Source of the DNA: Oscillatoria nigro-viridis PCC 7112
GTDB lineage: Bacteria; Cyanobacteriota; Cyanobacteriia; Cyanobacteriales; Microcoleaceae
Length of the DNA stretch: 64,000 nucleotides
Direction of reading: 5' to 3'
NCBI RefSeq assembly: GCF_000317475.1
Contig: NC_019729.1
Span: 882,501-946,500, forward strand
The position numbers were made by a program, and so were the translations under genes. The notes under the pieces are model-generated. The model saw only the letters and a program-made list of their open reading frames with translations. It had not been told where the DNA came from and made no database searches. Shown here piece by piece: positions 1-64,000 of this stretch. Every line of letters begins with the position of its first letter. Position 1 is the first letter of the stretch.

Positions 1-1116
1 GTTATATTGCTGGCCCAGGGAATTCTGCGACAGTACACAAGAATTCTCAATCGAGACATCGTTCGCCAAGACGATACTATGCCATCGGAACTTTATCGGG
101 CTATGTGCAAGTTGGGCAGGCTGTATATCGAATCCGGACAAAGCGATCGCGCGGCTTGCGTGCATACGGTTTTGGAACGTGCTAGATATCCCCTCAATAA
201 GTGGGACTTAGATATTTTTTGTCACGCCGATTTTGACTCGGGTCAAGTAATTCTCATCGATCCAGACTTGCGAGTGCCAACCCCAGATTGTGCAGTAATT
301 GCCAACAGTAAAGGTACTTTTGGCGAAGATAATATCATCGAACACCGCCTGTACCAACGGTTGCGCGAGGCAACTGAACGATTGGGGATTCGCCGCCAGC
401 ACAAAGCTTATACGGCTTTGCGATCGCTATTTGGCAGCAGATCGCTCATCGGAGAACACCAACTCTTAGAGTATTTACGTGACAACGATTTAACCCCTTT
501 ACAGGGAATGATTGTTGACACCTTTTTTGATAGCGTGTCGGATGTCTGGTTAATTGACGGACACGCTCATCGCTGCGCGTATTGCGGTACGCTGATGCGC
601 CCCTATCCCAATAAAGAACTTTTTCCCGATGGGCGATGTCCGATTCGCCAATGCCTCGGTCACAACTCCTCAACAGCAAAAGTTTCGGAGAAATTAGACC
701 CAAACCAAGACCGATTGCTGATTGCCAAACCGCAAATTTTAACCTATTGGACTGGGCCGGCGATCGACGAATTAGCAATTTTTAAGGCAGCCATAAAAAA
801 CGGACTAGATGCCGAACTTTACCCAGAATCAGACCTATGCGATGTAGCAATTAACGGTCGCAATATCGGCATTGATGCTAAGTCATACACCAGTCCTGTC
901 TCCCTTGCTTTGCGCCTCAACCGCACTGGCATCGGAGGGCTGAAGCACTACCGCCGCCGCATCATTGCCGTCAGCGACCAATTAATTGAGGAGCGGCCAG
1001 ATTACCTCTCTACTTTCGAGTCAGCGCTCGATAAAAAAGGCGATCCTGCTACTCTCGAAATTCTGTCTGTTTCACAAGTCATTGAGTTGTTAAAGGCAAT
1101 CAAATATGAGAATTAA
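1..1116 (+). CDS. pPIWI-RE-associated restriction-endonuclease-fold protein (5' end outside window)
   Basis: The frame is open to the first base and the earliest start codon inside is a TTG at 7, so the true start probably lies upstream. A zinc ribbon is visible around residues 190-215 (CAYC ... CPIRQC). A PD-(D/E)xK-like nuclease core follows near residues 270-292: acidic residues in AELYPESDLCDVAI, then GIDAKSY, giving the D-x-K pair. The last 70 residues look like the end of a nuclease domain. The 3' end overlaps the helicase start by 11 bp. In the three-gene pPIWI-RE islands described by Burroughs, Iyer and Aravind, a nuclease of this kind accompanies a DinG-type helicase and a pPIWI-RE protein, and that is exactly the order here. 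Role inferred: the DNA-cutting partner of an anti-plasmid or anti-phage system. Confidence 0.82.
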   Translation, partial: VILLAQGILRQYTRILNRDIVRQDDTMPSELYRAMCKLGRLYIESGQSDRAACVHTVLERARYPLNKWDLDIFCHADFDSGQVILIDPDLRVPTPDCAVIANSKGTFGEDNIIEHRLYQRLREATERLGIRRQHKAYTALRSLFGSRSLIGEHQLLEYLRDNDLTPLQGMIVDTFFDSVSDVWLIDGHAHRCAYCGTLMRPYPNKELFPDGRCPIRQCLGHNSSTAKVSEKLDPNQDRLLIAKPQILTYWTGPAIDELAIFKAAIKNGLDAELYPESDLCDVAINGRNIGIDAKSYTSPVSLALRLNRTGIGGLKHYRRRIIAVSDQLIEERPDYLSTFESALDKKGDPATLEILSVSQVIELLKAIKYEN

Positions 1117-4100
1117 ACCGGATTTCTGGACGGGAATAGATCGCATTTCCTGGCTGTGTGTCTTGATGGCAGAATTTATTGAGACTAATTCCCTAGAATA
1201 TGCCCCTTTAACGATATCGGGAATGGCGAGTATCATCAATGCACCCGCGTTGACAAAAGCCCGCCAAGCCATTTTCAATATGCGCCTGATGTCGCTGGCT
1301 TACGTGACAGAACAGTCAGTGAAACACGCCGTTGCTATTTATAACGATCGCCACTACCGCAACAAAACTCAAGGAACCTATAAAATTAACTTAGAAACAC
1401 TTCACTTTGAACGCACAGACCCCCTAGAAGACCCTTTAATTGCCGCATCGCGTCAAATTCTGGGCCAGCCTTTGGCACACCAATTTTACAGCGCCACCTT
1501 TGCCGATCCCCGCCAGCCAATGGCCGTTGCTTTAGGTGAAGAAACAACAGCCGCGAGAGTGCCAATTGGGCCGATCGCAGCCCCGCTTGCACCGCGCCGC
1601 ACTCATTCCCTCGATCGCTTGCCGAAAGCAAAAATCCGCATTCCCCTTTCGGAACTGTACGAGTTAGCAGTTGAGATGGATGAACGCGAAGCAAATCACC
1701 CTGAAAAAAGACGGGGTAGCTGGGTACAACGGTTTGAACATTTTGCACTTAAGGTGCCAGAAATTGGTAAGGGTTTGCGGGAAGAAACAGTCATCGAATT
1801 AGAAGGCATCAAGCACTTAATTGGACTGCCTGGATCGGGCAAAACAACTTTGCTCGTATTAATAGCTGTGTGGTTGGGAAAACGCGGTTATAAAGCAATG
1901 TTTGTGTTTCCCTCCATTGAAGTTGCCAGACAGTACATGGCAGAACTGGCATTTCACGAAATTAAAGTGGGAATGCTAGTCGGTCAAAGCGATGGAACTC
2001 GTCGCCGACACGCTAACAATATTGCCGAGGCGATCGCAGCATCAGGGGGAAATGGCGGCTTTGCCTATAGTTTGGAACAGGCAGAAGTTTTTGGCTTAAA
2101 TTGCGTCTTACCTGCGTTTTCTACTGCTGATACTTCGATGTGGGGATTTGGTTATGCACCCTGCAAGGAAATTTTACAAAGCGGTGGCAAAAAAGGGCAG
2201 ATGAAAAAGTATCTTTGTCCGGTTTGGACGGTGTGCGGCCGCCACAAAGCACCCCGCGATTTGCTAGATGCCGATATTTGGGTCGGCCACGTTCTTTCAA
2301 TGGATACTGAAGTTCCACCTCATGCTATTCGCGATCGCATTCGTTATTTTGAATTAATTGCCCGGACATTTGATGTCGTAGTTTTTGACGAAGCAGATAT
2401 GGTGCAATCAAATCTGGATGCTTACGGTGCAGCAACTTTAAAACTTTCGGGGGCGAAAGAATCTATCCATTTAGCCATTCAAGAGCAAATTCACAATCCT
2501 TTTGCTCGCGGAGAAAACTATCGATTGTTCGACCGCAATGTAGAACTTTACAGCCGCAATTTATCGGAATTTGGCGATCGCAATACATCATTAATTACTG
2601 CCGTTCAAAATATGCCCTCATCGCGAGTGAGCCAACGCTATGAGAATCAGTTATTAACCGTTCTGAGAATAGTCAGCGATTTGTTGGATGGCTATGAGAA
2701 AACTTCTAAACGCGATCGCCTAGACGAAGAGGGAGTCAAACAGGGATTTAGCAAAAGTCGAGCCTTAACTCAATTCTGGGAAACAGCAGCTTACCATGCT
2801 TTTTACGATCGCACTGGCATTGAACCGCACGATCGGCTCAACCTGGATCTGTGCGCTCAAAGCCTGGGAATCAACCCCGACACCCTCAAACAGCAGTGGG
2901 AAACTCAAATTATTAATTTTCGCCGTTATTTAGCAGAGAATCTAATCGAACGGCGCGACAATATTGTCAAAGAAATTGCCAAATTGTTTTTGCCTTTGTG
3001 TTTTAAGGATAGCACTGCATCAGCCGAAGCTCAGGATACAATTACCTTACTTGTTTGCGTTACTTTCGTGATTTTAGGCTATCAGCGGATCGTACCGCAA
3101 ACTAGAACAATGGTAGCAGAAGGACTGATTCGGGAACCGATTGTCGAATCAACGGCAACACCGGAACTGCGACAACTGATTCCTGAGAATATTTTAGGGT
3201 CTTTTTCGGGGGTAAAATACAGTTTCCAATCGGCACAAACTACTCGAAGTCAAGCCCGAAATGTGGAACTGTCTTATATTATTTTTGTGGGCGCGCCTCG
3301 GATGTTAATGCACCGTTTTCATCAGTTATTTGAGGCAGATGGCGAACTGACAGGGCCGGCAGTTTTAATGACTTCAGCTACTTCTTTTCTCGAAGCAAGT
3401 CCTGCTTATCACATTAACTCTGGGCCGGATTATCTGCTGAAGCCGCGCCAAACAGAACACGATCCCAAAAAGAGCATTTACCGCTTCAAATGGCTGCCCG
3501 ATCGCGAATGGCGCGATGAACCTCTCCGATTTAGCGGTGCAGTCGAACTGCGCGATCGCAATTTAAAAAAAATGGTAGACGCGCTGGTGCAAGGAGGAAC
3601 CAAGAAATCTGAAATTTACAAATCCATCCTCAACTTTGACGTGCAACATGGTATTTACCGCAAAGCTGCCTTAATTGTTAACAGCTACGAACAAGCTCGG
3701 AACGTTAAGAAATTTATCAACGATTACCATCCAGAAATCGGCAAAAGAACCAAAGCAGTTGTTAATTTTCTCGATAACGGAGAGCAACCAACTGATTTCG
3801 TCACAAGGGCTCAGTGCGAGGCTTTAGGAGATGATGAAACTTGCGATATTATCATTTTTCCGCTGTTGGCAATTGGTAGAGGCGTAAATATTGTTTTCAC
3901 CAAAGGAGATAGGCAACTCGATGCAGCCATTGGTACAATTTATTTCCTCACCCGTCCCCACCCCACGACTGACGATACACAACTTTTGTACAGTCTAGCC
4001 GGAAAAGCTACCCAAGAATTTGACAGTCGAGTTTTTACTGAAGCAGAAGACTTGTCAGCAATTTCTAATGCTTGGAAACAGTCGAGAAAACAACTCTGGA

Positions 4101-4519
4101 AAACGGCTAATCGGCTGTTACGCGAACCTCTCATGGCTAGCCGTTTGGGTGAAGATTTATTTAAACCGTTTACGGCCAATCAGATGGTTGGGATTTTGCA
4201 AACAATTGGGCGCGGGATGCGAAATGGGTGTCCGGTACAAGTTTACTTTGTCGATGCAGCTTGGGCAATTAAATCTACTAAAAATGAACCTGACTCCGGG
4301 CGGGACAGTATGCTAGTTCAGATGCGAATTATTTTAGAAGAATGCGTCAAGCATCCCGATCCAGTGGTTCGAGAAATTTATCAAGAACTTTACGGTGCAT
4401 TTCTCGATCCCTTGCGGCGCATTGATGGCGTAGTTTACCCGCCAAGTTTACGGAATTCAGAAGGTTTGACAGAGGAAGAAGATGATTTTGATGATTTTTC
4501 ACCTTTATTGGAGATGTAA
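1106..4519 (+). CDS. DinG/XPD-like superfamily 2 helicase of the pPIWI-RE cassette
   Basis: 1137 residues. Walker A is GLPGSGKTT near residue 240 and Walker B VVFDEAD near 425. A GRGVNIVF segment and a motif VI-like QTIGRGMRNG near 1030 complete an SF2 helicase. Four cysteines at roughly residues 332, 352, 370 and 376 (LNC, APC, YLC, TVC) lie between motifs I and II, where XPD and DinG helicases carry their 4Fe-4S cluster; an iron-sulphur cluster is therefore inferred. MTSATS near 755 fits helicase motif III/IV. The gene starts inside the nuclease gene and ends 2 bp before the pPIWI-RE start, so the three are almost certainly one transcript with coupled translation. Expected job: unwinding DNA for the pPIWI-RE and nuclease proteins. 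Confidence 0.85.
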   Translation: MRIKPDFWTGIDRISWLCVLMAEFIETNSLEYAPLTISGMASIINAPALTKARQAIFNMRLMSLAYVTEQSVKHAVAIYNDRHYRNKTQGTYKINLETLHFERTDPLEDPLIAASRQILGQPLAHQFYSATFADPRQPMAVALGEETTAARVPIGPIAAPLAPRRTHSLDRLPKAKIRIPLSELYELAVEMDEREANHPEKRRGSWVQRFEHFALKVPEIGKGLREETVIELEGIKHLIGLPGSGKTTLLVLIAVWLGKRGYKAMFVFPSIEVARQYMAELAFHEIKVGMLVGQSDGTRRRHANNIAEAIAASGGNGGFAYSLEQAEVFGLNCVLPAFSTADTSMWGFGYAPCKEILQSGGKKGQMKKYLCPVWTVCGRHKAPRDLLDADIWVGHVLSMDTEVPPHAIRDRIRYFELIARTFDVVVFDEADMVQSNLDAYGAATLKLSGAKESIHLAIQEQIHNPFARGENYRLFDRNVELYSRNLSEFGDRNTSLITAVQNMPSSRVSQRYENQLLTVLRIVSDLLDGYEKTSKRDRLDEEGVKQGFSKSRALTQFWETAAYHAFYDRTGIEPHDRLNLDLCAQSLGINPDTLKQQWETQIINFRRYLAENLIERRDNIVKEIAKLFLPLCFKDSTASAEAQDTITLLVCVTFVILGYQRIVPQTRTMVAEGLIREPIVESTATPELRQLIPENILGSFSGVKYSFQSAQTTRSQARNVELSYIIFVGAPRMLMHRFHQLFEADGELTGPAVLMTSATSFLEASPAYHINSGPDYLLKPRQTEHDPKKSIYRFKWLPDREWRDEPLRFSGAVELRDRNLKKMVDALVQGGTKKSEIYKSILNFDVQHGIYRKAALIVNSYEQARNVKKFINDYHPEIGKRTKAVVNFLDNGEQPTDFVTRAQCEALGDDETCDIIIFPLLAIGRGVNIVFTKGDRQLDAAIGTIYFLTRPHPTTDDTQLLYSLAGKATQEFDSRVFTEAEDLSAISNAWKQSRKQLWKTANRLLREPLMASRLGEDLFKPFTANQMVGILQTIGRGMRNGCPVQVYFVDAAWAIKSTKNEPDSGRDSMLVQMRIILEECVKHPDPVVREIYQELYGAFLDPLRRIDGVVYPPSLRNSEGLTEEEDDFDDFSPLLEM

Positions 4520-4667
4520 TTATGAACGACAAAATTTTTGACAAAATTGAATTCGATGATGACGGCGAAGCAAAGGAAACTACTATTATTGGAGATGCCA
4601 CCATGAACGACGAAATTTTTGACGAAATCGAATCCGATGATGACGAAGAAACTGAAGCGACTGTGCT
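4506..4667 (+). repeat. 81-bp tandem duplication covering RBS, start codon and N-terminus
   Basis: GGAGATG followed by ATGAACGAC occurs at 4510/4522 and again at 4591/4603, an offset of exactly 81 bp, in frame. Both copies continue with a similar acidic coding stretch (IFDKIEFDDD against IFDEIESDDD). The unit therefore duplicates the Shine-Dalgarno, the initiator ATG and about 25 codons. The copies have diverged at scattered bases, so this is not a fresh event. Confidence 0.85.
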
Positions 4668-7600
4668 TTCAGACACCCTTTACATTCCTCTCGGCAAGCC
4701 CAAAAGTCTGAAAGAGATTCCCCTAGCTTTTACCGTGCCAGATAACATCGAGCCAGTAACAGTCAAAGGCTTGACGCTAGGTTGGACAAAAGCTGCTTTG
4801 CATGAGCTTTCGACCATCCAAAAAGCTGCTTGCAAGGGCGATTCAGCTAGTAAAAATCTCCCTTATTCCTCGCTGCTAGGTTTGTTAGAAGTAGGACTTG
4901 ACAGTGCAGCGCGGATTCAGTCAAATTTAGGTTTGAGTTTGTTTTCGTTGAATTCCAAAAGTGTAAAAGAGCCGGAACCATTTGCTTACTTAAATTCCGA
5001 AAGTACACAAGATATACAGAAAGCGTTACGCCCAATTATCAACGAGTGGATAACAAATTTCCTAAAACCTTTTGCTGAAAAAGAAGAGGGGCTATTGGAA
5101 GTTATCGACCGTTTGGAAGATTTGCACGATCGAAAGGAGTTGTTAACAATTACTCCGTCTGAGTCTCAAGTTTTACCTTGGAAATGGTCAGAAGCAACAG
5201 GAACAGCTCAGGCTAGAAAGACTTATGATTATCGGGTGTTAGTCGATTATGCAGCTCGCGCGATCGCGGGAAAAGAGATTTTTCAGGGGCTAGGAACAAT
5301 GAAGCGGGTTATCTCTAGCAGTGGTAGCCTCACAACAGGGATGGCAGAATTGATTACCGATCCCATTACTTTACCAAAACATACGGGAAAATTCAGTCTG
5401 GTGGTACGCTTAGAAGTCGTAACCTATCCTTCTTTGCATCAGCCTTTATTGAAGATAGATGTTTCCAAACGCCGCTGGTTAAGTGGGTTGCAACCTGCAC
5501 GCTATAACTCAGCAAATATTAGCGGCTTTGTGTTTTCTCAAGACTACAGCGATCGCACCTTTCGCTACACGGTGCTTTCTCAGTCCGAAAAACAGGATAA
5601 AAATCAGCAGGACAAAAAGAAAAAGTGGTTTTGGGCGATCGATAAAGATTTTGAAGCATTGCGTGGCAAGCTAAAACTCCCGCTGAAAACCCCTAACGGT
5701 CAAAATATTGATGGTTCCCAAATTGCTTTGGGTCAAGCTTCAACAGAACGCTGTCAAGTAATGTTAACTTACCGCAACGGACTGCAAGAAGGAAAACACG
5801 GAATTGAGGCTGGCGTACCAGAGATTGATAAATTAGAAGCTTTTGAAAAGATTGCCGAAATTTTCAAGCCTATTGGCTTCAAACCTTTCGATAATTACTT
5901 GGAAGTAAAATTTAAGAGGGGTGAAAGCCATAAACTCGACAATACTGCTTCACGCATGATTAACTTGCCTACTCTGTTAGGTGCTGCTTTAGAAGTTCTC
6001 GAAAAAGACGACAATTCTGATTTGACTACAAAATACCTAGAAAGCTTTGAGGACGATGAGCTAAACAACTTGCTGACTAAACACCTTGACATCAATTTAG
6101 ATAATATTTCAAAAGGCAGAAAAGCCCTGCAATTGGTTTGTCAATTAAAAGAACTCAAGGCGATGATTCAGGAAAACCAGGAAGCTATGCGTCGGCTATA
6201 TCCTAACGAAAACCTGTTGCTTGTTGTCTTTTACCAAGAACAATTACACACCGAAGTGAAACTGCTGCAAGCAATGATTCGAGTTCTCTGGGGTGATACT
6301 ATCGAAGTTATTGCTAATAGTTTACCACCAAACACTCACGGGCCCAAAGAGTCATTGCCCGGTGCAAGTTTGAAAGCCAAAGAGCGATCGCAACACCGAA
6401 TAAAAGCCTGGGAGTCGATCGTCCAAAAACTTGCTTTACGCAAACAGCGAACTTTTTGCCTCGTAATGGCACGGGAATGGTATCCAAAAAATAAACATGA
6501 CGATTCGGTGAATAAACCCTCATCCCGTCAAGCACTGGCTACAATCGCTGGTTCTTGCGTGCAGTTTCTGCTACCGATTGAAACAACTAAGGAGAAACAA
6601 CTTCTTAAACTAGATGATTTTTTTCATCGAGTACAAGCTGCTCTAAAAGACTTACTTTATGCTCATTCTGGCCGCATTGATGATGTCAAAGAAAAGGTTG
6701 ACAAATGGCTAAAAGACGTTCCAGCAGAAGCAAGACCAAAAGAAATTATCGGGATTACGATCGTCCGCAAACAGAAAGGTCGCGCTCGCGGTGATATTGG
6801 CCCTACATTTTTACCTATTGCTATGCGCCTCAAGGTGGAAACAGGTGAATGCGAACTCTGCTGTGCCTATGAGAAGGGTAATAATTTACAAATCAGCCCT
6901 TGGAGCAAGTTTTCTGATGCGATCGCCTTTATTTCCCAAATCTCTCCCGTGAAACTGGCTGACAAACAAGAGGCGCGTCAACTTCGTTTCATGGAATTTG
7001 TCAAGCAGATAATTTCCAATTCAGTAGACGAGGGAAATCAACCATTAGTGATGATTGATTCTTCCAACTGCGCGCAACTTTGGCCTTGGCTCGTCGATGC
7101 CAGGATGAATGCAAATCAGATTAATTTTGAAACCAAGTCGGGAAGCCCCTTGTACGAACACATGGAGCAAGAATGGAAAGGCGCGCGGCTGATTCGGATT
7201 CGCCAAGACCTCGCCCCTGGAATTATCGATAAAAAAGTCCGATATTTAACAGAAACTTCTCTGGAAGATACGCGGACAAAAAAAGAACTGACTTCAACCC
7301 TTGAAATTCCTTCAGCCTCTAGTTTAAAGGGATTATTTCGACTAAGTGCAACTAATCAAACGGGTTGTGTTGCTTATCTATCTGTAAGAAATGAAAAACC
7401 AGGTAAATTACGCGGTCAAAGTTGCTATCGCTCAACAAAAATTAACGTAGCTGCCAAGAAAGCTGATGATTCTCAAGACAAACTTTTAAATAATGCTGAT
7501 TTAAAAGTTGACGAAGCTGCCAAGAAAGCTGATGATTCTCAAGGCAAACTTTTAAATAAAGCTAAATTAAAAGTTGACCAAATCGCAAGCAAACCGCCGT

Positions 7601-7839
7601 TTTTGGGTCAGTGGACAACTCCCAATCCCCTTGAGATTGTTGTTACCTTGCGACAAGAAAATGACAATCCCGATCGCCTTGCTGCGCTTGTGGAATCTCT
7701 TCGCTATAGTTTCGGTCACTACAGCGACTGGTCGAGCTTACCGGCTCCCCTGTTCTTCGAGCGAGTTGTGCGAGACTATATCAGCGAATTTGCAATTGAA
7801 GATGAGCAAATGGAGGCGGAACCAGAGTTAGAGGAATAA
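4522..7839 (+). CDS. pPIWI-RE protein (Argonaute-related, X / MID / RNase H modules)
   Basis: 1105 residues, matching the length and layout of the pPIWI-RE family: an N-terminal X region (about residues 60-430), a MID-like region (about 555-680, starting LLVVFYQEQ) and a C-terminal RNase H-like PIWI region (about 735-1090). Within the last are EIIGITIVRKQ near 740, PLVMIDSSN near 840, IRIRQDLAPG near 892 and the closing LPAPLFFERVVRDYI near 1072. The family is named for conserved arginine and glutamate residues in the PIWI region; I did not assign them individually. The first 27 residues are acidic and duplicated, so there are two possible starts, 4522 and 4603, each with its own GGAG. An insert of two 22-residue lysine-rich repeats lies near 977-1020, probably a linker. 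Role inferred: nucleic-acid-guided recognition of invading DNA. Confidence 0.85.
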   Translation: MNDKIFDKIEFDDDGEAKETTIIGDATMNDEIFDEIESDDDEETEATVLSDTLYIPLGKPKSLKEIPLAFTVPDNIEPVTVKGLTLGWTKAALHELSTIQKAACKGDSASKNLPYSSLLGLLEVGLDSAARIQSNLGLSLFSLNSKSVKEPEPFAYLNSESTQDIQKALRPIINEWITNFLKPFAEKEEGLLEVIDRLEDLHDRKELLTITPSESQVLPWKWSEATGTAQARKTYDYRVLVDYAARAIAGKEIFQGLGTMKRVISSSGSLTTGMAELITDPITLPKHTGKFSLVVRLEVVTYPSLHQPLLKIDVSKRRWLSGLQPARYNSANISGFVFSQDYSDRTFRYTVLSQSEKQDKNQQDKKKKWFWAIDKDFEALRGKLKLPLKTPNGQNIDGSQIALGQASTERCQVMLTYRNGLQEGKHGIEAGVPEIDKLEAFEKIAEIFKPIGFKPFDNYLEVKFKRGESHKLDNTASRMINLPTLLGAALEVLEKDDNSDLTTKYLESFEDDELNNLLTKHLDINLDNISKGRKALQLVCQLKELKAMIQENQEAMRRLYPNENLLLVVFYQEQLHTEVKLLQAMIRVLWGDTIEVIANSLPPNTHGPKESLPGASLKAKERSQHRIKAWESIVQKLALRKQRTFCLVMAREWYPKNKHDDSVNKPSSRQALATIAGSCVQFLLPIETTKEKQLLKLDDFFHRVQAALKDLLYAHSGRIDDVKEKVDKWLKDVPAEARPKEIIGITIVRKQKGRARGDIGPTFLPIAMRLKVETGECELCCAYEKGNNLQISPWSKFSDAIAFISQISPVKLADKQEARQLRFMEFVKQIISNSVDEGNQPLVMIDSSNCAQLWPWLVDARMNANQINFETKSGSPLYEHMEQEWKGARLIRIRQDLAPGIIDKKVRYLTETSLEDTRTKKELTSTLEIPSASSLKGLFRLSATNQTGCVAYLSVRNEKPGKLRGQSCYRSTKINVAAKKADDSQDKLLNNADLKVDEAAKKADDSQGKLLNKAKLKVDQIASKPPFLGQWTTPNPLEIVVTLRQENDNPDRLAALVESLRYSFGHYSDWSSLPAPLFFERVVRDYISEFAIEDEQMEAEPELEE
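7450..7581 (+). repeat. 66-bp in-frame tandem repeat in the pPIWI-RE gene
   Basis: Two 22-codon units (7450-7515 and 7516-7581) both encode AAKKADDSQ-KLLN...LKVD. They differ at a handful of bases. They sit between conserved blocks of the RNase H-like region and look like a charged, probably disordered or helical linker. Confidence 0.85.
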
Positions 7840-8092
7840 TTCAGTCTAGGGTTGCTGTCCCTACTCGGTTGAGTGTTAGGGCGTTGCAGTCGGTAATTAA
7901 CGGGCTTAACTTCAGGGCAATCGCCTCCAATGTCAATGGGGAGAGAGGATTTTTGCGCTTAGGAGTAAAAGATGAAGAAAGTGGAGCCAATCTCAAATCT
8001 CAAATCTCAAATCCAAAATATGCTGCGGGAGAGTGCAAAAATTGGTCGCTGTTTCTTATGCTGAGTAAGAAGGGGCTAGGGATCGATCGCAC

Positions 8093-9022
8093 ATGACAAA
8101 TCACATGAATAAAGCTAAATCTATCAAAATTGCGGTGGTGGGGGACGTTCACGATCTGTGGGAACCTGAAGACGGCGAGGCCCTGAAGCATCTGGGCGTT
8201 GATTTGGTGCTGTTTGTGGGGGATTTTGGCAATGAGTCGGTGGAGGTGGTGCGGGCGATCGCCCAATTGGACATTCCGAAAGCAGCGGTGTTTGGGAACC
8301 ACGACGCTTGGTACACGGCGACAGAGTGGGGCCGCAGTCAGTGCCCTTACGATCGCACTCAAGAAAATTGGGTGAAACAGCAGTTAGATTTAATGGGAGA
8401 AGCTCACGTCGGTTACGGGAAAAGGGATTTTCCAGAATTGGGCGTAACTGTGGTGGGCAGCCGCCCGTTTACTTGGGGGGGATCGGAGTGGAAGTACGGG
8501 GATTTTTACTCGGAGTGGTTTGGGGTAGAAAGTTTTGAGGAGTCGGCGCGGCGCATAGCAGGGGCAGCAGCGGATGCCGATTGCGAAAATGTGATTTTTT
8601 TGGGTCACACGGGCCCGACGGGGTTAGGAGAGGCTCCTGAAGACCCCTGCGGGCGAGATTGGAAGCCGTTGGGAGGGGATTGGGGCGACCCGGATTTTGC
8701 GGAGGCGATCGATCGAACTCGGAGTTCTGGAAAGCACATACCTCTGGTAACTTTTGGTCATATGCACCACAAACTGCGGCACAAAAAGCACGAGTTGCGG
8801 AAGTCGCTGGAGGTGAGTGCGGAGGGTACGGTGTATTTGAATGCGGCCAGCGTACCGCGAATTGCGAAGAGAGAGTGCTCGAAATTGCGGAATTTCTCGA
8901 TCGTCCTGCTGGAAAATGGAGCAGTCTCGGAAGTGTCTCTGGTATGGGTAGGCGAAGATTTCGCGGTAGAAAGGGAACAAATTCTTTATCGGCGCACTGA
9001 ATCTGCAGCTATTTGTAGTTAG
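8093..9022 (+). CDS. Metallophosphoesterase of the cyanobacterial TIGR04168 type
   Basis: 309 residues with the full calcineurin-like metal-binding set: GDVHD near residue 16, GDFGNE near 43, GNHDAW near 67, GHTGPTG near 171 and GHMHHK near 222. The spacing and the GDVHDLWEPED opening match the TIGR04168 family found in cyanobacteria and plants; the substrate of that family is not known to me. The ATG at 8105 (MNKAKSIKIAVVGD) is an equally good start because the metal motif begins soon after it. The gene stands alone between the pPIWI-RE cassette and tRNA-Ser and is presumably part of the core genome. Confidence 0.85.
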   Translation: MTNHMNKAKSIKIAVVGDVHDLWEPEDGEALKHLGVDLVLFVGDFGNESVEVVRAIAQLDIPKAAVFGNHDAWYTATEWGRSQCPYDRTQENWVKQQLDLMGEAHVGYGKRDFPELGVTVVGSRPFTWGGSEWKYGDFYSEWFGVESFEESARRIAGAAADADCENVIFLGHTGPTGLGEAPEDPCGRDWKPLGGDWGDPDFAEAIDRTRSSGKHIPLVTFGHMHHKLRHKKHELRKSLEVSAEGTVYLNAASVPRIAKRECSKLRNFSIVLLENGAVSEVSLVWVGEDFAVEREQILYRRTESAAICS

Positions 9023-9056
9023 AGACATTTGCTGGTATGATAAAATTTATGCACCT

Positions 9057-9141
9057 GGAGAGGTGGCAGAGTGGTCGAATGCGCCTGACTTGAAATCAGG
9101 TGAGCCGCAAGGTTCCGTGGGTTCAAATCCCACCCTCTCCG
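9057..9141 (+). tRNA. tRNA-Ser (anticodon TGA)
   Basis: The acceptor stem GGAGAGG (9057-9063) pairs with CCTCTCC (9134-9140), with G9141 as discriminator. The anticodon arm CCTGACTTGAAATCAGG presents TGA. A long variable arm (GAGCCGCAAGGTTCC) and the T arm GTGGGTTCAAATCCCAC complete a class II serine tRNA. CCA is not encoded. The last 20 bases belong to the 48-bp attachment repeat of the neighbouring integrated element. Confidence 0.96.
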
Positions 9142-9169
9142 TTTGACAATTTTCTTGCCTGTTAAGGGT
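9122..9169 (+). repeat. attL of the tRNA-Ser element
   Basis: Left copy of the 48-bp direct repeat; positions 9122-9141 are the 3' end of tRNA-Ser, the remaining 28 bp lie downstream of the tRNA. The base before the repeat differs from that before the right copy (G against A), and the base after also differs (T against A). Confidence 0.92.
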
Positions 9170-9207
9170 TTCAGGTTAATTGTATTACCGATAGTCCCAT
9201 TTTCCGC

Positions 9208-9492
9208 TCAAATTTCGCTCCCATCTGTTCCAAGTATCTCCAAGACCACCTCCATATCTGCCAAGTTTGCGCCGGACTTTTTGCGCCGCGCTTTCAACTG
9301 GTTGAGCAAGTCGGCTGGCTCTGGAAATTCTGCGACGGTCGGAGCCGATTTTTTATTTGCTTCCCGATCGCGCCGCGCTTCCTTGAGTTCTTGCTCCAGC
9401 ATCTGCACCTTCAGTCCCAAATCGCCGTTGCGCTCGTGCAACTGATTCAGTTCTGCATCCCACTCTGCAAGTTGCCTGTTGGCCGCTTTCAA
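9208..9492 (-). CDS. Coiled-coil protein of the integrated element
   Basis: 94 residues counted from a TTG at 9492; the frame is open further upstream into the end of the preceding gene, so the start is uncertain. Residues 1-48 are a charged heptad-rich coiled coil (AELNQLHERNGDL, MLEQELKEARRDREANKK). Residues 60-94 form a second short helical segment (DLLNQLKARRKK). It lies directly downstream of the ribbon-helix-helix-like gene and is the last gene before attL. I do not recognise the family; an oligomerising or partition-accessory role would be guesswork. Confidence 0.5.
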   Translation of the reverse strand: MKAANRQLAEWDAELNQLHERNGDLGLKVQMLEQELKEARRDREANKKSAPTVAEFPEPADLLNQLKARRKKSGANLADMEVVLEILGTDGSEI

Positions 9493-9524
9493 TTCCTGCC
9501 TGAGCGATTCATCGTTGCCGTCGC

Positions 9525-9857
9525 TCAGGCACTCAATTTTCCCAGCCGTTCCTCAATGGCGGCCATCCGTTCCATCACGGGGTCAAGGCTTAAACTTACA
9601 GCCTTGTCTACAATGTCTACAATATCTGTAGACGCGACGCTATCATTACTTCGTGTAGACAAATTTGTAGACAGCGTAGACAGCGCGTTAGTGTCACTTG
9701 GCGTAGACACTGTAGACAGCGTTGTAGACGCGCCTGAGACTTCCTTGAGAATGCGTTGTGCAGCTTGACTTACCGACTCACCCTCTAGCCTCTGAGCTTC
9801 TATCCAGTTCAGGAAATGACCGGAAGCCCTGAACGATACAACTTGACTCTGACTCAT
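9525..9857 (-). CDS. Ribbon-helix-helix-like DNA-binding protein with Ser/Thr-rich middle
   Basis: 110 residues from the ATG at 9857 (a GTG three codons earlier is possible). The first 40 residues (VVSFRASGHFLNWIEAQRLE, then SVSQAAQRILKEV) read like a beta-strand followed by two helices, as in CopG/Arc-type ribbon-helix-helix proteins. The middle is low in complexity, rich in ST, TLST and VDIVD because it is encoded over repeated GTAGAC/GTCTAC heptamers. The C-terminus (DPVMERMAAIEERLGKL) is helical. Further copies of the heptamer lie just upstream of the start. By analogy with CopG and ParD proteins it may bind these repeats and control itself and the downstream gene; that is inference. Confidence 0.55.
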   Translation of the reverse strand: MSQSQVVSFRASGHFLNWIEAQRLEGESVSQAAQRILKEVSGASTTLSTVSTPSDTNALSTLSTNLSTRSNDSVASTDIVDIVDKAVSLSLDPVMERMAAIEERLGKLSA

Positions 9858-9943
9858 TGTAGACACCTGTATACAGCATTTGTCTACAATAACTGATAGC
9901 TGTCTACACTGTCAACATATTGTAGACAAAATTTGTAGACACG
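9606..9943. repeat. Cluster of GTAGAC/GTCTAC heptamer repeats (left)
   Basis: About fourteen copies of GTAGAC or its complement occur in 338 bp, most extended to TGTAGACA. Nine lie inside the ribbon-helix-helix-like gene and five lie in or near its start and upstream region. Spacing is irregular (8 to 50 bp, with one larger gap of about 125 bp at 9729-9856). The pattern resembles iterons or an operator/centromere array. Confidence 0.85.
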
Positions 9944-9996
9944 AAAACCCCCCAATTAAGGGGGATGGGATTGAGCCGTCAGTTGTCAGGCAGTAG

Positions 9997-12795
9997 CTAA
10001 ATTCTTCCTTGGAGACGGATGAGTTCAGTAATTCGATCGCGAACGGCTTCCACTTCTCCTTCCAACCACTGAGCAATCGTAGCTATGTCGTATTTTTTGC
10101 CCGGTGCCTGCCAGCCAAACATTTGTGTTTGGAGAGTTTGTAGTTGTTCTGGGTAGTATTCGTGCCACCACACCAGTGCTATGTCTCGCATCGCCTGGGC
10201 ATCTTCGGGAGTAATTTTCCGAGTTAATAGCTGAGGTTGCGGTAGCAGTTCTGCTAACTTTCGCCGCTCGTCATCGGTAAGTTGAGAGAGTAAATTACAG
10301 ACTTGACTGAAAGGTGAGGAAACGTCGGTTCCATCGGTTCCACCGCTCTGTATAAGGGTTTGTGCGGTTCCATCGTTGGTTCCAATATTTTTTGGAACCG
10401 ATGATGGAACCGCTGTATCCCTTACTGCATCTGCTGGAACCGATGGAACCGATGCTTTTACAGTTTTTGGGCAACCTTGCACAAATCCAATTCCAAGCAA
10501 ATATCTTTGTCCTCTTCGCTCCATTTCATCGCGCTCAAGATATTTACACACTTGAAGCTTGGGAAAAATCTCGCTAAGCCTTGATGACAACTGGTTTATA
10601 GCTTTCACCGGAGCGTCATACTTATTGGAAAGTTCATTCCAAATCAGCTTCTCCTTGGTGCCGCTAGTCTCTCGCTCTAGAATCCCTGCATCCTCATACC
10701 AAGCTTGCAATTGCTCCCACAAATCTTTAACCCAGACACGACCGCCAGACTGAACCTCCAAACCAACCTCGCGGGCAAACTGCCACAAGTGCCGACTTCC
10801 CTCCTGAGCTTCCCGCATCGCCTCACGGGTTGCCTTGTAGTCAATCCCCTCTTTCAGTAGCAGTGGCAACCGCTCCAACATCTTGTTGAGCATCGCCGGT
10901 GCAATCCGCTCAAGGATAAAGTTCTCATCATCCTTGAAACGTGGGTCAGCTTCCAACTCACCCTGAGACGGGTCAGCGTTGTGCTTGTATGTTTTCTCAA
11001 AACTCAGGATGCTGTAGCGGTCATCAATGGCGGCCGTCCCTCCAGTGATAGAGGGGAGTTTGTTGCAGTTGGCGAGAAAGATGGCCGCAGGCTTGTACTC
11101 ATAACCATCCTTGCCCTTGCGTTCAATATCAATGATGTCGCCTGTGATTAACTGCTTAAGACTCTGGATTGTGTCTAAATCTATTTTTGGGGTATTCTCC
11201 GAAGCCCAGTTACAGATACTTCCTTCAATCCCTGCCAGAGAAAACTTGCGGCCATTGTCATAGGATTTGAAGTCTGACAGCGACTTCCCGGTCATCCCCC
11301 GCCCAAAGACAGCAGACAACACAGCCCGCAATGTATCTTTACCGTTAGACCCCTCGCCGTGGCACAGCAAACCTTTAACGCCCCGTCCCGTCAGCTTGGA
11401 GCGGACAAGCTTCAAATTCAACGCAGCAGCAGCAGTCCGCAAAAATACCTCACGCTGCGACGGCTCCAAGCATTCCAAAAGGCGATCGCAGTCTGTCGGG
11501 TCAATATCGGGGTCATACTTGCCGCCAACATAGGTGTAGACCTGGTTGGGGTCGTGAGGCATCAAGACATGAGAACCGTCACAATTAATCCGCAGGACAC
11601 CGTTAGAGCAATTCAACCCATCAGGATTAATGGTGTCCTGGTGTACGGCCTTTCCGTCCACCACCCAGTCGTAAACCTGGTTAATGCTGGCAGAGTTGGC
11701 GTATTTTTTGCGGTAGCCACCCCCTTTCACTTTCTCGGAGTAGTTGCTCAAGTAATCGCGGATGCGGCGTTTTTCCACAACCTCTGGACAAAGTTCATAA
11801 AAACTACCAGTGAACCGATAAAGTTGACGCCCAATAGATACCCAATGTCCATCGGAATAGAGAGCTTCCTCTGCCTTTAGAACAAAATTACTCTCTGCGA
11901 CTGGCGCTGTGTCTGGGATGTAGTCGCTCTCACTACTGTCATACTTCTGGCATACTACTTTTTCTCGCGTGCGCGGGTGAGGAGTTAAAGAAATATTAGG
12001 GTTGGAGGAGTTATTTTTGCGATCGCCTTTTTTGACCTGCTTCTCCCACTTGTCTAGAGTTAGCGCGCTCGCTACAGCCTCTTTGAAAGCGTCACCACCG
12101 TTAGCTTTGATGAAATCATCCATCCCCTTGAACTTGGTATCCCAAGTCGTGACGTATACCTCGCAGCCCTCCTGTTCCAGCAAGCAGCCAAACTTCAGAA
12201 TGGCTGCACGGCAAGATGGGTTGGCCGCATAGTCCGAGTCAAAGTCTATGTAGTGGATGGTGTCGGGCTGTGCCCACTGCTTCACGATGCGCGCTAGTTC
12301 CCCGTCCTTGCCCCAGTTCCACACGCCTGTTAGAGCAATGGTTGCAAGCTCAATACTCAACCCAGCCCCGGCTTTCTTTGTTCCCTCTGACCAGTGGCGG
12401 GGGATGGATTTGTCCGCGTGAACTTTTGCCCAATAATCTCTATCGGGCATGGCTAGGAAGATTGCGTCCGGTTCCATGCCGGTGCCTGTGAGGTATTTGC
12501 GTGGCTTGGAACCTTCTGGCTGATGGGGCTTGTCTGGCTTGCCTTGTCCGTACCAGTTGCTAGCCCGTTCGCCAGTTTTCCACTGGACACCTCGACACCA
12601 CCAGCCCCCCGTTTTAATGGGTTCTTTTGGACGGATGCGCTCGTTGAGTTCTTTGGCTGTTAGAGATTCGATATTGAGGGATGCGATCGCTTCTGATACC
12701 GCTGAACTCTCAACCCATTCAGTCAGGTGCTTCGGGATGAAAGGATTGAAATTTTGAAATGCAGAATTTGACCCAGTGGGATATGATGTGTTCAT
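9997..12795 (-). CDS. Plasmid/phage-type primase-helicase (DUF3854 + D5-like)
   Basis: 932 residues. The N-terminal third contains a TOPRIM-like DUF3854 region (SEGTKKAGAGLS near residue 135, then YIDFDSD near 185) expected to make primers. A D5 N-like region (about 310-450) precedes a superfamily 3 helicase with Walker A GEGSNGKDT near residue 478, followed by IFLANCNKLP near 570, as in P4 alpha-type proteins. The last 170 residues are less conserved. Such proteins replicate plasmids, phages and satellites, so the element probably replicates when excised. The start ATG at 12795 has no strong Shine-Dalgarno. A small palindrome (GCTCGCC GCCTG GGCGAGC, 12808-12826) lies just upstream. Confidence 0.85.
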   Translation of the reverse strand: MNTSYPTGSNSAFQNFNPFIPKHLTEWVESSAVSEAIASLNIESLTAKELNERIRPKEPIKTGGWWCRGVQWKTGERASNWYGQGKPDKPHQPEGSKPRKYLTGTGMEPDAIFLAMPDRDYWAKVHADKSIPRHWSEGTKKAGAGLSIELATIALTGVWNWGKDGELARIVKQWAQPDTIHYIDFDSDYAANPSCRAAILKFGCLLEQEGCEVYVTTWDTKFKGMDDFIKANGGDAFKEAVASALTLDKWEKQVKKGDRKNNSSNPNISLTPHPRTREKVVCQKYDSSESDYIPDTAPVAESNFVLKAEEALYSDGHWVSIGRQLYRFTGSFYELCPEVVEKRRIRDYLSNYSEKVKGGGYRKKYANSASINQVYDWVVDGKAVHQDTINPDGLNCSNGVLRINCDGSHVLMPHDPNQVYTYVGGKYDPDIDPTDCDRLLECLEPSQREVFLRTAAAALNLKLVRSKLTGRGVKGLLCHGEGSNGKDTLRAVLSAVFGRGMTGKSLSDFKSYDNGRKFSLAGIEGSICNWASENTPKIDLDTIQSLKQLITGDIIDIERKGKDGYEYKPAAIFLANCNKLPSITGGTAAIDDRYSILSFEKTYKHNADPSQGELEADPRFKDDENFILERIAPAMLNKMLERLPLLLKEGIDYKATREAMREAQEGSRHLWQFAREVGLEVQSGGRVWVKDLWEQLQAWYEDAGILERETSGTKEKLIWNELSNKYDAPVKAINQLSSRLSEIFPKLQVCKYLERDEMERRGQRYLLGIGFVQGCPKTVKASVPSVPADAVRDTAVPSSVPKNIGTNDGTAQTLIQSGGTDGTDVSSPFSQVCNLLSQLTDDERRKLAELLPQPQLLTRKITPEDAQAMRDIALVWWHEYYPEQLQTLQTQMFGWQAPGKKYDIATIAQWLEGEVEAVRDRITELIRLQGRI

Positions 12796-13422
12796 TATTG
12801 TTGCTCGCCGCCTGGGCGAGCGTGATTACCAAAGACCGCTGACATCAGGTTCCAATTGCTGGCAGCGGTTTTTTGGCGTTTACATTTTGAAAATTTAGAG
12901 CTAGACAGGTGGAACCGCTCCGCAAACTTTAGTAAGCGGACGCAGCCAGACTGTCGGTATGGCTGACACCTATCAAGCCATTGCAGAATTTAGGGATGAG
13001 AAGAAGATTTTTCAAGAGCTGGGCGAAAAGGTGGCAGATTGACAAGAGAGCCACAAACTTTACCCACGCCAACTCTTCCGACTCAATGTGCCCCTGCCTG
13101 AGAAACCGCCCGCCCCAAAAATGCGTTAAAAACCACCGCAACCATACCCGCCATTCTCGGCGGATTTGTGCTTTTTCTTTTGGTGTTAGCGGGGGGAGGA
13201 TGGGCATAGGGATATTCTACGTTGGGGACTCACTTCGTCCCAAGTGGCAATTTTTCGGCATAACACTTCTTAACTTTTTGGAAACCTATTAGGTTTCCGT
13301 GGAAATAACAGTAAACAACGCACCTAAATTAAGGCTTCTGAGCGATGAGCTTGCTCGGCTGATTGAATATTATCTCGCCCGACGGAAATTCGCTACAGAG
13401 GGGTAGCCACAAGAGCTACCGA
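12796..13422. other. Gap between primase gene and membrane operon
   Basis: 627 bp with one plausible - strand gene (12929-13207, listed separately). It also contains the palindrome 12808-12826 and a longer imperfect hairpin with arms near 12835 and 12868 (AGACCGCTG / CAGCGGT) that could end transcription. A 35-codon + strand frame at 13299-13406 is too short to judge. Confidence 0.5.
12929..13207 (-). CDS. Small basic protein with one hydrophobic helix
   Basis: 92 residues. The N-terminus is basic and helical (LTPKEKAQIRREWRVWLRW). A hydrophobic stretch around residues 50-70 (FVALLSICHLFAQLLKNLLL) may be a membrane segment. No clear Shine-Dalgarno precedes the ATG. It lies on the same strand as the rest of the element, between the membrane-protein cluster and the primase gene. 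I do not recognise a family, and the reading frame could be fortuitous. Confidence 0.35.
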   Translation of the reverse strand: MPILPPLTPKEKAQIRREWRVWLRWFLTHFWGGRFLRQGHIESEELAWVKFVALLSICHLFAQLLKNLLLIPKFCNGLIGVSHTDSLAASAY

Positions 13423-13968
13423 TTAGCCATCATCCCCCCCCTCGAACTGATTGAGTAAATCCTGCAATTTCGCCTTGCCTTCCGAGAATTTGCGTCCTCC
13501 CATTTTGAGGACATTCTCGACAATCCAAGTCACGGACTTACCCGCTTCCATTGACTTACAAACTTCCAAATATATAGGGTAATCGGGATGCTCGGAAGCG
13601 GAAGCGGTATCCTGTAAGTCGTTGCTGTATATAGCTTCCAGCGCTTGTCGGGAAGCCTCCACGTCAACGCCAGGGGAAGTCAGTATAAGCTCAGCTTCCT
13701 GCTGTCTTTGTTGCTGGGAAACGTAGGCTGATGTACTAATTTCATCAATTACATCAGCAGTAATGGCGCGAGTTTTGATTTCTTCAATTTCACTTTCTTC
13801 TGCCAATTTACGGGCAATATTCCCCGCAGTGATGGCACAGGCAACAGCGCCAAACAATGACAGCCCCTGCATAGATTTATGCCAGCCGATGCGCTTATCA
13901 AGTGCAGTCAGAGGGGCTAGCCACAAAGCTAATGCAGCCCCGCTCAATACCCACATCTTTAACTGCAT
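13423..13968 (-). CDS. Membrane-anchored protein, last gene of the coupled cluster
   Basis: 181 residues. Two hydrophobic stretches, at about 5-22 (WVLSGAALALWLAPL) and 33-48 (GLSLFGAVACAITAG), anchor the N-terminus. A charged helical region follows (60-110), then a compact C-terminal domain (about 125-175: YPIYLEVCKSMEAGKSVTW, VLKMGGRKFSEGKAKL) that looks like a small helical, possibly winged-helix, fold. The start overlaps the end of the upstream 87-residue gene by 10 bp, so translation is coupled. Family not recognised. A membrane-tethered DNA- or protein-binding factor is one reading of the layout. Confidence 0.65.
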   Translation of the reverse strand: MQLKMWVLSGAALALWLAPLTALDKRIGWHKSMQGLSLFGAVACAITAGNIARKLAEESEIEEIKTRAITADVIDEISTSAYVSQQQRQQEAELILTSPGVDVEASRQALEAIYSNDLQDTASASEHPDYPIYLEVCKSMEAGKSVTWIVENVLKMGGRKFSEGKAKLQDLLNQFEGGDDG

Positions 13969-14222
13969 AGGAATACCCCCGCGCCAATAACAGCCATTGC
14001 CAGCGCTGCCAGTAGTAAAGCCTGCAAGTCCGCCACGGAAATCTTGAGCCAGCCACTAACCGAAAAATCTAGGAGCCAACACAAACCCCATAAAATAAAT
14101 GCTGCTGCTGCCAAAAATGCGATCGCTCTTTGCGACATCGGATGCAACGACGCTATCCACCCCAAAAGAGAGGAAGCGGCGCACCCGGCAATGAAATAGT
14201 TTGCCAAGTTTGCCGCTCTCAT
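13959..14222 (-). CDS. Small three-helix membrane protein
   Basis: 87 residues with three hydrophobic helices: about 8-24 (YFIAGCAASSLLGWIA), 32-52 (AIAFLAAAAFILWGLCWLL) and 66-84 (ALLLAALAMAVIGAGVFL). Its ATG (14220-14222) shares one base with the TAA of the upstream gene, and its 3' end overlaps the next gene by 10 bp. It is in the middle of the coupled cluster. Size and topology recall small phage or plasmid membrane proteins (holin-like or mating-pair-like), but no motif supports a specific function. Confidence 0.65.
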   Translation of the reverse strand: MRAANLANYFIAGCAASSLLGWIASLHPMSQRAIAFLAAAAFILWGLCWLLDFSVSGWLKISVADLQALLLAALAMAVIGAGVFLCS

Positions 14223-14443
14223 TAGTGTTTACCTCCTAACACCGCATCCCACGGGCGAGGCTGGGGAGTAGCGACGGCGGGAGGGCGAAAATTCTCCAAG
14301 GTATAGGAGCATCGGTTGCGCCCAAAAGGGGAATTTGATATTTCCACAAAGTGGGCAAGGTCAAAGGTGAAACCGTTAGCTCGTAAAGCTTCTACTAATT
14401 TCTTCACTTCTTTTTTGTTGCCGGAAAGCCACATATATTCCAT
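14222..14443 (-). CDS. Small soluble protein of the coupled cluster
   Basis: 73 residues, starting MEYMWLSGNKKEVKKLVEAL. The N-terminal 50 residues look like a small alpha/beta fold; the C-terminus is proline-rich. The start codon overlaps the stop of the upstream gene as TAATG, and its own stop overlaps the next ATG the same way. The two TAATG junctions in a row are strong support that this short frame is a real gene. Function unknown. Confidence 0.6.
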   Translation of the reverse strand: MEYMWLSGNKKEVKKLVEALRANGFTFDLAHFVEISNSPFGRNRCSYTLENFRPPAVATPQPRPWDAVLGGKH

Positions 14444-14949
14444 TAGCTTGCGCCTCCCGTCAGTTTGGCTTTTATCGCATCAATCCGAGTGCGGGCATCG
14501 CTGTCAGCCTTGTCAATCCCTAAACCCAGTCGGGCATAACCGGGACGCAAACTGTGCAAGTGCTTAGCCAGTCGAGTGTCTGAGCGTTTTTTCCCCAGTT
14601 CGTTATCAGCGACAACTCCTTCATATTTGCGGTGATGGCGGTGAACTTTAGCATCGGCTTCTTCTACTTTTGCTAGCGCTTCATAGGCGCGTTTAGACTG
14701 TTTTGCGCCGTCTGTTTTCTCCTTTGCCAAGTCCTTCATTGCGTCTGCTTCTTCCTTGGTAAAGTAGCGCGGTGCTGGCACAACTGGAACACTGCGGATG
14801 CTGGAAAAATTACCGGGATTTAACGGTGTAATAACACTTGCGTCAGTGCTTGCCAAAACTTTTGATTTGTCGATCGCGTGTCCGCCGTCATTGCTGGCAA
14901 TTTTTCCAGCATCAGAATTTCCGCCGAATAGGCGTAGTTGTAAGCTCAT
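14443..14949 (-). CDS. Charged helical protein of the coupled cluster
   Basis: 168 residues from the ATG at 14949, which overlaps the upstream stop as ATGA; a longer frame to 15021 would overlap the upstream gene by 76 bp and is less likely. The N-terminus reads MSLQLRLFGG. The centre (about 75-130: FTKEEADAMKDLAKEKTDG, SKRAYEALAKVEEADAKVH) is a long charged helix, and the end (LGLGIDKADSDARTRIDAI) is another helix. Family not recognised. Coupling to neighbours on both sides shows it belongs to the same unit. Confidence 0.65.
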   Translation of the reverse strand: MSLQLRLFGGNSDAGKIASNDGGHAIDKSKVLASTDASVITPLNPGNFSSIRSVPVVPAPRYFTKEEADAMKDLAKEKTDGAKQSKRAYEALAKVEEADAKVHRHHRKYEGVVADNELGKKRSDTRLAKHLHSLRPGYARLGLGIDKADSDARTRIDAIKAKLTGGAS

Positions 14950-15443
14950 AATTTTGTCCCGATTTGAATGTTGATGCGAACTGGGGAGGGAAATAAATTC
15001 AAGGGATTGATTTGTCGCCACATAGACATTGCCAGCACAAATACTCCCGCCGATGCGAGTACGAGTGCGATGAGTTGAGAGAAGTCAACCCAGTCTAAAA
15101 ATGTGGAATTCTGGTGGGTGAAACCGCACACAGGGAACGAACCGTCGTTAGTCCAATCAAGGGTGTCTACAGTGTCTACACATTGTGTGTCAAGCGGTTC
15201 AAATGTCGCGTCTACATTGTTTGCATTTAAACTGTCTACACTGTCTAGTAATGTGTCTACAGTGTCTACATTCACTGTGTCAAGCGATTCACCGTCAACG
15301 AGGTACAGTTCTAGCAGCGCTTCCCACGTAGCAGTTTTGCTAAGCTTCCCGAACTGCTTGGCGTCTTCATTGGTGAAGCCACGGTCATAGGCGATCACCT
15401 TAAGTTGGTCAATGCGACGGTAGCTGACGGTGGGTTTAGTCAT
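14946..15443 (-). CDS. Protein with conserved N-terminal domain, VDTVD-repeat linker and membrane helix
   Basis: 165 residues. Residues 1-50 form a small domain (YRRIDQLKVIAYDRGFTNED, FGKLSKTATWEALLELY) that is repeated almost unchanged in the remnant at 17305-17451, so it is under selection. Residues 52-95 are a low-complexity linker of VDTVD, DSVDSL units encoded over GTCTAC heptamers. A hydrophobic helix near 122-143 (LIALVLASAGVFVLAMSMW) lies before a short tail. It heads the coupled cluster. It may be a membrane-anchored DNA-binding or sensing protein; the family is unknown to me. Confidence 0.65.
   Translation of the reverse strand: MTKPTVSYRRIDQLKVIAYDRGFTNEDAKQFGKLSKTATWEALLELYLVDGESLDTVNVDTVDTLLDSVDSLNANNVDATFEPLDTQCVDTVDTLDWTNDGSFPVCGFTHQNSTFLDWVDFSQLIALVLASAGVFVLAMSMWRQINPLNLFPSPVRINIQIGTKL
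15165..15269. repeat. Cluster of GTCTAC heptamer repeats (right)
   Basis: Six exact GTCTAC copies plus one near-copy (GTCTAG) within 105 bp, all in the same orientation, inside the linker region of the 165-residue gene. Same motif as the cluster at 9606-9943. Confidence 0.8.
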
Positions 15444-15674
15444 GGCAAAACCCCGTCAACTCAATCATTAAGAGTTGCGATCGTCCGTTGGGACAATCGG
15501 CTGAAAGTGGCATAATTTATAGGCTCCAAACGTACTAACTCTACGGTTTGGGGAAGTCGTGGTTTGGCTAGCATTGCAAGTGCTTGTCAACCGCGCATCA
15601 ATCTTCCTTAGTTACTCACGATTGCAGACTTACACTTCCTTGTCAACACAGGGACTGTAAAGTTTTGTTTCAAA
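15444..15674. promoter_or_regulatory. Probable promoter region of the element's coupled operon
   Basis: 231 bp between the integrase stop and the first gene of the coupled cluster. Read on the - strand it holds TTGACA-like hexamers near 15590 and 15648 and an AT-rich TATAAATTATG near 15515. The spacing does not give a clean sigma70 pair, so the promoter is inferred from position only. No coding frame is evident. Confidence 0.3.
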
Positions 15675-17108
15675 TTATTCGGCTAGCAACTCCATCACTT
15701 CATCGGAGGTAATGCCGTAAATGGCGGCTAGCAATTTGATACTTTTCCCGTCACTTCCCAACTGTTTAAGCACCCCGATCGCACTACCCAATGGAACGGC
15801 TTCTGTTATGGAATGAGTTAGTAAATCAATTGTTGTCTGAGTATTGGCTCGTTTCTTATAAATGCCTTCATTCATCTGTGTTGAATGTCCTAAACTCTTA
15901 GCTCTTGTTTCTTGAGACATCCCCGCCATTTGACCGTTGAGGTTAGCTAGGTGACGTAAGGCGTGAGATTGAGTAAAACCCTTATTCCATCTTTTTAAAG
16001 TAGCCCACGCACGGTCATTATATGCCCCAGAAATTGTTTTTGGATTACTCGATGTCAGCCTAACTTCAGGCAATTGCCCTGATTTGATTCCCAATCGTTC
16101 GATTAAATCCGAGTGAGTAGGAGGAAGCATTGGTACACACAATCGATACCCCGTCTTAGTCGTGGTTTCTAACTTTGTCTTTTCCCCTACTACCGCAATC
16201 ATTTTTGTGTTAGTCGGTTCACTTAATGCCGGGATAGTAATGCCATCCTTTGTCTTAAACGGTTCATTTACGTTCTGAATCGCAAACACTTCATGCACTC
16301 GAAAACCATACACCACCTGCATCGAGAAGACCCACAGCCATCGTTTGCGTGACTCTAAGTTGTATCGCTTATCATCGGAGACAGCCAAAACATCTTCGTG
16401 AAATTTCAAAAATTCATCCACTGATATAGACTGAAGGTCTTCTCTGAACTGTGTCTGCGTGCCGTTAATTTCTTTAAGGCGAATAAGCAGGTCAGTGTTG
16501 CCAACAGTCTCAGCAAGCTTACGCATAGCGCACAAGCAGTTTTTGAAACATTTAGTTCCTACTTGCTTGCTGTGAACTACCAACAGAATATCTGCCATGT
16601 TCAGGACTATGTTTTGTGGCAATAGCTTGAAATAGTGTCCGTAAACACATCGCCAACTATATTGGTGGCTAGCATTGTTCTTGTCGCGAGGTTGACGACG
16701 CTTTGTGTGTCCGTCCCAATATTCTTTCTCTACTTTTGCTATCGCCTCACCAAACGTCATCAAATCATTTTTGATAACGTTCTTTTCTAGAATCACATCA
16801 TCATACCAAGCCCAGAACTGAGACTCAGTTTTTAGTGATTCTAGAGCGCTAGCGACTAGGTGAGCCCGTCTCAAAGCATCGGTAATCCCTTGCATCGTCA
16901 GGTAACACCCACAGGTTTTATTAACTCGCTTGATACCTAACTTGAATTGAAGTGTTATGTAGCCACCGCTAGCTTTGCTGTCTCTTTTTAGACCTACCCC
17001 TTTGGGGCATTCTTTTTGGGCTTGTTTAAAGTAGTCGAGAATCCGCTCGTAGCCAATCAGGTAGTCAGCAGTGGTACTTGCTGTGACTGGATAAGACTTT
17101 TCGCTCAT
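15675..17108 (-). CDS. Tyrosine integrase of the tRNA-Ser element
   Basis: 477 residues from the ATG at 17108, chosen because AAGGAGCG lies just upstream; the longer frame from 17165 lacks such a site. The catalytic set of tyrosine recombinases is visible in the C-terminal half: arginine in YGFRVHEVF near residue 269, HALRHL near 379, LGHS near 407 and the nucleophilic tyrosine in NEGIYKK near 415. The N-terminal 250 residues would bind arm and core sites. The gene is within 160 bp of attR, the usual place for an integrase. It should catalyse integration into tRNA-Ser and, with a directionality factor that I could not identify, excision. Confidence 0.92.
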   Translation of the reverse strand: MSEKSYPVTASTTADYLIGYERILDYFKQAQKECPKGVGLKRDSKASGGYITLQFKLGIKRVNKTCGCYLTMQGITDALRRAHLVASALESLKTESQFWAWYDDVILEKNVIKNDLMTFGEAIAKVEKEYWDGHTKRRQPRDKNNASHQYSWRCVYGHYFKLLPQNIVLNMADILLVVHSKQVGTKCFKNCLCAMRKLAETVGNTDLLIRLKEINGTQTQFREDLQSISVDEFLKFHEDVLAVSDDKRYNLESRKRWLWVFSMQVVYGFRVHEVFAIQNVNEPFKTKDGITIPALSEPTNTKMIAVVGEKTKLETTTKTGYRLCVPMLPPTHSDLIERLGIKSGQLPEVRLTSSNPKTISGAYNDRAWATLKRWNKGFTQSHALRHLANLNGQMAGMSQETRAKSLGHSTQMNEGIYKKRANTQTTIDLLTHSITEAVPLGSAIGVLKQLGSDGKSIKLLAAIYGITSDEVMELLAE

Positions 17109-17264
17109 CTTTCGCTCCTTACTGTAAGAATGCCGAGTTTGCTTGCTGTAGACAGCGTACAGCAAGTCGCTCGGTATTCGCTCAAATCCAAAACAGGACT
17201 TTCAGAGTGGGTGCAAAAAATGGCTAGAACGACGCAAAATCGTCCATTGAGAACTTAGCGCTAA

Positions 17265-17312
17265 TTCAAATCCCACCCTCTCCGTTTGACAATTTTCTTG
17301 CCTGTTAAGGGT
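17265..17312 (+). repeat. attR of the tRNA-Ser element
   Basis: Right copy of the 48-bp direct repeat, identical to 9122-9169. Its first 20 bp are the 3' end of tRNA-Ser, but no tRNA precedes it. Confidence 0.92.
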
Positions 17313-17451
17313 ACAGTTCTAGCAGTGCTTCCCATGTCGCAGTTTTAGACAGCTTCCCGAAGTGTCTGGCGTCTTCATTGCTCAAGCCGCGGTCAAAGGC
17401 GATCGCTTTTAATTGGTCAATGCGACGGTAGCTGACGATGGGTTTAGCCAT
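17305..17451 (-). pseudogene. Truncated copy of the element's 165-residue gene
   Basis: From ATG at 17451 the frame encodes 48 residues closely matching the first 48 of the gene at 14946-15443: both contain VSYRRIDQLK and FGKLSKTATWEALLELY. It stops at a TAA formed inside the attR repeat, so the linker and membrane helix are missing. It lies outside the element, just past attR, and shows that a second related element once sat here in tandem. Confidence 0.85.
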
Positions 17452-17688
17452 GACTGACAAGCCTCAAGCTGTCGGCCGTAGTCGGTTCTCCCTCGAAACA
17501 GGGATAACAAAAATTGTCCGAGCTATTATTGTGCGTCCAGTTGATGTAATACACCCAGCCATCCTCCGGGCGATGAGAGATACCCACATATCTTTCAAAC
17601 GGTTATCCGTTTTATAAACAGCGGAAGTCAATTTTCCCATACACCAATGCAGCGCACCTTTTTGAATGATCGCTCCCGAATTGTTCAA
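17444..17688 (-). pseudogene. Frameshifted remnant gene upstream of the truncated copy
   Basis: Two overlapping - strand frames join into one sensible protein if a single base is restored near 17600: NNSGAIIQKGALHWCMGKL leads into ERYVGISHRPEDGWVYYINW and ends LRLVSHG. Its stop overlaps the ATG of the truncated neighbour, as in the coupled genes of the intact element. It has no counterpart in that element. Function unknown. The stretch from 17689 to 17997 shows nothing I can name. Confidence 0.5.
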
Positions 17689-17997
17689 GTTAATTTCTAC
17701 TTGCTGAACGAGGGGAATGTTCTTAGTGGGATGGTAAAATTTATGGGTTTCTGGATTGATGTTATTTTGGATCTACCACAAATCTGTTGCTTCCAAAACC
17801 TTGATTTCGTATTTCATAATATACCTCGCGTATTTACTTGAAATGCGTTAAACCTTTGACCCGTGATTTGGGGATTCCGCGCTCGCGGACTTATCTTGTG
17901 AAATTTATCTTTTGCAGACATCCTCTGCTACTGTTAAAGTATCTAGCTATATTAGCAATAGCAGACAGCGCCCCTCCACAATTGTTGAGAAAAACTT

Positions 17998-19494
17998 ATG
18001 CCTGCGATCGCACAATCTCCCAATTTACCCATTTTACAAGAAATCAACTCAGGATTGCCCAATATTTGCGGCTCCGAAGCAGAAATCAGTGCCGCAGCCA
18101 ATAGCAACGAACCTGTCTTTCTACCTACCACAAATCTGCGCCTCGAAAATATTCAAGCCGGATTCGCCTGCGCCCTCCACATGCACCAACCGACAATTCC
18201 TGCAGGTGCAAACGGCGAACTAATCGGCAATCTCCAGCATATGTTTGAACATCCCGATCGAGGAGATAACCACAATGCCGGAGTGTTTGCTTGGTGCTAT
18301 TCCCGCATGGGAGAATTTATCCCACAACTGATTGCCGAAGGCTGCAACCCGCGAATTATGCTCGACTATTCGGGCAATTTATTGTGGGGATTGCGCCAAA
18401 TGGGGCGCGACGATATCTTCAACAATCTCAAGCGGATTACCTGCGAACCTCAATATCAAACTCACGTAGAATGGCTGGGGACAATGTGGAGTCACGCCGT
18501 CATTCCCTCAACTCCAATTCCCGACATCAAACTCCAAATTCAAGCATGGCAACATCATTTTGCAGCTATTTTTGGCTTGGATGCCCTGAAGCGCGTCAAA
18601 GGTTTTTCACCGCCAGAAATGCACTTTCCCAATCACCCAGATACACTTTACGAATACATCAAAGCTTTGAAAGAATGCGGCTACCGCTGGCTGATGGTGC
18701 AGGAACATTCTGTAGAAAATCCCGACGGTTCGGGATTGTCGCAAGACCAAAAATATATTCCCAACCGTTTGGTTGCCCGCAATTCTCACGGCGAAACAAT
18801 CAGTATTACTGCTTTGATTAAAACCCAAGGTTCGGATACGAAATTGGTCGGTCAAATGCAGCCGTATTACGAAGCGAAAGGACGCAACAAACAGCAAATT
18901 GGCAGTGTCACAGTTCCTTCTTTAGTTACTCAGATTGCCGACGGGGAAAATGGCGGCGTGATGATGAATGAATTTCCCAGCGCCTTTTTCAAAGCTTGGC
19001 ACGAAAACCGCGAACAAGGCGGCGGAAAATCCGGTGTTGTCGGTTTAAACGGCACTGAATATTTGGAGATAATTGAGGCGGCGGGGGTTAATCCTGAAGA
19101 TTATCCGATTTGTCAGGGGATTAACCAGCACAAAATCTGGCAGCTAGTCGATCCTGATAGTGCAACGCCGGAAAAAGTCGAAAGTGCGATCGACCAACTC
19201 AAGCAAACCGACCATAATTTTCACATGGATGGTGCTTCTTGGACTAACGATTTGAGTTGGGTGAAAGGCTACGAAAACGTGTTAGAACCGATGAATCAAC
19301 TCAGCGCTGCATTTCACAAAAAATACGACCCGCTGTTGCAGCAAGATGCGGCAGTTACGAAGCAGTTTGAATACCAGCAAGCTTTGCTTTACAACTTGTT
19401 GCTGCAAACAAGCTGTTTTCGCTATTGGGGACAAGGAACTTGGACTGATTACGCGCGCGAAATTTACAACCGCGGCGCTGCTTTAATGAAGTAG
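17998..19494 (+). CDS. Glycoside hydrolase family 57 protein
   Basis: 498 residues. The GH57 signature HMHQP is near residue 60, at the start of the predicted (beta/alpha)7 barrel. GFSPPEMHFPNH near 201 corresponds to the family region that carries a catalytic or substrate-contacting acidic residue. WTNDLSWVKGYEN near 420 lies in the later conserved region. GH57 enzymes act on alpha-glucans (amylase, branching or 4-alpha-glucanotransferase activity); which activity applies cannot be read from sequence alone. The start ATG is preceded by GAGAAAAA. The first 50 residues are variable and could be shortened. The gene stands alone. Confidence 0.82.
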   Translation: MPAIAQSPNLPILQEINSGLPNICGSEAEISAAANSNEPVFLPTTNLRLENIQAGFACALHMHQPTIPAGANGELIGNLQHMFEHPDRGDNHNAGVFAWCYSRMGEFIPQLIAEGCNPRIMLDYSGNLLWGLRQMGRDDIFNNLKRITCEPQYQTHVEWLGTMWSHAVIPSTPIPDIKLQIQAWQHHFAAIFGLDALKRVKGFSPPEMHFPNHPDTLYEYIKALKECGYRWLMVQEHSVENPDGSGLSQDQKYIPNRLVARNSHGETISITALIKTQGSDTKLVGQMQPYYEAKGRNKQQIGSVTVPSLVTQIADGENGGVMMNEFPSAFFKAWHENREQGGGKSGVVGLNGTEYLEIIEAAGVNPEDYPICQGINQHKIWQLVDPDSATPEKVESAIDQLKQTDHNFHMDGASWTNDLSWVKGYENVLEPMNQLSAAFHKKYDPLLQQDAAVTKQFEYQQALLYNLLLQTSCFRYWGQGTWTDYAREIYNRGAALMK

Positions 19495-19594
19495 GAAAAG
19501 TTTGCAGTTGCGGTGTGGCAAAAAAAACGCAACTGCGAACTTTAACAAGTTTTACAAACAAATAATTTCAGTGCACCCGGATTTGATATCAACA

Positions 19595-19686
19595 GTCATG
19601 GACGCATGGGGGCTCAGAAACCGGGTTTTTTTACGGAAATCTTTGATTGTAACCCGCAGATTCGGTAAAAAACCCGGTTTCTTTAG
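19595..19686 (-). repeat. Dispersed AGAAACCGGGTTT hairpin element, copy 1
   Basis: An inverted repeat with arms AGAAACCGGGTTTTTT and AAAAAACCCGGTTTCTT about 45 bp apart, next to GACGCATGGGGG. Two further copies (47980-48069 and 59543-59629) have the same arms and the same TGCGTC tail in the opposite orientation. Confidence 0.75.
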
Positions 19687-19740
19687 TCTGTGTGCGATAC
19701 GTAAGTCTTGTTACATAAGTGTTAAATTGACACAACTTCT

Positions 19741-20973
19741 GGCTCTCCTGAACTTTTGGTTATAATTTTATCTAATCAGAAAAGCAAGCTAATACACGAT
19801 TTCTGAAATTATTAAAATTAGAAAAGCCATATCCTTGCCGCATTATCAACTTAATTCGATTGTTGATTCCTTCCATCACTCCACTTGTTGTGCGATTAAG
19901 AAAGTAGTTGCAAATACCCTCAAAATGGTTTTCAATTGTTGATGCAGATTCTCTAAAAAATACTTGTGCATGATTTAGCCATTCTTTAATTTTTATCTGC
20001 CCTTCTTTGACGGTCAAATTAGTCTCATATATTTCTCTAAATTTTTCTTTCATCTCATAAGCAATTCTCAAGCATTCTGATTTATCTAGTATCAATTCTA
20101 ATTTATCAATCTGAAGAAGATTCAAATTTACTCGATTACTTAACAATAAATATTTACTTTGCCTGTCTGTTACTCCGGCGGCTCTACGTAATTTATTCAA
20201 GTCTTTATTAACTACTTTCATTACATGAAAACGATCGATAATAATTTGGGCATTTGGAAATACTTTTTTGATAACTTTAGGAAATCCTCCCCACATATCA
20301 ACACTCACTTCTTCAACTTGTTCTCGAACCTCAATTGCTTGCTGCATAAGAACTTCAATGATTTCTTCAGAGCGATGAGAATCAATCATTTCAATTAAAT
20401 TACCTTCGCCCATGTCACTGACAACAGTCACAAAATTTCCTTGACTTTTCCGCATACTTATCTCATCCAGACAAATTCGTTTAACTTCCAATTTGTTTTT
20501 TTTTGATTTTTGTTTACCTGGTCAAATATTCCTTTTATTTCGTGATAACTCAGTCCTTCTTCTCGCCCAATTTGCTCCATGCTCGATTGTTTGACGCGCT
20601 CATAAATATTTTGTTCGTATCGTTGAGTATGCCGTCTTTTTATGTCCAAAAAATCTATTTTTTCTGTGGGATATCGTTGGCAATTAGGACAGTAGAACTG
20701 CCGTCGCGGGACTTTTAAATACACAGGACGACCAAACACTGGCAAATCTCTTACTAAGATTGGTCTATTCTGATGCAACTGTTCGGTATAATTTTGGCAG
20801 TGATGACAAACCATACCTTCTTCTACAATTCCCAGTCCTAATATAATTTTTCCATCAATTTGAGTACAACTTTCAACCTTCACTCTAGGCAAGTCTAATA
20901 TGTAGTCTAAATAAAAATTCATGATAATTAATGTATTGTTTGTTACATTATACACCATAAAGTCAGGAGAGCC
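19741..20973 (-). mobile_element. ISL3-family insertion sequence
   Basis: 1233 bp. The ends are inverted repeats beginning GGCTCTCCTGA (19741 onward; complement ending at 20973). Flanking them is a perfect 8-bp target duplication CAACTTCT (19733-19740 and 20974-20981), the duplication length typical of ISL3. The perfect duplication and ends indicate a fairly recent insertion into non-coding DNA. Confidence 0.92.
19772..20922 (-). pseudogene. ISL3 transposase, reading frame split at an A9 run
   Basis: The first frame (ATG 20922) gives MNFYLDYILDLPRVKVESC, a zinc-binding N-terminus (CHHC ... CPNCQ) and a helix-turn-helix region. At 20496-20504 nine consecutive A (on the coding strand) occur; a -1 shift there joins QKKNK to LEVKRICLDEIS, entering the DDE transposase domain (SVDMWGGFPKVIKKVFPN, DRFHVMKVVN, GVMEGINNRIKLIMRQGYGF). 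Together they make a normal-length ISL3 transposase of about 383 residues. It is either an indel in the run, making the copy inactive, or slippage producing full-length enzyme. Confidence 0.8.
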
Positions 20974-21405
20974 CAACTTCTCTCTTTTGTGAAGATTTTG
21001 TAAAGTTAGCTTGTGTGCCAGAGTGCCAATTTCAGTTCCAGCAGTCCTCTTGACGCTTTTGACAACAACCGATCCGAAACGCCGCAACTCGGAAATTTAT
21101 CTTTTTTATAAAGATTGTGTAAAGTTAACTTCTTTTTAACAAAAAAATCTCTAGTTGAGCCTAAGTTTCGGATACAAGGTGAATTCCCAAAACTTCCGTA
21201 TAAACCCTGTATCCTAATCCAAAGAGTCATGCTAATTTTAGTAAATCAGTTCAAGTCTTAGCTATCAATTCATTAATCAGGGTAATCGAATGAATAGTTA
21301 TAAACTTCTCGGAAAAACACCGCAGCGGAAAGCATTCCTGGGACAAATCTCACTCTCTTCAACTAAAAAAGCTCGCACGTAACGAGTTTTAGATCGATTG
21401 CCATC
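20974..21405. other. Region between the ISL3 and ISKra4 insertions
   Basis: Apart from the 5' part of the decayed zinc-ribbon gene (from about 21300) and the two 8-bp target duplications, nothing coding is convincing. Two similar AT-rich stretches (GAAGATTTTGTAAAGTTAG near 20991 and AAAGATTGTGTAAAGTTAAC near 21110) repeat about 120 bp apart. Confidence 0.4.
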
Positions 21406-22585
21406 GGGTGCATCTCACTTTTGCGAATGTGTCAAAAAAGAGTTAAAATGAAAAAGCTAGTAAAATCGTCAAATAAAGATGAGGTAAATAAAATGACACC
21501 CTCAGACCAACAACAACTAAAAGCCCACTTAAAAGCGGTAGCAAAAATTCTTTACAGAAATACAGAGCCAACTGAGTTAAAAACTTTTGAAAGTATAGAA
21601 AAAGCAGTCCGTCAGAAAATGTTATCAGAGGTTGGTCCAGAAATAGGTAGCTTTTTTTTTCAGCAGTATCAGGAATTCAAACAGGAAAACCCCGAAAAAT
21701 AAAATCAATAATCGGATCGCTCGACATTACAGATAATCAGGCAAAATATTTTGGCTTAAAAGCTTACAGTCAATTTAGTCCCCTGATGGAAAATTGCTGT
21801 CTTTTAATCAGTGCTAACGAATCTTATCAAATGGCAGAAAAAGATTTGGAAAAATTTACTGGGATCAAAATTTCTCACAGTACATTACAAAGATTAGTCA
21901 AAAGACAAGAATTGGAATTGCCTACATCTCAACAAGGAGTCAAAGAAATTACATTGGATGGCGGTAAAGTCAGACTACGCAACGCAACCAAGGGCGAGAG
22001 CTGTTACTGGAAAGACTATAAAGCCGTGTGTTTAGATAATATTTATGCGGGAGCGTTTTTTCAAAATAATCAAGATTTAATTGATTGGACTAATAGCCAA
22101 AAATTACTACATCCTATGTATTGCCTCGGAGATGGCCATGCCGGAATTTGGAACATATTTAAAGAAATTGGAGACAATGAACAAAGACAAGAAATCTTAG
22201 ATTGGTATCATCTGAAAGAAAATCTCTACAAGGTAGGGGGTTCAATAAAACGATTGAAATTAGCCGAAAATATGTTATGGCAAGGCAAAGTTGATGAAGT
22301 TATAAATTTATTTAAAGACTTTAAAGGTCAAGCATTTAAAACGTTTTGCAATTATTTAGATACCCATCGCTGCCGAATAGTAAATTACCAATACTACAAA
22401 GAAGAATCCATAAGTTCGATTGGTTCTGGAACAGTGGAATCAACAATAAAACGCATTGGATTAAGGGTAAAAATATCGGGAGCGCAATGGAATATTGAGA
22501 ACGTTTCCTCTATGCTTGCTCTTCGCTGTGCTTATCTCAACGGTCAACTTTCAATTTGATGTATGTGCCAAAGTGAGATGCACCC
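21406..22585 (+). mobile_element. ISKra4-family insertion sequence, copy 1
   Basis: 1180 bp with inverted ends GGGTGCATCTCACTTT and a perfect 8-bp target duplication TTGCCATC (21398-21405 and 22586-22593). The right part is identical in protein sequence to the element at 63381-64000. It has inserted into a zinc-ribbon gene that was probably already decaying. Confidence 0.9.
21493..22559 (+). CDS. ISKra4-family transposase with a -1 frame change
   Basis: The ATG at 21493 follows GAGGTAAATAAA. Frame one (MTPSDQQQLK ... FKQENPEK) ends at 21702. The second frame, in -1 phase, reads TGKPRKIKSIIGSLDITDNQ just before that stop and continues through ITLDGGKVRLRNATKGESCY, CLGDGHAGIWNIF, DWYHLKENLYKVGGSIKRL and SIGSGTVESTIKRIG to 22559. 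These are the DDE-type motifs of ISKra4 transposases. Nine T followed by C (21652-21660) lies about 40 bp before the first stop and is a possible slippage site. A fusion of about 355 residues is expected. The second copy at the window end encodes the same C-terminal protein. Confidence 0.8.
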
Positions 22586-22868
22586 TTGCCATCAAACAAT
22601 AGAAGCCTTTCCAACCTTTGAGTTGAAGTATGGGTTTTGTGCAGGTGACGCAGAAAGAACTTGCTCTTCAAGAACGCTTTCCGCCTCGTTCAAAGCTGAA
22701 TTTAACTTACGGTTATCTGCCCAGTAGACGGCAGAGTATGCCAGACAATTATTTGTCAAAATCTTCCTATTCTTGGCAGAGCTCTGCACCGGAAAAGAAT
22801 GATTGTCAGCGTGTATTGGGACATTATATCATGTCCGGTTGGTTAGTGATGATTAATTTCTCCTAGCC

Positions 22869-22912
22869 GTATTGCCTGTAATTAAAAGACTCAAAAACCG
22901 GAAAAACCAAGA
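22869..22912 (+). repeat. 44-bp copy of the 3' end of the PEP-CTERM gene
   Basis: Identical over 44 bp to 26028-26071, the codons for the last residues of the PEP-CTERM protein. Here it directly follows the stop of the decayed zinc-ribbon gene, 3159 bp upstream of the source. Confidence 0.9.
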
Positions 22913-22982
22913 ATAGTCAACTCAGGGTTTAGGTGGTTGTGTGTCTGTTAACTCATTAATCAGGGAAATCAAAGGCATCGTT

Positions 22983-23432
22983 ATGAACTACGGCGAAAAA
23001 CATTACTGCAACAATCTTCATTGCAGTCAACCCAAAAATCTGCATTGCAATCAGTTTTGTATTACTTGTTCGAGAACCATTGGCCCGCATCCAATTTTGG
23101 ATATAAGATGGGAGTTTGTGGCGGCGACGAAGAAGGAAATTGCTTCTCAATCAAGTTTACCAGAGCGTGGGCGATCGCAATTATGCTACGGCTATCTACC
23201 CGGTAGACTGCGAGATACGCCGGAAAATTATCGAGATCCTTCCTTGCCTTCTTATCAGACTAATTCGGATTATTGGTCGAATTCTCCAGCGCTTCAGAAC
23301 GAATACAGGCAAGTCTTGGGATATTACACGTATGTTTTAGTCAAGCAGCCTGGAGATTCGAGTGTCCGTTGGGGGAAGTTATTTTGGCCGATCATAATTG
23401 GTGCGGCGGTATGGTTCTGGTTTTTCCGCTGA
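22983..23432 (+). CDS. Zinc-ribbon protein with C-terminal membrane helix
   Basis: 149 residues from the ATG at 22983; a GTG 42 bp upstream is possible, but similarity to the decayed paralogue begins near this ATG. A zinc ribbon occupies residues 8-34 (C-x4-C in CNNLHC, C-x2-C in FCITC), like the N-terminal cysteine motif of many cyanobacterial signalling proteins. The middle (YGYLPGRLRDTPENY) is polar and unstructured in appearance. A hydrophobic helix (LFWPIIIGAAVWFWFFR) ends the protein, so it is tail-anchored. No enzyme domain. Function unknown. Confidence 0.7.
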   Translation: MNYGEKHYCNNLHCSQPKNLHCNQFCITCSRTIGPHPILDIRWEFVAATKKEIASQSSLPERGRSQLCYGYLPGRLRDTPENYRDPSLPSYQTNSDYWSNSPALQNEYRQVLGYYTYVLVKQPGDSSVRWGKLFWPIIIGAAVWFWFFR

Positions 23433-23501
23433 TTGTTCGGTAATCCAGAGGGCTAGATAAGGGTATCAGTTTTGAAAGCGTGGTTCCGCAAGGTAAATAT
23501 T

Positions 23502-24677
23502 ATGACAACTAGAGAACCCACTAACAATAATGCCATTGAAGTTGATGGCATTTGTATAGACATCAAAGGACCGGATATTATCGTGTTACCCATCCCGAAC
23601 AGTAACTGGGGTCTCATTACTTCTGTCGATTTTCGTCTTGGCATTACTAACAATAGCTCGAGCGCTCTGCCCTTACACATTTATCAAAGTGTAGTCCCCC
23701 AACTTGTGACATCAGACGGTCAAGAAATACCAAGGATATCAGTCCTTGAACCAGAGTTAGCTCCTACTCCTGTTAATATACCTCAGCAGCAAAATTGGGT
23801 AGAGACATTTACTCGCTTCTTTGCCAACTTAGTAAATTGGTTGAAATTCAGAAATTCGGCGGCAGATTCCGAGCGGATTTTATATTTAATGAGCTTGGAG
23901 AAATACACAAGTTTAACTGTGACAGCCCTACTCTTCTGGAATCACGATCGGCTTCAACTACAATTTATCCCCGCAGGTAATGTCTCGCGTTTTGAAGCTC
24001 TTCAAGCCCAGCAATATCGGCTGCGATTCATTGGCATCAATTTTAATACAAATCAACCTAATTCTGAAGTAGAAACTACAGAGGTCGCCGATTCCGAACA
24101 ACCAGCCAGTCAATTTGTCAATCTGCGCTTAGTTGAACCGCTAGCAACTAACAAAAATGCTGTAGAAGTTGATGGTATTTGTTTTGAAACAGTAGTTGCA
24201 GAGCAAATAGTAATATCCGACTCTGAACTCGATTCTCGTATCTATATGGAGTTTGGCATAAACATTACCAACAATACGCTAGCTCCTGTCCGCTTTAACT
24301 TATTTGATAGCTTAATACCTCAGCTTGCAGAACGCGATCGGTATAGAGAACAAACTTGGCCTTTCTACCGCATGGAAATCGCACCTAAAGAATCACATTT
24401 TCCATTAGTTATGCCAGGGGAAAGTATCTCATTTTTATCACCAGGATCGCTATTTTGGGATAAGAGCAATCAATTGTGCCTTCAAATTACTGCTGCCGAT
24501 GCCGGTATTTGGTTTTTTAGCAAACTCAATCTTGGCAAATATTATATTCATTTCGCATACCGCAATCAAAGTACAGCTATCGAAATATATCATCCCACCC
24601 TAAAAAATATAACACTCATGACAGAACTCTGGACGGGGTTTATATTTGCGCCCTATGTGGAGTTAAATTTAGTTTAA
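23502..24677 (+). CDS. Unrecognised protein of two repeated domains
   Basis: 391 residues from the ATG at 23502, which has AAGG upstream; a TTG at 23472 would add ten. Two halves of about 200 residues are similar: NNNAIEVDGICIDIKG ... FRLGITNNSSSALPLHIY and, from residue 215, NKNAVEVDGICFETVV ... FGINITNNTLAPVRFNLF. Each half looks beta-rich, ending in a segment like LRFIGINFN or YYIHFAYRN. No signal peptide or long hydrophobic helix. The family is unknown to me. An intracellular beta-sandwich protein that arose by internal duplication is the simplest reading. Confidence 0.7.
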   Translation: MTTREPTNNNAIEVDGICIDIKGPDIIVLPIPNSNWGLITSVDFRLGITNNSSSALPLHIYQSVVPQLVTSDGQEIPRISVLEPELAPTPVNIPQQQNWVETFTRFFANLVNWLKFRNSAADSERILYLMSLEKYTSLTVTALLFWNHDRLQLQFIPAGNVSRFEALQAQQYRLRFIGINFNTNQPNSEVETTEVADSEQPASQFVNLRLVEPLATNKNAVEVDGICFETVVAEQIVISDSELDSRIYMEFGINITNNTLAPVRFNLFDSLIPQLAERDRYREQTWPFYRMEIAPKESHFPLVMPGESISFLSPGSLFWDKSNQLCLQITAADAGIWFFSKLNLGKYYIHFAYRNQSTAIEIYHPTLKNITLMTELWTGFIFAPYVELNLV

Positions 24678-24770
24678 CTTTGACTCAAAGTTGAATCAAA
24701 ATTGTTATCTAGTTTAAATGCAAAATTTTTACTCTCAATCGAGAACTTAATGCACAAAGGAGCGATCGAA

Positions 24771-26075
24771 ATGAAATCACAACAACCTTCCTTACTTTTT
24801 TTGGCAACGACTTTGCTAGTCACATTACCAAGTCACTCAGGATTTGCATTCTCCGTTACACAACCACCGACACGAAGTTATATTTATTCAAGCTCTTATT
24901 CAATACCTTTACCGAATGGAACTGGGACTATAAAAGGCAGGGTAAGTTTAGATGCCTGGCCTATTTCAGACCCAAGGCGTTATGGTATTTTTCAAGGGAG
25001 AGTCCTGCCGATCCGAAGAGGAGGAACAAACGGATTACTCAGGCTGTTAAGCCGTCAGTTTCCTAACTGGGAGTTTAGTCGCGGTCGCGATATAACAGGA
25101 AGTTTCGATATCCAGCGATACAGAGTATGTACTCCTATTTTTCCCTTCCCTAATGGTTACTGTGGGATCAGAGCTAACGGAAGGGTCAGAGAGAATGGAG
25201 TAGGAGCGCGTTTTAATTTAAATTACAACCCAAGACCTTCCGATCCTCAGGGTGAAAATATTCATTGGATTCAGCGAGTCATAGATAATTTTGAGGGCGT
25301 GGACAGAGACATAATAGACATTAACTATGATAGGGGTCAAAGAGATCCATTCTATGACACCTATGGAAACGCTGACCCAACCTTTTTTAGTGACGTAGCA
25401 TGGAATCCAGTTTTTTTTCGCAACCGTTTCTTTTATGCCGAAACTTACCTAGTTAAGGAGATAATTAGTCCCCCAAATACTGGAAATCCCAGCATCGTGA
25501 AAAGGAAAGTCGAAATTTACAATGGGGTTAGATGGGGCTTTGAAAACCAACAACGTTGTATCCCCAGTAGTGGTGGTGGTGGATGCGTGCTACCGGGAAC
25601 ATCTACTAAGACTGTAAGTGCAAATTTTGATCGTCAAGACTTGGATAAGAACTCAACAGAGAACTTTGCACTTAACAACTCACGCCTAAGTATGGAAGAT
25701 GCAGACATGGCAGACTTTAGTGCCGACTTACTTGAAGACCCAGAATTATCATCAGCAGACAGCGATGAAAATAACGCAGATATAGGAGGCATCAGTGCCG
25801 ACTTACTGGAAGACCCAGAACTATCTTCAGAGGATAACAATTCTGATGCAGTAGATTTAGCAGGAATCAGCAGCGACTTACTTGAAGACCCAGAACTATC
25901 GTATATTGACGATACTCTCACCGCAAAAACTCCAAAAGTCTCATCTAAAAATACCGAGGACGATACACTCTCGGTAGAAGCCGTTCCCGAACCAACTACA
26001 GCATTAGGAACGCTATTTGCTCTTGGTGTATTGCCTGTAATTAAAAGACTCAAAAACCGGAAAAACCAAGAGTAA
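24771..26075 (+). CDS. Secreted PEP-CTERM protein with acidic repeats
   Basis: 434 residues from the ATG at 24771 (GGAG 10 bp upstream); it gives a clean signal peptide (SLLFLATTLLVTLPSHSGFA). A longer frame from 24702 has no such start. Residues 25-290 form a globular secreted domain of unknown type. Between about 320 and 385 there are three to four repeats of SADLLEDPELSS separated by acidic linkers. The end is a PEP-CTERM sorting signal: VPEPTTA, hydrophobic LGTLFALGVLPV, then basic IKRLKNRKN. Exosortase would process it for export to the cell surface or sheath. Its stop overlaps the next start (TAATGA), so it is coupled to the O-antigen-ligase-like gene. Confidence 0.82.
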   Translation: MKSQQPSLLFLATTLLVTLPSHSGFAFSVTQPPTRSYIYSSSYSIPLPNGTGTIKGRVSLDAWPISDPRRYGIFQGRVLPIRRGGTNGLLRLLSRQFPNWEFSRGRDITGSFDIQRYRVCTPIFPFPNGYCGIRANGRVRENGVGARFNLNYNPRPSDPQGENIHWIQRVIDNFEGVDRDIIDINYDRGQRDPFYDTYGNADPTFFSDVAWNPVFFRNRFFYAETYLVKEIISPPNTGNPSIVKRKVEIYNGVRWGFENQQRCIPSSGGGGCVLPGTSTKTVSANFDRQDLDKNSTENFALNNSRLSMEDADMADFSADLLEDPELSSADSDENNADIGGISADLLEDPELSSEDNNSDAVDLAGISSDLLEDPELSYIDDTLTAKTPKVSSKNTEDDTLSVEAVPEPTTALGTLFALGVLPVIKRLKNRKNQE

Positions 26076-27403
26076 TGAAAACCCTCTACACCATTCTGTT
26101 TACTCTCAGCATCATCCTCATCAACCCCGCAGGAAGCAGCCGGGGCCTCATCTGGACTTCCCCCAAAGTATTAATTATTTGGCTAATAGTAGGAGTCAAT
26201 CTCGCCCTCTTGTGGGAACAAAGAAAAGCCCTAACCATTCCCCGACAATGGAAAATCTCCCTAATACTTTGGACAATATTTCTCTCAATCGGAGCTATCT
26301 CCACTCTACAAAGTCCTTTCCCCTTAACCTCTTTCTTCGGTCAAGACCAAATGGGAGACGGCTGGCTCTACTGGCTGTTAATCGCCGCCTTCACCCTCAG
26401 CAACAGCTTGCTCTTAACCGTACAGCCGCAACTGATTAATTCCCAATTCCAAGGACTGCTAATTGGCGGCATCATCCTTTCTCTTAGTATCTTCCCCCAA
26501 ATCATCGACTGGCGGATCGACTACACCGCCACAATGGGGCAAATTATCAGAGCTGATGTTAATGCCAGCAGCATTTTTCAAGGACAGCAACCCATCGGAT
26601 TATATTCCCATAGAGGTCACGCAGCCATAGTTTTAGCATTAATAATAATTACTGCTATTTTCGGTTGGTTTTCGAGATTTACCGCAACTAAATTAACTGT
26701 AATTACTTTAATTTTAACTGTTCCCGCGCTGCTGCTAACATCTACCCGAAGTGCTATTTTAGCTCTGATGGTTGCCAGTGCCTATTTGCTCAGAGGGAAA
26801 TATTACAAAATCCTTGCAGGCATTGTTCCGATCGCCATAATCGCTATTGGCATCATGACTGTCAGCAGACCCCTAGATTGGAGCAAACCTTCGATCGCCC
26901 AAATCATGTCCAGCCGATCGCCGATGTGGACGCTCTCAGCCCGCGGCATCAAAAAACACCCGCTATTTGGATGGGGATTTGACGGTTTTGGCATTGCCTA
27001 TCCCTACATCAGAAATCCTCAAGTAACTCCGATAGTTGTAAATTTAGACGAGTTTACCTACGATTATATTAACATAAAAGGTGAAATCAGCACAAGAGAA
27101 ATCCCTACTTACAAAGCTCACAATTGGATTCTGGATACAACCCTATCTGTTGGTATTTTCGGGCTGGTTGCTGGCATTGCACTTTGGGGATATTATATAT
27201 GTTTAGCGCTGAATTCGTCGTCTCTGCGCGGTGTTGAAGCTGTTGCTATTGCTTATCTGATTTTTACTTTGACTTGGTTCGACTGCGCTCAATACGCACA
27301 TATTGCCTGGTGGACGATAAGTCTCGCCGCAGTTAAATCTGCTTGTGCTACTCGTTTTTCTCGTTTCCGGGCAGAGTCCGGGCAATTACTAATTACCAAT
27401 TAG
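26075..27403 (+). CDS. O-antigen ligase/polymerase-like membrane protein
   Basis: 442 residues with about ten to twelve hydrophobic helices. The Wzy_C-type region lies in the second half: LLTSTRSAILALMVASAYL followed by a loop with RSPMWTLSARGIKKHPLFGWGFDGFG, the pattern of O-antigen ligases and polymerases (arginine in TRSA and the GxG loop). It would join or polymerise surface polysaccharide on the periplasmic side of the inner membrane. Its start overlaps the stop of the PEP-CTERM gene by one base, linking exported protein and polysaccharide in one transcript. Confidence 0.8.
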   Translation: MKTLYTILFTLSIILINPAGSSRGLIWTSPKVLIIWLIVGVNLALLWEQRKALTIPRQWKISLILWTIFLSIGAISTLQSPFPLTSFFGQDQMGDGWLYWLLIAAFTLSNSLLLTVQPQLINSQFQGLLIGGIILSLSIFPQIIDWRIDYTATMGQIIRADVNASSIFQGQQPIGLYSHRGHAAIVLALIIITAIFGWFSRFTATKLTVITLILTVPALLLTSTRSAILALMVASAYLLRGKYYKILAGIVPIAIIAIGIMTVSRPLDWSKPSIAQIMSSRSPMWTLSARGIKKHPLFGWGFDGFGIAYPYIRNPQVTPIVVNLDEFTYDYINIKGEISTREIPTYKAHNWILDTTLSVGIFGLVAGIALWGYYICLALNSSSLRGVEAVAIAYLIFTLTWFDCAQYAHIAWWTISLAAVKSACATRFSRFRAESGQLLITN

Positions 27404-27424
27404 CAATTACCCATTCCCAAAATC

Positions 27425-27724
27425 TTACATTTCCTGCATCAACCGCAAATAATTCTGTCGCATCTGCGTCATATTTTCCATCATTCTATTAGCCATATCT
27501 TTCTCAACATCGCTCATTTGCTGCCAAAATAAAGCCGATCGCCTAGCCATAATTGCTTCTTCCCAAAGCATCTCCAAAAGTTGCGCCGCCATTGGATTTT
27601 CAGCATCGATAATCCCGCACAATTGCTCGAAGGCGCGGTTGGCTTCGGTGTGAGTGTTAACATCCTGAACCAGGCTTAGGCATTTTTTGAGTTGGACGAT
27701 CGGATTTTCAGAAGAGTAAGCCAT
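27425..27724 (-). CDS. Small conserved-looking helical protein
   Basis: 99 residues, all predicted helical: QLKKCLSLVQDVNTHTEANR, AAQLLEMLWEEAIMARRSAL, MSDVEKDMANRMMENMTQM. No signal peptide or membrane helix. It reads - strand and lies 49 bp downstream of the DNA glycosylase gene on the same strand, so the two may be cotranscribed. I do not know its function. Confidence 0.65.
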   Translation of the reverse strand: MAYSSENPIVQLKKCLSLVQDVNTHTEANRAFEQLCGIIDAENPMAAQLLEMLWEEAIMARRSALFWQQMSDVEKDMANRMMENMTQMRQNYLRLMQEM

Positions 27725-27773
27725 AATTTCACTAAGATAAGCGACAAAATTTACACTGATACCTTTGACATTA

Positions 27774-28385
27774 CTAGAGTTGTGACACAGCCGTAGAGTT
27801 CCCTACATACCAGCGCCAAGGCAAATCAATTCCTTGAGAAATCCCGATCCGCGTAGTTTGCACAAAATTTATTGTACCCTCCTCCACAGCTTGCTGAAAG
27901 TGCTCGCTCCGGTGTTCCAACCGCAGCGGTTGGCCTGCACCCAAAGGAAAACCGCTTAAAGTTCGATCGATCTCCAGTACCTTACACAGTTTCCCAGGCC
28001 CGGCGGCGAGGCGCGATCGCTTCTTATCGGAAATTCCAGCGAATTCTTGGGGAACCGCATCTAGCTGCAAAGCTCGAACCAGCACAGCACTAGCAACTCC
28101 CTCTGCATCCGTCACCACGTTAAAACAGTGATATATCCCGTAGATTAAGTAAACGTAGCTCATACCCGGAGGCCCGAACATCACCTGATTGCGAGAAGTG
28201 CGCTGTCGGTAAGCGTGACAAGCGGGATCTCCCGGGCCGTAAGCTTCGGTTTCGACAATAATTCCCCGCATCGTCTCGCCGTCAGGAAACTGCCGCACCA
28301 GAGTACAGCCCAGCAAATCTGGCGCTACGCTGGTAGATGGCCGCGCCAGCCAAAAAGATTCTACAATCTGAGTATTTGCACTCAC
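27774..28385 (-). CDS. DNA-3-methyladenine glycosylase (AAG/MPG type)
   Basis: 203 residues, the usual length. Recognisable blocks: LARDLLGCTLVR-like ARPSTSVAPDLLGCTL near residue 15, the active-site block IVETEAYGPGDPACHAY near 43 (with the catalytic glutamate), NQVMFGPPGMSYVYLIYG near 67, HCFNVV near 86 and AVLVRALQL near 101. It excises alkylated and deaminated purines by flipping the base out of DNA, the first step of base-excision repair. The ATG at 28385 fits the family start. It diverges from the small gene at 28406 with only 20 bp between the two starts. Confidence 0.9.
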   Translation of the reverse strand: MSANTQIVESFWLARPSTSVAPDLLGCTLVRQFPDGETMRGIIVETEAYGPGDPACHAYRQRTSRNQVMFGPPGMSYVYLIYGIYHCFNVVTDAEGVASAVLVRALQLDAVPQEFAGISDKKRSRLAAGPGKLCKVLEIDRTLSGFPLGAGQPLRLEHRSEHFQQAVEEGTINFVQTTRIGISQGIDLPWRWYVGNSTAVSQL

Positions 28386-28405
28386 TCAACCACAGCAGGT
28401 AAATT

Positions 28406-28528
28406 ATGGACGTTAAGTTAGTTTTAGCAGTCTTGACAGCAGTTTTCACCGTTTGCTGTCTGTTCTTCGGCACAAAAAACGGATTCTACGATACTGACAA
28501 GTATCACGGTAACGGTTCTGCTCACTAA
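28406..28528 (+). CDS. 40-residue single-pass membrane protein
   Basis: ATG at 28406, stop at 28526-28528; too short for most gene finders. The protein is MDVKLVLAVLTAVFTVCCLF followed by FGTKNGFYDTDKYHGNGSAH: one membrane helix (residues 4-22) and a soluble tail. A strong rho-independent terminator begins 24 bp after the stop, which supports it as a real gene. Size and shape recall the small subunits of photosynthetic complexes, but I cannot match it to a named one. It starts 20 bp from the divergent DNA glycosylase gene. Confidence 0.65.
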   Translation: MDVKLVLAVLTAVFTVCCLFFGTKNGFYDTDKYHGNGSAH

Positions 28529-28551
28529 TTTTAGGCGATTGTTAGTTGCTT

Positions 28552-28592
28552 AAAAAAACCGCCGCCTGTCAGTCAGGCGGCGGTTTTTTTTT
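28552..28592 (+). terminator. Rho-independent terminator
   Basis: CCGCCGCCTG (28559-28568), 5-base loop, CAGGCGGCGG (28574-28583), followed by nine T and preceded by seven A. Perfect 10-bp GC stem; it ends the 40-residue protein gene. Confidence 0.93.
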
Positions 28593-28701
28593 AATGAACC
28601 ACAGAGGCCACAGAGGACACAGAGAAAGAGAAAAGAGAGAGCAGAGAGAATGAAAAGAAGTTGACAAATGATGACACAGCATATTGCTTTATGGGCTGCA
28701 A

Positions 28702-29220
28702 TTAAGGATGAATTTTGCCATCTGGCATTTTAGCTTCCTGCAAGCTAGCATTTGATAAATCAGCGCATCCTATGAGGTTAAAACGCATTGTCGCTCCTCG
28801 CTCCGTTGCTTTCATATTGAAACCTGCTACTGCATTTTCTGGGTTATTCTGTTCGGGAATAGCGGTGACATTAAAATCCATATTGGCTTCTTTTTCATTA
28901 GCCTCAAGGTTGAAAGTAATGCCGGCACAGCCCAAATCAGCTCCCGTCAGGTTGGCTCTATTTAAGTTGGCATTTTTGAGGTTGGCATTGGCCAATTTTG
29001 CTCCTGATAAGTTAGCACCTTCTAGGTTTGCTCCCTGCAAATTGACTCCTTGCAAGTCTAATCCTTTTAGGTTGGCATTGCTGAAATTGCATTCTGGACA
29101 CTGTTTGGTTTGCAGCAATTCCTTGACTTGGTTTTGTTGATTGGAAAAAGTTAGATATTTGGCCGCAGTAAATACACCTGCGATGGACAATGCAGCGGTA
29201 AATAAATTATTTAATTTCAT
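28702..29220 (-). CDS. Membrane-anchored pentapeptide-repeat protein
   Basis: 172 residues. A hydrophobic N-terminus (LFTAALSIAGVFTAAKYL) is a signal anchor or uncleaved signal. CPECNFSNANL opens a run of about ten pentapeptide repeats of the A(N/D)LxX type (residues 45-100: LKGLDLQGVNLQGANLEG and so on), which fold as a right-handed beta helix. The rest (100-172) has one more ADLSNASLQ piece and an unusual insert. Two cysteines (CPEC) may bind metal or form a disulphide. Function of such proteins in cyanobacteria is mostly unknown. It stands alone. Confidence 0.82.
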   Translation of the reverse strand: MKLNNLFTAALSIAGVFTAAKYLTFSNQQNQVKELLQTKQCPECNFSNANLKGLDLQGVNLQGANLEGANLSGAKLANANLKNANLNRANLTGADLGCAGITFNLEANEKEANMDFNVTAIPEQNNPENAVAGFNMKATERGATMRFNLIGCADLSNASLQEAKMPDGKIHP

Positions 29221-29887
29221 AAATATCCAAAAAGCTTCGGGGGCTTTCTATCGCGGTTAATAGATTTCTACAATAGTGCGATCGACCTCTCCAGAATTTC
29301 CAAAACAAAATTGTCTGCATCTGAGTCAAGCAGTCCGGCACAATTAAATACCGCTGGACTTAGATAGCAGCAAGCGTCCAGACGGTTAGGAGGTGCTTAA
29401 TTGCTCAAACCCTTGCTATTATTCCTTCTTCCTTCTTCCTCCTTTTTACCCGCTCAGCTTCGCAGCGCACTGAGGGCAGTCAAAGTGTCGAAGGCCCTTC
29501 TTCTTTCTTCCTTCAGCTCTAAATCCCGCATCCTTTCCCTAGCCAGTGCTGCTTTGAGTTTCGGACTCGCCCCCTCCGTCGGCTTCACTTTGCTTTGAGC
29601 AGTCCACAAACGGAATTTATTGTTACCCGAAAGCGCGCATTTGCATATACCTGCAGACTGAAATAAAAGAAACTTTATTTATATCCCTGGAATGAGTAAG
29701 CCTTCTAAAAAATTGAGGATAATTAAACAGAAACGCAATACCGTACCTGCGCTGTTAAATTCTCAGCAACTACTTTTGTCAAAATTGCTTCGAGCAATTA
29801 ATTTACTTTAAAAACTGTTGGCAGCAGCTCAGGTTCCTCAACCTCGCCAGAACACACCACCTATAATCCCGACAATTCGGAGCGGCA
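29221..29887. other. Long non-coding stretch with CTTCTTCC-rich tract
   Basis: 667 bp. A pyrimidine-rich CTTCTTCC tract (29420-29460 and 29495-29515) surrounds a small palindrome (CTTCGCAGCGCACTGAGGG ... GTCGAAGG). The frames here encode only low-complexity LLLF/SSS strings, so I call no gene. The + strand promoter of the lipoprotein gene should lie near 29830-29880. Confidence 0.45.
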
Positions 29888-30391
29888 ATGAACACAATCA
29901 AATCCGAACCCAAAAGATCGCGCTTCATGGCTCTGCTGCTGACAACGCTGCTGACATTTCCGTTTATGAGTGCTTGCGGTTCTAGCCAGCAAAGTTCCGC
30001 TCCTCCGCCTCCTGTTGACGACACTCGCGCTGGAGGAGTGCAAACTAATCGCGGCCCCAGTCCAACGCCCCAAGCAAAAAAAGGACTGAGCAATGCTCAA
30101 AAAGTAGGGATTACTTTAGTAGGAGCAGCAGCGCTTTACTACCTCTACCGCCAGCACCAAAACAAGCAAGAAAAGGGGCCCCAGGGAAAATATTACCTTT
30201 CCAAAAACGGTCGCGTTTACTACCGCGATGCCCAGAATCGCGCTCACTGGGTAACGCCCCCGCCTGAAGGAATTAAAGTTCCCGAGTCCGAGGCATTGCG
30301 TTACCGCGAATTCCAGGGGTACAACAACCAAACTACCGGTCGAGACCTTACTAGCGTGCCGGAAGCTACAAGTCCTATTCCAGCACAGTAG
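29888..30391 (+). CDS. Putative lipoprotein with a second hydrophobic segment
   Basis: 167 residues. Basic N-terminus, hydrophobic core (FMALLLTTLLTFPF) and a lipobox-like MSAC at residues 27-30 suggest lipid attachment to the cysteine, followed by a Ser/Pro-rich linker. A second hydrophobic stretch (VGITLVGAAALYYLY, about 77-91) may span or touch the membrane. The C-terminal part (GKYYLSKNGRVYYRDAQNRA, HWVTPP) is a short beta-rich domain. It precedes the repeat-protein gene by 108 bp on the same strand. Family not recognised. Confidence 0.7.
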   Translation: MNTIKSEPKRSRFMALLLTTLLTFPFMSACGSSQQSSAPPPPVDDTRAGGVQTNRGPSPTPQAKKGLSNAQKVGITLVGAAALYYLYRQHQNKQEKGPQGKYYLSKNGRVYYRDAQNRAHWVTPPPEGIKVPESEALRYREFQGYNNQTTGRDLTSVPEATSPIPAQ

Positions 30392-30499
30392 CCTAACCAG
30401 TTGAGATTTTAGATTGCCGGTGGCGTGATTTTCAATTAAATCTGGGATTGCCCATCTAAAACAGCCATTTTTCAATACATAAAAAAGAGGAACTTTATC

Positions 30500-30940
30500 A
30501 TGGTAGATGGATTTTTGCGGAAGTTAAAAGATGCGATCGTCGGGCCAGACAGCGAGCAAGTCGATCCTGACGGCTATTACGAAGATGCCTCAAATCCCGG
30601 ACAGTACGGCAACGTGACTCCAGCCAGCGAAGACCCCTACGGCGACCCCGCTGACTACGGACAGTACGGCAACGCGCGTCCGGCCAGCGAAGACCCCTAC
30701 GGCGACCCTGCCGACTACGGACAGTACGGCAACGTGACTCCAGCCAGCGAAGATCCCTACGGCGACCCGGCTGACTACGCCGGGACCGACTACGGACAGT
30801 ACGGCAACCTGACTCCGGCCAGCGAAGACCCCTACGGCGACCCGGCTGACTACGTAGCGGATGCTGGAATGTTCGGTAACGTGAGCCCCGCCAGCGAAGA
30901 CCCCTACGGCGACCCGGCGGATGAGGAAGGGTTTAGTTGA
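30500..30940 (+). CDS. Acidic protein of five GQYGNVTPASEDPYGDPADY-type repeats
   Basis: 146 residues. The first 30 (MVDGFLRKLKDAIVGPDSEQ) form an amphipathic helix. Five repeats follow, cores of about 20 residues (QYGNxxPASEDPYGDPADY), spaced 20, 20, 24 and 23 residues apart. It is strongly acidic and has no hydrophobic helix or signal peptide. AGAGGAAC lies upstream of the ATG, and a rho-independent terminator 37 bp after the stop ends the transcript. DNA repeats remain about 90% alike, implying recent expansion or gene conversion. Function unknown. Confidence 0.75.
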   Translation: MVDGFLRKLKDAIVGPDSEQVDPDGYYEDASNPGQYGNVTPASEDPYGDPADYGQYGNARPASEDPYGDPADYGQYGNVTPASEDPYGDPADYAGTDYGQYGNLTPASEDPYGDPADYVADAGMFGNVSPASEDPYGDPADEEGFS

Positions 30941-30976
30941 GTAAGTTGACTAGAAAAATTACCTGGTAAGCAACAG

Positions 30977-30999
30977 CACCCCTGCGGGGGTGTTTTTTT
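30977..30999 (+). terminator. Rho-independent terminator
   Basis: CACCCCTGCGGGGGTG (30977-30992) folds into a tight GC hairpin followed by seven T. It terminates the repeat-protein gene. Confidence 0.9.
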
Positions 31000-31231
31000 C
31001 TTCAGAGGTGGCGGTACTGGTTGTGGAACTTACGCGATAGACAAATTAGCTATTGATTACGCTAATACCAATTTCTTAAAATACCATACTCAGGACAGTT
31101 TTCAAATAGGGGCGCGATGCCTACGGCAAGCAACGCTTACGCAACACAGCACAGAAGCCAAAAAAGTGAGTAGAATCTGAACCCAAACAAAACAGAAAAA
31201 AGGGCAATCTTTTAGGTTAAGCTAAAAAAAC

Positions 31232-32024
31232 GGTAGTCATGCACAGTAATGAGCTCGTTTTCTCATGCAAGAATTATAGTGATGTACAAAGTTAAAAATT
31301 GCCCCAATATGGTGAAAGCAGTTTTTTTGATAAAGACAAGGTTTTACGAAGCAAACGAGAAATTAGCTGCCGTAAAGTATTATTAAGTGTTTCAATATAA
31401 CTGGTTTTTCCCGATTCTTTACCTACAGGTCGATGTCTTTTAAAAGGTAGCAATTCCTCAGCTAGATTCCCAAAAATCCGTATAACAAACAGTACATTGT
31501 CTATAGACAGGAGGTAAAGATTGCCAGAGTTATTCCGCAGATTTTTTTGAGCGGTCTCCAATATAAAGTCCAACACTTTCAGGGGTCTTTCGATCTAAAG
31601 CTATCCAGATCCATTGCTTTTTGCGCTGGTTTTTGACAAATGACCACATTTCATCTAGCTGTCAAGTCAACTGACATGAAGGTTTTTTCATCACCAAAAT
31701 TTCTGGAAAAATTTCGGGCTACTTTTTATTGACATAATTCTGAAGCCATCGAATTGATACCCCCGTAGCTCTAGCAATTACGGGTCAAGATTTTTTTTCT
31801 AAAATCAGCCGCTCAATTAAGGCTTTAGTAGAGGAGTGAAATCTGCCGATCTTGAGAATTTTAAATAAACTGACGACTACAATTTTTACATTTAAATGGC
31901 TGTTTCCCGTAATAATTTTTTCCATTCTTAATAAAAAAAGCGCTTTAAAAATTAGGACATTCCATACTTTTCCCTAGGAAATTTATGTTGATTTAATATT
32001 AAACTATTACTGTGCATCACTACC
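31232..32024 (-). mobile_element. Degenerate IS1-family element
   Basis: 793 bp with near-perfect inverted ends (GGTAGT(C/G)ATGCACAGTAAT at 31232 and, complemented, at 32024). No target duplication is visible. Inside, the - strand holds a broken InsA/InsB-like transposase: traces of NGTITGNSHLNVK and IGRFHS near 31870, then LDEMWSFVKNQRKKQWIW, ALDRKTPES, and finally ESGKTSYIETLNNTLRQLIS with LLRKTLSLSKKL (31292-31576). Stops and frameshifts separate the blocks. Confidence 0.82.
31292..31930 (-). pseudogene. Broken IS1 transposase gene
   Basis: The C-terminal block keeps the IS1 motif NTLRQLISRLLRKTLS, where active IS1 enzymes read (F)NNTLRQR.SRL(V)RK. Upstream, WSFVKNQRKKQWIWIALDRK survives in a different frame. 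The N-terminal zinc-finger and helix-turn-helix part is recognisable only in fragments. No full-length product is possible. Confidence 0.8.
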
Positions 32025-32312
32025 TTCGTGGGTTTGGTGTTTTTGAAACTGAATATATCGATTGTAATTGAGAAAACCTCTTTATATACTGCCGAAGCGA
32101 CTGCAAGATGAATTCTCGGTGTTGTTAAAGCCCGATCGCCCATCCCACTCTCCAACCCCGCTACCGCAGACGCGCGATCGCACTTATCTGTAATTGGGCA
32201 TAAGCTCGATCGCCCCCAACAAACTCAACACAATCCAATTACTACCGGATCGGCGCTCAAAGTACCCGAGATCGACTACAGTAAACACAAAATATTATTG
32301 GCGGTGATTTGA

Positions 32313-33494
32313 GTGATTGAGACTTTAGCAACAGGAATCGCAGCAGCCGGTTCGCTGCTAGCATTGGGCGGATTGGGCCTAGAGTTGAACTATCGCCGGA
32401 CTGGAAGTCCAAATAAACTAGAACTGACAGCCGGAGAATGGCACTTAGCCGTAAACGAACCAAACCGCTATCTTTTAGTTGGGGAAATGGAGTTCCGCAA
32501 CCTGACACAGCGTTTCGAGGTGATGTTGCCGGAAGTGCGGGCACAGGTGAAACTGCTGTCAGACGGAAGTTTAGATGGCGTTACTTCCCAGACAAAGGTG
32601 ATTCCTTGCCACAAAGACGCAGCAGCCAGAGCAGACGATTACTGGTTCGGCTATATTGTTAAAGCCCAAAAAAACACAAAAATTAAAGTTTCTGTAGACA
32701 TTCAAGGGCAAGATTTAACCAAATTGCAGTCAGCTTGGGTGCAAGTACATTTCGTCACCTACGGCCCGGGCGGCCGCATCCCCAAAGTCCGTAACGTAGT
32801 AGTTCCCCTGCAATTTCCCAACTCGGACACCGTACCCACCGCCAGAAATGTCGGAGTTGCAGAAGTCTTGCCGATTCGCACTCACATACTGGCGGAATTG
32901 GACAATCCAGTCGAAATTGTCAAGCGGTACGTGCTGCCGCGCGCCCAGAAAGGCGATATAGTCGCCTTGGCAGAAACTCCCCTAGCTTTGATGCAGGGAC
33001 GCTACCGCCATCCCAGCGAAGTCAAACCAGGATGGGCGGCAAAGCGAGTGTGCTTGTTTTTCTTGCCCACATCGAGTTTGGCCACGGCTTGCGGAATGCA
33101 GACGTTAGTTGATGTAGTCGGCCCTTGGCGCGTAGTTGCGGCATTTGCGATCGGCGCTGCGGCCAAAATATTTGGCAAACCGGGAGTCTTTTACCAACTG
33201 GCAGGGGAACAAGCCAGGCTGATCGACGACGTTACCGGGACTTTGCCTCCCTTCGACCAATTTATTGTCCTCGGCCCGGACAATCCCCAGAAAGTTGTAG
33301 AAGAAATTCAACGAGAAACCGGACTTGCGGCGGCGATCGTAGACGCTAATGACTTGAAAGCAGTTAAGATATTAGCAGCGACCTCCGATTTATCGGTAAC
33401 ATTCTTAGAGCAAGCCTTGCGAAGCAACCCCGCCGGGAATGCTGACGAGCGAACACCGGTCGTTTTAATTCGACCTCTGCCACAAAAATCTTGA
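32313..33494 (+). CDS. CofE-like protein (F420-0:gamma-glutamyl ligase family)
   Basis: 393 residues from a GTG at 32313. A hydrophobic N-terminus (LATGIAAAGSLLALGGLGLEL) is followed by about 160 residues that look beta-rich and are not part of CofE. From residue 185 the sequence resembles the CofE ligase fold: LPIRTHILAELDNPVEIVKRYV, KGDIVALAETPLALMQGRY, and later GPDNPQKVVEEIQRETGL, AAIVDANDLKAVKIL. Cyanobacterial proteins of this type are generally annotated as F420-0:gamma-glutamyl ligases although most of these organisms are not known to rely on F420; the true substrate is uncertain. It stands alone. Confidence 0.7.
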   Translation: MIETLATGIAAAGSLLALGGLGLELNYRRTGSPNKLELTAGEWHLAVNEPNRYLLVGEMEFRNLTQRFEVMLPEVRAQVKLLSDGSLDGVTSQTKVIPCHKDAAARADDYWFGYIVKAQKNTKIKVSVDIQGQDLTKLQSAWVQVHFVTYGPGGRIPKVRNVVVPLQFPNSDTVPTARNVGVAEVLPIRTHILAELDNPVEIVKRYVLPRAQKGDIVALAETPLALMQGRYRHPSEVKPGWAAKRVCLFFLPTSSLATACGMQTLVDVVGPWRVVAAFAIGAAAKIFGKPGVFYQLAGEQARLIDDVTGTLPPFDQFIVLGPDNPQKVVEEIQRETGLAAAIVDANDLKAVKILAATSDLSVTFLEQALRSNPAGNADERTPVVLIRPLPQKS

Positions 33495-33685
33495 GTTGAA
33501 AACAGAAAATTAAAAATTCAAAAAGATGATTTGAAATTTTTAATTTTCGATCGAGCAAGAAAGGGAGAAGAATCAAAAGTTATAAGTTTTGAACTCAAAA
33601 TTTACCCATTCAAAACTCAAAACTACCCTAACTCTTCCCCTTTCTGAATTTTTATTTTTAAATTTCCATTCTCCTCTTTTATGCT

Positions 33686-35017
33686 ATGACTTCATTTCCC
33701 TCCCAAAACCAAAACCAGGTTGTGATTCGCCCGTTTCAGTATCGCGACATCGAGGTGATGGAACAACTGTGCGCGGAAACAGCCGAAGAGCCAGAAAACC
33801 GCAAGGGCGCAAGCTGCGACGCGGTACTAGGTAGAAAGTTGCAGCAGATTCGCCGCTGGTACGGACTGCTAAAGATTTTTAGCTGGTTTCCCAACCCTTG
33901 TCAGTTTCTGTTCCGGGCCCACGTTGCCGAAGAAGAGGGGAGCGTTAAGGGCATAATTCAGATTTCTCCTTTCAACCGCACCCGCAGCACTTGGCGGATC
34001 GATCGCATAGGAGTAGACCCGGAAGCCCGCAGCAAAGGAATTGGTTCCATGCTGCTGCGGTACTGCTTTGAGGCAGTCTGGGAGGCGCGGACGTGGCTGT
34101 TGGAAGTGAATGTCGGCGACAAAAATTCCTTGGCTTTGTACCGGCAAAACGGGTTTCAGCCTTTGGCCCAGATGACTTACTGGACGATCGCCCCAGAACG
34201 CCTGCAAGAAATGGCAAACTCAACCCCAGATTTGCCCAACCTGCTGCCGGTCAGCAACGCAGACGCTCAGTTGCTCTACCAACTGGATACCGCGTCTATG
34301 CCGCCCCTAGTGCGCCAAGTATTCGATCGCCACATTCAAGATTTCAAAACCAGTTTTTTCGGCGCTTTAGTCGAAGGTGTCAGACAGTGGCTGGGCAAAA
34401 CAGAGGTAGTCAGCGGCTACGTGTTTGAACCGCAGCGCAAAGCCGCGATCGGCTATTTTCAGGTGCAGCTATCCCGCAACGGCCACCAACCGCACGTCGC
34501 CCAGTTGACTGTACACCCGGCCTACACTTGGCTTTACCCAGAACTGCTGTCCCAGATGGCGCGCCTGGTTCAAGATTTCCCGGTTCAAAGCCTGCAACTG
34601 GTTTCCGCTGACTATCAGCCGGAACGGGAAGCTTATTTAGAGCAATTTGGAGCAGTGCGCGTGGAACACAGTTTGCTGATGTCTCGATCGGTGTGGCACA
34701 AATTGCGCGAGTCCAAGTTGGTCTCTCTCGAAGGACTCCAGCTATCTGAAATGCTGCAAAGCTTCCAGCCAACTCGCAAACCCGTACCGGGCCGGATGTC
34801 CTGGCTCGGCCCGATGGCTGGGGAAGCATCAGCAGGGCCCGCATCCTCCGAGATAAAACCCCTCTTGGCTGACTCAGGAAACAGCCAGACGAATCAAGTT
34901 AACCCCTCGGGCGGCCAAAATTCCGAATCAGCAGCAACTGATGGCAGCAGCATTTTGCCTTTAAATCTGCCAGAGTTGCCTCTTGACGGTGGCTGGCCCG
35001 GAGAACTCAATTCTTAA
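33686..35017 (+). CDS. GNAT-family N-acetyltransferase
   Basis: 443 residues. The first GNAT domain spans about 10-170: IRPFQYRDIEVMEQL at the start, acetyl-CoA-binding IDRIGVDPEARSKGIGSML near 104 (the RxxGxG/A loop as ARSKGIG), and LEVNVGDKNSLALYRQNGF near 138. A second region (about 190-350) with AQLTVHPAYTWLYPELLS resembles a divergent GNAT domain. The last 80 residues are low in complexity (Ser/Gly/Asn-rich). It would transfer acetyl groups from acetyl-CoA to an amine; the substrate cannot be told. It lies upstream of ruvX but 262 bp of repeats separate them. Confidence 0.82.
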   Translation: MTSFPSQNQNQVVIRPFQYRDIEVMEQLCAETAEEPENRKGASCDAVLGRKLQQIRRWYGLLKIFSWFPNPCQFLFRAHVAEEEGSVKGIIQISPFNRTRSTWRIDRIGVDPEARSKGIGSMLLRYCFEAVWEARTWLLEVNVGDKNSLALYRQNGFQPLAQMTYWTIAPERLQEMANSTPDLPNLLPVSNADAQLLYQLDTASMPPLVRQVFDRHIQDFKTSFFGALVEGVRQWLGKTEVVSGYVFEPQRKAAIGYFQVQLSRNGHQPHVAQLTVHPAYTWLYPELLSQMARLVQDFPVQSLQLVSADYQPEREAYLEQFGAVRVEHSLLMSRSVWHKLRESKLVSLEGLQLSEMLQSFQPTRKPVPGRMSWLGPMAGEASAGPASSEIKPLLADSGNSQTNQVNPSGGQNSESAATDGSSILPLNLPELPLDGGWPGELNS

Positions 35018-35233
35018 TAAATGAAAGCAGAAGGTAAAAGGTATAAGACCGAAAAAAATAGAATTAATCATCAAATCAATTACTTTTTTCTGTCATAATC
35101 CCAAAAATTACTTTCTGCTTTTGATTGATATCAAATTAAGATTACCTATCTTATTCTTACTTTCTTCTCTTATTCCTTCGCGTTATTCGCGTATTCGCGG
35201 TTCGTTAAATAAGATTATTTACTAAGAAAACAG

Positions 35234-35262
35234 TAAATCTAAAATCTAAAATCTAAAATCTA
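35234..35262 (+). repeat. AAATCTA heptanucleotide tandem repeat
   Basis: About four units of AAATCTA, ending 18 bp before the ruvX ATG. Similar tracts lie before the histidine-phosphatase gene (40938-40967), weakly before yqeG (38248-38271) and in 52795-52820 and 53019-53048. TCAAATC units at 7990-8015 are related. Confidence 0.8.
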
Positions 35263-35279
35263 AAATTGATTGATTGATA

Positions 35280-35738
35280 ATGTCCAACAGTAAATTATGG
35301 ATTTCAGCACTGGGATTAGATATCGGCCTCAAACGAGTGGGCATCGCCGGGTGTGACGGCACGGGTTTAATAGCTACGGGCATTACAACACTGGTACGAT
35401 CGTCCTTCGATCGAGACGTAGCTTATCTCCGAGAGCTCGTCCGAGAGCGGAGAGTGCAAATTTTGGTTGCAGGCTTGCCCTACTCCCTGAGCGGAGAATT
35501 GGGCGCTCAAGCCCGACAGGTGCAGAAATATGCCAATCGCATCGCCAGAGCCTTAGAGATCCCCCTAGAATACGTGGACGAGCGCCTGACTTCGGTTGAG
35601 GCAGAGGAATTGATGAAAACACAAGGGATTTCGCCGTCGCAAAATAAGGGTGCGATCGATCGCAAAGCAGCGGCCCTGATTTTGCAGCAGTGGCTAGACG
35701 AGCGGAGGCAAAATATCTCCGCCCTTCCCAATCCTTGA
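35280..35738 (+). CDS. ruvX: Holliday-junction resolvase-like protein RuvX (YqgF)
   Basis: 152 residues from the ATG at 35280 (a TTG six bases earlier is less likely). RNase H-like fold of YqgF: GLDIGLKRVGIAGCD near residue 10 with the first catalytic aspartate, LVAGLPYSLSGE near 63, EYVDERLTSVEAE near 97 and DRKAAALILQQWLD near 125 with the last acidic residue. YqgF proteins act in pre-16S rRNA end processing and/or Holliday-junction cleavage. It begins the ruvX - DUF3727 - mltG - yqeG order that I recall from other cyanobacteria, although each gene here is separated by 240-310 bp. Confidence 0.9.
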   Translation: MSNSKLWISALGLDIGLKRVGIAGCDGTGLIATGITTLVRSSFDRDVAYLRELVRERRVQILVAGLPYSLSGELGAQARQVQKYANRIARALEIPLEYVDERLTSVEAEELMKTQGISPSQNKGAIDRKAAALILQQWLDERRQNISALPNP

Positions 35739-36051
35739 TAGCTGGTAACAAAGGCGTGATATCCTGGTTGTGCAAGTTTGCTACGCACACCTGTAACCCT
35801 TGACAAACTGGAGAAAATTCTGCTGTACCCTCGGTACTGAAGAAGCACAAAATCGTGATTTGTCCTCAGTGTCGCTTGCTGACTCGACTGAGATTTAAAC
35901 GCTGCACTCCTCACCTGTGGAAAAAGCCGCGGGTCTCGCGGTTTAAGCTTGTGGACTGGCGATCGCCCACTTAGCTATAATATCGCCACGAAAATTCCCA
36001 ATTGTCAAGCCAACGTTACTGAATTATTGACGGAAAACTAAGATACACGCG
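35739..36051. other. Gap between ruvX and DUF3727 gene with a structured segment
   Basis: 313 bp without a convincing gene. At 35905-35948 there is CACTCCTCACC, then a hairpin CCGCGGGTCTCGCGG followed by TTT, a layout that recalls but does not fully match the small RNA Yfr1. An alternative + strand frame here would give ICPQCRLLTRLRFKRC, too short to support. Confidence 0.35.
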
Positions 36052-36630
36052 ATGTCCTCATCCCCATACCGCAAAAAAGAGAATGGCAATTCCAACGAAG
36101 AGTCCGTCACCCTGACGGATGAAGTTGGGCGATCGCTGACTTGCAACATAGAATATTCTATGAACCTAGAAGGTCAAGAATACGCTTTGCTGCTTCCGAT
36201 TGACTCACCCGTAGAAATTTTTACCTGGCAGGGAGACGATACCGACGAAGCCGCAATTCCTGTAGAAGACGAGACCGAAATTGACAAAATTTTTGATACA
36301 GCTAAAGTTGTCCTGCAAGAGCAGAACTTGACACTCCGGCGCACGGCGGTGACGCTGACTGTCGTTGGCGAATTGCCGGAATTTCCCGAAGAGGATATGG
36401 CATCCGATGCCGATCCGGATGAGGAGTCGGAGTTCGAGGAACTGATGTGGCTGACCAGTTTCTACCACGAAGAACAGGAATATGCGATTTATACGCCTCT
36501 AGACCCGTTCTTTATCTTGGCGAGAATGAATGATGACGGCAAGCCAGAATTGCTCTCAGAAGAAGAGTTCCAAAGGCTGGAACCAATGTTGCCTATGCTG
36601 GAAGACCAGTTCTTTGACGAGCTTGATTAG
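36052..36630 (+). CDS. DUF3727 domain protein
   Basis: 192 residues, strongly acidic. An N-terminal DUF1292-like stretch (VTLTDEVGRSLTCNIEYSM, EYALLLPIDSPVEIF) leads into a middle segment (FDTAKVVLQEQNLTLRRTAV, TLTVVGELP) and the DUF3727 core near residues 128-190 (LMWLTSFYHEEQEYAIYTPL, DPFFILAR). No signal or membrane segment. The family is shared by cyanobacteria and chloroplasts; its function is not known to me. A terminator follows at 36705, separating it from mltG. Confidence 0.82.
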   Translation: MSSSPYRKKENGNSNEESVTLTDEVGRSLTCNIEYSMNLEGQEYALLLPIDSPVEIFTWQGDDTDEAAIPVEDETEIDKIFDTAKVVLQEQNLTLRRTAVTLTVVGELPEFPEEDMASDADPDEESEFEELMWLTSFYHEEQEYAIYTPLDPFFILARMNDDGKPELLSEEEFQRLEPMLPMLEDQFFDELD

Positions 36631-36704
36631 ATATTAATTGCAGGCACAAGCCCTGATGGCAAAAAGCAGAATTTTTTACTATTTTATAAAAAAGTAAACT
36701 GCTC

Positions 36705-36757
36705 GCCCGATCGAACTTTTTCGAGATGGCAGCTTCTGCCTTCGCGATCGGGCTTTT
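36705..36757 (+). terminator. Probable rho-independent terminator
   Basis: GCCCGATCG (36705-36713) pairs with CGATCGGGC (36745-36753), with an inner GGCAG/CTGCC stem, followed by TTTT. It would end the DUF3727 transcript. Confidence 0.65.
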
Positions 36758-36877
36758 GAATTAGGCCGCGTGAATTGAGTCTTTTAAAGGGCTTGTATTC
36801 GTAACTTTTCGGTCATCAATCGCAGGTCATCAGTCATTAGTCGCTAGTTAACCGCCGCTTATCCAGGACAACGGACT

Positions 36878-38002
36878 ATGAATAAAGAACAAATGACAAA
36901 AGGCAGCGCGCGCGAGAGCCGAAAAGGTACTCCGCAAGTCTCTAAATGGTTGTTTTATCTGGCATTGCTGCCGGCAATTTGGGGGGTTTGCGCTTGGCAG
37001 GGCTGGGCTTGGTGGAGCTGGGCTTCGGCGCCGCCTAAAATCCCATCCTCATCGGGGAATCCGGCAGAGGATGCTGCTGTTTCGATCCAAATCCCGGAGG
37101 GTACTCCCAGTCAAAAAATCGGCCGGGATTTAGAGGCAGCGGGGTTGATTCGATCGAGCTCGGCATGGAATATGTGGGCCCGCTGGCTGACTCTGCAAAA
37201 CCGCGAGGGAGGTTTTCAAGCGGGAACTTACCAACTGTCGCCTACTCAGCCTCTGAGTGCAATTGCTGACAAAATTTGGAAGGGCGAAGTCGTACAGCAG
37301 AGTTTCACGATTCCAGAAGGGTGGTCGCTGCAACAAATGAGCGCTTATTTTGAAGCGCAAGGTTTTTTCCCGGCTAAGGAGTTTATGGCGGCCGCGAGTC
37401 AAATTCCTTACGCTCAATACCCTTGGCTGCCTAGCGGATTGCCTCATTTGGAAGGGTTTTTGTACCCGGATACTTATCAGCTAGACGGCGATAGAATTAC
37501 TCCTCAAGCTGCGATCGCACAAATGCTCACCCGTTTTGAGCAGACAGCTTTGCCGGTATATCAAAAAAATCAGAATAATACGAAGCTCTCTCTCAAAGAA
37601 TGGGTGACTTTGGCGAGTATTGTAGAAAAAGAAGCTGTGGTTGCTTCGGAGCGGAACCGTATTTCTGGGGTATTCAACAACCGTCTGAAAAAGGGTATGC
37701 CCTTGGGTTCTGACCCGACGGTTGAATACGCCCTCGGCATTAGGCAAACTAAGGAGAAGCCTTTGACTTTCAAGCAGGTGGAAACGCCTTCTCCTTACAA
37801 TACTTATATCAATGTAGGGCTACCCCCAACTCCGATCGCATCTCCGGGAATAGCAAGTCTGGAAGCGACTCTGACTCCGGAAAATACAGAATACCTGTAT
37901 TTTATGGCTCGTTACGACGGCACTCACATTTTTAGCCGCACGCAGGCGGAACACGATGCTGCGATTGCTAAAGTTGACCAGCAGTTGCGATCGACTCCAT
38001 AG
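36878..38002 (+). CDS. mltG: Endolytic transglycosylase MltG (YceG-like)
   Basis: 374 residues. A cytoplasmic basic N-terminus and one membrane helix (about 25-48: WLFYLALLPAIWGVCAW) anchor it in the inner membrane. A LysM-like region follows (IQIPEGTPSQKIGRDLEAAG near 68). The catalytic domain contains GFLYPDTYQL near 190, LASIVEKEA near 244 (with the catalytic glutamate), SDPTVEYALG near 278 and SPYNTY near 305, all typical of YceG. It cuts nascent peptidoglycan strands internally and sets strand length. Length and order agree with the family. Confidence 0.93.
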   Translation: MNKEQMTKGSARESRKGTPQVSKWLFYLALLPAIWGVCAWQGWAWWSWASAPPKIPSSSGNPAEDAAVSIQIPEGTPSQKIGRDLEAAGLIRSSSAWNMWARWLTLQNREGGFQAGTYQLSPTQPLSAIADKIWKGEVVQQSFTIPEGWSLQQMSAYFEAQGFFPAKEFMAAASQIPYAQYPWLPSGLPHLEGFLYPDTYQLDGDRITPQAAIAQMLTRFEQTALPVYQKNQNNTKLSLKEWVTLASIVEKEAVVASERNRISGVFNNRLKKGMPLGSDPTVEYALGIRQTKEKPLTFKQVETPSPYNTYINVGLPPTPIASPGIASLEATLTPENTEYLYFMARYDGTHIFSRTQAEHDAAIAKVDQQLRSTP

Positions 38003-38031
38003 ATTGGTAATGACTAATAAAAAAGTAATAT

Positions 38032-38144
38032 TATGTCCGGTCGATTACCCCTAATACGGTAGGGGCGGGTTCACGAAAAATATCTGCCCATAATTGATAA
38101 TCTCAAAAACCCGCCCTTTTAATCGCGGTCACTCGATCGGACAT
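38032..38144. repeat. Nested inverted-repeat element (GGGCGGGTT family), copy 1
   Basis: Outer arms ATGTCCGGTCGA (38032-38043) and TCGATCGGACAT (38133-38144), 11 of 12 paired. Inner arms GGGGCGGGTT (38061-38070) and AACCCGCCC (38108-38116). No coding frame inside. Related arms occur at 57208-57279 and a half-site near 38855. Confidence 0.75.
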
Positions 38145-38274
38145 GATATAAAAAGTCAAAAGTCACAAAGGAAAAATCATAATTATTCACTTTTGAATTT
38201 TTACTTTTTGAATCTTTAACTCTCAATTTATTATTGCTCAATCTAAACTCTAAAATCTAAAACGTAAAATCATT

Positions 38275-38796
38275 ATGACTTGGGGTAAACTACTACAGCC
38301 TGACTTAGTTCTAGGCAATTCGGTCGTGAATTTAACGGCGGATATTCTGCAAAAATATCAGATTAAAGGATTAGTTTTGGATGTGGACGAAACTCTCGTT
38401 CCCATTACGGCAATGAATGCTTCTCCTGAACTCAGCTTGTGGGTGCAAGAAATTAAACCCGTGGTATCGCTATGGTTGGCAAGCAATAATTTAAGTCAAA
38501 ATCGGATCGGTCGAATTGCTGAGTCTTTGAATCTACCTTACATTACGGGTGCTGCTAAACCGTCCCGCCGTAAGTTGCGAACTGCAGTGACGGCGATGAA
38601 TTTGCCGGTGGAACAGGTGGCTATGGTGGGCGATCGACTTTTTACTGATGTTTTGGCCGGCAATCGTTTGGGTATGTTCACTATTTTAGTAGAACCAATG
38701 GTTGATGCGGGGTATGCGCTTCGGAAGTATCCGGTGCGCTCTTTTGAAGTTTGGGTTTCTCAAGCTTTGGGGGCTTCTCTGAAAATTAAAGATTAG
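38275..38796 (+). CDS. YqeG-family HAD IIIA phosphatase
   Basis: 173 residues. HAD motif I is LVLDVDETLVP near residue 33 (DxDxT), motif II WLASNN near 64, the lysine lies in GAAKPSRRKL near 95, and motif III/IV is MVGDRLFTDVLAGNRLG near 116. This matches the YqeG branch of small HAD phosphatases; the plant and yeast relatives dephosphorylate phosphatidylglycerophosphate, so a role in phosphatidylglycerol synthesis is plausible, which matters for photosystems. The ATG at 38275 follows a degenerate AAATCTA tract. Last gene of the ruvX-mltG-yqeG run. Confidence 0.88.
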   Translation: MTWGKLLQPDLVLGNSVVNLTADILQKYQIKGLVLDVDETLVPITAMNASPELSLWVQEIKPVVSLWLASNNLSQNRIGRIAESLNLPYITGAAKPSRRKLRTAVTAMNLPVEQVAMVGDRLFTDVLAGNRLGMFTILVEPMVDAGYALRKYPVRSFEVWVSQALGASLKIKD

Positions 38797-38808
38797 TCAT
38801 TAGTCCAC

Positions 38809-38850
38809 AGTCATTAGTCATTAGTCATTAGTCATTAGTCATTAGTCATT
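38809..38850 (+). repeat. AGTCATT heptanucleotide repeat, six units
   Basis: Exactly six tandem AGTCATT units, 42 bp, just downstream of yqeG. A GGGCGGGTTTA half-site follows at about 38860. Confidence 0.95.
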
Positions 38851-39056
38851 AATGCGGGGGGCGGGTTTATAAATATCCAGGACGTGAATCATAGATTTTG
38901 GTGAACCAGCCCCTACTGGAATTCGGATTATTTTACCGAACTAGAGATTAGGGGCGCACCGAGCACCCTACTGCTGTTGTTGGCAAGAGTCGATCGCCCT
39001 GACGATCGCTCTTGCCAAAAACTCGGTTAATTCGCAATTATTAACAACCGTCCCAA

Positions 39057-40649
39057 TTAACTGGCGCCACCGCCCAAAAGAAACAGACTCAGGAGAGTAC
39101 CGCTGTTCCAAAGACTGTGGAGAAGCATAGGAGCAAGGAGATTGCGCGATCGGGTGTACACAAACCCCAAAACCGCACCCAAAGTCGCCAAAGGCAGAAT
39201 CTCAGAGACACTCAAGTGAGCCACAGCAAACAATAAAGCAGAAGCTGCGATCGCCCCCCAAACAGGCAAATAGCGAGTCAGAGAAGGCAGCAGAAAGCCC
39301 CGAAACACGATTTCCTCAAAAACCGGAGCGGCGATCGCAGCAGTGCCGAAAAACACCGCCAAAGCCACGTTGTCCCTACCTTCGAGAACGATCGGCAAAA
39401 TCGGATTACTGCCGCCTTGTCCCTGCCAGAATTGCTGATTGATCAGCGACACCAAAACTACCAAAGGCAAAGCCACAAAATAGCCGCCAAATCCCCACAA
39501 AAACCACTTTCCCCGCCAATTAATCCGAAACCAACCTTCCGGCAAAGGCAAAAAAGACTTGACTGAAAAATACAGTACCGAAAGCCCCCCAGCCGACAGC
39601 AACAAATAAGTAGCAAAGATATAAAAAGCCTTGTCGCGCGGGTCAAAAGTAGCAGGATTGAGTTTTAAAACAGCCAGAGAAACTGGCAGCAACAAATAGG
39701 GAATCAAGATTTGCCCGACAAAGAAAAAGCCGACCACAAGCACCTGCCAAACAATCTCGCCGTCCCAAGGCACATCCCAAGTCAAGCTCGCATTTCGCGC
39801 CAACACCGGGCCGGAACCTGCTGTATCTAACTGCTGCCGCTGCAACAGCCACTGCACGGTCAAACCAACCAGCAAAACCGTGCCAATACAAAGTGCGATC
39901 GCCGGAACGCCAACTATAATTGCCAACTTTTCTACAGCTTGCTGGGCCGTTACTTGCTCTGCTGCTTGCAGCGCCGCCAGCTCTTGAGAACGTTCTTGCA
40001 GCTTGTACAGTTGAGCGAGAGCGCGATAGCGAAACCAGCCATCCAAAGACTTTTGAATCCGCGGCTCGGCATCCGGCAGCAGTTGAGCCGGATTGCTCCA
40101 AATTCCCGTTAAAACTTGAGCAGTTACCACCGAAGAATCGTCATCAATTTTAGTTTTGTAGCGCTCAACTAAATTTTTCCAAGTTTGGAGAGCCGCCTCA
40201 GTTTTGCCGCTGCTTACCTGCAAAATTCCCAATCGCAAGTCAAGTTCGTTTAGCAGCACAGACTGTCGATCGATCGACTCTGACAAAGCCTTGTTTTGAG
40301 GTAAATTCAGAGTATTATCAGCCGACTTGGAGGCGATGGCAGACTGAATTCCTTTAAATTGTGATTGAGTTGTTTCCAGAGTTTTGCGAGTCGAGTCTCG
40401 CGCTTCTTGATATTGCGTCAAAGCCGTATTTAAAGGATCTGCACCGACAATATTGTTGCGCGCCGAACTTAAATTAGCACTCCGATCATTTTCTCCTTGC
40501 CACTCCGAGGCGTGCAGCAGCAAATTTGTCTGGTAGAGTTCCAGTCGGCTTTGAATTTGCGGCTGATTCCAACTAGCAAGTAAAGATAAACCGACCAGGG
40601 CGATCGCGATCGCCGTTAAAATACCTAAAATCACCCGCTTCAGTGTCAT
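39057..40649 (-). CDS. CPBP-family intramembrane glutamic endopeptidase
   Basis: 530 residues. An N-terminal membrane helix (LGILTAIAIALVGLSLL) and about 230 residues of helical, TPR-like periplasmic or lumenal sequence precede seven or more membrane helices. The CPBP/Abi motifs are complete: EEIVFRGFLLP near residue 446, FAVAHLSVSE near 475 and HSLWNSG near 512. Prokaryotic CPBP proteins resemble the CAAX prenyl protease Rce1 and act as membrane proteases, sometimes in bacteriocin immunity. The long extra N-terminal domain is usual for the cyanobacterial subgroup. It stands alone. Confidence 0.88.
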   Translation of the reverse strand: MTLKRVILGILTAIAIALVGLSLLASWNQPQIQSRLELYQTNLLLHASEWQGENDRSANLSSARNNIVGADPLNTALTQYQEARDSTRKTLETTQSQFKGIQSAIASKSADNTLNLPQNKALSESIDRQSVLLNELDLRLGILQVSSGKTEAALQTWKNLVERYKTKIDDDSSVVTAQVLTGIWSNPAQLLPDAEPRIQKSLDGWFRYRALAQLYKLQERSQELAALQAAEQVTAQQAVEKLAIIVGVPAIALCIGTVLLVGLTVQWLLQRQQLDTAGSGPVLARNASLTWDVPWDGEIVWQVLVVGFFFVGQILIPYLLLPVSLAVLKLNPATFDPRDKAFYIFATYLLLSAGGLSVLYFSVKSFLPLPEGWFRINWRGKWFLWGFGGYFVALPLVVLVSLINQQFWQGQGGSNPILPIVLEGRDNVALAVFFGTAAIAAPVFEEIVFRGFLLPSLTRYLPVWGAIAASALLFAVAHLSVSEILPLATLGAVLGFVYTRSRNLLAPMLLHSLWNSGTLLSLFLLGGGAS

Positions 40650-40971
40650 TCCTCGTTTTCCGTCCCGCGCGAATCCGTGGCTAAATCTTTTCCGTCTTTA
40701 ATCATAGGTCGTTGCAGACGAGAGTATCCCGACAACTGGTAAAATTTCACTGGCTCATCTTTTTGACTCTCCTCAACAAGACTTACGCCACAAATCCTCG
40801 CTCCGCCATGTATGCGTAAGGTTCACACCTTAGCCCAACGGTGCTGATGGCGCACCCTACAGGAGTAGTGCGGCATCAGCACCCGCGATGTATGAGGTAA
40901 TATCCGCACGGCCCTACCACAGCGGGGTAGCAGGCTAAATCTAAAATCTAAAATCTAAAATCTAAAATCGA
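40650..40971. other. Intergenic region with AAATCTA tract
   Basis: 322 bp between divergent genes, so it holds two promoters that I cannot place exactly. AAATCTA repeats (40938-40967) end a few bases before the histidine-phosphatase ATG. A stretch near 40830-40900 (GGCGCACCCTACAGGAG) is similar to text near 45090 (GGCGCACCCTACACAG) and looks like a dispersed repeat. Confidence 0.5.
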
Positions 40972-42333
40972 ATGACTCGCATTATCTTAGTCCGTCACGG
41001 CAAAAGCACCTACAATCAAGAACGCCGCATCCAAGGCCGCCTGGATAAATCGATTTTGACAGAAGCAGGCCGCAGCGCCGCCCTGCAAGTAGGCGACACA
41101 CTCAGCAGTATCGCCTTTGATGCCGCCTATACCAGTCCCCTGCAACGAGCCAAAGAAACAGCGGAAATCATCCTGTCGCGCTTGACAAATCCGCCACAAC
41201 TCCAGCCAACTGATAATTTGATGGAAATCGATTTGCCTCTGTGGGAAGGAATGTTGCGCCAAGATGCGATCGACAAATTCCCCGAAGCATATCAGCAATG
41301 GCAAAAACAGCCCGAAAAATTTTCCATGAAACTGCCATCTGCTGACGGAGAAATCGAACACTTTCCCGTATTGGCAATTTTTGCTAACGCCCGTCATTTT
41401 TGGCAAGAACTTTTATCGCGCCACCAAGACGGCACAATTCTAGTAGTAGGTCACAACGGAATCAACCGCGCTCTCATCGCCACCGCGTCGGAAATTACCC
41501 CGGATTACTATCAATCTATTCAACAGTCAAATTGCGGAATTAGCGTCATTAATTTTGGAACTTCCCTTGTTACCAACGACGAACTCGGAGAACAAAAAAA
41601 GAAAGTTGCAGTTCAATTAGAATCGGTCAATTTAACTTCCCATACCGGGGAAATTTTTCCCAAACCGAGGGACGGACACCAAGGCCCGCGATTGTTGCTG
41701 GTGCGTCACGGCGAAACCGACTGGAATAAAGCAGGAAAATTTCAGGGGCAAATAGACGTGCCTCTCAACGATAACGGCCGCGAACAATCCCGGCGGGCTG
41801 CAGAATTTCTCAAGGATGTAAAATTAGATTTTGCGATTAGCAGTTCGATGCTGCGCCCCAAAGAAACTGCGGAAATTATTCTCCAATATCACGGCGGTTT
41901 GCAACTAGAACTGCGCGACGAGTTGAGAGAAATCAGCCACGGACTTTGGGAAGGCAAGTTTGAATCAGAAATCGAACAATCCTATCCCGGTTTGCTAGAA
42001 GAATGGAAAACATCTCCTGAAAAAGTCCAAATGCCCGAAGGAGAGAATTTGCAGCAAGTTTGGCAGAGGGCGATCGCATCTTGGCGAGAAATCGTACAAT
42101 CTGTTTCTGGTACTGGGATTGTCGTTGCTCACGATGCCATTAACAAAGCAATTCTCTGCCATTTATTCGGTTTGGAACCCGAACATTTCTGGAAATTCAA
42201 ACAAGGAAACGGGGCGGTTAGCGTGATTGATTATCCCCACGGCCCGGATGGTTTGCCGGTATTACAAGCGATGAATGTCACAACTCATTTGAGCGGCGGC
42301 GTTTTTGACCAAACAGCAGCCGGAGCACTGTAA
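40972..42333 (+). CDS. Double-domain histidine phosphatase
   Basis: 453 residues built of two phosphoglycerate-mutase-like domains. Domain 1: LVRHGKSTYNQ at residue 6, SPLQRAKETA near 56, VVGHNGINRAL near 160. Domain 2: LVRHGETDWNK near 243, SSMLRPKETAE near 300, VVAHDAINKAIL near 384. Both keep the RHG histidine, the downstream arginine and the second histidine, so both may be active. Cyanobacterial relatives include phosphoserine phosphatase-type enzymes; the substrate is not shown by sequence. The ATG directly follows the heptamer tract. Confidence 0.87.
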   Translation: MTRIILVRHGKSTYNQERRIQGRLDKSILTEAGRSAALQVGDTLSSIAFDAAYTSPLQRAKETAEIILSRLTNPPQLQPTDNLMEIDLPLWEGMLRQDAIDKFPEAYQQWQKQPEKFSMKLPSADGEIEHFPVLAIFANARHFWQELLSRHQDGTILVVGHNGINRALIATASEITPDYYQSIQQSNCGISVINFGTSLVTNDELGEQKKKVAVQLESVNLTSHTGEIFPKPRDGHQGPRLLLVRHGETDWNKAGKFQGQIDVPLNDNGREQSRRAAEFLKDVKLDFAISSSMLRPKETAEIILQYHGGLQLELRDELREISHGLWEGKFESEIEQSYPGLLEEWKTSPEKVQMPEGENLQQVWQRAIASWREIVQSVSGTGIVVAHDAINKAILCHLFGLEPEHFWKFKQGNGAVSVIDYPHGPDGLPVLQAMNVTTHLSGGVFDQTAAGAL

Positions 42334-42557
42334 TTAGTAAAGTGCTGGACGCGAATCCGTAGCGGCAGGAACTCCCACCGCTACGCTTCGCCCGCCTGAA
42401 AAATGTTTAAATTTTGATAACCACCGCGCCCGACGCTTAGGAAGTTCTTAATTCCTGAAACTAATGCGGTGGATTGCTTCTTCCTCCTTCGTTCTTCCTT
42501 CTATCCTTTACATCCGTTACATAATCCGTTGCCGAACTTCCTTCTTCCTTCTGTTAT

Positions 42558-43871
42558 ATGAGCCGCGAACTGCTACAAAATGTACGAGTGCTAGATCCAG
42601 TTTCAGGGAGCGATCGCATCGCTGATATTCTGATTGCTGAAGGTGATATCCAAACAGTCGAAGAAAAAATTGCTGAGTTTCCCCCTGACACGGAAGTGCG
42701 GGATTGCCGGGGACTGATTTTGGGGCCGGGGTTAACTGATATCTACAGTCACAGCGGAGAACCGGGTTTTGAGGATCGGGAAACGCTGGAATCTTTGATG
42801 CAGGCTGCGGCGGCTGGCGGTTTTACGCGAGTGGCGATTTTGCCGGATACCTCGCCGCCTGTTGACAATTTGGCCGGTTTAGCTTTGTTGCAGCAACACA
42901 TCGGCAATTTGCCGCCCGGGCTGCCCCGCTTGTATTTTTGGGGCGCGCTGACAGCGGGCTTGAAAGGGCAGCAGATGGCCGAGTTGGGCGAGCTGGCCTC
43001 CTCTGCGGTGGTGGGTTTTGCGGACGGTTTGCCGCTGTCTAATCCGGCTCTGGTGAGGCGTTTGCTTGAGTATATCAAGCCTTTGGGCAAGTCTGCTGCT
43101 TTGTGGCCGTGCGATCGAACTTTGGCAGGAAAGGGCGCGGTGAGGGAGGGTGCGCTGTCGGTGCGCTTGGGTTTGCCGGGAATTCCGGCGAGTGCGGAAA
43201 CTTCGGCTTTGGCGGCAATCCTGGAGTTGGTGGCATCTGCAGGCACAGGAGTACACATTATGCGCGTTTCTACGGCGCGCAGCGTGGAATTGATTCGAGA
43301 TGCGAAGGCGCGGGGTTTGCCGGTGACTGCGAGTGTGACTTGGATGCACTTGCTGTTGAATGTCGGGGCAATTTCAGGAAACTCTCAAGATGCCGGTGGG
43401 AAAAATGCTCTGACTGCTTCGTTGGCCTACGATCCGAATTTACACCTAGAACCGCCGTTGGGGAATCTCAGCGACCAATTAGCGCTGGTTCAAGCTGTGA
43501 AAGATGGCGTAATTGATGCGATCGCGATCGACCACAATCCGCATACTTATGAGGAGAAAACTGTGGCTTTTGCTGATAGTCCGCCCGGGGCGATCGGCTT
43601 GGAATTAGCTTTGCCTTTACTGTGGCACGGGCTGGTAGAAACTGGCGAATTTTCGGCTTTGGAACTGTGGCGAGTTTTGAGCGCAGGGCCTGCCGTTTGT
43701 CTCGGGCAAACCCCCGCCACGGTTGCGCCGGGAGTCTCTGCTGAGCTGATTTTGTTCGACCCGGAAATGAGTTGGACTGTTGACGGGCCAAGTCTGAAGT
43801 CGCGATCGGCAAATACGCCTTGGTTTGGACAGCAATTAGCAGGAAAAGTTGTACAAAGCTGGATTAATTGA
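42558..43871 (+). CDS. Dihydroorotase-like protein, probably non-catalytic
   Basis: 437 residues, the usual length. The fold is clearly that of type I dihydroorotase: GPGLTDIYSHSGEPGFEDRE near residue 57, LGLPGIPASAET near 207, VELIRDAKARGLPVTASVTW near 241, DHNPHTYEEKTVAF near 322, GLELALPLLW near 344. Metal-binding positions are altered: the HxH motif reads YSH, the usual HCED reads PCDRT, and the usual CHVST reads MRVST; the later DHNPH is kept. An inactive homologue, like the PyrC-prime subunits that support aspartate transcarbamoylase, is the likely reading. No pyr gene is nearby. Confidence 0.8.
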   Translation: MSRELLQNVRVLDPVSGSDRIADILIAEGDIQTVEEKIAEFPPDTEVRDCRGLILGPGLTDIYSHSGEPGFEDRETLESLMQAAAAGGFTRVAILPDTSPPVDNLAGLALLQQHIGNLPPGLPRLYFWGALTAGLKGQQMAELGELASSAVVGFADGLPLSNPALVRRLLEYIKPLGKSAALWPCDRTLAGKGAVREGALSVRLGLPGIPASAETSALAAILELVASAGTGVHIMRVSTARSVELIRDAKARGLPVTASVTWMHLLLNVGAISGNSQDAGGKNALTASLAYDPNLHLEPPLGNLSDQLALVQAVKDGVIDAIAIDHNPHTYEEKTVAFADSPPGAIGLELALPLLWHGLVETGEFSALELWRVLSAGPAVCLGQTPATVAPGVSAELILFDPEMSWTVDGPSLKSRSANTPWFGQQLAGKVVQSWIN

Positions 43872-43896
43872 CCCTTGGGATTGAAATCGATCTGTT

Positions 43897-44075
43897 GTAG
43901 AACAGGCATCTTGCCTGTTTCTAAGAGTAGAACAGGCATCTTGCCTGTTTCTCAAAGTAGAACAAGAGTAGAACAGGCATCTTGCCTGTTTCTCAAAGTA
44001 GAACAAAAGTAGAACAGGCATCTTGCCTGTTTCTCAAAGTAGAACAAAAGTAGAACAGGCATCTTGCCTGTTTCT
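43897..44075. repeat. Array of five AACAGGCATCTTGCCTGTT palindromes
   Basis: Five copies of a 26-bp unit starting GTAGAACAGGCATC and ending GCCTGTTTCT at 43897, 43927, 43968, 44009 and 44050. Spacing is 30, then three times 41 bp. Each unit contains AACAGGCA-TCT-TGCCTGTT, an 8-bp stem with 3-base loop. A related single unit lies at 50490. Confidence 0.92.
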
Positions 44076-44116
44076 GGGAATGCTGGATGAGGTGACTCAG
44101 AAAAGAAGATAAATAC

Positions 44117-44872
44117 ATGATTGCTGCTGTTGATTCGTGGAATTTTCCACCGCTAGACTTGACATTGGATCGGGGCGAAATTCATGTTTGGCGCGTCTCT
44201 CTGGATCAAACAGAATCTTGCTTGGAGAGTTTACAACAGACTCTCTCTACCGACGAGCGGACAAAAGCCGAGGGTTTTCACTTTCCCAAAGATCGATCGC
44301 AATTTATTGTGAGTCGTGGCGCGCTGAGAGCGATTCTGAGTCGCTATCTTAACATAAATTCTTGGATTTTGCGCTTTGACTACAATCCCTACGGCAAACC
44401 CTCTCTCATCGCCGCTCAAGGTGGAAATACCCTGCGTTTCAATTTGTCTCACTCAGGAAACATAGCTTTAATTGCTATTACCAAAAATCGAGATATTGGT
44501 GTCGATATTGAAGGCATAAATCCCAACTTTTCTTGCCTAGAAATTGCTGAAAAGTTTTTTTCACCCTTAGAACACTCTGTGTTGCTTTCGCTCCCAGAAC
44601 ATCTCCAACCCCGCGCTTTTTTCACCTGCTGGACTCGCAAAGAAGCCTACATTAAAGCAGTCGGCAAAGGACTTTCTATTCCCCTGAATCAGTTTGCTGT
44701 CAGCCTCGCACCAGGAGAACCTGCCGCGCTGTTAAATGTTGAAGACAACCCCGAAGAAGCATCGAGATGGTCTTTAATTGAATTAATTCCCAGTTCAGAT
44801 ATGGTGGCGGCTGTTGCGGTTGCAGGAGATTGCTCGCAACTTAATTGTTGGCAGTGGACGGGGGAGTTTTGA
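44117..44872 (+). CDS. 4'-phosphopantetheinyl transferase (Sfp/HetI type)
   Basis: 251 residues, normal for the Sfp group, made of two similar halves. Key motifs: RGALRAILSRYL near residue 71, FNLSHSGNIALIAI near 106, IGVDIEGI near 126 (metal-binding aspartate and glutamate) and FTCWTRKEAYIKAVGKGLS near 168. It attaches the phosphopantetheine arm of CoA to acyl or peptidyl carrier proteins; in cyanobacteria this type serves fatty-acid, heterocyst-glycolipid and natural-product synthases. No synthase gene is near. A palindrome array lies immediately upstream and a large hairpin overlaps its last bases. Confidence 0.92.
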   Translation: MIAAVDSWNFPPLDLTLDRGEIHVWRVSLDQTESCLESLQQTLSTDERTKAEGFHFPKDRSQFIVSRGALRAILSRYLNINSWILRFDYNPYGKPSLIAAQGGNTLRFNLSHSGNIALIAITKNRDIGVDIEGINPNFSCLEIAEKFFSPLEHSVLLSLPEHLQPRAFFTCWTRKEAYIKAVGKGLSIPLNQFAVSLAPGEPAALLNVEDNPEEASRWSLIELIPSSDMVAAVAVAGDCSQLNCWQWTGEF

Positions 44873-45010
44873 TTTATACTGAGATGTTGCACCATTCTCA
44901 ATCAGCTTTTTATGAACAGGCTTTCCGGCCTGTTCCACAAAGAGTGAATTTTCTCGCTTCACAGGCCGGAAAGCCTGTTCTTGAGAATGGTGTAATATCT
45001 GAGTTTATAC
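44871..45010. repeat. 140-bp inverted repeat downstream of the phosphopantetheinyl transferase
   Basis: Inner arms GAACAGGCTTTCCGGCCTGT (44914-44933) and its exact complement (44961-44980) flank a 27-bp loop. Outer arms carry CACCATTCTCAA and TTGAGAATGGTG with more imperfect pairing outside. It could act as a bidirectional terminator or be a MITE-like element. Confidence 0.88.
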
Positions 45011-45179
45011 CGATCGCGAGCGGGTAAAAGAGAACGGTAACGCTCGCTGGAATAGCTCTACTGGTTGCACCTCCAAGCTATTGGACGGCGCACCCTACAC
45101 AGACAAATAAGGACACAAGAATGTTGTGTCCCTACGTCTATTCGACTGCAACTTGCCACCCTACGACTGATTTAACAAT

Positions 45180-45920
45180 TCAACCAAATCGATAGCCAAA
45201 CCCGCGTACCGTAATGATATATTCCGGTTGACCCGGATCTATTTCCAACTTTTCGCGCAGCCAGCGGATGTGAACGTCAACTGTTTTGCTGTCTCCGATA
45301 AAATCTTGACCCCAAATTTTTTCCAGCAACTGATCCCGAGACCAAACTCGCCGGGGATTACTCATAAATAGTTCTAGTAAGCGAAACTGTTTAGGAGAAA
45401 ATTTCACTTCCAGACCGCGAACCAACACGCGGCACTCTTCAGGATAAAGAGTTATACTTTTATATTGCAGCATCATCGGTTGTCGCAACTGACCGAGGCG
45501 CTGGCGCCGCATCAGCGCCCGACAGCGAGCGATAAACTCCCGCATTCCAAAAGGCTTGGTCAGATAATCATCCGATCCGGCTTCTAGGTAAAAAGCGCAA
45601 TTGTTGGCACTTCCTCTAGCACCGATAATCAAAATAGGGACGGGATTTCCTTGATGCCGTAACATTCGACACAGATCCAAACCGTTAATTGAATCCATAA
45701 TTAACAGGCTGAAGGCAAATTCACCGTGGTATGACGAAGAAGCCTGTACAGAAGGCAGAGCGTTGCGCCCGTCGCTAGTAACCACCACCTCGTAGCCCTG
45801 TTCTTTAAGGGCTAAAGCTAGCATTTCCCGCAACAGATCTTCACCTTCCAATAACAAGATACGGCCGGCTTGTCCAACAGCCAACCTTGAAGGACTTTCG
45901 CTTAATTCAGCAGAAGACAT
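45180..45920 (-). CDS. OmpR/PhoB-family response regulator
   Basis: 246 residues from the ATG at 45920 (MSSAELSESPS); an upstream start at 45986 would add 22 atypical residues. Receiver domain: acidic LEGEDLL near residue 27, phosphoacceptor aspartate in LLIMDSING near 76, GARGS near 100 and the conserved lysine in LTKPFG near 120. A winged-helix DNA-binding domain fills 145-246 (FSPKQFRLLELFMSN, WSRDQLLEKIWG, VDVHIRWLREKLE, IITVRGFGYRF). No histidine kinase lies nearby, so it is an orphan whose signal is unknown. Confidence 0.9.
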   Translation of the reverse strand: MSSAELSESPSRLAVGQAGRILLLEGEDLLREMLALALKEQGYEVVVTSDGRNALPSVQASSSYHGEFAFSLLIMDSINGLDLCRMLRHQGNPVPILIIGARGSANNCAFYLEAGSDDYLTKPFGMREFIARCRALMRRQRLGQLRQPMMLQYKSITLYPEECRVLVRGLEVKFSPKQFRLLELFMSNPRRVWSRDQLLEKIWGQDFIGDSKTVDVHIRWLREKLEIDPGQPEYIITVRGFGYRFG

Positions 45921-46454
45921 AAATATAAGTAGGAGTGATGTTTGTATGTGGCTAGCGGGAGGTGCCTTCTTCAGTAGCTGAGGCACTCTCGCGCTGCGAT
46001 CGCTTGTACGATCGCCAGAAAGTTCGATCGCTTAGAATCTTTCGCCAGTCCATCCCACAGACACGCGCTCGACCTTTGCTACTTGCTCGTGTAAGGAATA
46101 CAGCCGTAGAGCAGTTGCCGGAACCGCGCTGTCTGCCTGCGTCCAGGCCACAGAAGTCTGGTCATTTTTCGGGGTTGGTGTTAATTTCATAAAACATTGC
46201 CCGCTGTTAATTGACCACGTAACACCCAATCTAGAGGGATATGATTGTTATACTACTATTAAAAGGTTATTAAAAGGTAAAGTTTTGGCCCTCAACTGGT
46301 TAAATTATTAACGTTAAGTAATATAACGGTAAAGTTGCGATCGCACTGTAGAGCTTTGTTTAAGAATACAATAATAAATTGGTCCAAATTCCTTTTTCTT
46401 CCCGTGCCGGCTACGATCGACGATAGCAAGTAAAAATTCTGTAGACTGCCTATC
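45921..46454. other. Divergent intergenic region
   Basis: 534 bp between the response-regulator gene (-) and the creatininase gene (+). It has GC-rich, HIP1-containing DNA near 45990-46030 and an AT-rich part with GGTTATTAAAAGGT repeats near 46260 that may hold promoters. I see no gene. Confidence 0.4.
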
Positions 46455-47201
46455 ATGTTGCTGCATTTGAGTACCTGGCCCGAGGTAGAAGCTTATCTCG
46501 ATAGCTCCCGAGGCATAATTATCCCGATCGGCTCCACCGAACAGCACGGGCCCACCGGCTTGATCGGGACTGACGCCATTGCTGCCAAGGCGATCGCCTG
46601 CGGTGTCGGCGAAGCTGCCAATGCCTTAATCGGCCCGACAATTAATGTAGGGATGGCCTTGCACCACACCAGCTTTCCCGGCACAATCAGCCTGCGACCG
46701 CAGACCCTAATACTGGTAATCAGGGATTATATCACATCTTTGGCAAAAGCGGGTTTTGAGAAATATTTCTTCATTAACGGTCACGGTGGCAACATTGCCA
46801 CGATGAAAGCAGCATTTTCCGAGACATACGCGCATTTGTCGGACTTAAAATTACCGAAGGCCGATCGAATCCAGTGTCAAATCGGCAACTGGTTTATGTG
46901 CGGCTCAGTGTACAAACTAGCAAAAGAATTGTACGGAAACCAAGAAGGTTCCCACGCCACCCCCAGCGAAATAGCCTTAACCCAGTACCTTTATCCAGAA
47001 GCAATCAAGCAAGCTCCGCTTTCGGAAGAAGTCGCTTCCGGGCACAAAATTTTCGGTGCTGCTGACTTCCGCCGCCGATTTCCCGACGGGAGAATGGGTT
47101 CAAATCCGGGCTTAGCAACCCCCGAACAAGGTCAGCAGTTTTACGAATTAGCAGTCAAAGAATTGACTAATAATTATTTGGAGTTTTTAAGTTCCGATTA
47201 A
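46455..47201 (+). CDS. Creatininase-family amidohydrolase
   Basis: 248 residues. IIIPIGSTEQHGPTGLIGTD near residue 21 carries the metal-binding glutamate, histidine and aspartate; HHTSFPGTISL near 73 and FINGHGGNIATMKAA near 105 bring further ligands, and GSHATPSEIALTQ near 164 the last glutamate. Creatininase relatives include creatininase itself, F420 and riboflavin-pathway hydrolases and mycofactocin enzymes; the natural substrate here is not clear. The ATG matches the family start. Stands alone, divergent from the response regulator. Confidence 0.85.
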   Translation: MLLHLSTWPEVEAYLDSSRGIIIPIGSTEQHGPTGLIGTDAIAAKAIACGVGEAANALIGPTINVGMALHHTSFPGTISLRPQTLILVIRDYITSLAKAGFEKYFFINGHGGNIATMKAAFSETYAHLSDLKLPKADRIQCQIGNWFMCGSVYKLAKELYGNQEGSHATPSEIALTQYLYPEAIKQAPLSEEVASGHKIFGAADFRRRFPDGRMGSNPGLATPEQGQQFYELAVKELTNNYLEFLSSD

Positions 47202-47354
47202 CGTTTTTTATTCTCGTTGCCAGGAATAGCTTGGTAACGAGTAAAAATCTCAAACTCTTCTATATTTTACAGTTATGAGTGAGTCAGCGACATGATATTT
47301 CATCTGTTTGAGAAAAGCTATATCTCCCGATTAACCACCGGGAGAATATCAAAA

Positions 47355-47804
47355 CTATTCCACAATCCAAGGAGTTAAACAAGGTGTCCAAGCACTCAAT
47401 TCTTCTTCCTTGAACCAAAGGCTAATTTCCGCACGGGCAGTCTCGACAGCATCAGAACCGTGAATCAGATTACGGCCGACATTGACGGCAAAATCTCCCC
47501 GAATTGTCGCCGGTTCTGCATTCAGAGGATTTGTTGCGCCAATGATTTTTCTCGCCGACGCCACAACGCCCTCGCCTTCCCACACCATCGCCACTACAGG
47601 GCCTGAAGTGATAAAGTTTACCAATCCAGCAAAGAAGGGTTTTTCTTTGTGAACATCATAATGTTGTTCCGCTAGTTCGCGACTCGCCGTCATTAGCTTC
47701 ATACCAACTAGCTTAAAGCCCTTGGCTTCAAAACGACCGATAATTTCGCCGACGAGTCCGCGCTGTACGCCGTCGGGCTTAATCGCTAAAAAAGTCCGTT
47801 CCAA
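47355..47804 (-). CDS. ndk: Nucleoside-diphosphate kinase
   Basis: 149 residues, the standard size. [20 protein letters not shown] at the N-terminus, [11 protein letters not shown] near 48, [13 protein letters not shown] near 65 and NLIHGSDA near 113 with the phosphohistidine. It transfers the gamma phosphate from ATP to other nucleoside diphosphates via that histidine. The ATG at 47804 fits the family. Single gene. Confidence 0.97.
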
Positions 47805-48443
47805 GATTAACTCCTATAATTGTGTTAACTGATCCAAAAGATAGAGTAACTCAGAACGCACCTAAAGGCAATTCTGAGAATTGGAAATTGTCATTGGGAG
47901 ACTTATGGCCGCAGGAATAAGGAATAAGGAATAAGAAGAGGGAAGAGAAAAGAGGGAAGAAGCAATAAAACCAAGGGTTAAAGAAACCGGGTTTCTCAGA
48001 AAAATTTTTGTTGCGCCGCGATGAATCTCCGAAGAAACCTGGTTTCGAGACTCCTATGCGTCTAGGACTCAGTTGCAGGGAGCATCCCGATTTTGTAAAC
48101 AGCATTTTTTAGCAGTGCGAGCAGAATGCTCATTTACCTATATTAGGTTAATCAGAGTTTAAATTATCGGTTAACAAATAATCAAACTCTTGTGGGGTGG
48201 CTTTGAGGAAAGCCCGAAATATGCAATTTAAATGTAGAATATTTTATCTCTAGGGAACAAGATGCTCGAACTTCTGGCACAATATGATACAAGTCACAAT
48301 TTCCTGTGACTGCCAACACTCTTACCTGCGATCTCAAATACAAATATGTATGATAATAAACACAATTATTTAGGCTCGAAAATATAGATAATTAAGAAAG
48401 GTATGAAGACGATCTTGACAGCAACCATTCAGGCGAAAAAAGT
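47805..48443. other. Intergenic region with dispersed hairpin and purine tract
   Basis: 639 bp. A GGAATAAGGAATAAGAAGAGGG purine tract lies near 47915-47960, then the AGAAACCGGGTTT hairpin element (47980-48069). The remainder (48070-48443) is AT-rich and should carry the promoter of the following gene. No frame looks coding. Confidence 0.5.
47980..48069 (+). repeat. Dispersed AGAAACCGGGTTT hairpin element, copy 2
   Basis: AAAGAAACCGGGTTTCTCAG and GAAGAAACCTGGTTTCGAG are spaced by about 35 bp and followed by CCTATGCGTCTAGGAC. Each arm is itself a short palindrome. Confidence 0.75.
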
Positions 48444-49199
48444 ATGAAAGCCATTGTAGCATTCATTGAACCCAAAAAGCAAGAGTTTGCAAAATTGCCC
48501 TTGTTTGACTTTCTAGCCAACAAACACATTCACGCGAATCAACGACTAATTTTTGCACCTGTACTCGCTCCTTTGGCGGTGGGATTGAGCGATTTAAATA
48601 AATATGTATTGCGAGAGTCTTCTAGTAATAGCAAAGTTCAGGAACTAATTAATAAATATACTTATAAAAAAAACTATTACTGGCACGACTATCTAGAATA
48701 CCTAGAGGAACTGGGCTTAAATCAATTAATGAGTTACGGCGACTTCAGACTGCTTTGGGGTGAAGAAACTAAAAAAACTCGATCGCTGTGTTCAGCGCTC
48801 GAACGCTACGCTTGGAAAACCTCTCCCATTGAGAAACTGGTGTTAGTGGAAGTCCTCGAAGGAACGGCGAAAGTTTTTTTTGAGGCGGCGCTAGCAGTGG
48901 TAATGGAATTACAGCAAATTACCCAAAAAGAATATGTTGATTTTGGAGGAGCTTATGGGGGTTTAGAAAATTATGACCTTTTAAACACGCCAGAGATGTT
49001 GCAAGTTTTAGCAGATATCAAACTTACTAATGCGGAACGCCAAGCAGCTTTAGAATTAGCACACAATGTATTTGAATTGTTTACAGAAGCGATGAACGAG
49101 CTGTTCCGACACAGCCAAACAAATTCTTGCAATACTGTGCTGCAAGTATCCTCAATTTCTGCGTTCGCTCATTGCTCGATCGACTGTCTCGATATGTAG
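48444..49199 (+). CDS. Unrecognised all-helical protein, possibly heme-oxygenase-like fold
   Basis: 251 residues, mainly helical. YYWHDYLEYLEELGLNQLM near residue 78 and VLVEVLEGTAKVFFEAALAV near 132 have the acidic and histidine residues spread as in TenA/heme-oxygenase-like iron enzymes, and NERQAALELAHNVFELFTEAM near 197 would be a later helix. The likeness is general, not a firm match. The ATG follows GCGAAAAAAGT without a clear Shine-Dalgarno. It converges with proB, the two stops being 4 bp apart. Confidence 0.6.
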   Translation: MKAIVAFIEPKKQEFAKLPLFDFLANKHIHANQRLIFAPVLAPLAVGLSDLNKYVLRESSSNSKVQELINKYTYKKNYYWHDYLEYLEELGLNQLMSYGDFRLLWGEETKKTRSLCSALERYAWKTSPIEKLVLVEVLEGTAKVFFEAALAVVMELQQITQKEYVDFGGAYGGLENYDLLNTPEMLQVLADIKLTNAERQAALELAHNVFELFTEAMNELFRHSQTNSCNTVLQVSSISAFAHCSIDCLDM

Positions 49200-49203
49200 T
49201 AGT

Positions 49204-50313
49204 TTAAACAATCACTAAATTATCTCGGTGTACCGCAGTTTCTACACCCGCATAGCCTAAAATCTCAGCAATTTTATCGGACTTGCAGCCCTGGATTTGT
49301 CTCAATTCTAAACTGTTATAATTCACAAGTCCTCTAGCAATTTGCTTGCCGGCTGCGTCGCACAACTGCACGGAATCATCAGCTTGAAATTCTCCTTCTA
49401 CTTGAGCAATACCCGCAGCTAAAAGCGATTTTCCGCCGTGGGAAATTGCCTTGACAGCACCCGCATCTAAATATAGTTTTCCTGCCGGAATTAGCACGTT
49501 AGCTATCCAGTGTTTGCGAGCGTTTACAGGGCGCGGTTGAGGCTCGAATTGAGTACCGATCGACTCTCCGTTGAGTATTTTCTCGATATTACCAGGAAAG
49601 CAGCCGTCAGTGATGACAGTCCGCACTCCCGATGCAGTTGCTATTCTCGCCGCTTCAATTTTTGTCACCATTCCGCCGGTTCCCCAACCGCTGCGGGAAT
49701 CTCCTGTTTGCACCTGAAATTCTGTTAGCTGTGCCATACTTTGGACTAGGGCGATCGGCTGCGCGTCGGGATTGCTGCGCGGATCTGCCGAATACAGCCG
49801 ATCGACATCTGTGAGTACAAACAACCAATCTGCTTCTACCAAACTCGCTACTAGCGCCGAAAGCGTGTCGTTATCGCCAAATTTGAGCTCGTCTACGGCT
49901 ACTGTATCGTTTTCATTGACGATCGGAATCACGCCCAACCTCAGCAGTTGCCCAAAAGTATTGCAAGCGTTAACATAACCGTTACGCTGCACTAAATCGC
50001 CCCGGGTGAGCAATACTTGAGCGATCGGCTGTTGTAGAGTAGTAAACAAGTCATCGTACACCCGCATCAGCCGCCCTTGGCCCACAGCCGCCACAGCCTG
50101 TTTCAGAGCAATATTTCGCGGGCGTTCCGTCAAACCCAAGCGCGCGCAGCCAACCCCAACCGCACCCGAAGAAACCAAAACTACTCTATGACCTTGCTGC
50201 CGCAAATCAGCTAAAATTTCGACCAATGCAGCAATAGTTGAAAGAGCTAAGTTTCCTGTAGTCGATCGAGTCAGAGTCGAAGTTCCAATTTTAACAACAA
50301 TAGTTTTAGTCAT
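49204..50313 (-). CDS. proB: Glutamate 5-kinase
   Basis: 369 residues: amino-acid-kinase domain (1-260) plus C-terminal PUA domain (about 275-360). Motifs: [11 protein letters not shown] at residue 5, [15 protein letters not shown] near 45, [20 protein letters not shown] near 131 binding glutamate, and [15 protein letters not shown] near 210 at the ATP site. PUA region: [19 protein letters not shown]. It phosphorylates glutamate in the first step of proline synthesis. proA is not in the window. Confidence 0.95.
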
Positions 50314-51174
50314 TAGTCAGTAGTCAGTAGTCAGTAGTCAGTAGTTATTAGTTATTAGTGATACAGCGGTTCTCAAAAAAGTGAGGTATGCCCGCGGAGG
50401 CCACGGAGGCCTATGCCCTAGAGTACCTCATATGAGAGCTCGAAAGGCTATAATATCATTTCCAGTAGACATCTCCAATAATTATTATTGTGGAACAGGC
50501 ATCCTGCCTGTTCAAAGCTGGCTTTGCTGGAGATTTCTAGTTGATTATAACCAATACTGTTGTCATTATTTGCTCTCCATCTACTCCACTCTATCCCAGA
50601 ACTTGACAGGCAATTAATACTAACAAGAGTGAATGCAGGCTTGCTCCCAGGGAGCCAGAGCCTCAGATACCGCCTGTGCTTGGTGCGCCTGTCATCAGTA
50701 ATGGGAGCATCTCTACACCGCAGACTTGCCAGAGTCGAGCCGGAAGGGCCAAGTTCACCGATTTCTGATGTCCTCTTGCTCACACTTTCGCCTGTTACAG
50801 AACCATTTGTACGAAACTTTCCTTGTTTCTTGAGATTCACTTGCCGACAGCGCGATCGCCCACTTGTCGGTACGGGCGCCTGATTGATGTGGCGAGGGCG
50901 TGATTGATGTGGCGAGGGCGTGATTGATGTGGCGATCGACTAACTCACTCTTTTAAGATACAAGGGGCTGGTTCACCCTCATCTTTAATATCAGCAACAG
51001 ATCCAGATCGACTCGCCCCAGTCGCTTACTTTAGCGGAAAAACTTAGTTTAACATGGAAGTAATATCTTGTCGGCTGATGATTGAGAGACTGGCCCGGGC
51101 GATCGCACCAAGCGGAAGTTGACAATCCGGCTAATTTATAGCTAAATTTTAATTTAGGATGAGGCTTAAACCGA
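50314..51174. other. 861-bp repeat-rich intergenic region
   Basis: Contents in order: CAGTAGT heptamer tract (50314-50348); a GGAGGCCACGGAGGCC stretch near 50396; a single AACAGGCATCCTGCCTGTT palindrome near 50493; a stretch (50560-50880) with frames that do not look coding; three 20-bp direct repeats (50881-50940); then unremarkable DNA with the promoter of the 70-residue gene. I call no gene here. Confidence 0.5.
50881..50940 (+). repeat. Three tandem 20-bp repeats
   Basis: TGATTGATGTGGCGAGGGCG at 50881 and 50901, and a third unit at 50921 ending GGCGATCGAC instead. No coding context. Confidence 0.93.
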
Positions 51175-51387
51175 ATGAGCAATTTGAACAGCCGCAAGTT
51201 AGAGGGAACGCCGAGTTGGATGCGTTTCGCACCCTACGCAGCCTTGGGAATTTTAATATTTTCTCTCAATTCAGGCAGCGAACTAAATTATTTCTTGAGA
51301 GGCTACTTAGTCATTCTACAGGCTCAAGCCGGTATAGTTCTGCTGTATTTTGTGATGTCTAAGTTTCGCAAAAACCCAAATCAATGA
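51175..51387 (+). CDS. Small membrane protein
   Basis: 70 residues. Two hydrophobic stretches: WMRFAPYAALGILIFSL (about 15-31) and YLVILQAQAGIVLLYFVM (44-61), separated by NSGSELNYFLRG. Purine-rich AGGATGAGG lies 12-20 bp upstream of the ATG. A different frame overlaps but shows no membrane pattern. The TM2-domain gene follows 80 bp downstream on the same strand. Function unknown. Confidence 0.6.
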   Translation: MSNLNSRKLEGTPSWMRFAPYAALGILIFSLNSGSELNYFLRGYLVILQAQAGIVLLYFVMSKFRKNPNQ

Positions 51388-51467
51388 GTAAAAATTAGTA
51401 AGATTACTTAGCTCGCTCGTTAAAGGTCGAGGGTTAAAGGTCGATCGCGGAAGTTAAAATAAAAAAA

Positions 51468-51830
51468 ATGGGGAAAGTAAAAATGGTAAAAGATAAAACC
51501 GTAGCAGTTGTGTTAGCTTTCTTTGTAGGAGGTTTCGGAATTCACAAATTTTATTTGGGCAATAACTTAGCAGGGGTATTATACTTGCTATTTTCTTGGA
51601 CATTAATTCCGTCACTGATCGCATTTTTCGATTTTATCGGGCTGCTGCTGATGTCGGAACAAGCTTTTCAGGTTCAGTACAATGGCGGCACGTTGCCGTC
51701 TGGGTATGCCCTCAGAGCGGCAAAAGATGTAACAGGGGCGATCGGCGAATTGAAAAAACTTTACGATATGGGCGCAATTACGGCAGAAGAATATGAAGAA
51801 AAACGCCAAAAACTGCTGCGAGAATTGTAA
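51468..51830 (+). CDS. TM2-domain protein with C-terminal SHOCT motif
   Basis: 120 residues. The TM2 domain (about 8-60) contains KTVAVVLAFFVGGFGIHKFY with the FGxHxFYLG pattern and two membrane helices. After a polar link the end ITAEEYEEKRQKLLREL with LKKLYDMGA is a SHOCT (short C-terminal) helix pair. TM2/SHOCT proteins are common small membrane proteins of unclear function. A second ATG (51483) is possible. The helix-hairpin-helix gene follows 58 bp downstream. Confidence 0.88.
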   Translation: MGKVKMVKDKTVAVVLAFFVGGFGIHKFYLGNNLAGVLYLLFSWTLIPSLIAFFDFIGLLLMSEQAFQVQYNGGTLPSGYALRAAKDVTGAIGELKKLYDMGAITAEEYEEKRQKLLREL

Positions 51831-51888
51831 TTAAGAAGGAAGAAGGAAGAAGGAAGCCCACTATTAAAAAAGTGGGATTGAAATAAGT

Positions 51889-52626
51889 GTGAGATCGCAA
51901 CTATTTAAGGGTATAACTAAAGTGTCTCAAGATTTATACTGGCTGCGTCAAACTCCCAACTGGGTGTGGTATGCTTTTATTCCCTACTTCGGCGGATTGG
52001 CGATCGCCTATGCAGGCCAAAAGTCAAATATTCGCAGTTGGATGGGATGGGGTGTTGCAATTACTTTAGCAGCACTAGCGGTATCTTCTTCAGCTAATTT
52101 GGGTACGATCGTTTGGATCGCTCAGATTGTTACTGCTTTTAGTTTGAAAAAGCGCTATCTGATCAAAACCGCACCCAGAGGTTTACTGGTTCCTGCGAGT
52201 GCGACGAATGCCGAAGAACTGGCAAACGTGCGCGGCAAAATAGATATTAATGAGTGTACCAAAGACGATATGGTGAGAATCTTGGGTTTGCCGATCGTCT
52301 ACGCCAACGATATTGAATCTTTGCAAAACGAGGGCTACATTTTTACCCACGCCGAAGAGTTATCAGAAATAGCCGGAGTTCCCGAAAGTCACGTCAGACG
52401 AATCGCCCCGATGATTTGCTTCAGCTACAATTATCAAAAAGAATTGCAGTTTACTTGGAAACGGTTAAATATTCTTTCGCCCGAAGAGTTAATCGCCAGC
52501 GGTTTAGATCGGGCTGTTGCCGAAAAAATAGTTAGAGAAAGGCAGAGAAAAGGCGCTTACAAATCAGTTGTAGAAGTGAAGCGGCGGACGGGACTGCCTT
52601 TTGATTCGTACCGCCATATTTGTTAA
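51889..52626 (+). CDS. Membrane protein with helix-hairpin-helix domains (ComEA-like)
   Basis: 245 residues from a GTG. Hydrophobic helices fill about 24-95 (WVWYAFIPYFGGLAIAYAG, GWGVAITLAALAVSSSANLG, IVWIAQIVTAFSL). The soluble part holds two helix-hairpin-helix units: IDINECTKDDMVRILGLPIV near 117 and LIASGLDRAVAEKIVRERQR near 205, with KGAYKSVVEVKRRTGLP resembling the end of ComEA. In ComEA such domains bind DNA; here the membrane part suggests DNA or protein binding at the membrane. Same strand and close behind the TM2 gene, so possibly cotranscribed. Confidence 0.72.
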   Translation: MRSQLFKGITKVSQDLYWLRQTPNWVWYAFIPYFGGLAIAYAGQKSNIRSWMGWGVAITLAALAVSSSANLGTIVWIAQIVTAFSLKKRYLIKTAPRGLLVPASATNAEELANVRGKIDINECTKDDMVRILGLPIVYANDIESLQNEGYIFTHAEELSEIAGVPESHVRRIAPMICFSYNYQKELQFTWKRLNILSPEELIASGLDRAVAEKIVRERQRKGAYKSVVEVKRRTGLPFDSYRHIC

Positions 52627-52694
52627 TTTACAGTTGTTAGCACGAACAGCTTATGACAACAAAATTATAAGTTTACCGACAAAAATTGTCGTGT

Positions 52695-53056
52695 CGAAGT
52701 GAACGCCGGAGTGGAGAAAGTAATCGGGTGGTAATTCTCCTGGACTTGCTTAAGTGGCAATTTAAACCGGCTCGAAGAAGTGGTAGCATCTCTTTAATCT
52801 AAAATCTAAAATCTCAAATCGATTGATGGATGGAAACCACTGTGGAAAAGTAGCGGGTTCGCGACTATTTAAACATCGACGGGGAAAATCTGATTGCAGA
52901 AATAGAAGACATGGGGCGAAGTGAAAGCCGGAGATGAGAGAGTAATCTGGTGGTAATTCTCCTGCAGTTGCTTAACTGGCAATTTCAACCGGATCGAAGA
53001 AGCGGTAGCATCTCTTTAATCTAAAATCTAAAATCTAAAATCTAAAATGGATTGAT
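52695..53056 (+). repeat. Two diverged direct copies of a 133-140-bp non-coding sequence
   Basis: Copy 1 at 52695-52827, copy 2 at 52917-53056, 89 bp apart. Both run from CGAAGTGAA-GCCGG through GGTGGTAATTCTCCTG, GAAGAAG-GGTAGCATCTC and an AAATCTA tract to GATTGAT. Copy 2 is one heptamer longer. They differ at about one base in eight. Neither contains an open frame of note. Confidence 0.85.
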
Positions 53057-53378
53057 TTTCTGCCAGATGAGATGATTCAAGGGTAGTATGGCAAAAAACT
53101 CGATCGCCTCCTGGTAATTGACATTAAATGCACCTGCTGGCAAAAATCTCCCCCAGAAGGCGGGCTCGGCGAAATTATAAAAAAAAGTATTTATCCTCTT
53201 GACATTTACACAAAATAGTGATATTCCAATATATTGTGAAACTCGTACTTTTCCCTAGCATCAACTCCAAGCCAGGGTAAGTTTTCAAGAATCTGCCTTA
53301 AATATCAGTGGTAAGCTATCTGAATTATTATTGAAATGCAAAACGACACAATAGTAGCAGTACCGCTAACATCAAATT

Positions 53379-54389
53379 ATGTCTGACTCTCCTCCATCCC
53401 AAATCTCCCCAGAATCTGCACCGGAAAGTGCTGCTACCGACAACCGCAGTGCCAAAACTAGGCAACTGTTGGGCATGAAAGGGGCCGCTAGCGGGGAAAC
53501 TTCTATCTGGAAGATTCGCTTGCAATTGATGAAACCGATTACCTGGATTCCCCTAATTTGGGGCGTGGTGTGCGGGGCGGCGTCTTCTGGAAACTATGTT
53601 TGGAACCTAGAGAATTTCTCGATCGCAGCAGCTTGTATGCTGATGTCAGGGCCGTTGTTGGCCGGGTACACTCAAACTTTGAACGATTTTTACGATCGCG
53701 ACATCGACGCCATTAACGAGCCCTACCGTCCGATTCCCTCCGGTCTCATCTCGATTCCCCAAGTAGTAACGCAAATTTTGGTATTATTAGCGGCTGGCAT
53801 TGGGGTGGCTTATGCTCTAGACTTGTGGGCGGGTCATGAATTCCCGACAATGACTGTTTTGACTCTCGGCGGTGCGTTTCTAGCTTATATCTACTCTGCG
53901 CCCCCGCTGAAACTCAAGCAGAATGGCTGGTTGGGAAATTATGCCCTGGGTGCTAGCTACATTGCCCTGCCTTGGTGGGCGGGTCAAGCTTTGTTTGGTA
54001 CACTAGATCCCACCATTATGATCTTGACCCTGTTTTACAGTTTGGCAGGGCTGGGGATTGCGATCGTCAACGATTTCAAAAGTGTTGAAGGCGATCGGCA
54101 ATTAGGGTTAAAATCTTTGCCAGTGATGTTTGGCATCAGCACCGCAGCTTGGATTTGCGTGTTAATGATCGACATATTTCAAGCTGGGATTGCAGGCTAC
54201 CTGATCGCCATCCACCAAAACCTTTACGCTGTCATTCTGCTGCTGCTGATAATTCCCCAAATTACTTTTCAGGATATGTACTTTTTGCGTAATCCCCTGG
54301 AAAATGATGTTAAATATCAGGCAAGTGCTCAGCCTTTCCTGGTTTTGGGTATGCTGGTAGCAGCCTTGGCACTGGGTCGTGCGAGTTAA
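53379..54389 (+). CDS. chlG: Chlorophyll synthase
   Basis: 336 residues, UbiA-type prenyltransferase with eight to nine membrane helices. The first aspartate-rich site is TLNDFYDRDIDAINEPYRPI near residue 97, the second NDFKSVEGDRQLGLKSLP near 230. LKLKQNGWLGNYALGASYIALPW near 173 is typical of ChlG and separates it from other UbiA enzymes. It joins phytol or geranylgeraniol diphosphate to chlorophyllide in the thylakoid or plasma membrane, the last step of chlorophyll a synthesis. Single gene; the upstream 320 bp are non-coding. Confidence 0.95.
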   Translation: MSDSPPSQISPESAPESAATDNRSAKTRQLLGMKGAASGETSIWKIRLQLMKPITWIPLIWGVVCGAASSGNYVWNLENFSIAAACMLMSGPLLAGYTQTLNDFYDRDIDAINEPYRPIPSGLISIPQVVTQILVLLAAGIGVAYALDLWAGHEFPTMTVLTLGGAFLAYIYSAPPLKLKQNGWLGNYALGASYIALPWWAGQALFGTLDPTIMILTLFYSLAGLGIAIVNDFKSVEGDRQLGLKSLPVMFGISTAAWICVLMIDIFQAGIAGYLIAIHQNLYAVILLLLIIPQITFQDMYFLRNPLENDVKYQASAQPFLVLGMLVAALALGRAS

Positions 54390-54628
54390 GCAGAGTTTTG
54401 AGGTTTGAGTTAAAAAATTTTGAATTCAAAAAATCTAATTCACTTCTCAAAACAATACCAAACTCTGCAGCGTTAAGAAAAGTTTTGAATTTTGAGTTGT
54501 GAATTAAAAACTTTTTAATTCACAAAATTAAATTCAAGGCAGCGTGTTATTCAAGAAAAAATGTCGAATTAAAAATTAATAATTTAAGAAAGCTAGCTTT
54601 TTTAAATTTTAATTTTTAATCGGACTTG

Positions 54629-57184
54629 ATGAGGTGTGAAGGTCTGAACGTGGCAGAATTTTTCTCAAATATCAAAGATACATTGAGCAAAGTCACTAAC
54701 GCAATAAGCGGTAATTCCGATCGAGAACCGCCGAAGGCTGCGAAGGGCAATATGCTCAACTCGCCGGAATCGGAGGCGGAATTTTCTACACGGACAAGGG
54801 ATGAGCGAGCGGAGTATGTGGTATCAGAAGATCCTGCACCTCTAGAAGAGTCAGAATATTTAGATTCAGAATATTTAGATTCAGAATATTTAGAGCCAGA
54901 ATACGCTCGATATCCAATAGTCAAGCGCGATTGGGAAGGGTTGAAGCGGTTAATTGCTTGGTTGGACATTGAACCTCAAGTTACCAGCTTGCAAACCAAG
55001 GGAAAAGAATTGTTGCGGCCGGGATTAAGTTTGCTGGGAACTAAATCACCCCAAAAATTGGATAGTAGCGAATTGCCGGAAAATAGCGAATCGCCGAACA
55101 CCAAACTGCCGAGACATACGGAACTACAGGAAATTAGCTCACCGCAGGAAATTAGCTCACCGCAGGAAAAAACTAAAAAACGGATATCCCGCCCCCCTAG
55201 ATTTTGGATAAGTTTAGGTGTAGTCAGTATAGGCGGGGGCGCTTTAATCTACTGTTTGTGGATTTTGTACACCTTAGACAAAGGTTTGCCGGATGTTAAC
55301 GATTTGTCAGCGTTTAACCGCGACGGAACGCTGACAATTAAGGCAGCAGATAATACGATTTTGTTGCAGTCGGGGCCTGCAACTAGAGAGAAGCTGAAAC
55401 TTAAAGAAATTCCCGAACAGTTGGTTAAAGCTTTTATTGCCATAGAAGACCGCCGTTTTTACAAACATCACGGGGTGGATTATCAAGGTATTGTGCGCTC
55501 CATAGTTTCTAATTTGATAGAAAGAGATGTAGTGCAGGGCGGCAGTACAATTACGCAACAATTGGCTCGGGTTGTTTTTCTCAATCAGGAAAGAAGTATT
55601 AAGCGGAAAGTCCGGGAAGCTCTTTTAGCTCAGAAAATAGAGCGAGAGTTGAGTAAAGACCAAGTTTTAGAACGGTATTTAAATCTAGTTTATTTGGGTT
55701 CGGATGCTTACGGTGTGGCAGATGCGGCTTGGGTTTTCTTTAGTAAAACAGTCGATAAATTAACTTTGGCAGAGATGGCAACTTTGGCGGGTTTACCGCC
55801 GGCACCGAGCGAATATTCGCCTTTGGTTAATCCGGATATGGCTAAGAAACGCCGCAATCTTGTGCTGCAAGAAATGCAGGAAGCGAAGGTAATTACAGAG
55901 GCTCAGGCGAAGGAGGCGATGGCGGAACCTATGGCGGTTAAACCAAGTCCGCCGAAGCGATTTAATGTAGTGGCGCCTTATTTTGCTAGTTACATTCGGA
56001 AGGAATTGCCGCACTATGTTTCTCAGGATGCTTTGGAAGCGGGCGGTTTGACTGTCGAGACGACGGTGGATTTGAAGTGGCAGAAAATAGCAGAAAAGGT
56101 AGTTAAAGATGCGATCGAAGTTGATGGCCGCCGTCAGGGTTTTGAACAGGCGGCTTTAGTTTCTATGGACACTAAGACTGGGGAAGTTAAGGCGCTGGTA
56201 GGAGGTGGAAATTTTAAGGAAAGTCAGTTTAATCGTGCTACGCAGGCTTTGCGGCAGCCCGGATCGACGTTTAAAGGGCTGGTTTATGCAGCAGCGATGG
56301 CGGCTGGTTTTTCTCCCTATGACAGTTACGAAGACGAACCAATTATTATCGACGGCTATCAACCGAATAATTATGGCAAAAAATTTAGCGGTTGGCGATC
56401 GATATCTGATGCTTTGACGAGCTCGGTGAATGTCGTAGCTGTGAAGGTGTTGATGGATGTGGGGTTTGAACCGGCGATCAAATTAGCCAACGATATGGGG
56501 ATTAAGTCTAAATTGAGTCCGATTTATTCCCTGGCTTTGGGTTCTTCAGAGGTTAATTTGCTGGAGTTAACCAATGCTTACGGTACTTTAGCATCGCAAG
56601 GGAATTTTATTGAAGCCCACGGAATTAAGCGGGTGATTAATCAGCGGGGAGATGTGATTTATCAGGCTAATTTTAAACCGAAGCGGGTTTTGGATAAGGA
56701 TAGTGCTGCGATTACTACTTGGATGTTGGAGGGTGTTGTGCAAGACGGTACGGGGGGACCGGCTGCTTTAAACGATCGCGCTGTAGCAGGCAAAACTGGT
56801 ACTTCGGAAAATGTCAGGGATTTGTGGTTTATTGGTTACATTCCACAGGTTGTGACTGGGGTTTGGCTGGGAAATGATGACAATTATCCCACCTGGGGAA
56901 CTAGCGGTACGGCGGCTTACAATTGGCGCGATTTTATGAGTCAAATTGTTAAGGGAATGCCGGTAGAGAAGTTTCCGAAGTTGCCGGAGTTGGAGGGCCG
57001 CAAAGGCAGTATTAAGGCCAAACCGGTGCACCCTAATAGGATTATTCGGGGGATGATTGTGAATGAGGATGGTGCGATCGTACCGTACAATCCTAATCCT
57101 GAACCGAAGTATTACCCACCGCAAGAGCCTGCTTATCAAGAGCCTGCTTATCAAGAGCCTGCTTATCAAGAACCTGGATATTAA
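54629..57184 (+). CDS. Class A penicillin-binding protein (PBP1A type)
   Basis: 851 residues from the ATG at 54629; a GTG at 54650 is also plausible. The first 190 residues are polar and acidic (YLDSEYLDSEYLEPEY). A membrane helix follows (about 190-212). GT51 transglycosylase: EDRRFYKHHGVDYQG near 272, GGSTITQQLAR near 304. Transpeptidase: PGSTFKG near 545 (SxxK serine), SSVNVVA near 598 (SxN) and AGKTGTSEN near 718. The tail is repetitive (QEPAYQEPAY). It polymerises and cross-links peptidoglycan. The extended acidic N-terminus is unusual against the E. coli enzyme. Confidence 0.93.
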   Translation: MRCEGLNVAEFFSNIKDTLSKVTNAISGNSDREPPKAAKGNMLNSPESEAEFSTRTRDERAEYVVSEDPAPLEESEYLDSEYLDSEYLEPEYARYPIVKRDWEGLKRLIAWLDIEPQVTSLQTKGKELLRPGLSLLGTKSPQKLDSSELPENSESPNTKLPRHTELQEISSPQEISSPQEKTKKRISRPPRFWISLGVVSIGGGALIYCLWILYTLDKGLPDVNDLSAFNRDGTLTIKAADNTILLQSGPATREKLKLKEIPEQLVKAFIAIEDRRFYKHHGVDYQGIVRSIVSNLIERDVVQGGSTITQQLARVVFLNQERSIKRKVREALLAQKIERELSKDQVLERYLNLVYLGSDAYGVADAAWVFFSKTVDKLTLAEMATLAGLPPAPSEYSPLVNPDMAKKRRNLVLQEMQEAKVITEAQAKEAMAEPMAVKPSPPKRFNVVAPYFASYIRKELPHYVSQDALEAGGLTVETTVDLKWQKIAEKVVKDAIEVDGRRQGFEQAALVSMDTKTGEVKALVGGGNFKESQFNRATQALRQPGSTFKGLVYAAAMAAGFSPYDSYEDEPIIIDGYQPNNYGKKFSGWRSISDALTSSVNVVAVKVLMDVGFEPAIKLANDMGIKSKLSPIYSLALGSSEVNLLELTNAYGTLASQGNFIEAHGIKRVINQRGDVIYQANFKPKRVLDKDSAAITTWMLEGVVQDGTGGPAALNDRAVAGKTGTSENVRDLWFIGYIPQVVTGVWLGNDDNYPTWGTSGTAAYNWRDFMSQIVKGMPVEKFPKLPELEGRKGSIKAKPVHPNRIIRGMIVNEDGAIVPYNPNPEPKYYPPQEPAYQEPAYQEPAYQEPGY

Positions 57185-57207
57185 GCGGGTTTTACCAACA
57201 ATTGCCA

Positions 57208-57279
57208 CCCGTAGGGGTGGGTTTCACCAACAATAATCGCCTAAAAGCAATAATCTCATAAACCCGCCCCCACTCCGGG
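57208..57279. repeat. GGGCGGGTT-family inverted repeat, copy 2
   Basis: CCCGTAGGGGTGGGTTT (57208-57224) pairs with AAACCCGCCCCCACTCCGGG (57260-57279) around a 35-bp centre. It lies between the convergent penicillin-binding protein and rsmB genes and may serve as a shared terminator. Confidence 0.75.
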
Positions 57280-57301
57280 CGGTAAATCACAATCTACAAA
57301 T

Positions 57302-58642
57302 CTAATCTTGCTTTAGCCTTACCATAAAAAAGCCGTCCATGTGATGTCTGTGCGGCCACACTTTCACCCATCCTTCGGGTGATGGCTGTACGGGTAAATC
57401 AATTGTTGGCGGTTCTATTTGCCAGTGAGGATTGCTGTCTAAGAACGATCGAATAACTGTTTCATTTTCCAAGGGATGAATTGTGCAAGTTGCATAAACT
57501 AATACGCCGCCGGACTTGACAAATGTGGCTGCATTTGCTAGCAATTCCGATTGCAGTTGAGATTGTTGTTGAATGTTTTCGGGCGTGTGGCGCCAGCGGG
57601 CGTCGGCGCGGCGGTGGAGGGTTCCGAGGCCAGAACAAGGTGCGTCTAGTAAAACTCTGTCTGCGAGGTTAACAAACTCTGGGAAATGGCGGCTGTCTCC
57701 GGTATGAATTTTAATGGATTTCATCTGGAGTCTGTCGGCATTTTCTTTAAGTTTTTTGAGTCTGCTGGCGGTTTTGTCGCAGGCATAAATTGTGCCTGTA
57801 TCCTGCATTAATTCGGCGCTGTGGGTAGTTTTTCCCCCCGGCGCGGCGCAGGCGTCGATGATGGTTTCCCCTGGCTGGGGCGCTAGTAAATGGGTGACTA
57901 ATTGAGCGCTGCTGTCTTGGATTGTCCACCAACCTTCGCTGTATCCGGGGAGGTTTTGAATTGCGCCGATGCTGCCATTTAGTCTTAATGCTTGCGGCAA
58001 GTGTGGGATTCTGCTAGTTGAGATGTTGTGGGTTTGGAAGGCAGCTTCGATTTGGGCGATCGAGCTTTTTAAGGGATTGATTCTCAGGTCAATTGTGGGG
58101 GACTGGTTGAACCATTCACAGAGTTGTTCGGTTTCGGTTTCGCCTATTTGTTCGATCCACAATTTTACCAGCCATTCGGGGAAGCTGTGCAGAATTCCCA
58201 GGCGTTCGACGGGTGATTTATAATTAGTAACTGTTAATGGGTTTAAGTCGTTATCTGTTAAACGGATGTATTGGCGCAACAAACCGTTGACAAAACTGCT
58301 AAGTCCTGAAAAGCCGTTTTCTTTTGCTAGTTGAACGGTGGTGTTGACGGCGGCGGAGGGGGGAATCTGGTTGAGATATTCGAGTTGATATAAACCTAAA
58401 TGTAGGATGGTGCGGAGTTCGGGCGGTTGTTGGGAGGATTTCTTTGTTGCTAGTTTGTCGATGATGAAGTCGATCGATCGCATTCTCCTGACGCTACCGT
58501 AAACTAATTCTGTCACTAAACGCCGATCGAGGTCGTTGAGTTGAGAATTGCTGAAAGCGCGATCGAGTGCGGCATCTGCGAATGCACCTCGGCGGTGGAC
58601 TTCGCGGAGTGCGAGAAAAGCTATTTGGCGGGGATTTTGCAT
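57302..58642 (-). CDS. rsmB: 16S rRNA (cytosine-967 C5) methyltransferase
   Basis: 446 residues: NusB-like RNA-binding domain (about 1-140: ALREVHRRGAFADAALDRAF, LVTELVYGSVR) and a Rossmann methyltransferase domain. SAM site VIDACAAPGGKTTH-like TIIDACAAPGGKTTHSAELM near 252; catalytic cysteines in LDAPCSGLGTLHRR near 333 and VYATCTIHPLENE near 382. It methylates C967 of 16S rRNA. The ATG at 58642 gives the normal N-terminus MQNPRQIAFLALREV. Converges with the penicillin-binding protein gene. Confidence 0.95.
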   Translation of the reverse strand: MQNPRQIAFLALREVHRRGAFADAALDRAFSNSQLNDLDRRLVTELVYGSVRRMRSIDFIIDKLATKKSSQQPPELRTILHLGLYQLEYLNQIPPSAAVNTTVQLAKENGFSGLSSFVNGLLRQYIRLTDNDLNPLTVTNYKSPVERLGILHSFPEWLVKLWIEQIGETETEQLCEWFNQSPTIDLRINPLKSSIAQIEAAFQTHNISTSRIPHLPQALRLNGSIGAIQNLPGYSEGWWTIQDSSAQLVTHLLAPQPGETIIDACAAPGGKTTHSAELMQDTGTIYACDKTASRLKKLKENADRLQMKSIKIHTGDSRHFPEFVNLADRVLLDAPCSGLGTLHRRADARWRHTPENIQQQSQLQSELLANAATFVKSGGVLVYATCTIHPLENETVIRSFLDSNPHWQIEPPTIDLPVQPSPEGWVKVWPHRHHMDGFFMVRLKQD

Positions 58643-58792
58643 AGTTGGTTAGTGATAAAAATACTCGGCGATTGGAAATCGCGTCTACAAAAACAAAGTC
58701 CGCGAAGGCGGACTATAATCTAAATAACTGCTTACTTATTTTACCATTTCCTGTTTCGAGTTTCTGTACCCTTGATTAAAAGGTAATATCTT

Positions 58793-59509
58793 ATGACTCA
58801 AACATCTGTAAAAAATACAAAAAATCTAGATCGACAAACTCCTTCGGAAGATGCAGAAAAGATGCTGCCGCTGGAAAATGGCGATCGGCTTTCGCAGCCT
58901 GAATTTCACGATCGCTATCTCGCCATGCCGCAGGTTAAGAAAGCTGAACTAATAGAAGGAGTTGTGTATATGCCATCGCCAGTACGTTTTGAACCTCATG
59001 CTGAACCTCACAGTAACATTATTGGCTGGCTGTGGAATTATCGGATTGCTACTCCCGGTGTTCGGCTGGGCGACAATGCAACGGTACTTTTAGATGGCGA
59101 TAATGAACCGCAGCCAGACGCTTTGCTGCGAATTGAAAATGGGGGAAATTCGCGCATTACTGATGATGATTACGTGCGAGGTGCGCCGGAATTGATTGTG
59201 GAAATAGCCGCTAGTACCGCGTCTTACGATTTGCACGATAAGAAAAAGGCTTATCGGCGAAATGGGGTGCAGGAGTATATTGTTTGGCAGATTAACAAAA
59301 AACGTTTGTATTGGTTTAGGCTAGATAAAGGTAAGTATGTTTCTCTTCAACCTGATGAGAATGGTGTTGTACACAGTGTAGTTTTTCCAGGTTTGCGGTT
59401 GGCTGTGGCTGCTTTGTTGGAGGGTGATTTAGCGCAGGTGATGAGGGTGTTGCAGGAGGGGATTAATTCGGCTGAACATGGGGAGTTTGTTAAGTTTCTC
59501 GGCGGTTGA
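58793..59509 (+). CDS. Uma2-family PD-(D/E)xK nuclease-like protein (1)
   Basis: 238 residues. Uma2 (DUF820) features: KKAELIEGVVYMPSPVRFEP near residue 48 with the first glutamate, NEPQPDALLRI near 103 with the aspartate, APELIVEIAASTASYDLHDKKKAY near 130 carrying the glutamate and lysine. Uma2 proteins are very numerous in cyanobacteria; the nuclease fold is clear but cellular roles are mostly unknown, transposon- or phage-related functions being suspected. Not paired with another gene. A second family member lies 130 bp further on the opposite strand, not closely similar. Confidence 0.88.
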   Translation: MTQTSVKNTKNLDRQTPSEDAEKMLPLENGDRLSQPEFHDRYLAMPQVKKAELIEGVVYMPSPVRFEPHAEPHSNIIGWLWNYRIATPGVRLGDNATVLLDGDNEPQPDALLRIENGGNSRITDDDYVRGAPELIVEIAASTASYDLHDKKKAYRRNGVQEYIVWQINKKRLYWFRLDKGKYVSLQPDENGVVHSVVFPGLRLAVAALLEGDLAQVMRVLQEGINSAEHGEFVKFLGG

Positions 59510-59542
59510 AACGGCGTCTTGTCAAACAAAACCCGCCTCAAC

Positions 59543-59629
59543 TAAAGAAACCGGGTTTTTGGCCGTTTTTGCGCTGTAACGCCTCTTCTGGGCAAAAAAA
59601 CAGGTTTCTGACACCCGTGCGTCCAGAAC
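59543..59629 (+). repeat. Dispersed AGAAACCGGGTTT hairpin element, copy 3
   Basis: TAAAGAAACCGGGTTTTT and, 40 bp on, AAAAACAGGTTTCTG, followed by ACACCCGTGCGTCCAGAAC. Same order of blocks as copies 1 and 2; it lies between the two convergent Uma2 genes. Confidence 0.75.
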
Positions 59630-59639
59630 TATAAAAGTT

Positions 59640-60314
59640 TCAAACTTCCTCTGGATTTATCCCCATTTCTCGCAATTTTTCTGAAAGGCGATCGGCTTTT
59701 TGCTGTACTAACTCTTTCTCCTGTCGTTCTTGTTCCATTTGTCTTGACAACTCCACATAAGACAAAAACTTTAGTCCATCGGGACGATAAATTTCTAAAT
59801 CTCCCGATGCAGTTTCAAAACGGATTTCCAAACGCGGACTTACCCAACCCTCCATTGATTCAATATAGTTGAGTTGTCCGTCACTTCGCAGCCAACCTAT
59901 TAACTCATTATCCTCTGGATCGTAGACATAATATTCTTCTACTCCATAATTGTCATAGAACTTAAACAGCTTAAACATTTCTCCCAGTCGGTTTCCAGGC
60001 GAAAGGATTTCAAAGACCACTTGCGGCGCAATATTATTTTCAAGCCACTGTTTGTATGAACCTCTGTCACCTTTGGGTCTGCCAAAGACTACCATAGTAT
60101 CAGGTGCTTGGCGAGTTTTGTTATCGCCTTCGACGGGATACCACAGCAAGTCACCTGCTACAAAAACATTTTCGTTGTCTTTGAATAAGGCATCTATTCC
60201 ACCTTGAATTTTTACTATTAATTGGAACTGTTTGGTATTGTCAGACATGGGTTTTCCGTCGCTGTCTGGGTAGATGATTTCTGGCAAAGTTTGAGTGGGA
60301 ATTGTTGCTGTCAT
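59640..60314 (-). CDS. Uma2-family PD-(D/E)xK nuclease-like protein (2)
   Basis: 224 residues. QAPDTMVVFG near residue 69 bears the aspartate, APQVVFEILSPGNRLGEMFK near 92 the glutamate with LFKFYDNYGVEEYYVYDP following, and LIGWLRSDGQLNYIESMEGW near 135 closes the fold. The last 50 residues (LSRQMEQERQEKELVQQKAD) form a coiled coil, a common add-on in this family. Belongs to a different Uma2 subgroup from its neighbour. Role unknown. Confidence 0.88.
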   Translation of the reverse strand: MTATIPTQTLPEIIYPDSDGKPMSDNTKQFQLIVKIQGGIDALFKDNENVFVAGDLLWYPVEGDNKTRQAPDTMVVFGRPKGDRGSYKQWLENNIAPQVVFEILSPGNRLGEMFKLFKFYDNYGVEEYYVYDPEDNELIGWLRSDGQLNYIESMEGWVSPRLEIRFETASGDLEIYRPDGLKFLSYVELSRQMEQERQEKELVQQKADRLSEKLREMGINPEEV

Positions 60315-60787
60315 CAGGATGACTCCATTGCTAGTAGCATCAGTTTCTATTTTATGCCTATTTTAACAAAACCTGCGTTCGCGCGTTGCAGAAACCCGGC
60401 GGTTGAAACCGCGGCTATACAAACAAAACCCGACTAAAGCGGGTAGAATTTCCTTTCTTCAGTCCGCGCAGGCGGACTTTGTTTGTGTAGCCGCGATTTC
60501 CAATCGCTGGGGTCTCAATTGTGTGTTCATAAACTTATCCTAATTTTGTTGACACCAACGCTTATAATAAATTGCATTCTTCTATGGGAAGTTCTAGCAA
60601 AACTCGTCTGTCGCCTTTTGTTTCCTGATAGCGGACTGCCGCATTCAGCAGGCGGATGGGAATTTGGAATTGTTCGTAAGTAGCTTGGGGACGCCGATCG
60701 CATAATAGGCTACTCTGTTCGTTCCGAAAACGCAGAGGCTTCAATCAGCTACCGATCCGTGCAGGTCTATTAGTACGAGAATAAACA
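60315..60787. other. Intergenic region with a large dispersed inverted repeat
   Basis: 473 bp. The inverted repeat at 60396-60507 is listed separately. A 60-codon - strand frame (60562-60744, FRNEQSSLLCDRRPQATYEQ, GDRRVLLELPIEECNLL) could be a small protein or a gene remnant; evidence is too thin to call it. Confidence 0.4.
60396..60507. repeat. Dispersed inverted repeat (GCGGCTATACAAACAAA family)
   Basis: CGGCGGTTGAAACCGCGGCT, then ACAAACAAAACCCG, pairs imperfectly with GGCGGACTTTGTTTGTGTAG followed by CCGCGATTTCCAATCGC. Related pieces are at 58666-58715 (CGATTGGAAATCGCGTCTAC with GCGAAGGCGGACT) and 59502-59545. Confidence 0.75.
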
Positions 60788-61156
60788 ATGAAATTCAGGG
60801 TGGAAAATTTTAACGGAAGAACGATCGCTATTTTTGAGCGAGAATTACCCCCTCGGAGCTATCTCCTAGCAGCTTTTCTTGAAGAAGCTCGGTCTACGAA
60901 AGGACAAATATACCTAGAAATTATTGAGAAAATTGAATGTAGCAAAAATATTAGGGATGTAAAAGTAACTGAATTGACTGGCAATTGTATAGATGCTGAA
61001 CTTTATACCGACCGTATAGTAATTACAGAACTATGGCCCACAGGTGGAGAAGATGCAGAACCAGAAAGCACGGAGATCCTTTTGACAGAAGCAAAAAGGC
61101 TACTGCTGGAGTGGCAATCAATTTTGAATCTGTGGTGTGAACAGCAGGCACAATAA
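60788..61156 (+). CDS. Small conserved-looking protein
   Basis: 122 residues. The first 80 look like alternating strands and helices (MKFRVENFNGRTIAIFEREL, KVTELTGNCIDAELYTDRIV); the end is a helix (LLTEAKRLLLEWQSILNLW). No signal or membrane segment. Its AT-rich upstream region lacks a clear Shine-Dalgarno. It stands alone between repeat elements. I do not recognise the family; length and composition support a real gene. Confidence 0.55.
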   Translation: MKFRVENFNGRTIAIFERELPPRSYLLAAFLEEARSTKGQIYLEIIEKIECSKNIRDVKVTELTGNCIDAELYTDRIVITELWPTGGEDAEPESTEILLTEAKRLLLEWQSILNLWCEQQAQ

Positions 61157-61177
61157 ATAATTAATCAGCAGATTAAC

Positions 61178-61294
61178 TGGTTCCCCATCTATGCCTGGGA
61201 ATCGATATCACTCTTGCTCTGCCTCGCAAGTCTCAGACTAGGGGGAGGCAGAGCCTCCAAATCTGCGTCCCCAGGCAGAGCCTGGGAACAAGAA
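61178..61294. repeat. GCCTGGGAAC / GGCAGAGCC dispersed repeat
   Basis: GTTCCCCATCTATGCCTGGGAA at the left, GGGGGAGGCAGAGCCTCC in the middle and CCCAGGCAGAGCCTGGGAAC at the right. The last is a nearly perfect hairpin. No coding frame. Confidence 0.75.
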
Positions 61295-61361
61295 AAAATA
61301 TAAAAAATATTCTTTAAGATTTGTTACAATACACAAAACTTCATACTTTCCCCAACACTGG

Positions 61362-62066
61362 ATGACTTTTTTCAACGCCTCCGAACCCCTAATCCGCAGC
61401 AAACAGGAACATCTCGACGTACAAGACCGCGAAGGCCTGTTGCAACTCCGCTGGCAAATTGGAAATATTACTCTTTTCTCAGGATTTTATACCCGCATCG
61501 ACCAAACTTTTCTGCTTTGGGGTTTGGTGACGGCGGGGATTTTTTTCACCGCTCAGTTTTTCCCCATCAGTTGGAGCTTTCAGGCGATTCTGTGGTCAAG
61601 TTTGACTCTAATTGGCACTGCGGGAATGGCTGTTTTGACTTTGTTTTGGGTAAGAGTCGAGCGAGTTAGCTGGATTCTTTACTGTTGGGCGATTTTGATG
61701 ATAACTGGTTTGGTGCTGACCGATTGCAGTATTTTTGCCGGTTGGGGAGGTTTGCTGCTGCACCTGTGCGATTTGTGGTTGGGGTTGAGCGCGATCGGCT
61801 ATTTTTGTACGGGACTCGGTTTGCGATCGCGCACTTTTATCGCGATCGGACTAACTCATTTATTTAGCATCCCTTTATTAACTTTTGTTGCACCTTGGCA
61901 ATATTTAACCACTGGCATAATTATGGCCGGCTGTTTGTTGTTATTGTCCGAATTGCAGTGGGATATGCGATCGCCGATCGACAATACTTTGCTAAACGCA
62001 GAACAGAAAGAATTTAACCGAATTCAACAGCAACTGCGACAGAGTGGCGCGATTGTATCCAAATAA
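61362..62066 (+). CDS. Multi-pass membrane protein of unknown function
   Basis: 234 residues. Six to seven hydrophobic helices between about 45 and 205: FLLWGLVTAGIFFTAQFF, AILWSSLTLIGTAGMAVLTL, WILYCWAILMITGLVL, LLLHLCDLWLGLSAIGYFC, FIAIGLTHLFSIPLLTFV and LTTGIIMAGCLLLLSEL. The N-terminal 40 residues and the C-terminal 30 (EQKEFNRIQQQLRQSG) are soluble. No enzyme motif. Not assigned to a family. Confidence 0.72.
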   Translation: MTFFNASEPLIRSKQEHLDVQDREGLLQLRWQIGNITLFSGFYTRIDQTFLLWGLVTAGIFFTAQFFPISWSFQAILWSSLTLIGTAGMAVLTLFWVRVERVSWILYCWAILMITGLVLTDCSIFAGWGGLLLHLCDLWLGLSAIGYFCTGLGLRSRTFIAIGLTHLFSIPLLTFVAPWQYLTTGIIMAGCLLLLSELQWDMRSPIDNTLLNAEQKEFNRIQQQLRQSGAIVSK

Positions 62067-62519
62067 ATGACAAATGTAAAGAATTCTGTAGTATTGCTGA
62101 CACTTTCCACAAATCGTACACAATAGAAAGATACAGCATAAATAAAAAACAAACTTTAACCAGAACAGGTGTTTTGCTGTTTTACTTGTGAATCGCCAAC
62201 CTCAGGAGAACGGTGTCCGGGAGGCGACTGGCTAACAAAGCTGTACTTGCGACGATAAAAGTTAATTCGGGTTGAGAGTAGTTGTTAAAACAAAAAAAGT
62301 GGTGCAGGGTTTTTACCGTTTCCCCTGCTTCGCAGTCTCTGAGGAGAGGCTAAACCCTCTACTAGAACAGCCTGACGAGATTGGCACAGGTTTTGACAGT
62401 TGCTCAGACCGATTTTTGAATTCAGTGTTTGAGAAAATTGAGGAAATGCTCGCTGAGGAGCATTGCAGGACTTAGGATTAAATAAGTCCTGCTTTAGTTT
62501 GGGAAATTTAAGTTCTGTT
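62067..62519. other. Intergenic region without a clear gene
   Basis: 453 bp. The stretch 62170-62260 has short complementary blocks (CGCCAACCTC ... GGGAGGCGA) that could fold, but I match it to no known RNA. A + strand frame 62272-62475 from a TTG (GFYRFPCFAVSEERLNPLLE) has some protein-like quality but no Shine-Dalgarno; left uncalled. Confidence 0.4.
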
Positions 62520-62966
62520 TTACTCTGACGTGCGTTTTCGCAATATCTCCCTTACTTCCATTAAAATCTGGCCCAACATATTTTTGCCGCTGCCATCTTT
62601 ACCGCAACCCCAATAGTAATCAATAGGAGAATTTTCGACTATTTCCTCATCGCCAGTAGCGAGTAAAATTTCTCTAATTTCGGGATGAGTTTCAAATTTG
62701 CGGAGTACGGCTTTTCCCATGATACCATCTTTTACTTCTTCCCAATCTTTGCGGAGGGGACGAGAGCGATCGCGCCCCATTTTTGCTGCATCTTTCGGCG
62801 TTTTTGCTTGGCGAATTTGTTCGCAGTGAGGTGTATTCGGAAACTTCTGCGCTTGAAAATAATGCTCGCTAGTTGCCCAATATTCTCCGTCTAACTCGAG
62901 TCCATGACTGGAAAAATTAGAAAAACAGCCGTATTCGCTGCCAGTGGTGTAGAAGTAGATAGCCAT
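62520..62966 (-). CDS. NADAR-family protein (YbiA-like)
   Basis: 148 residues, the whole protein being one NADAR domain: GCFSNFSSHGLELDGEYWAT near residue 13, SEHYFQAQKF near 33, KMGRDRSRPLRKDWEEVKD near 63, KAVLRKFETHPEIREILLATG near 85 and YYWGCGKDGSGKNMLGQIL near 117. YbiA-type NADAR proteins are N-glycosidases: YbiA acts on early riboflavin intermediates and others reverse ADP-ribosylation of guanine made by DarT toxins. No DarT gene is nearby, so housekeeping sanitation is more likely. Confidence 0.88.
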   Translation of the reverse strand: MAIYFYTTGSEYGCFSNFSSHGLELDGEYWATSEHYFQAQKFPNTPHCEQIRQAKTPKDAAKMGRDRSRPLRKDWEEVKDGIMGKAVLRKFETHPEIREILLATGDEEIVENSPIDYYWGCGKDGSGKNMLGQILMEVREILRKRTSE

Positions 62967-63008
62967 AAAGTCTGCGATTTCAATTTCGTTAATAATCTTG
63001 GTTTATCG

Positions 63009-63380
63009 TCAGTTTTCCCTCTCTGGATTATCCACTATCTTCAACCGCAAATCAATAGTTTCAAGATGGGAACCGATGTAAGACAGCAGGGCGTAGATAA
63101 ATACTATCACCCCTACCATTTCCAAAATTTCCTCAACACAAACCATCAAACCGTATATCAAGTTTCGTTGAGTTACCGCATCTGCATAATAGCCACCAAC
63201 CATTTCCATGCCAAGTGCTCCACCCACATATATACTGCCTGCTAGCAAGAAAAAGTCCCTTATTTTCCGTGGTAGGTACAGGAGAAAATTGAGATAAGCC
63301 AGCGCAGTAACCGCAACAAAAATCGCCCCCGGAATTACCCAAATGAAGTAAAAAATTCCCCCTAAATGCAGTGCCTTTCG
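63009..63380 (-). pseudogene. Membrane-protein gene cut by ISKra4 (3' part only)
   Basis: The frame runs without a stop from the IS edge to 63009: ALHLGGIFYFIWVIPGAIFV, ALAYLNFLLYLPRKIRDFF, AGSIYVGGALGMEMVGGYYA, YGLMVCVEEILEMVGVIVFI, then ALLSYIGSHLETIDLRL. That gives about four membrane helices. The 5' part must lie beyond the insertion, outside the window. No start codon before 63248 remains, so the product is lost or shortened. Not assigned to a family. Confidence 0.72.
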
Positions 63381-64000
63381 GGGTGCATCTCACTTTGGCA
63401 CATACATCAAATTGAAAGTTGACCGTTGAGATAAGCACAGCGAAGAGCAAGCATAGAGGAAACGTTCTCAATATTCCATTGCGCTCCCGATATTTTTACC
63501 CTTAATCCAATGCGTTTTATTGTTGATTCCACTGTTCCAGAACCAATCGAACTTATGGATTCTTCTTTGTAGTATTGGTAATTTACTATTCGGCAGCGAT
63601 GGGTATCTAAATAATTGCAAAACGTTTTAAATGCTTGACCTTTAAAGTCTTTAAATAAATTTATAACTTCATCAACTTTGCCTTGCCATAACATATTTTC
63701 GGCTAATTTCAATCGTTTTATTGAACCCCCTACCTTGTAGAGATTTTCTTTCAGATGATACCAATCTAAGATTTCTTGTCTTTGTTCATTGTCTCCAATT
63801 TCTTTAAATATGTTCCAAATTCCGGCATGGCCATCTCCGAGGCAATACATAGGATGTAGTAATTTTTGGCTATTAGTCCAATCAATTAAATCTTGATTAT
63901 TTTGAAAAAACGCTCCCGCATAAATATTATCTAAACACACGGCTTTATAGTCTTTCCAGTAACAGCTCTCGCCCTTGGTTGCGTTGCGTAGTCTGACTTT
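63381..64000 (-). mobile_element. ISKra4-family insertion sequence, copy 2 (runs off the window)
   Basis: Begins with the end repeat GGGTGCATCTCACTTTGGCA and matches copy 1 (21406-22585) in inverted orientation as far as it is visible. The other end, and therefore the target duplication, lies outside; the 8 bp before the repeat are GCCTTTCG. Confidence 0.9.
63407..64000 (-). CDS. ISKra4-family transposase, C-terminal part
   Basis: The frame is open from the window edge and encodes KVRLRNATKGESCYWKDYKA, CLGDGHAGIWNIFKEIG, WYHLKENLYKVGGSIKRLK and SIGSGTVESTIKRIG, ending GQLSI as in copy 1. I see no amino-acid difference between the copies over the shared 197 residues. The first part of the gene lies outside the window. 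Confidence 0.88.
   Translation of the reverse strand, partial: KVRLRNATKGESCYWKDYKAVCLDNIYAGAFFQNNQDLIDWTNSQKLLHPMYCLGDGHAGIWNIFKEIGDNEQRQEILDWYHLKENLYKVGGSIKRLKLAENMLWQGKVDEVINLFKDFKGQAFKTFCNYLDTHRCRIVNYQYYKEESISSIGSGTVESTIKRIGLRVKISGAQWNIENVSSMLALRCAYLNGQLSI

Follow-up and report, generated by a model that had tools for sequence, protein, structure and literature searches.

A plasmid-like element in tRNA-Ser(UGA) of Oscillatoria nigro-viridis PCC 7112 with a putative replication origin inside rep and a candidate -1 frameshift

Several plasmids coexist in cyanobacteria, and mutual avoidance among related ones is little understood. In cyanobacteria, tRNA genes are occupied by the tycheposons, replicative elements of small size that encode a tyrosine recombinase. 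Geminiviruses combine a fixed arrangement of sites with a variable core word and a matching variable segment of Rep, the iteron-related domain. Frameshifting of the dnaX and phage G-GT -1 types involves a heptamer, a spacer and a stem. In RepA_N plasmids (pSK41 type), rep itself contains the Rep boxes, and the origin DNA doubles as linker-coding sequence (PMC5703833). The CyRepA1/CyRepA2 plasmids are described in PMC10079941 as encoding DUF3854 at the N-terminus together with a DEXDc helicase domain; the word "iteron" is missing from the main text of the CyRep papers searched.

The element described here was found in a window of 64,000 nucleotides of Oscillatoria nigro-viridis PCC 7112 (NC_019729.1, 882,501-946,500, forward strand), and all coordinates are positions within this window. 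Its putative Rep sites, a repeat array in linker codons of rep, resemble the RepA_N layout, but eight sites form a symmetric direct/inverted array where RepA_N has four boxes. Its Rep is unrelated (DUF3854 plus DUF5906), with no RepA_N domain at E<=1, and, unlike in RepA_N, the word varies between close relatives together with a covarying segment. DUF3854 is shared with CyRepA1/CyRepA2, whereas DUF5906 stands in place of the DEXDc helicase reported there, and the NCBIfam CyRepA1 model does not match the element's Rep at E<=1. The fixed layout, variable word and matching Rep segment are shared with geminiviruses, which differ in being viruses with an HUH-type Rep and sites outside the rep coding region. 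The likeness to tycheposons is one of general description, not of sequence comparison. A heptamer, a spacer and a stem are present as in dnaX and G-GT frameshifting; unlike in those systems, the signal links a DNA-binding-like plasmid protein with a coiled-coil domain. At the level of titles and abstracts, the literature search brought up no description of this element, nor of the iteron arrays or the frameshift.

The first-pass annotation had proposed an element in tRNA-Ser(UGA), flanked by a perfect 48-bp direct repeat over the tRNA 3' end and carrying an integrase at one edge. All three points hold: the element measures 8.1 kb between perfect 48-bp repeats, the left repeat opens with 21 bp of tRNA 3' end, and the integrase ORF is located at the right edge (Table 1). 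Six integrase residues (R270, K318, H382, R385, H408 and Y417) are invariant across 25 aligned rows, and they correspond to the R-K-H-R-H-Y catalytic set of tyrosine recombinases. At E<=1 neither Pfam nor NCBIfam contains a family that matches the integrase, its profile matches no solved structure at E<=0.01, and a single PHROG, of unknown function, matches it at 0.066; PF27132 is a precomputed label on many of its relatives. The catalytic set, the repeats shared with the tRNA and an unoccupied site in relatives were all found, as for a tRNA-targeting integrative element.

Seven of the genus's 29 genomes (L080-L083, L087, L089, L091) have the empty tRNA-Ser site that the annotation proposed to look for, in clean form, but this site carries 23 of the 48 repeat bp (TTCAAATCCCACCCTCTCCGTTT), and the other 25 bp are absent from all seven genomes. 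These 25 bp look element-derived, so the right repeat is probably part of an older copy that had occupied this site. The sequence now on the right is not the ancestral flank: positions 17578-30999 are inverted relative to related chromosomes. Sister copies are located on the same chromosome in tRNA-Val(GAC), with 21-bp repeats, and in tRNA-Gly(TCC), with 66-bp repeats and without int. Tandem copies with att cores in between were identified in two related genomes (G010 and G016), and no direct repeats were found at the L116, L112 and L120 copies. The tyrosine-recombinase-type integrase would insert a circle at the T-arm end of tRNA-Ser and restore the tRNA, a step supported by the repeats, the empty sites and the sister and tandem copies. 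The tandem copies also speak indirectly for an excised circle, but no circular form was seen: L009 and five integrase-bearing contigs were checked for overlapping ends, and all six lack them.

Table 1. Features of the element and its insertion site (positions within the window)
Feature	Position	Strand	Basis or remark
tRNA-Ser(UGA), integration site	9056..9142	+	ARAGORN, anticodon TGA
attL, 48-bp repeat copy (21 bp tRNA 3' end + 27 bp)	9122..9169	no strand	
g1, coiled-coil / C-terminal domain, taken as a continuation of g2 in the -1 frame	9208..9492	-	
Stem-loop of candidate -1 frameshift signal, 11-bp stem	9497..9531	-	
Slippery heptamer G_GGA_AAA, in g2 frame	9537..9543	-	
g2, small putative DNA-binding protein, TGTAGACA/TGTCTACA sites in codons	9525..9866	-	
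Putative operator upstream of g2, with four TGTAGACA/TGTCTACA sites	9881..9941	no strand	
rep, DUF3854 + DUF5906 primase-helicase, putative replication initiator	9997..12795	-	family and plasmid matches
Iteron array within rep, putative origin	10327..10450	-	GGTTCCA x4 per orientation, spacings 9,30,12,15,12,30,9
Rep 25-aa segment covarying with iteron word, putative recognition segment	10483..10557	-	covariation
o92, small ORF, 80% identical in G028 copy	12929..13207	-	
o181, N-terminal membrane segments (by eye), interchangeable C-terminal part	13423..13968	-	
o87, small membrane protein, hydrophobic by eye	13959..14222	-	
o73, small ORF, not detected in all copies	14222..14443	-	
o168, conserved membrane-operon gene, predicted helical (low confidence)	14443..14949	-	
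o165, N-terminal domain conserved, linker with TGTAGACA in its codons, a single hydrophobic segment (by eye)	14946..15443	-	
int, tyrosine-recombinase-type integrase, 477 aa	15675..17108	-	alignment and family labels
attR, 48-bp repeat copy	17265..17312	no strand	
Older-copy remnant (start of o165), 143 bp, 86% identical to o165 start	17310..17452	-	abuts right repeat

The annotation had allowed for either a plasmid-like element or a helper-dependent satellite. The first part stands on the sister and tandem copies, the plasmid Reps and the presence of the membrane operon on plasmids; the second finds no support in the viral and phage searches. Relatives of Rep were found in 146 plasmid records, with up to 43% identity (E 4e-126) on named cyanobacterial plasmids. 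A small phage satellite residing at a tRNA, with a P4/D5-like primase and excised and packaged by a helper, would account for the matches of the Rep helicase part to a PHROGs DNA primase (7.2e-29), to the solved DNA primase 7ola (E 1.1e-9), a satellite protein, and to Streptococcus satellite-phage primases, at about 24% identity among the matches listed. Plasmid Reps are far closer to the element's Rep than phage primases, which show about 24-25% identity among the matches listed (10 of 290), and the operon is found next to rep genes on circular plasmids. Viral and phage searches for int and o168 came back empty: no relative of either was found in the viral contigs of IMG/VR (pattern scan plus tblastn), nor any of int in 50,697 phage records. 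No packaging, capsid or capsid-interference family gave a convincing E-value among the element's ORFs, and the satellite was judged very unlikely. The earlier statement that structural phage and conjugation genes are lacking agrees with the absence of convincing family matches in the other ORFs, which gave weak PHROG matches only (E 0.013 to 0.37).

Mobilization in trans by conjugative plasmids, from an unrecognised origin of transfer, was also considered. The six Crinalium plasmids carrying the operon are typed mobilizable and the operon encodes membrane segments (by eye), but relaxase and coupling-protein families match none of the ten element ORFs scanned and none of the four scanned in L009, and an integrative mobilisable element is regarded as unlikely. 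An integrative plasmid is the probable identity of the element, in an explanation that includes a predicted embedded origin, frameshifting and TGTAGACA control.

The DUF3854/D5 primase-helicase of the first-pass annotation was recovered as a 932-aa ORF with DUF3854 (8.5e-23) and DUF5906 (1.4e-13). The structure model of the helicase and the following domain is poor (mean pLDDT 41). The linker codons of this gene hold a symmetric array of eight 7-bp iterons. Among near relatives the array geometry is largely kept and the word changes at all sites together. The 25-residue segment adjoining the array changes with the word (permutation p 5e-5, with only four same-word pairs, grouped by hand). All 23 Microcoleaceae ORFs tested had a best word count higher than that of any of 60 synonymous shuffles; they were picked after word clusters had been noticed in every one; 22 are reps by homology, and the L257 ORF was taken for its cluster. 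Reps that are broken or cut (L107, L117, L133 and L136) and more distant or DUF3854-only matches (e.g., L226-L243) were excluded. Of ten named cyanobacterial plasmids, eight were nominally above the shuffles, L265 being ambiguous among these eight, and L260 and L262 were not; five integrase controls were not above them either.

Repeats of this kind could also arise from a flexible low-complexity linker at the protein level, and linker peptides such as VPSVPS and GTDGTD do resemble disordered repeats. One DNA word is, however, used in both orientations, so that the left and right peptides differ; the word counts of rep genes exceed synonymous shuffles, and the geometry is constant although the peptides vary. 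The repeats are therefore most improbable as a feature of the protein rather than DNA sites. The array and the word-covarying segment are read together as a self-keyed origin cassette with predicted binding and origin function. After excision the element would replicate itself, with Rep (primase-like DUF3854 plus P4/D5-type helicase) binding the origin inside its own gene. Reading of the word would fall to the segment that immediately precedes the linker, so that reader and sites would travel as one cassette. A private origin code for each element, suggested by covariation on few pairs, may then allow relatives to coexist. Within one genome no iteron word is shared, tandem duplicates aside (by eye, few pairs), which in this tiny sample is consistent with the compatibility reading.

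The broader proposal is that cyanobacterial plasmids and integrative plasmids carry self-keyed cassettes, that a swap yields an orthogonal replicon, and that a DNA-binding protein is under -1 frameshifting; on balance it is somewhat favoured. If true, a reader and a DNA word within about 230 bp of one gene would explain the coexistence of related plasmids. A cassette swap would then create an orthogonal replicon in a single step, which would let many relatives share one cell and could provide orthogonal replicons for laboratory cyanobacteria.

The unfamiliar membrane-protein operon of the first reading is real and widespread, with o168 matches in 45 of 388 genomes of the order. The Crinalium plasmids carry the same operon, as does another contig of this genome, 7.6 kb long, and it represents a common plasmid module. 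The o168 structure model is poor and mostly one long helix (mean pLDDT 66). The small ORFs gave nothing near the Pfam cut-off, and no anti-phage defence family (PADLOC) matched the ten ORFs at E<=0.01. A speculative and rather doubtful role for the operon would be in segregation, by anchoring the element at the membrane.

A second word, TGTAGACA, occurs within the linkers of g2, a small DNA-binding-like protein, and of o165, the first membrane gene. Sixteen sites are located in 9001-17500 and one in the remaining window. For g2, the counts exceed those of synonymous shuffles (0/500) in 9 of 9 copies, and for o165 they do so in 8 of 10. The g2 protein, which is ribbon-helix-helix-like by eye and without Pfam support, may bind the TGTAGACA sites of its own promoter and coding sequence as well as those in the first membrane-operon gene.

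The tRNA-proximal ORF pair g2/g1 contains a conserved slippery G_GGA_AAA, a 5-nt spacer and a covarying 11-bp stem; this signal and the iteron array are new relative to the first reading. All 12 junctions that were aligned on the basis of g1 homology carry the heptamer, with the -1 frame open across each, and one stop in that frame (L213) was found in a wider set of 25 junctions. The junction fold has z = -3.64, 92.6% of stem cells are paired, and the stem covariation score (0.169 vs 0.073) was reached by 0 of 500 shuffles. Two of five stem measures fail against shuffles (both-sides-changed pairs, 174/500; further pair types, 303/500), and most of the covariation rests on a single pair. Over 70 aa, the g1 product shares 47% identity with the C-terminal end of the single-ORF protein of L009. 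The fused architecture is encoded in one frame by a free relative, and a g2-g1-like architecture stands in one frame in both L009 and L132. The two ORFs appear to be joined by a -1 frameshift, in which the ribosome would slip one base back to give a long form beside the short g2 product. In PMC5009743, the heptamer named as highly shift-prone in E. coli is G_GGA_AAG and not the AAA-ending form. The element's main heptamer, G_GGA_AAA, ends in A, a point against the frameshift reading. Alternatively, the junction could be a translational-coupling signal or a DNA palindrome, with g1 a separate gene started by the TTG codon present at 9492; covariation is expected of palindromes too. The in-frame heptamer with its open -1 frame and the one-frame relatives in L009 and L132 make this alternative improbable. 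The frameshift signal, if true, adds a conserved recoding event to plasmid biology.

Integration of the element into tRNA-Ser(UGA) and its kinship with plasmids are well supported. The first-pass annotation had correctly placed the perfect 48-bp repeat, the tRNA-Ser(UGA) gene, the integrase gene and the DUF3854/DUF5906 gene (rep). The tRNA gene is also present in genomes of the same genus. In seven of 29 (G013, G027, G023, G025, G003, G005 and G026; loci L080-L083, L087, L089 and L091, respectively) closely similar chromosomal sequence begins right after it, and these empty sites have only 23 bp in common with the repeat. Short stretches resembling element scars lie at the tRNA in other genus genomes (e.g., L077, L079 and L085). 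Next to the right repeat lie 143 bp that match the start of the membrane operon gene o165 at 86% identity, and an older element copy therefore probably once occupied this site. The chromosome right of the element is inverted relative to G027 and G028. One end of the inverted segment adjoins the element.

Coordinates of the element, its genes and associated features, with TGTAGACA sites (window positions unless a locus is named)
Feature	Coordinates	Strand	TGTAGACA sites
Element in tRNA-Ser(UGA)	9122-17312		
g1, coiled-coil/C-terminal domain ORF	9208-9492	-	
g2, small putative DNA-binding protein	9525-9866	-	6
Upstream of g2			4
rep, DUF3854 + DUF5906 primase-helicase	9997-12795	-	
Membrane operon (o165, o168, o73, o87, o181)	13423-15443	-	
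o165		-	5
int, integrase	15675-17108	-	1 (at start)
Inverted chromosomal segment	17578-30999		
rep split by an insertion, L107	3265-7300		
2.2-kb stretch between 35-bp repeats at tRNA-Val(GAC), L123	8258-10470		

The same chromosome carries a related element at tRNA-Val(GAC) and another, lacking an integrase, at tRNA-Gly(TCC). Fragments of g1 adjoin tRNA-Leu(TAA), tRNA-Thr(GGT) and tRNA-Ser(CGA) of this genome (L012, L013 and L014) and are probably footprints of lost elements. Integrase matches were found in 23 of the 61 genomes of the family. Gene order is kept in copies at tRNA-Ser(TGA), Val(GAC), Lys(CTT), Arg(CCG) and Arg(TCT), and Met, Lys, Arg and Pro tRNA genes are the sites of more distant integrases. 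On an integrase tree built by a quick method and containing some long branches (31 rows, a tRNA being assigned to 17), at least eight changes are needed to account for seven tRNA types; the Arg(CCG) label of L116 comes from adjacency, no repeat having been found there, and L171 and L173 are labelled Lys on the basis of a tRNA copy on each side. Two genomes contain two tandem copies each, with att cores spaced 9055 bp in G010 and a 49-bp repeat occurring three times at 7112-bp spacing in G016; no integrase was found with the G016 copies. The tRNA-Ser(UGA) site of Microcoleus vaginatus HSN003 (G028, L107) is occupied by the same element, its rep interrupted by an insertion. This insertion carries a 447-aa open reading frame. 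At L123, 35-bp repeats flank 2.2 kb with little content beyond the integrase. A 6.8-Mb single-contig genome of another genus (G038) has 26 integrase-family matches.

The rep gene contains the word GGTTCCA or its complement 10 times. Eight copies fall inside 124 bp, four per orientation, at spacings of 9, 30, 12, 15, 12, 30 and 9. These spacings are kept with other words in L010 (GGAGCCA) and L115 (GTTGGCA), with one altered in L219 (GAGTTAC), and with two additional sites in L011. The remaining reps differ in arrangement, 9 and 30 bp steps recurring in many, and the DNA between words remains similar in near relatives. The best word count exceeded the maximum of 60 synonymous-codon shuffles in all 23 Microcoleaceae open reading frames tested, which were picked after a cluster had been seen, the figure thus denoting strength and not frequency. 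It did not exceed the shuffles in five control integrase genes, and none of ten other window open reading frames of at least 450 aa reached the count. Among ten named plasmids of other cyanobacteria, selected by Rep homology alone, eight were nominally above shuffles (one, L265, with a self-overlapping word) and L260 and L262 were not. This conservation suggests that the array works as an origin.

Immediately before the array, Rep contains the segment LQVCKYL...GIGF. In same-word pairs (n = 4) the segment is as similar as its flank (mean difference -0.1 points), whereas in different-word pairs (n = 87) it is 36 points less similar (permutation p = 5e-5 for covariation with the word). The segment presumably reads the iteron word, and by low-confidence secondary structure prediction the region could be a winged helix.

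Positions 9001-17500 hold 16 instances of a second word, TGTAGACA or its complement, and the remainder of the window holds one. Its count exceeded all 500 synonymous shuffles in 9/9 g2 copies and in eight of the 10 o165 copies tested, the weaker ones being L115 (10/500) and L137 (1/500); the L137 o165 coordinates as used gave internal stops, and the L010 copy has one. Corresponding stretches of the Crinalium plasmids carry different repeated words. A protein may bind TGTAGACA, judging from the conservation of its sites among the element copies.

The 3' end of g2 reads CTG GGA AAA TTG AGT GCC TGA, and a one-base slip on G_GGA_AAA leads reading into g1. In 12/12 aligned junctions located by g1 homology, the heptamer is present and the -1 frame is open. 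A pattern that itself includes the heptamer, with one mismatch permitted, gave 25 matches in 16 of the 61 genomes (reversed control, 0). Exceptions are L189 (GGGAAAG in place of the heptamer), L213 (stop in the -1 frame), and L189, L192 and L209 (stem shorter or damaged). The 11-bp stem begins 5 nt downstream of the heptamer. Of its cells, 92.6% are paired (22 distinct rows), falling to 31-37% when the partner is shifted 1-3 columns; two of five measures fail to beat shuffles (174/500 and 303/500). One column pair outside the pattern-fixed letters covaries as C-G (10), U-A (7), A-U (3) and G-U (1). Loci L009 (a free relative) and L132 have a similar architecture in a single frame, but with a different N-terminal domain. 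The conserved signal is consistent with -1 frameshifting from g2 to g1.

Contig C4 of the same genome (7645 bp), which we infer to be a circular plasmid, carries homologues of o165, o168, o87 and o181 next to a different Rep (DUF3987) and has no integrase match. The same operon is found on six plasmids of Crinalium epipsammum PCC 9333. For o168, 999 of 1070 candidates are relatives at E<=0.001 (120 of the 999 listed), with matches in 45 of the 388 genomes of the order. Any role assigned to the membrane operon is a guess. In o181 (L009, L010, L110, L115 and others), a conserved membrane part is followed by a C-terminal part of at least three interchangeable types.
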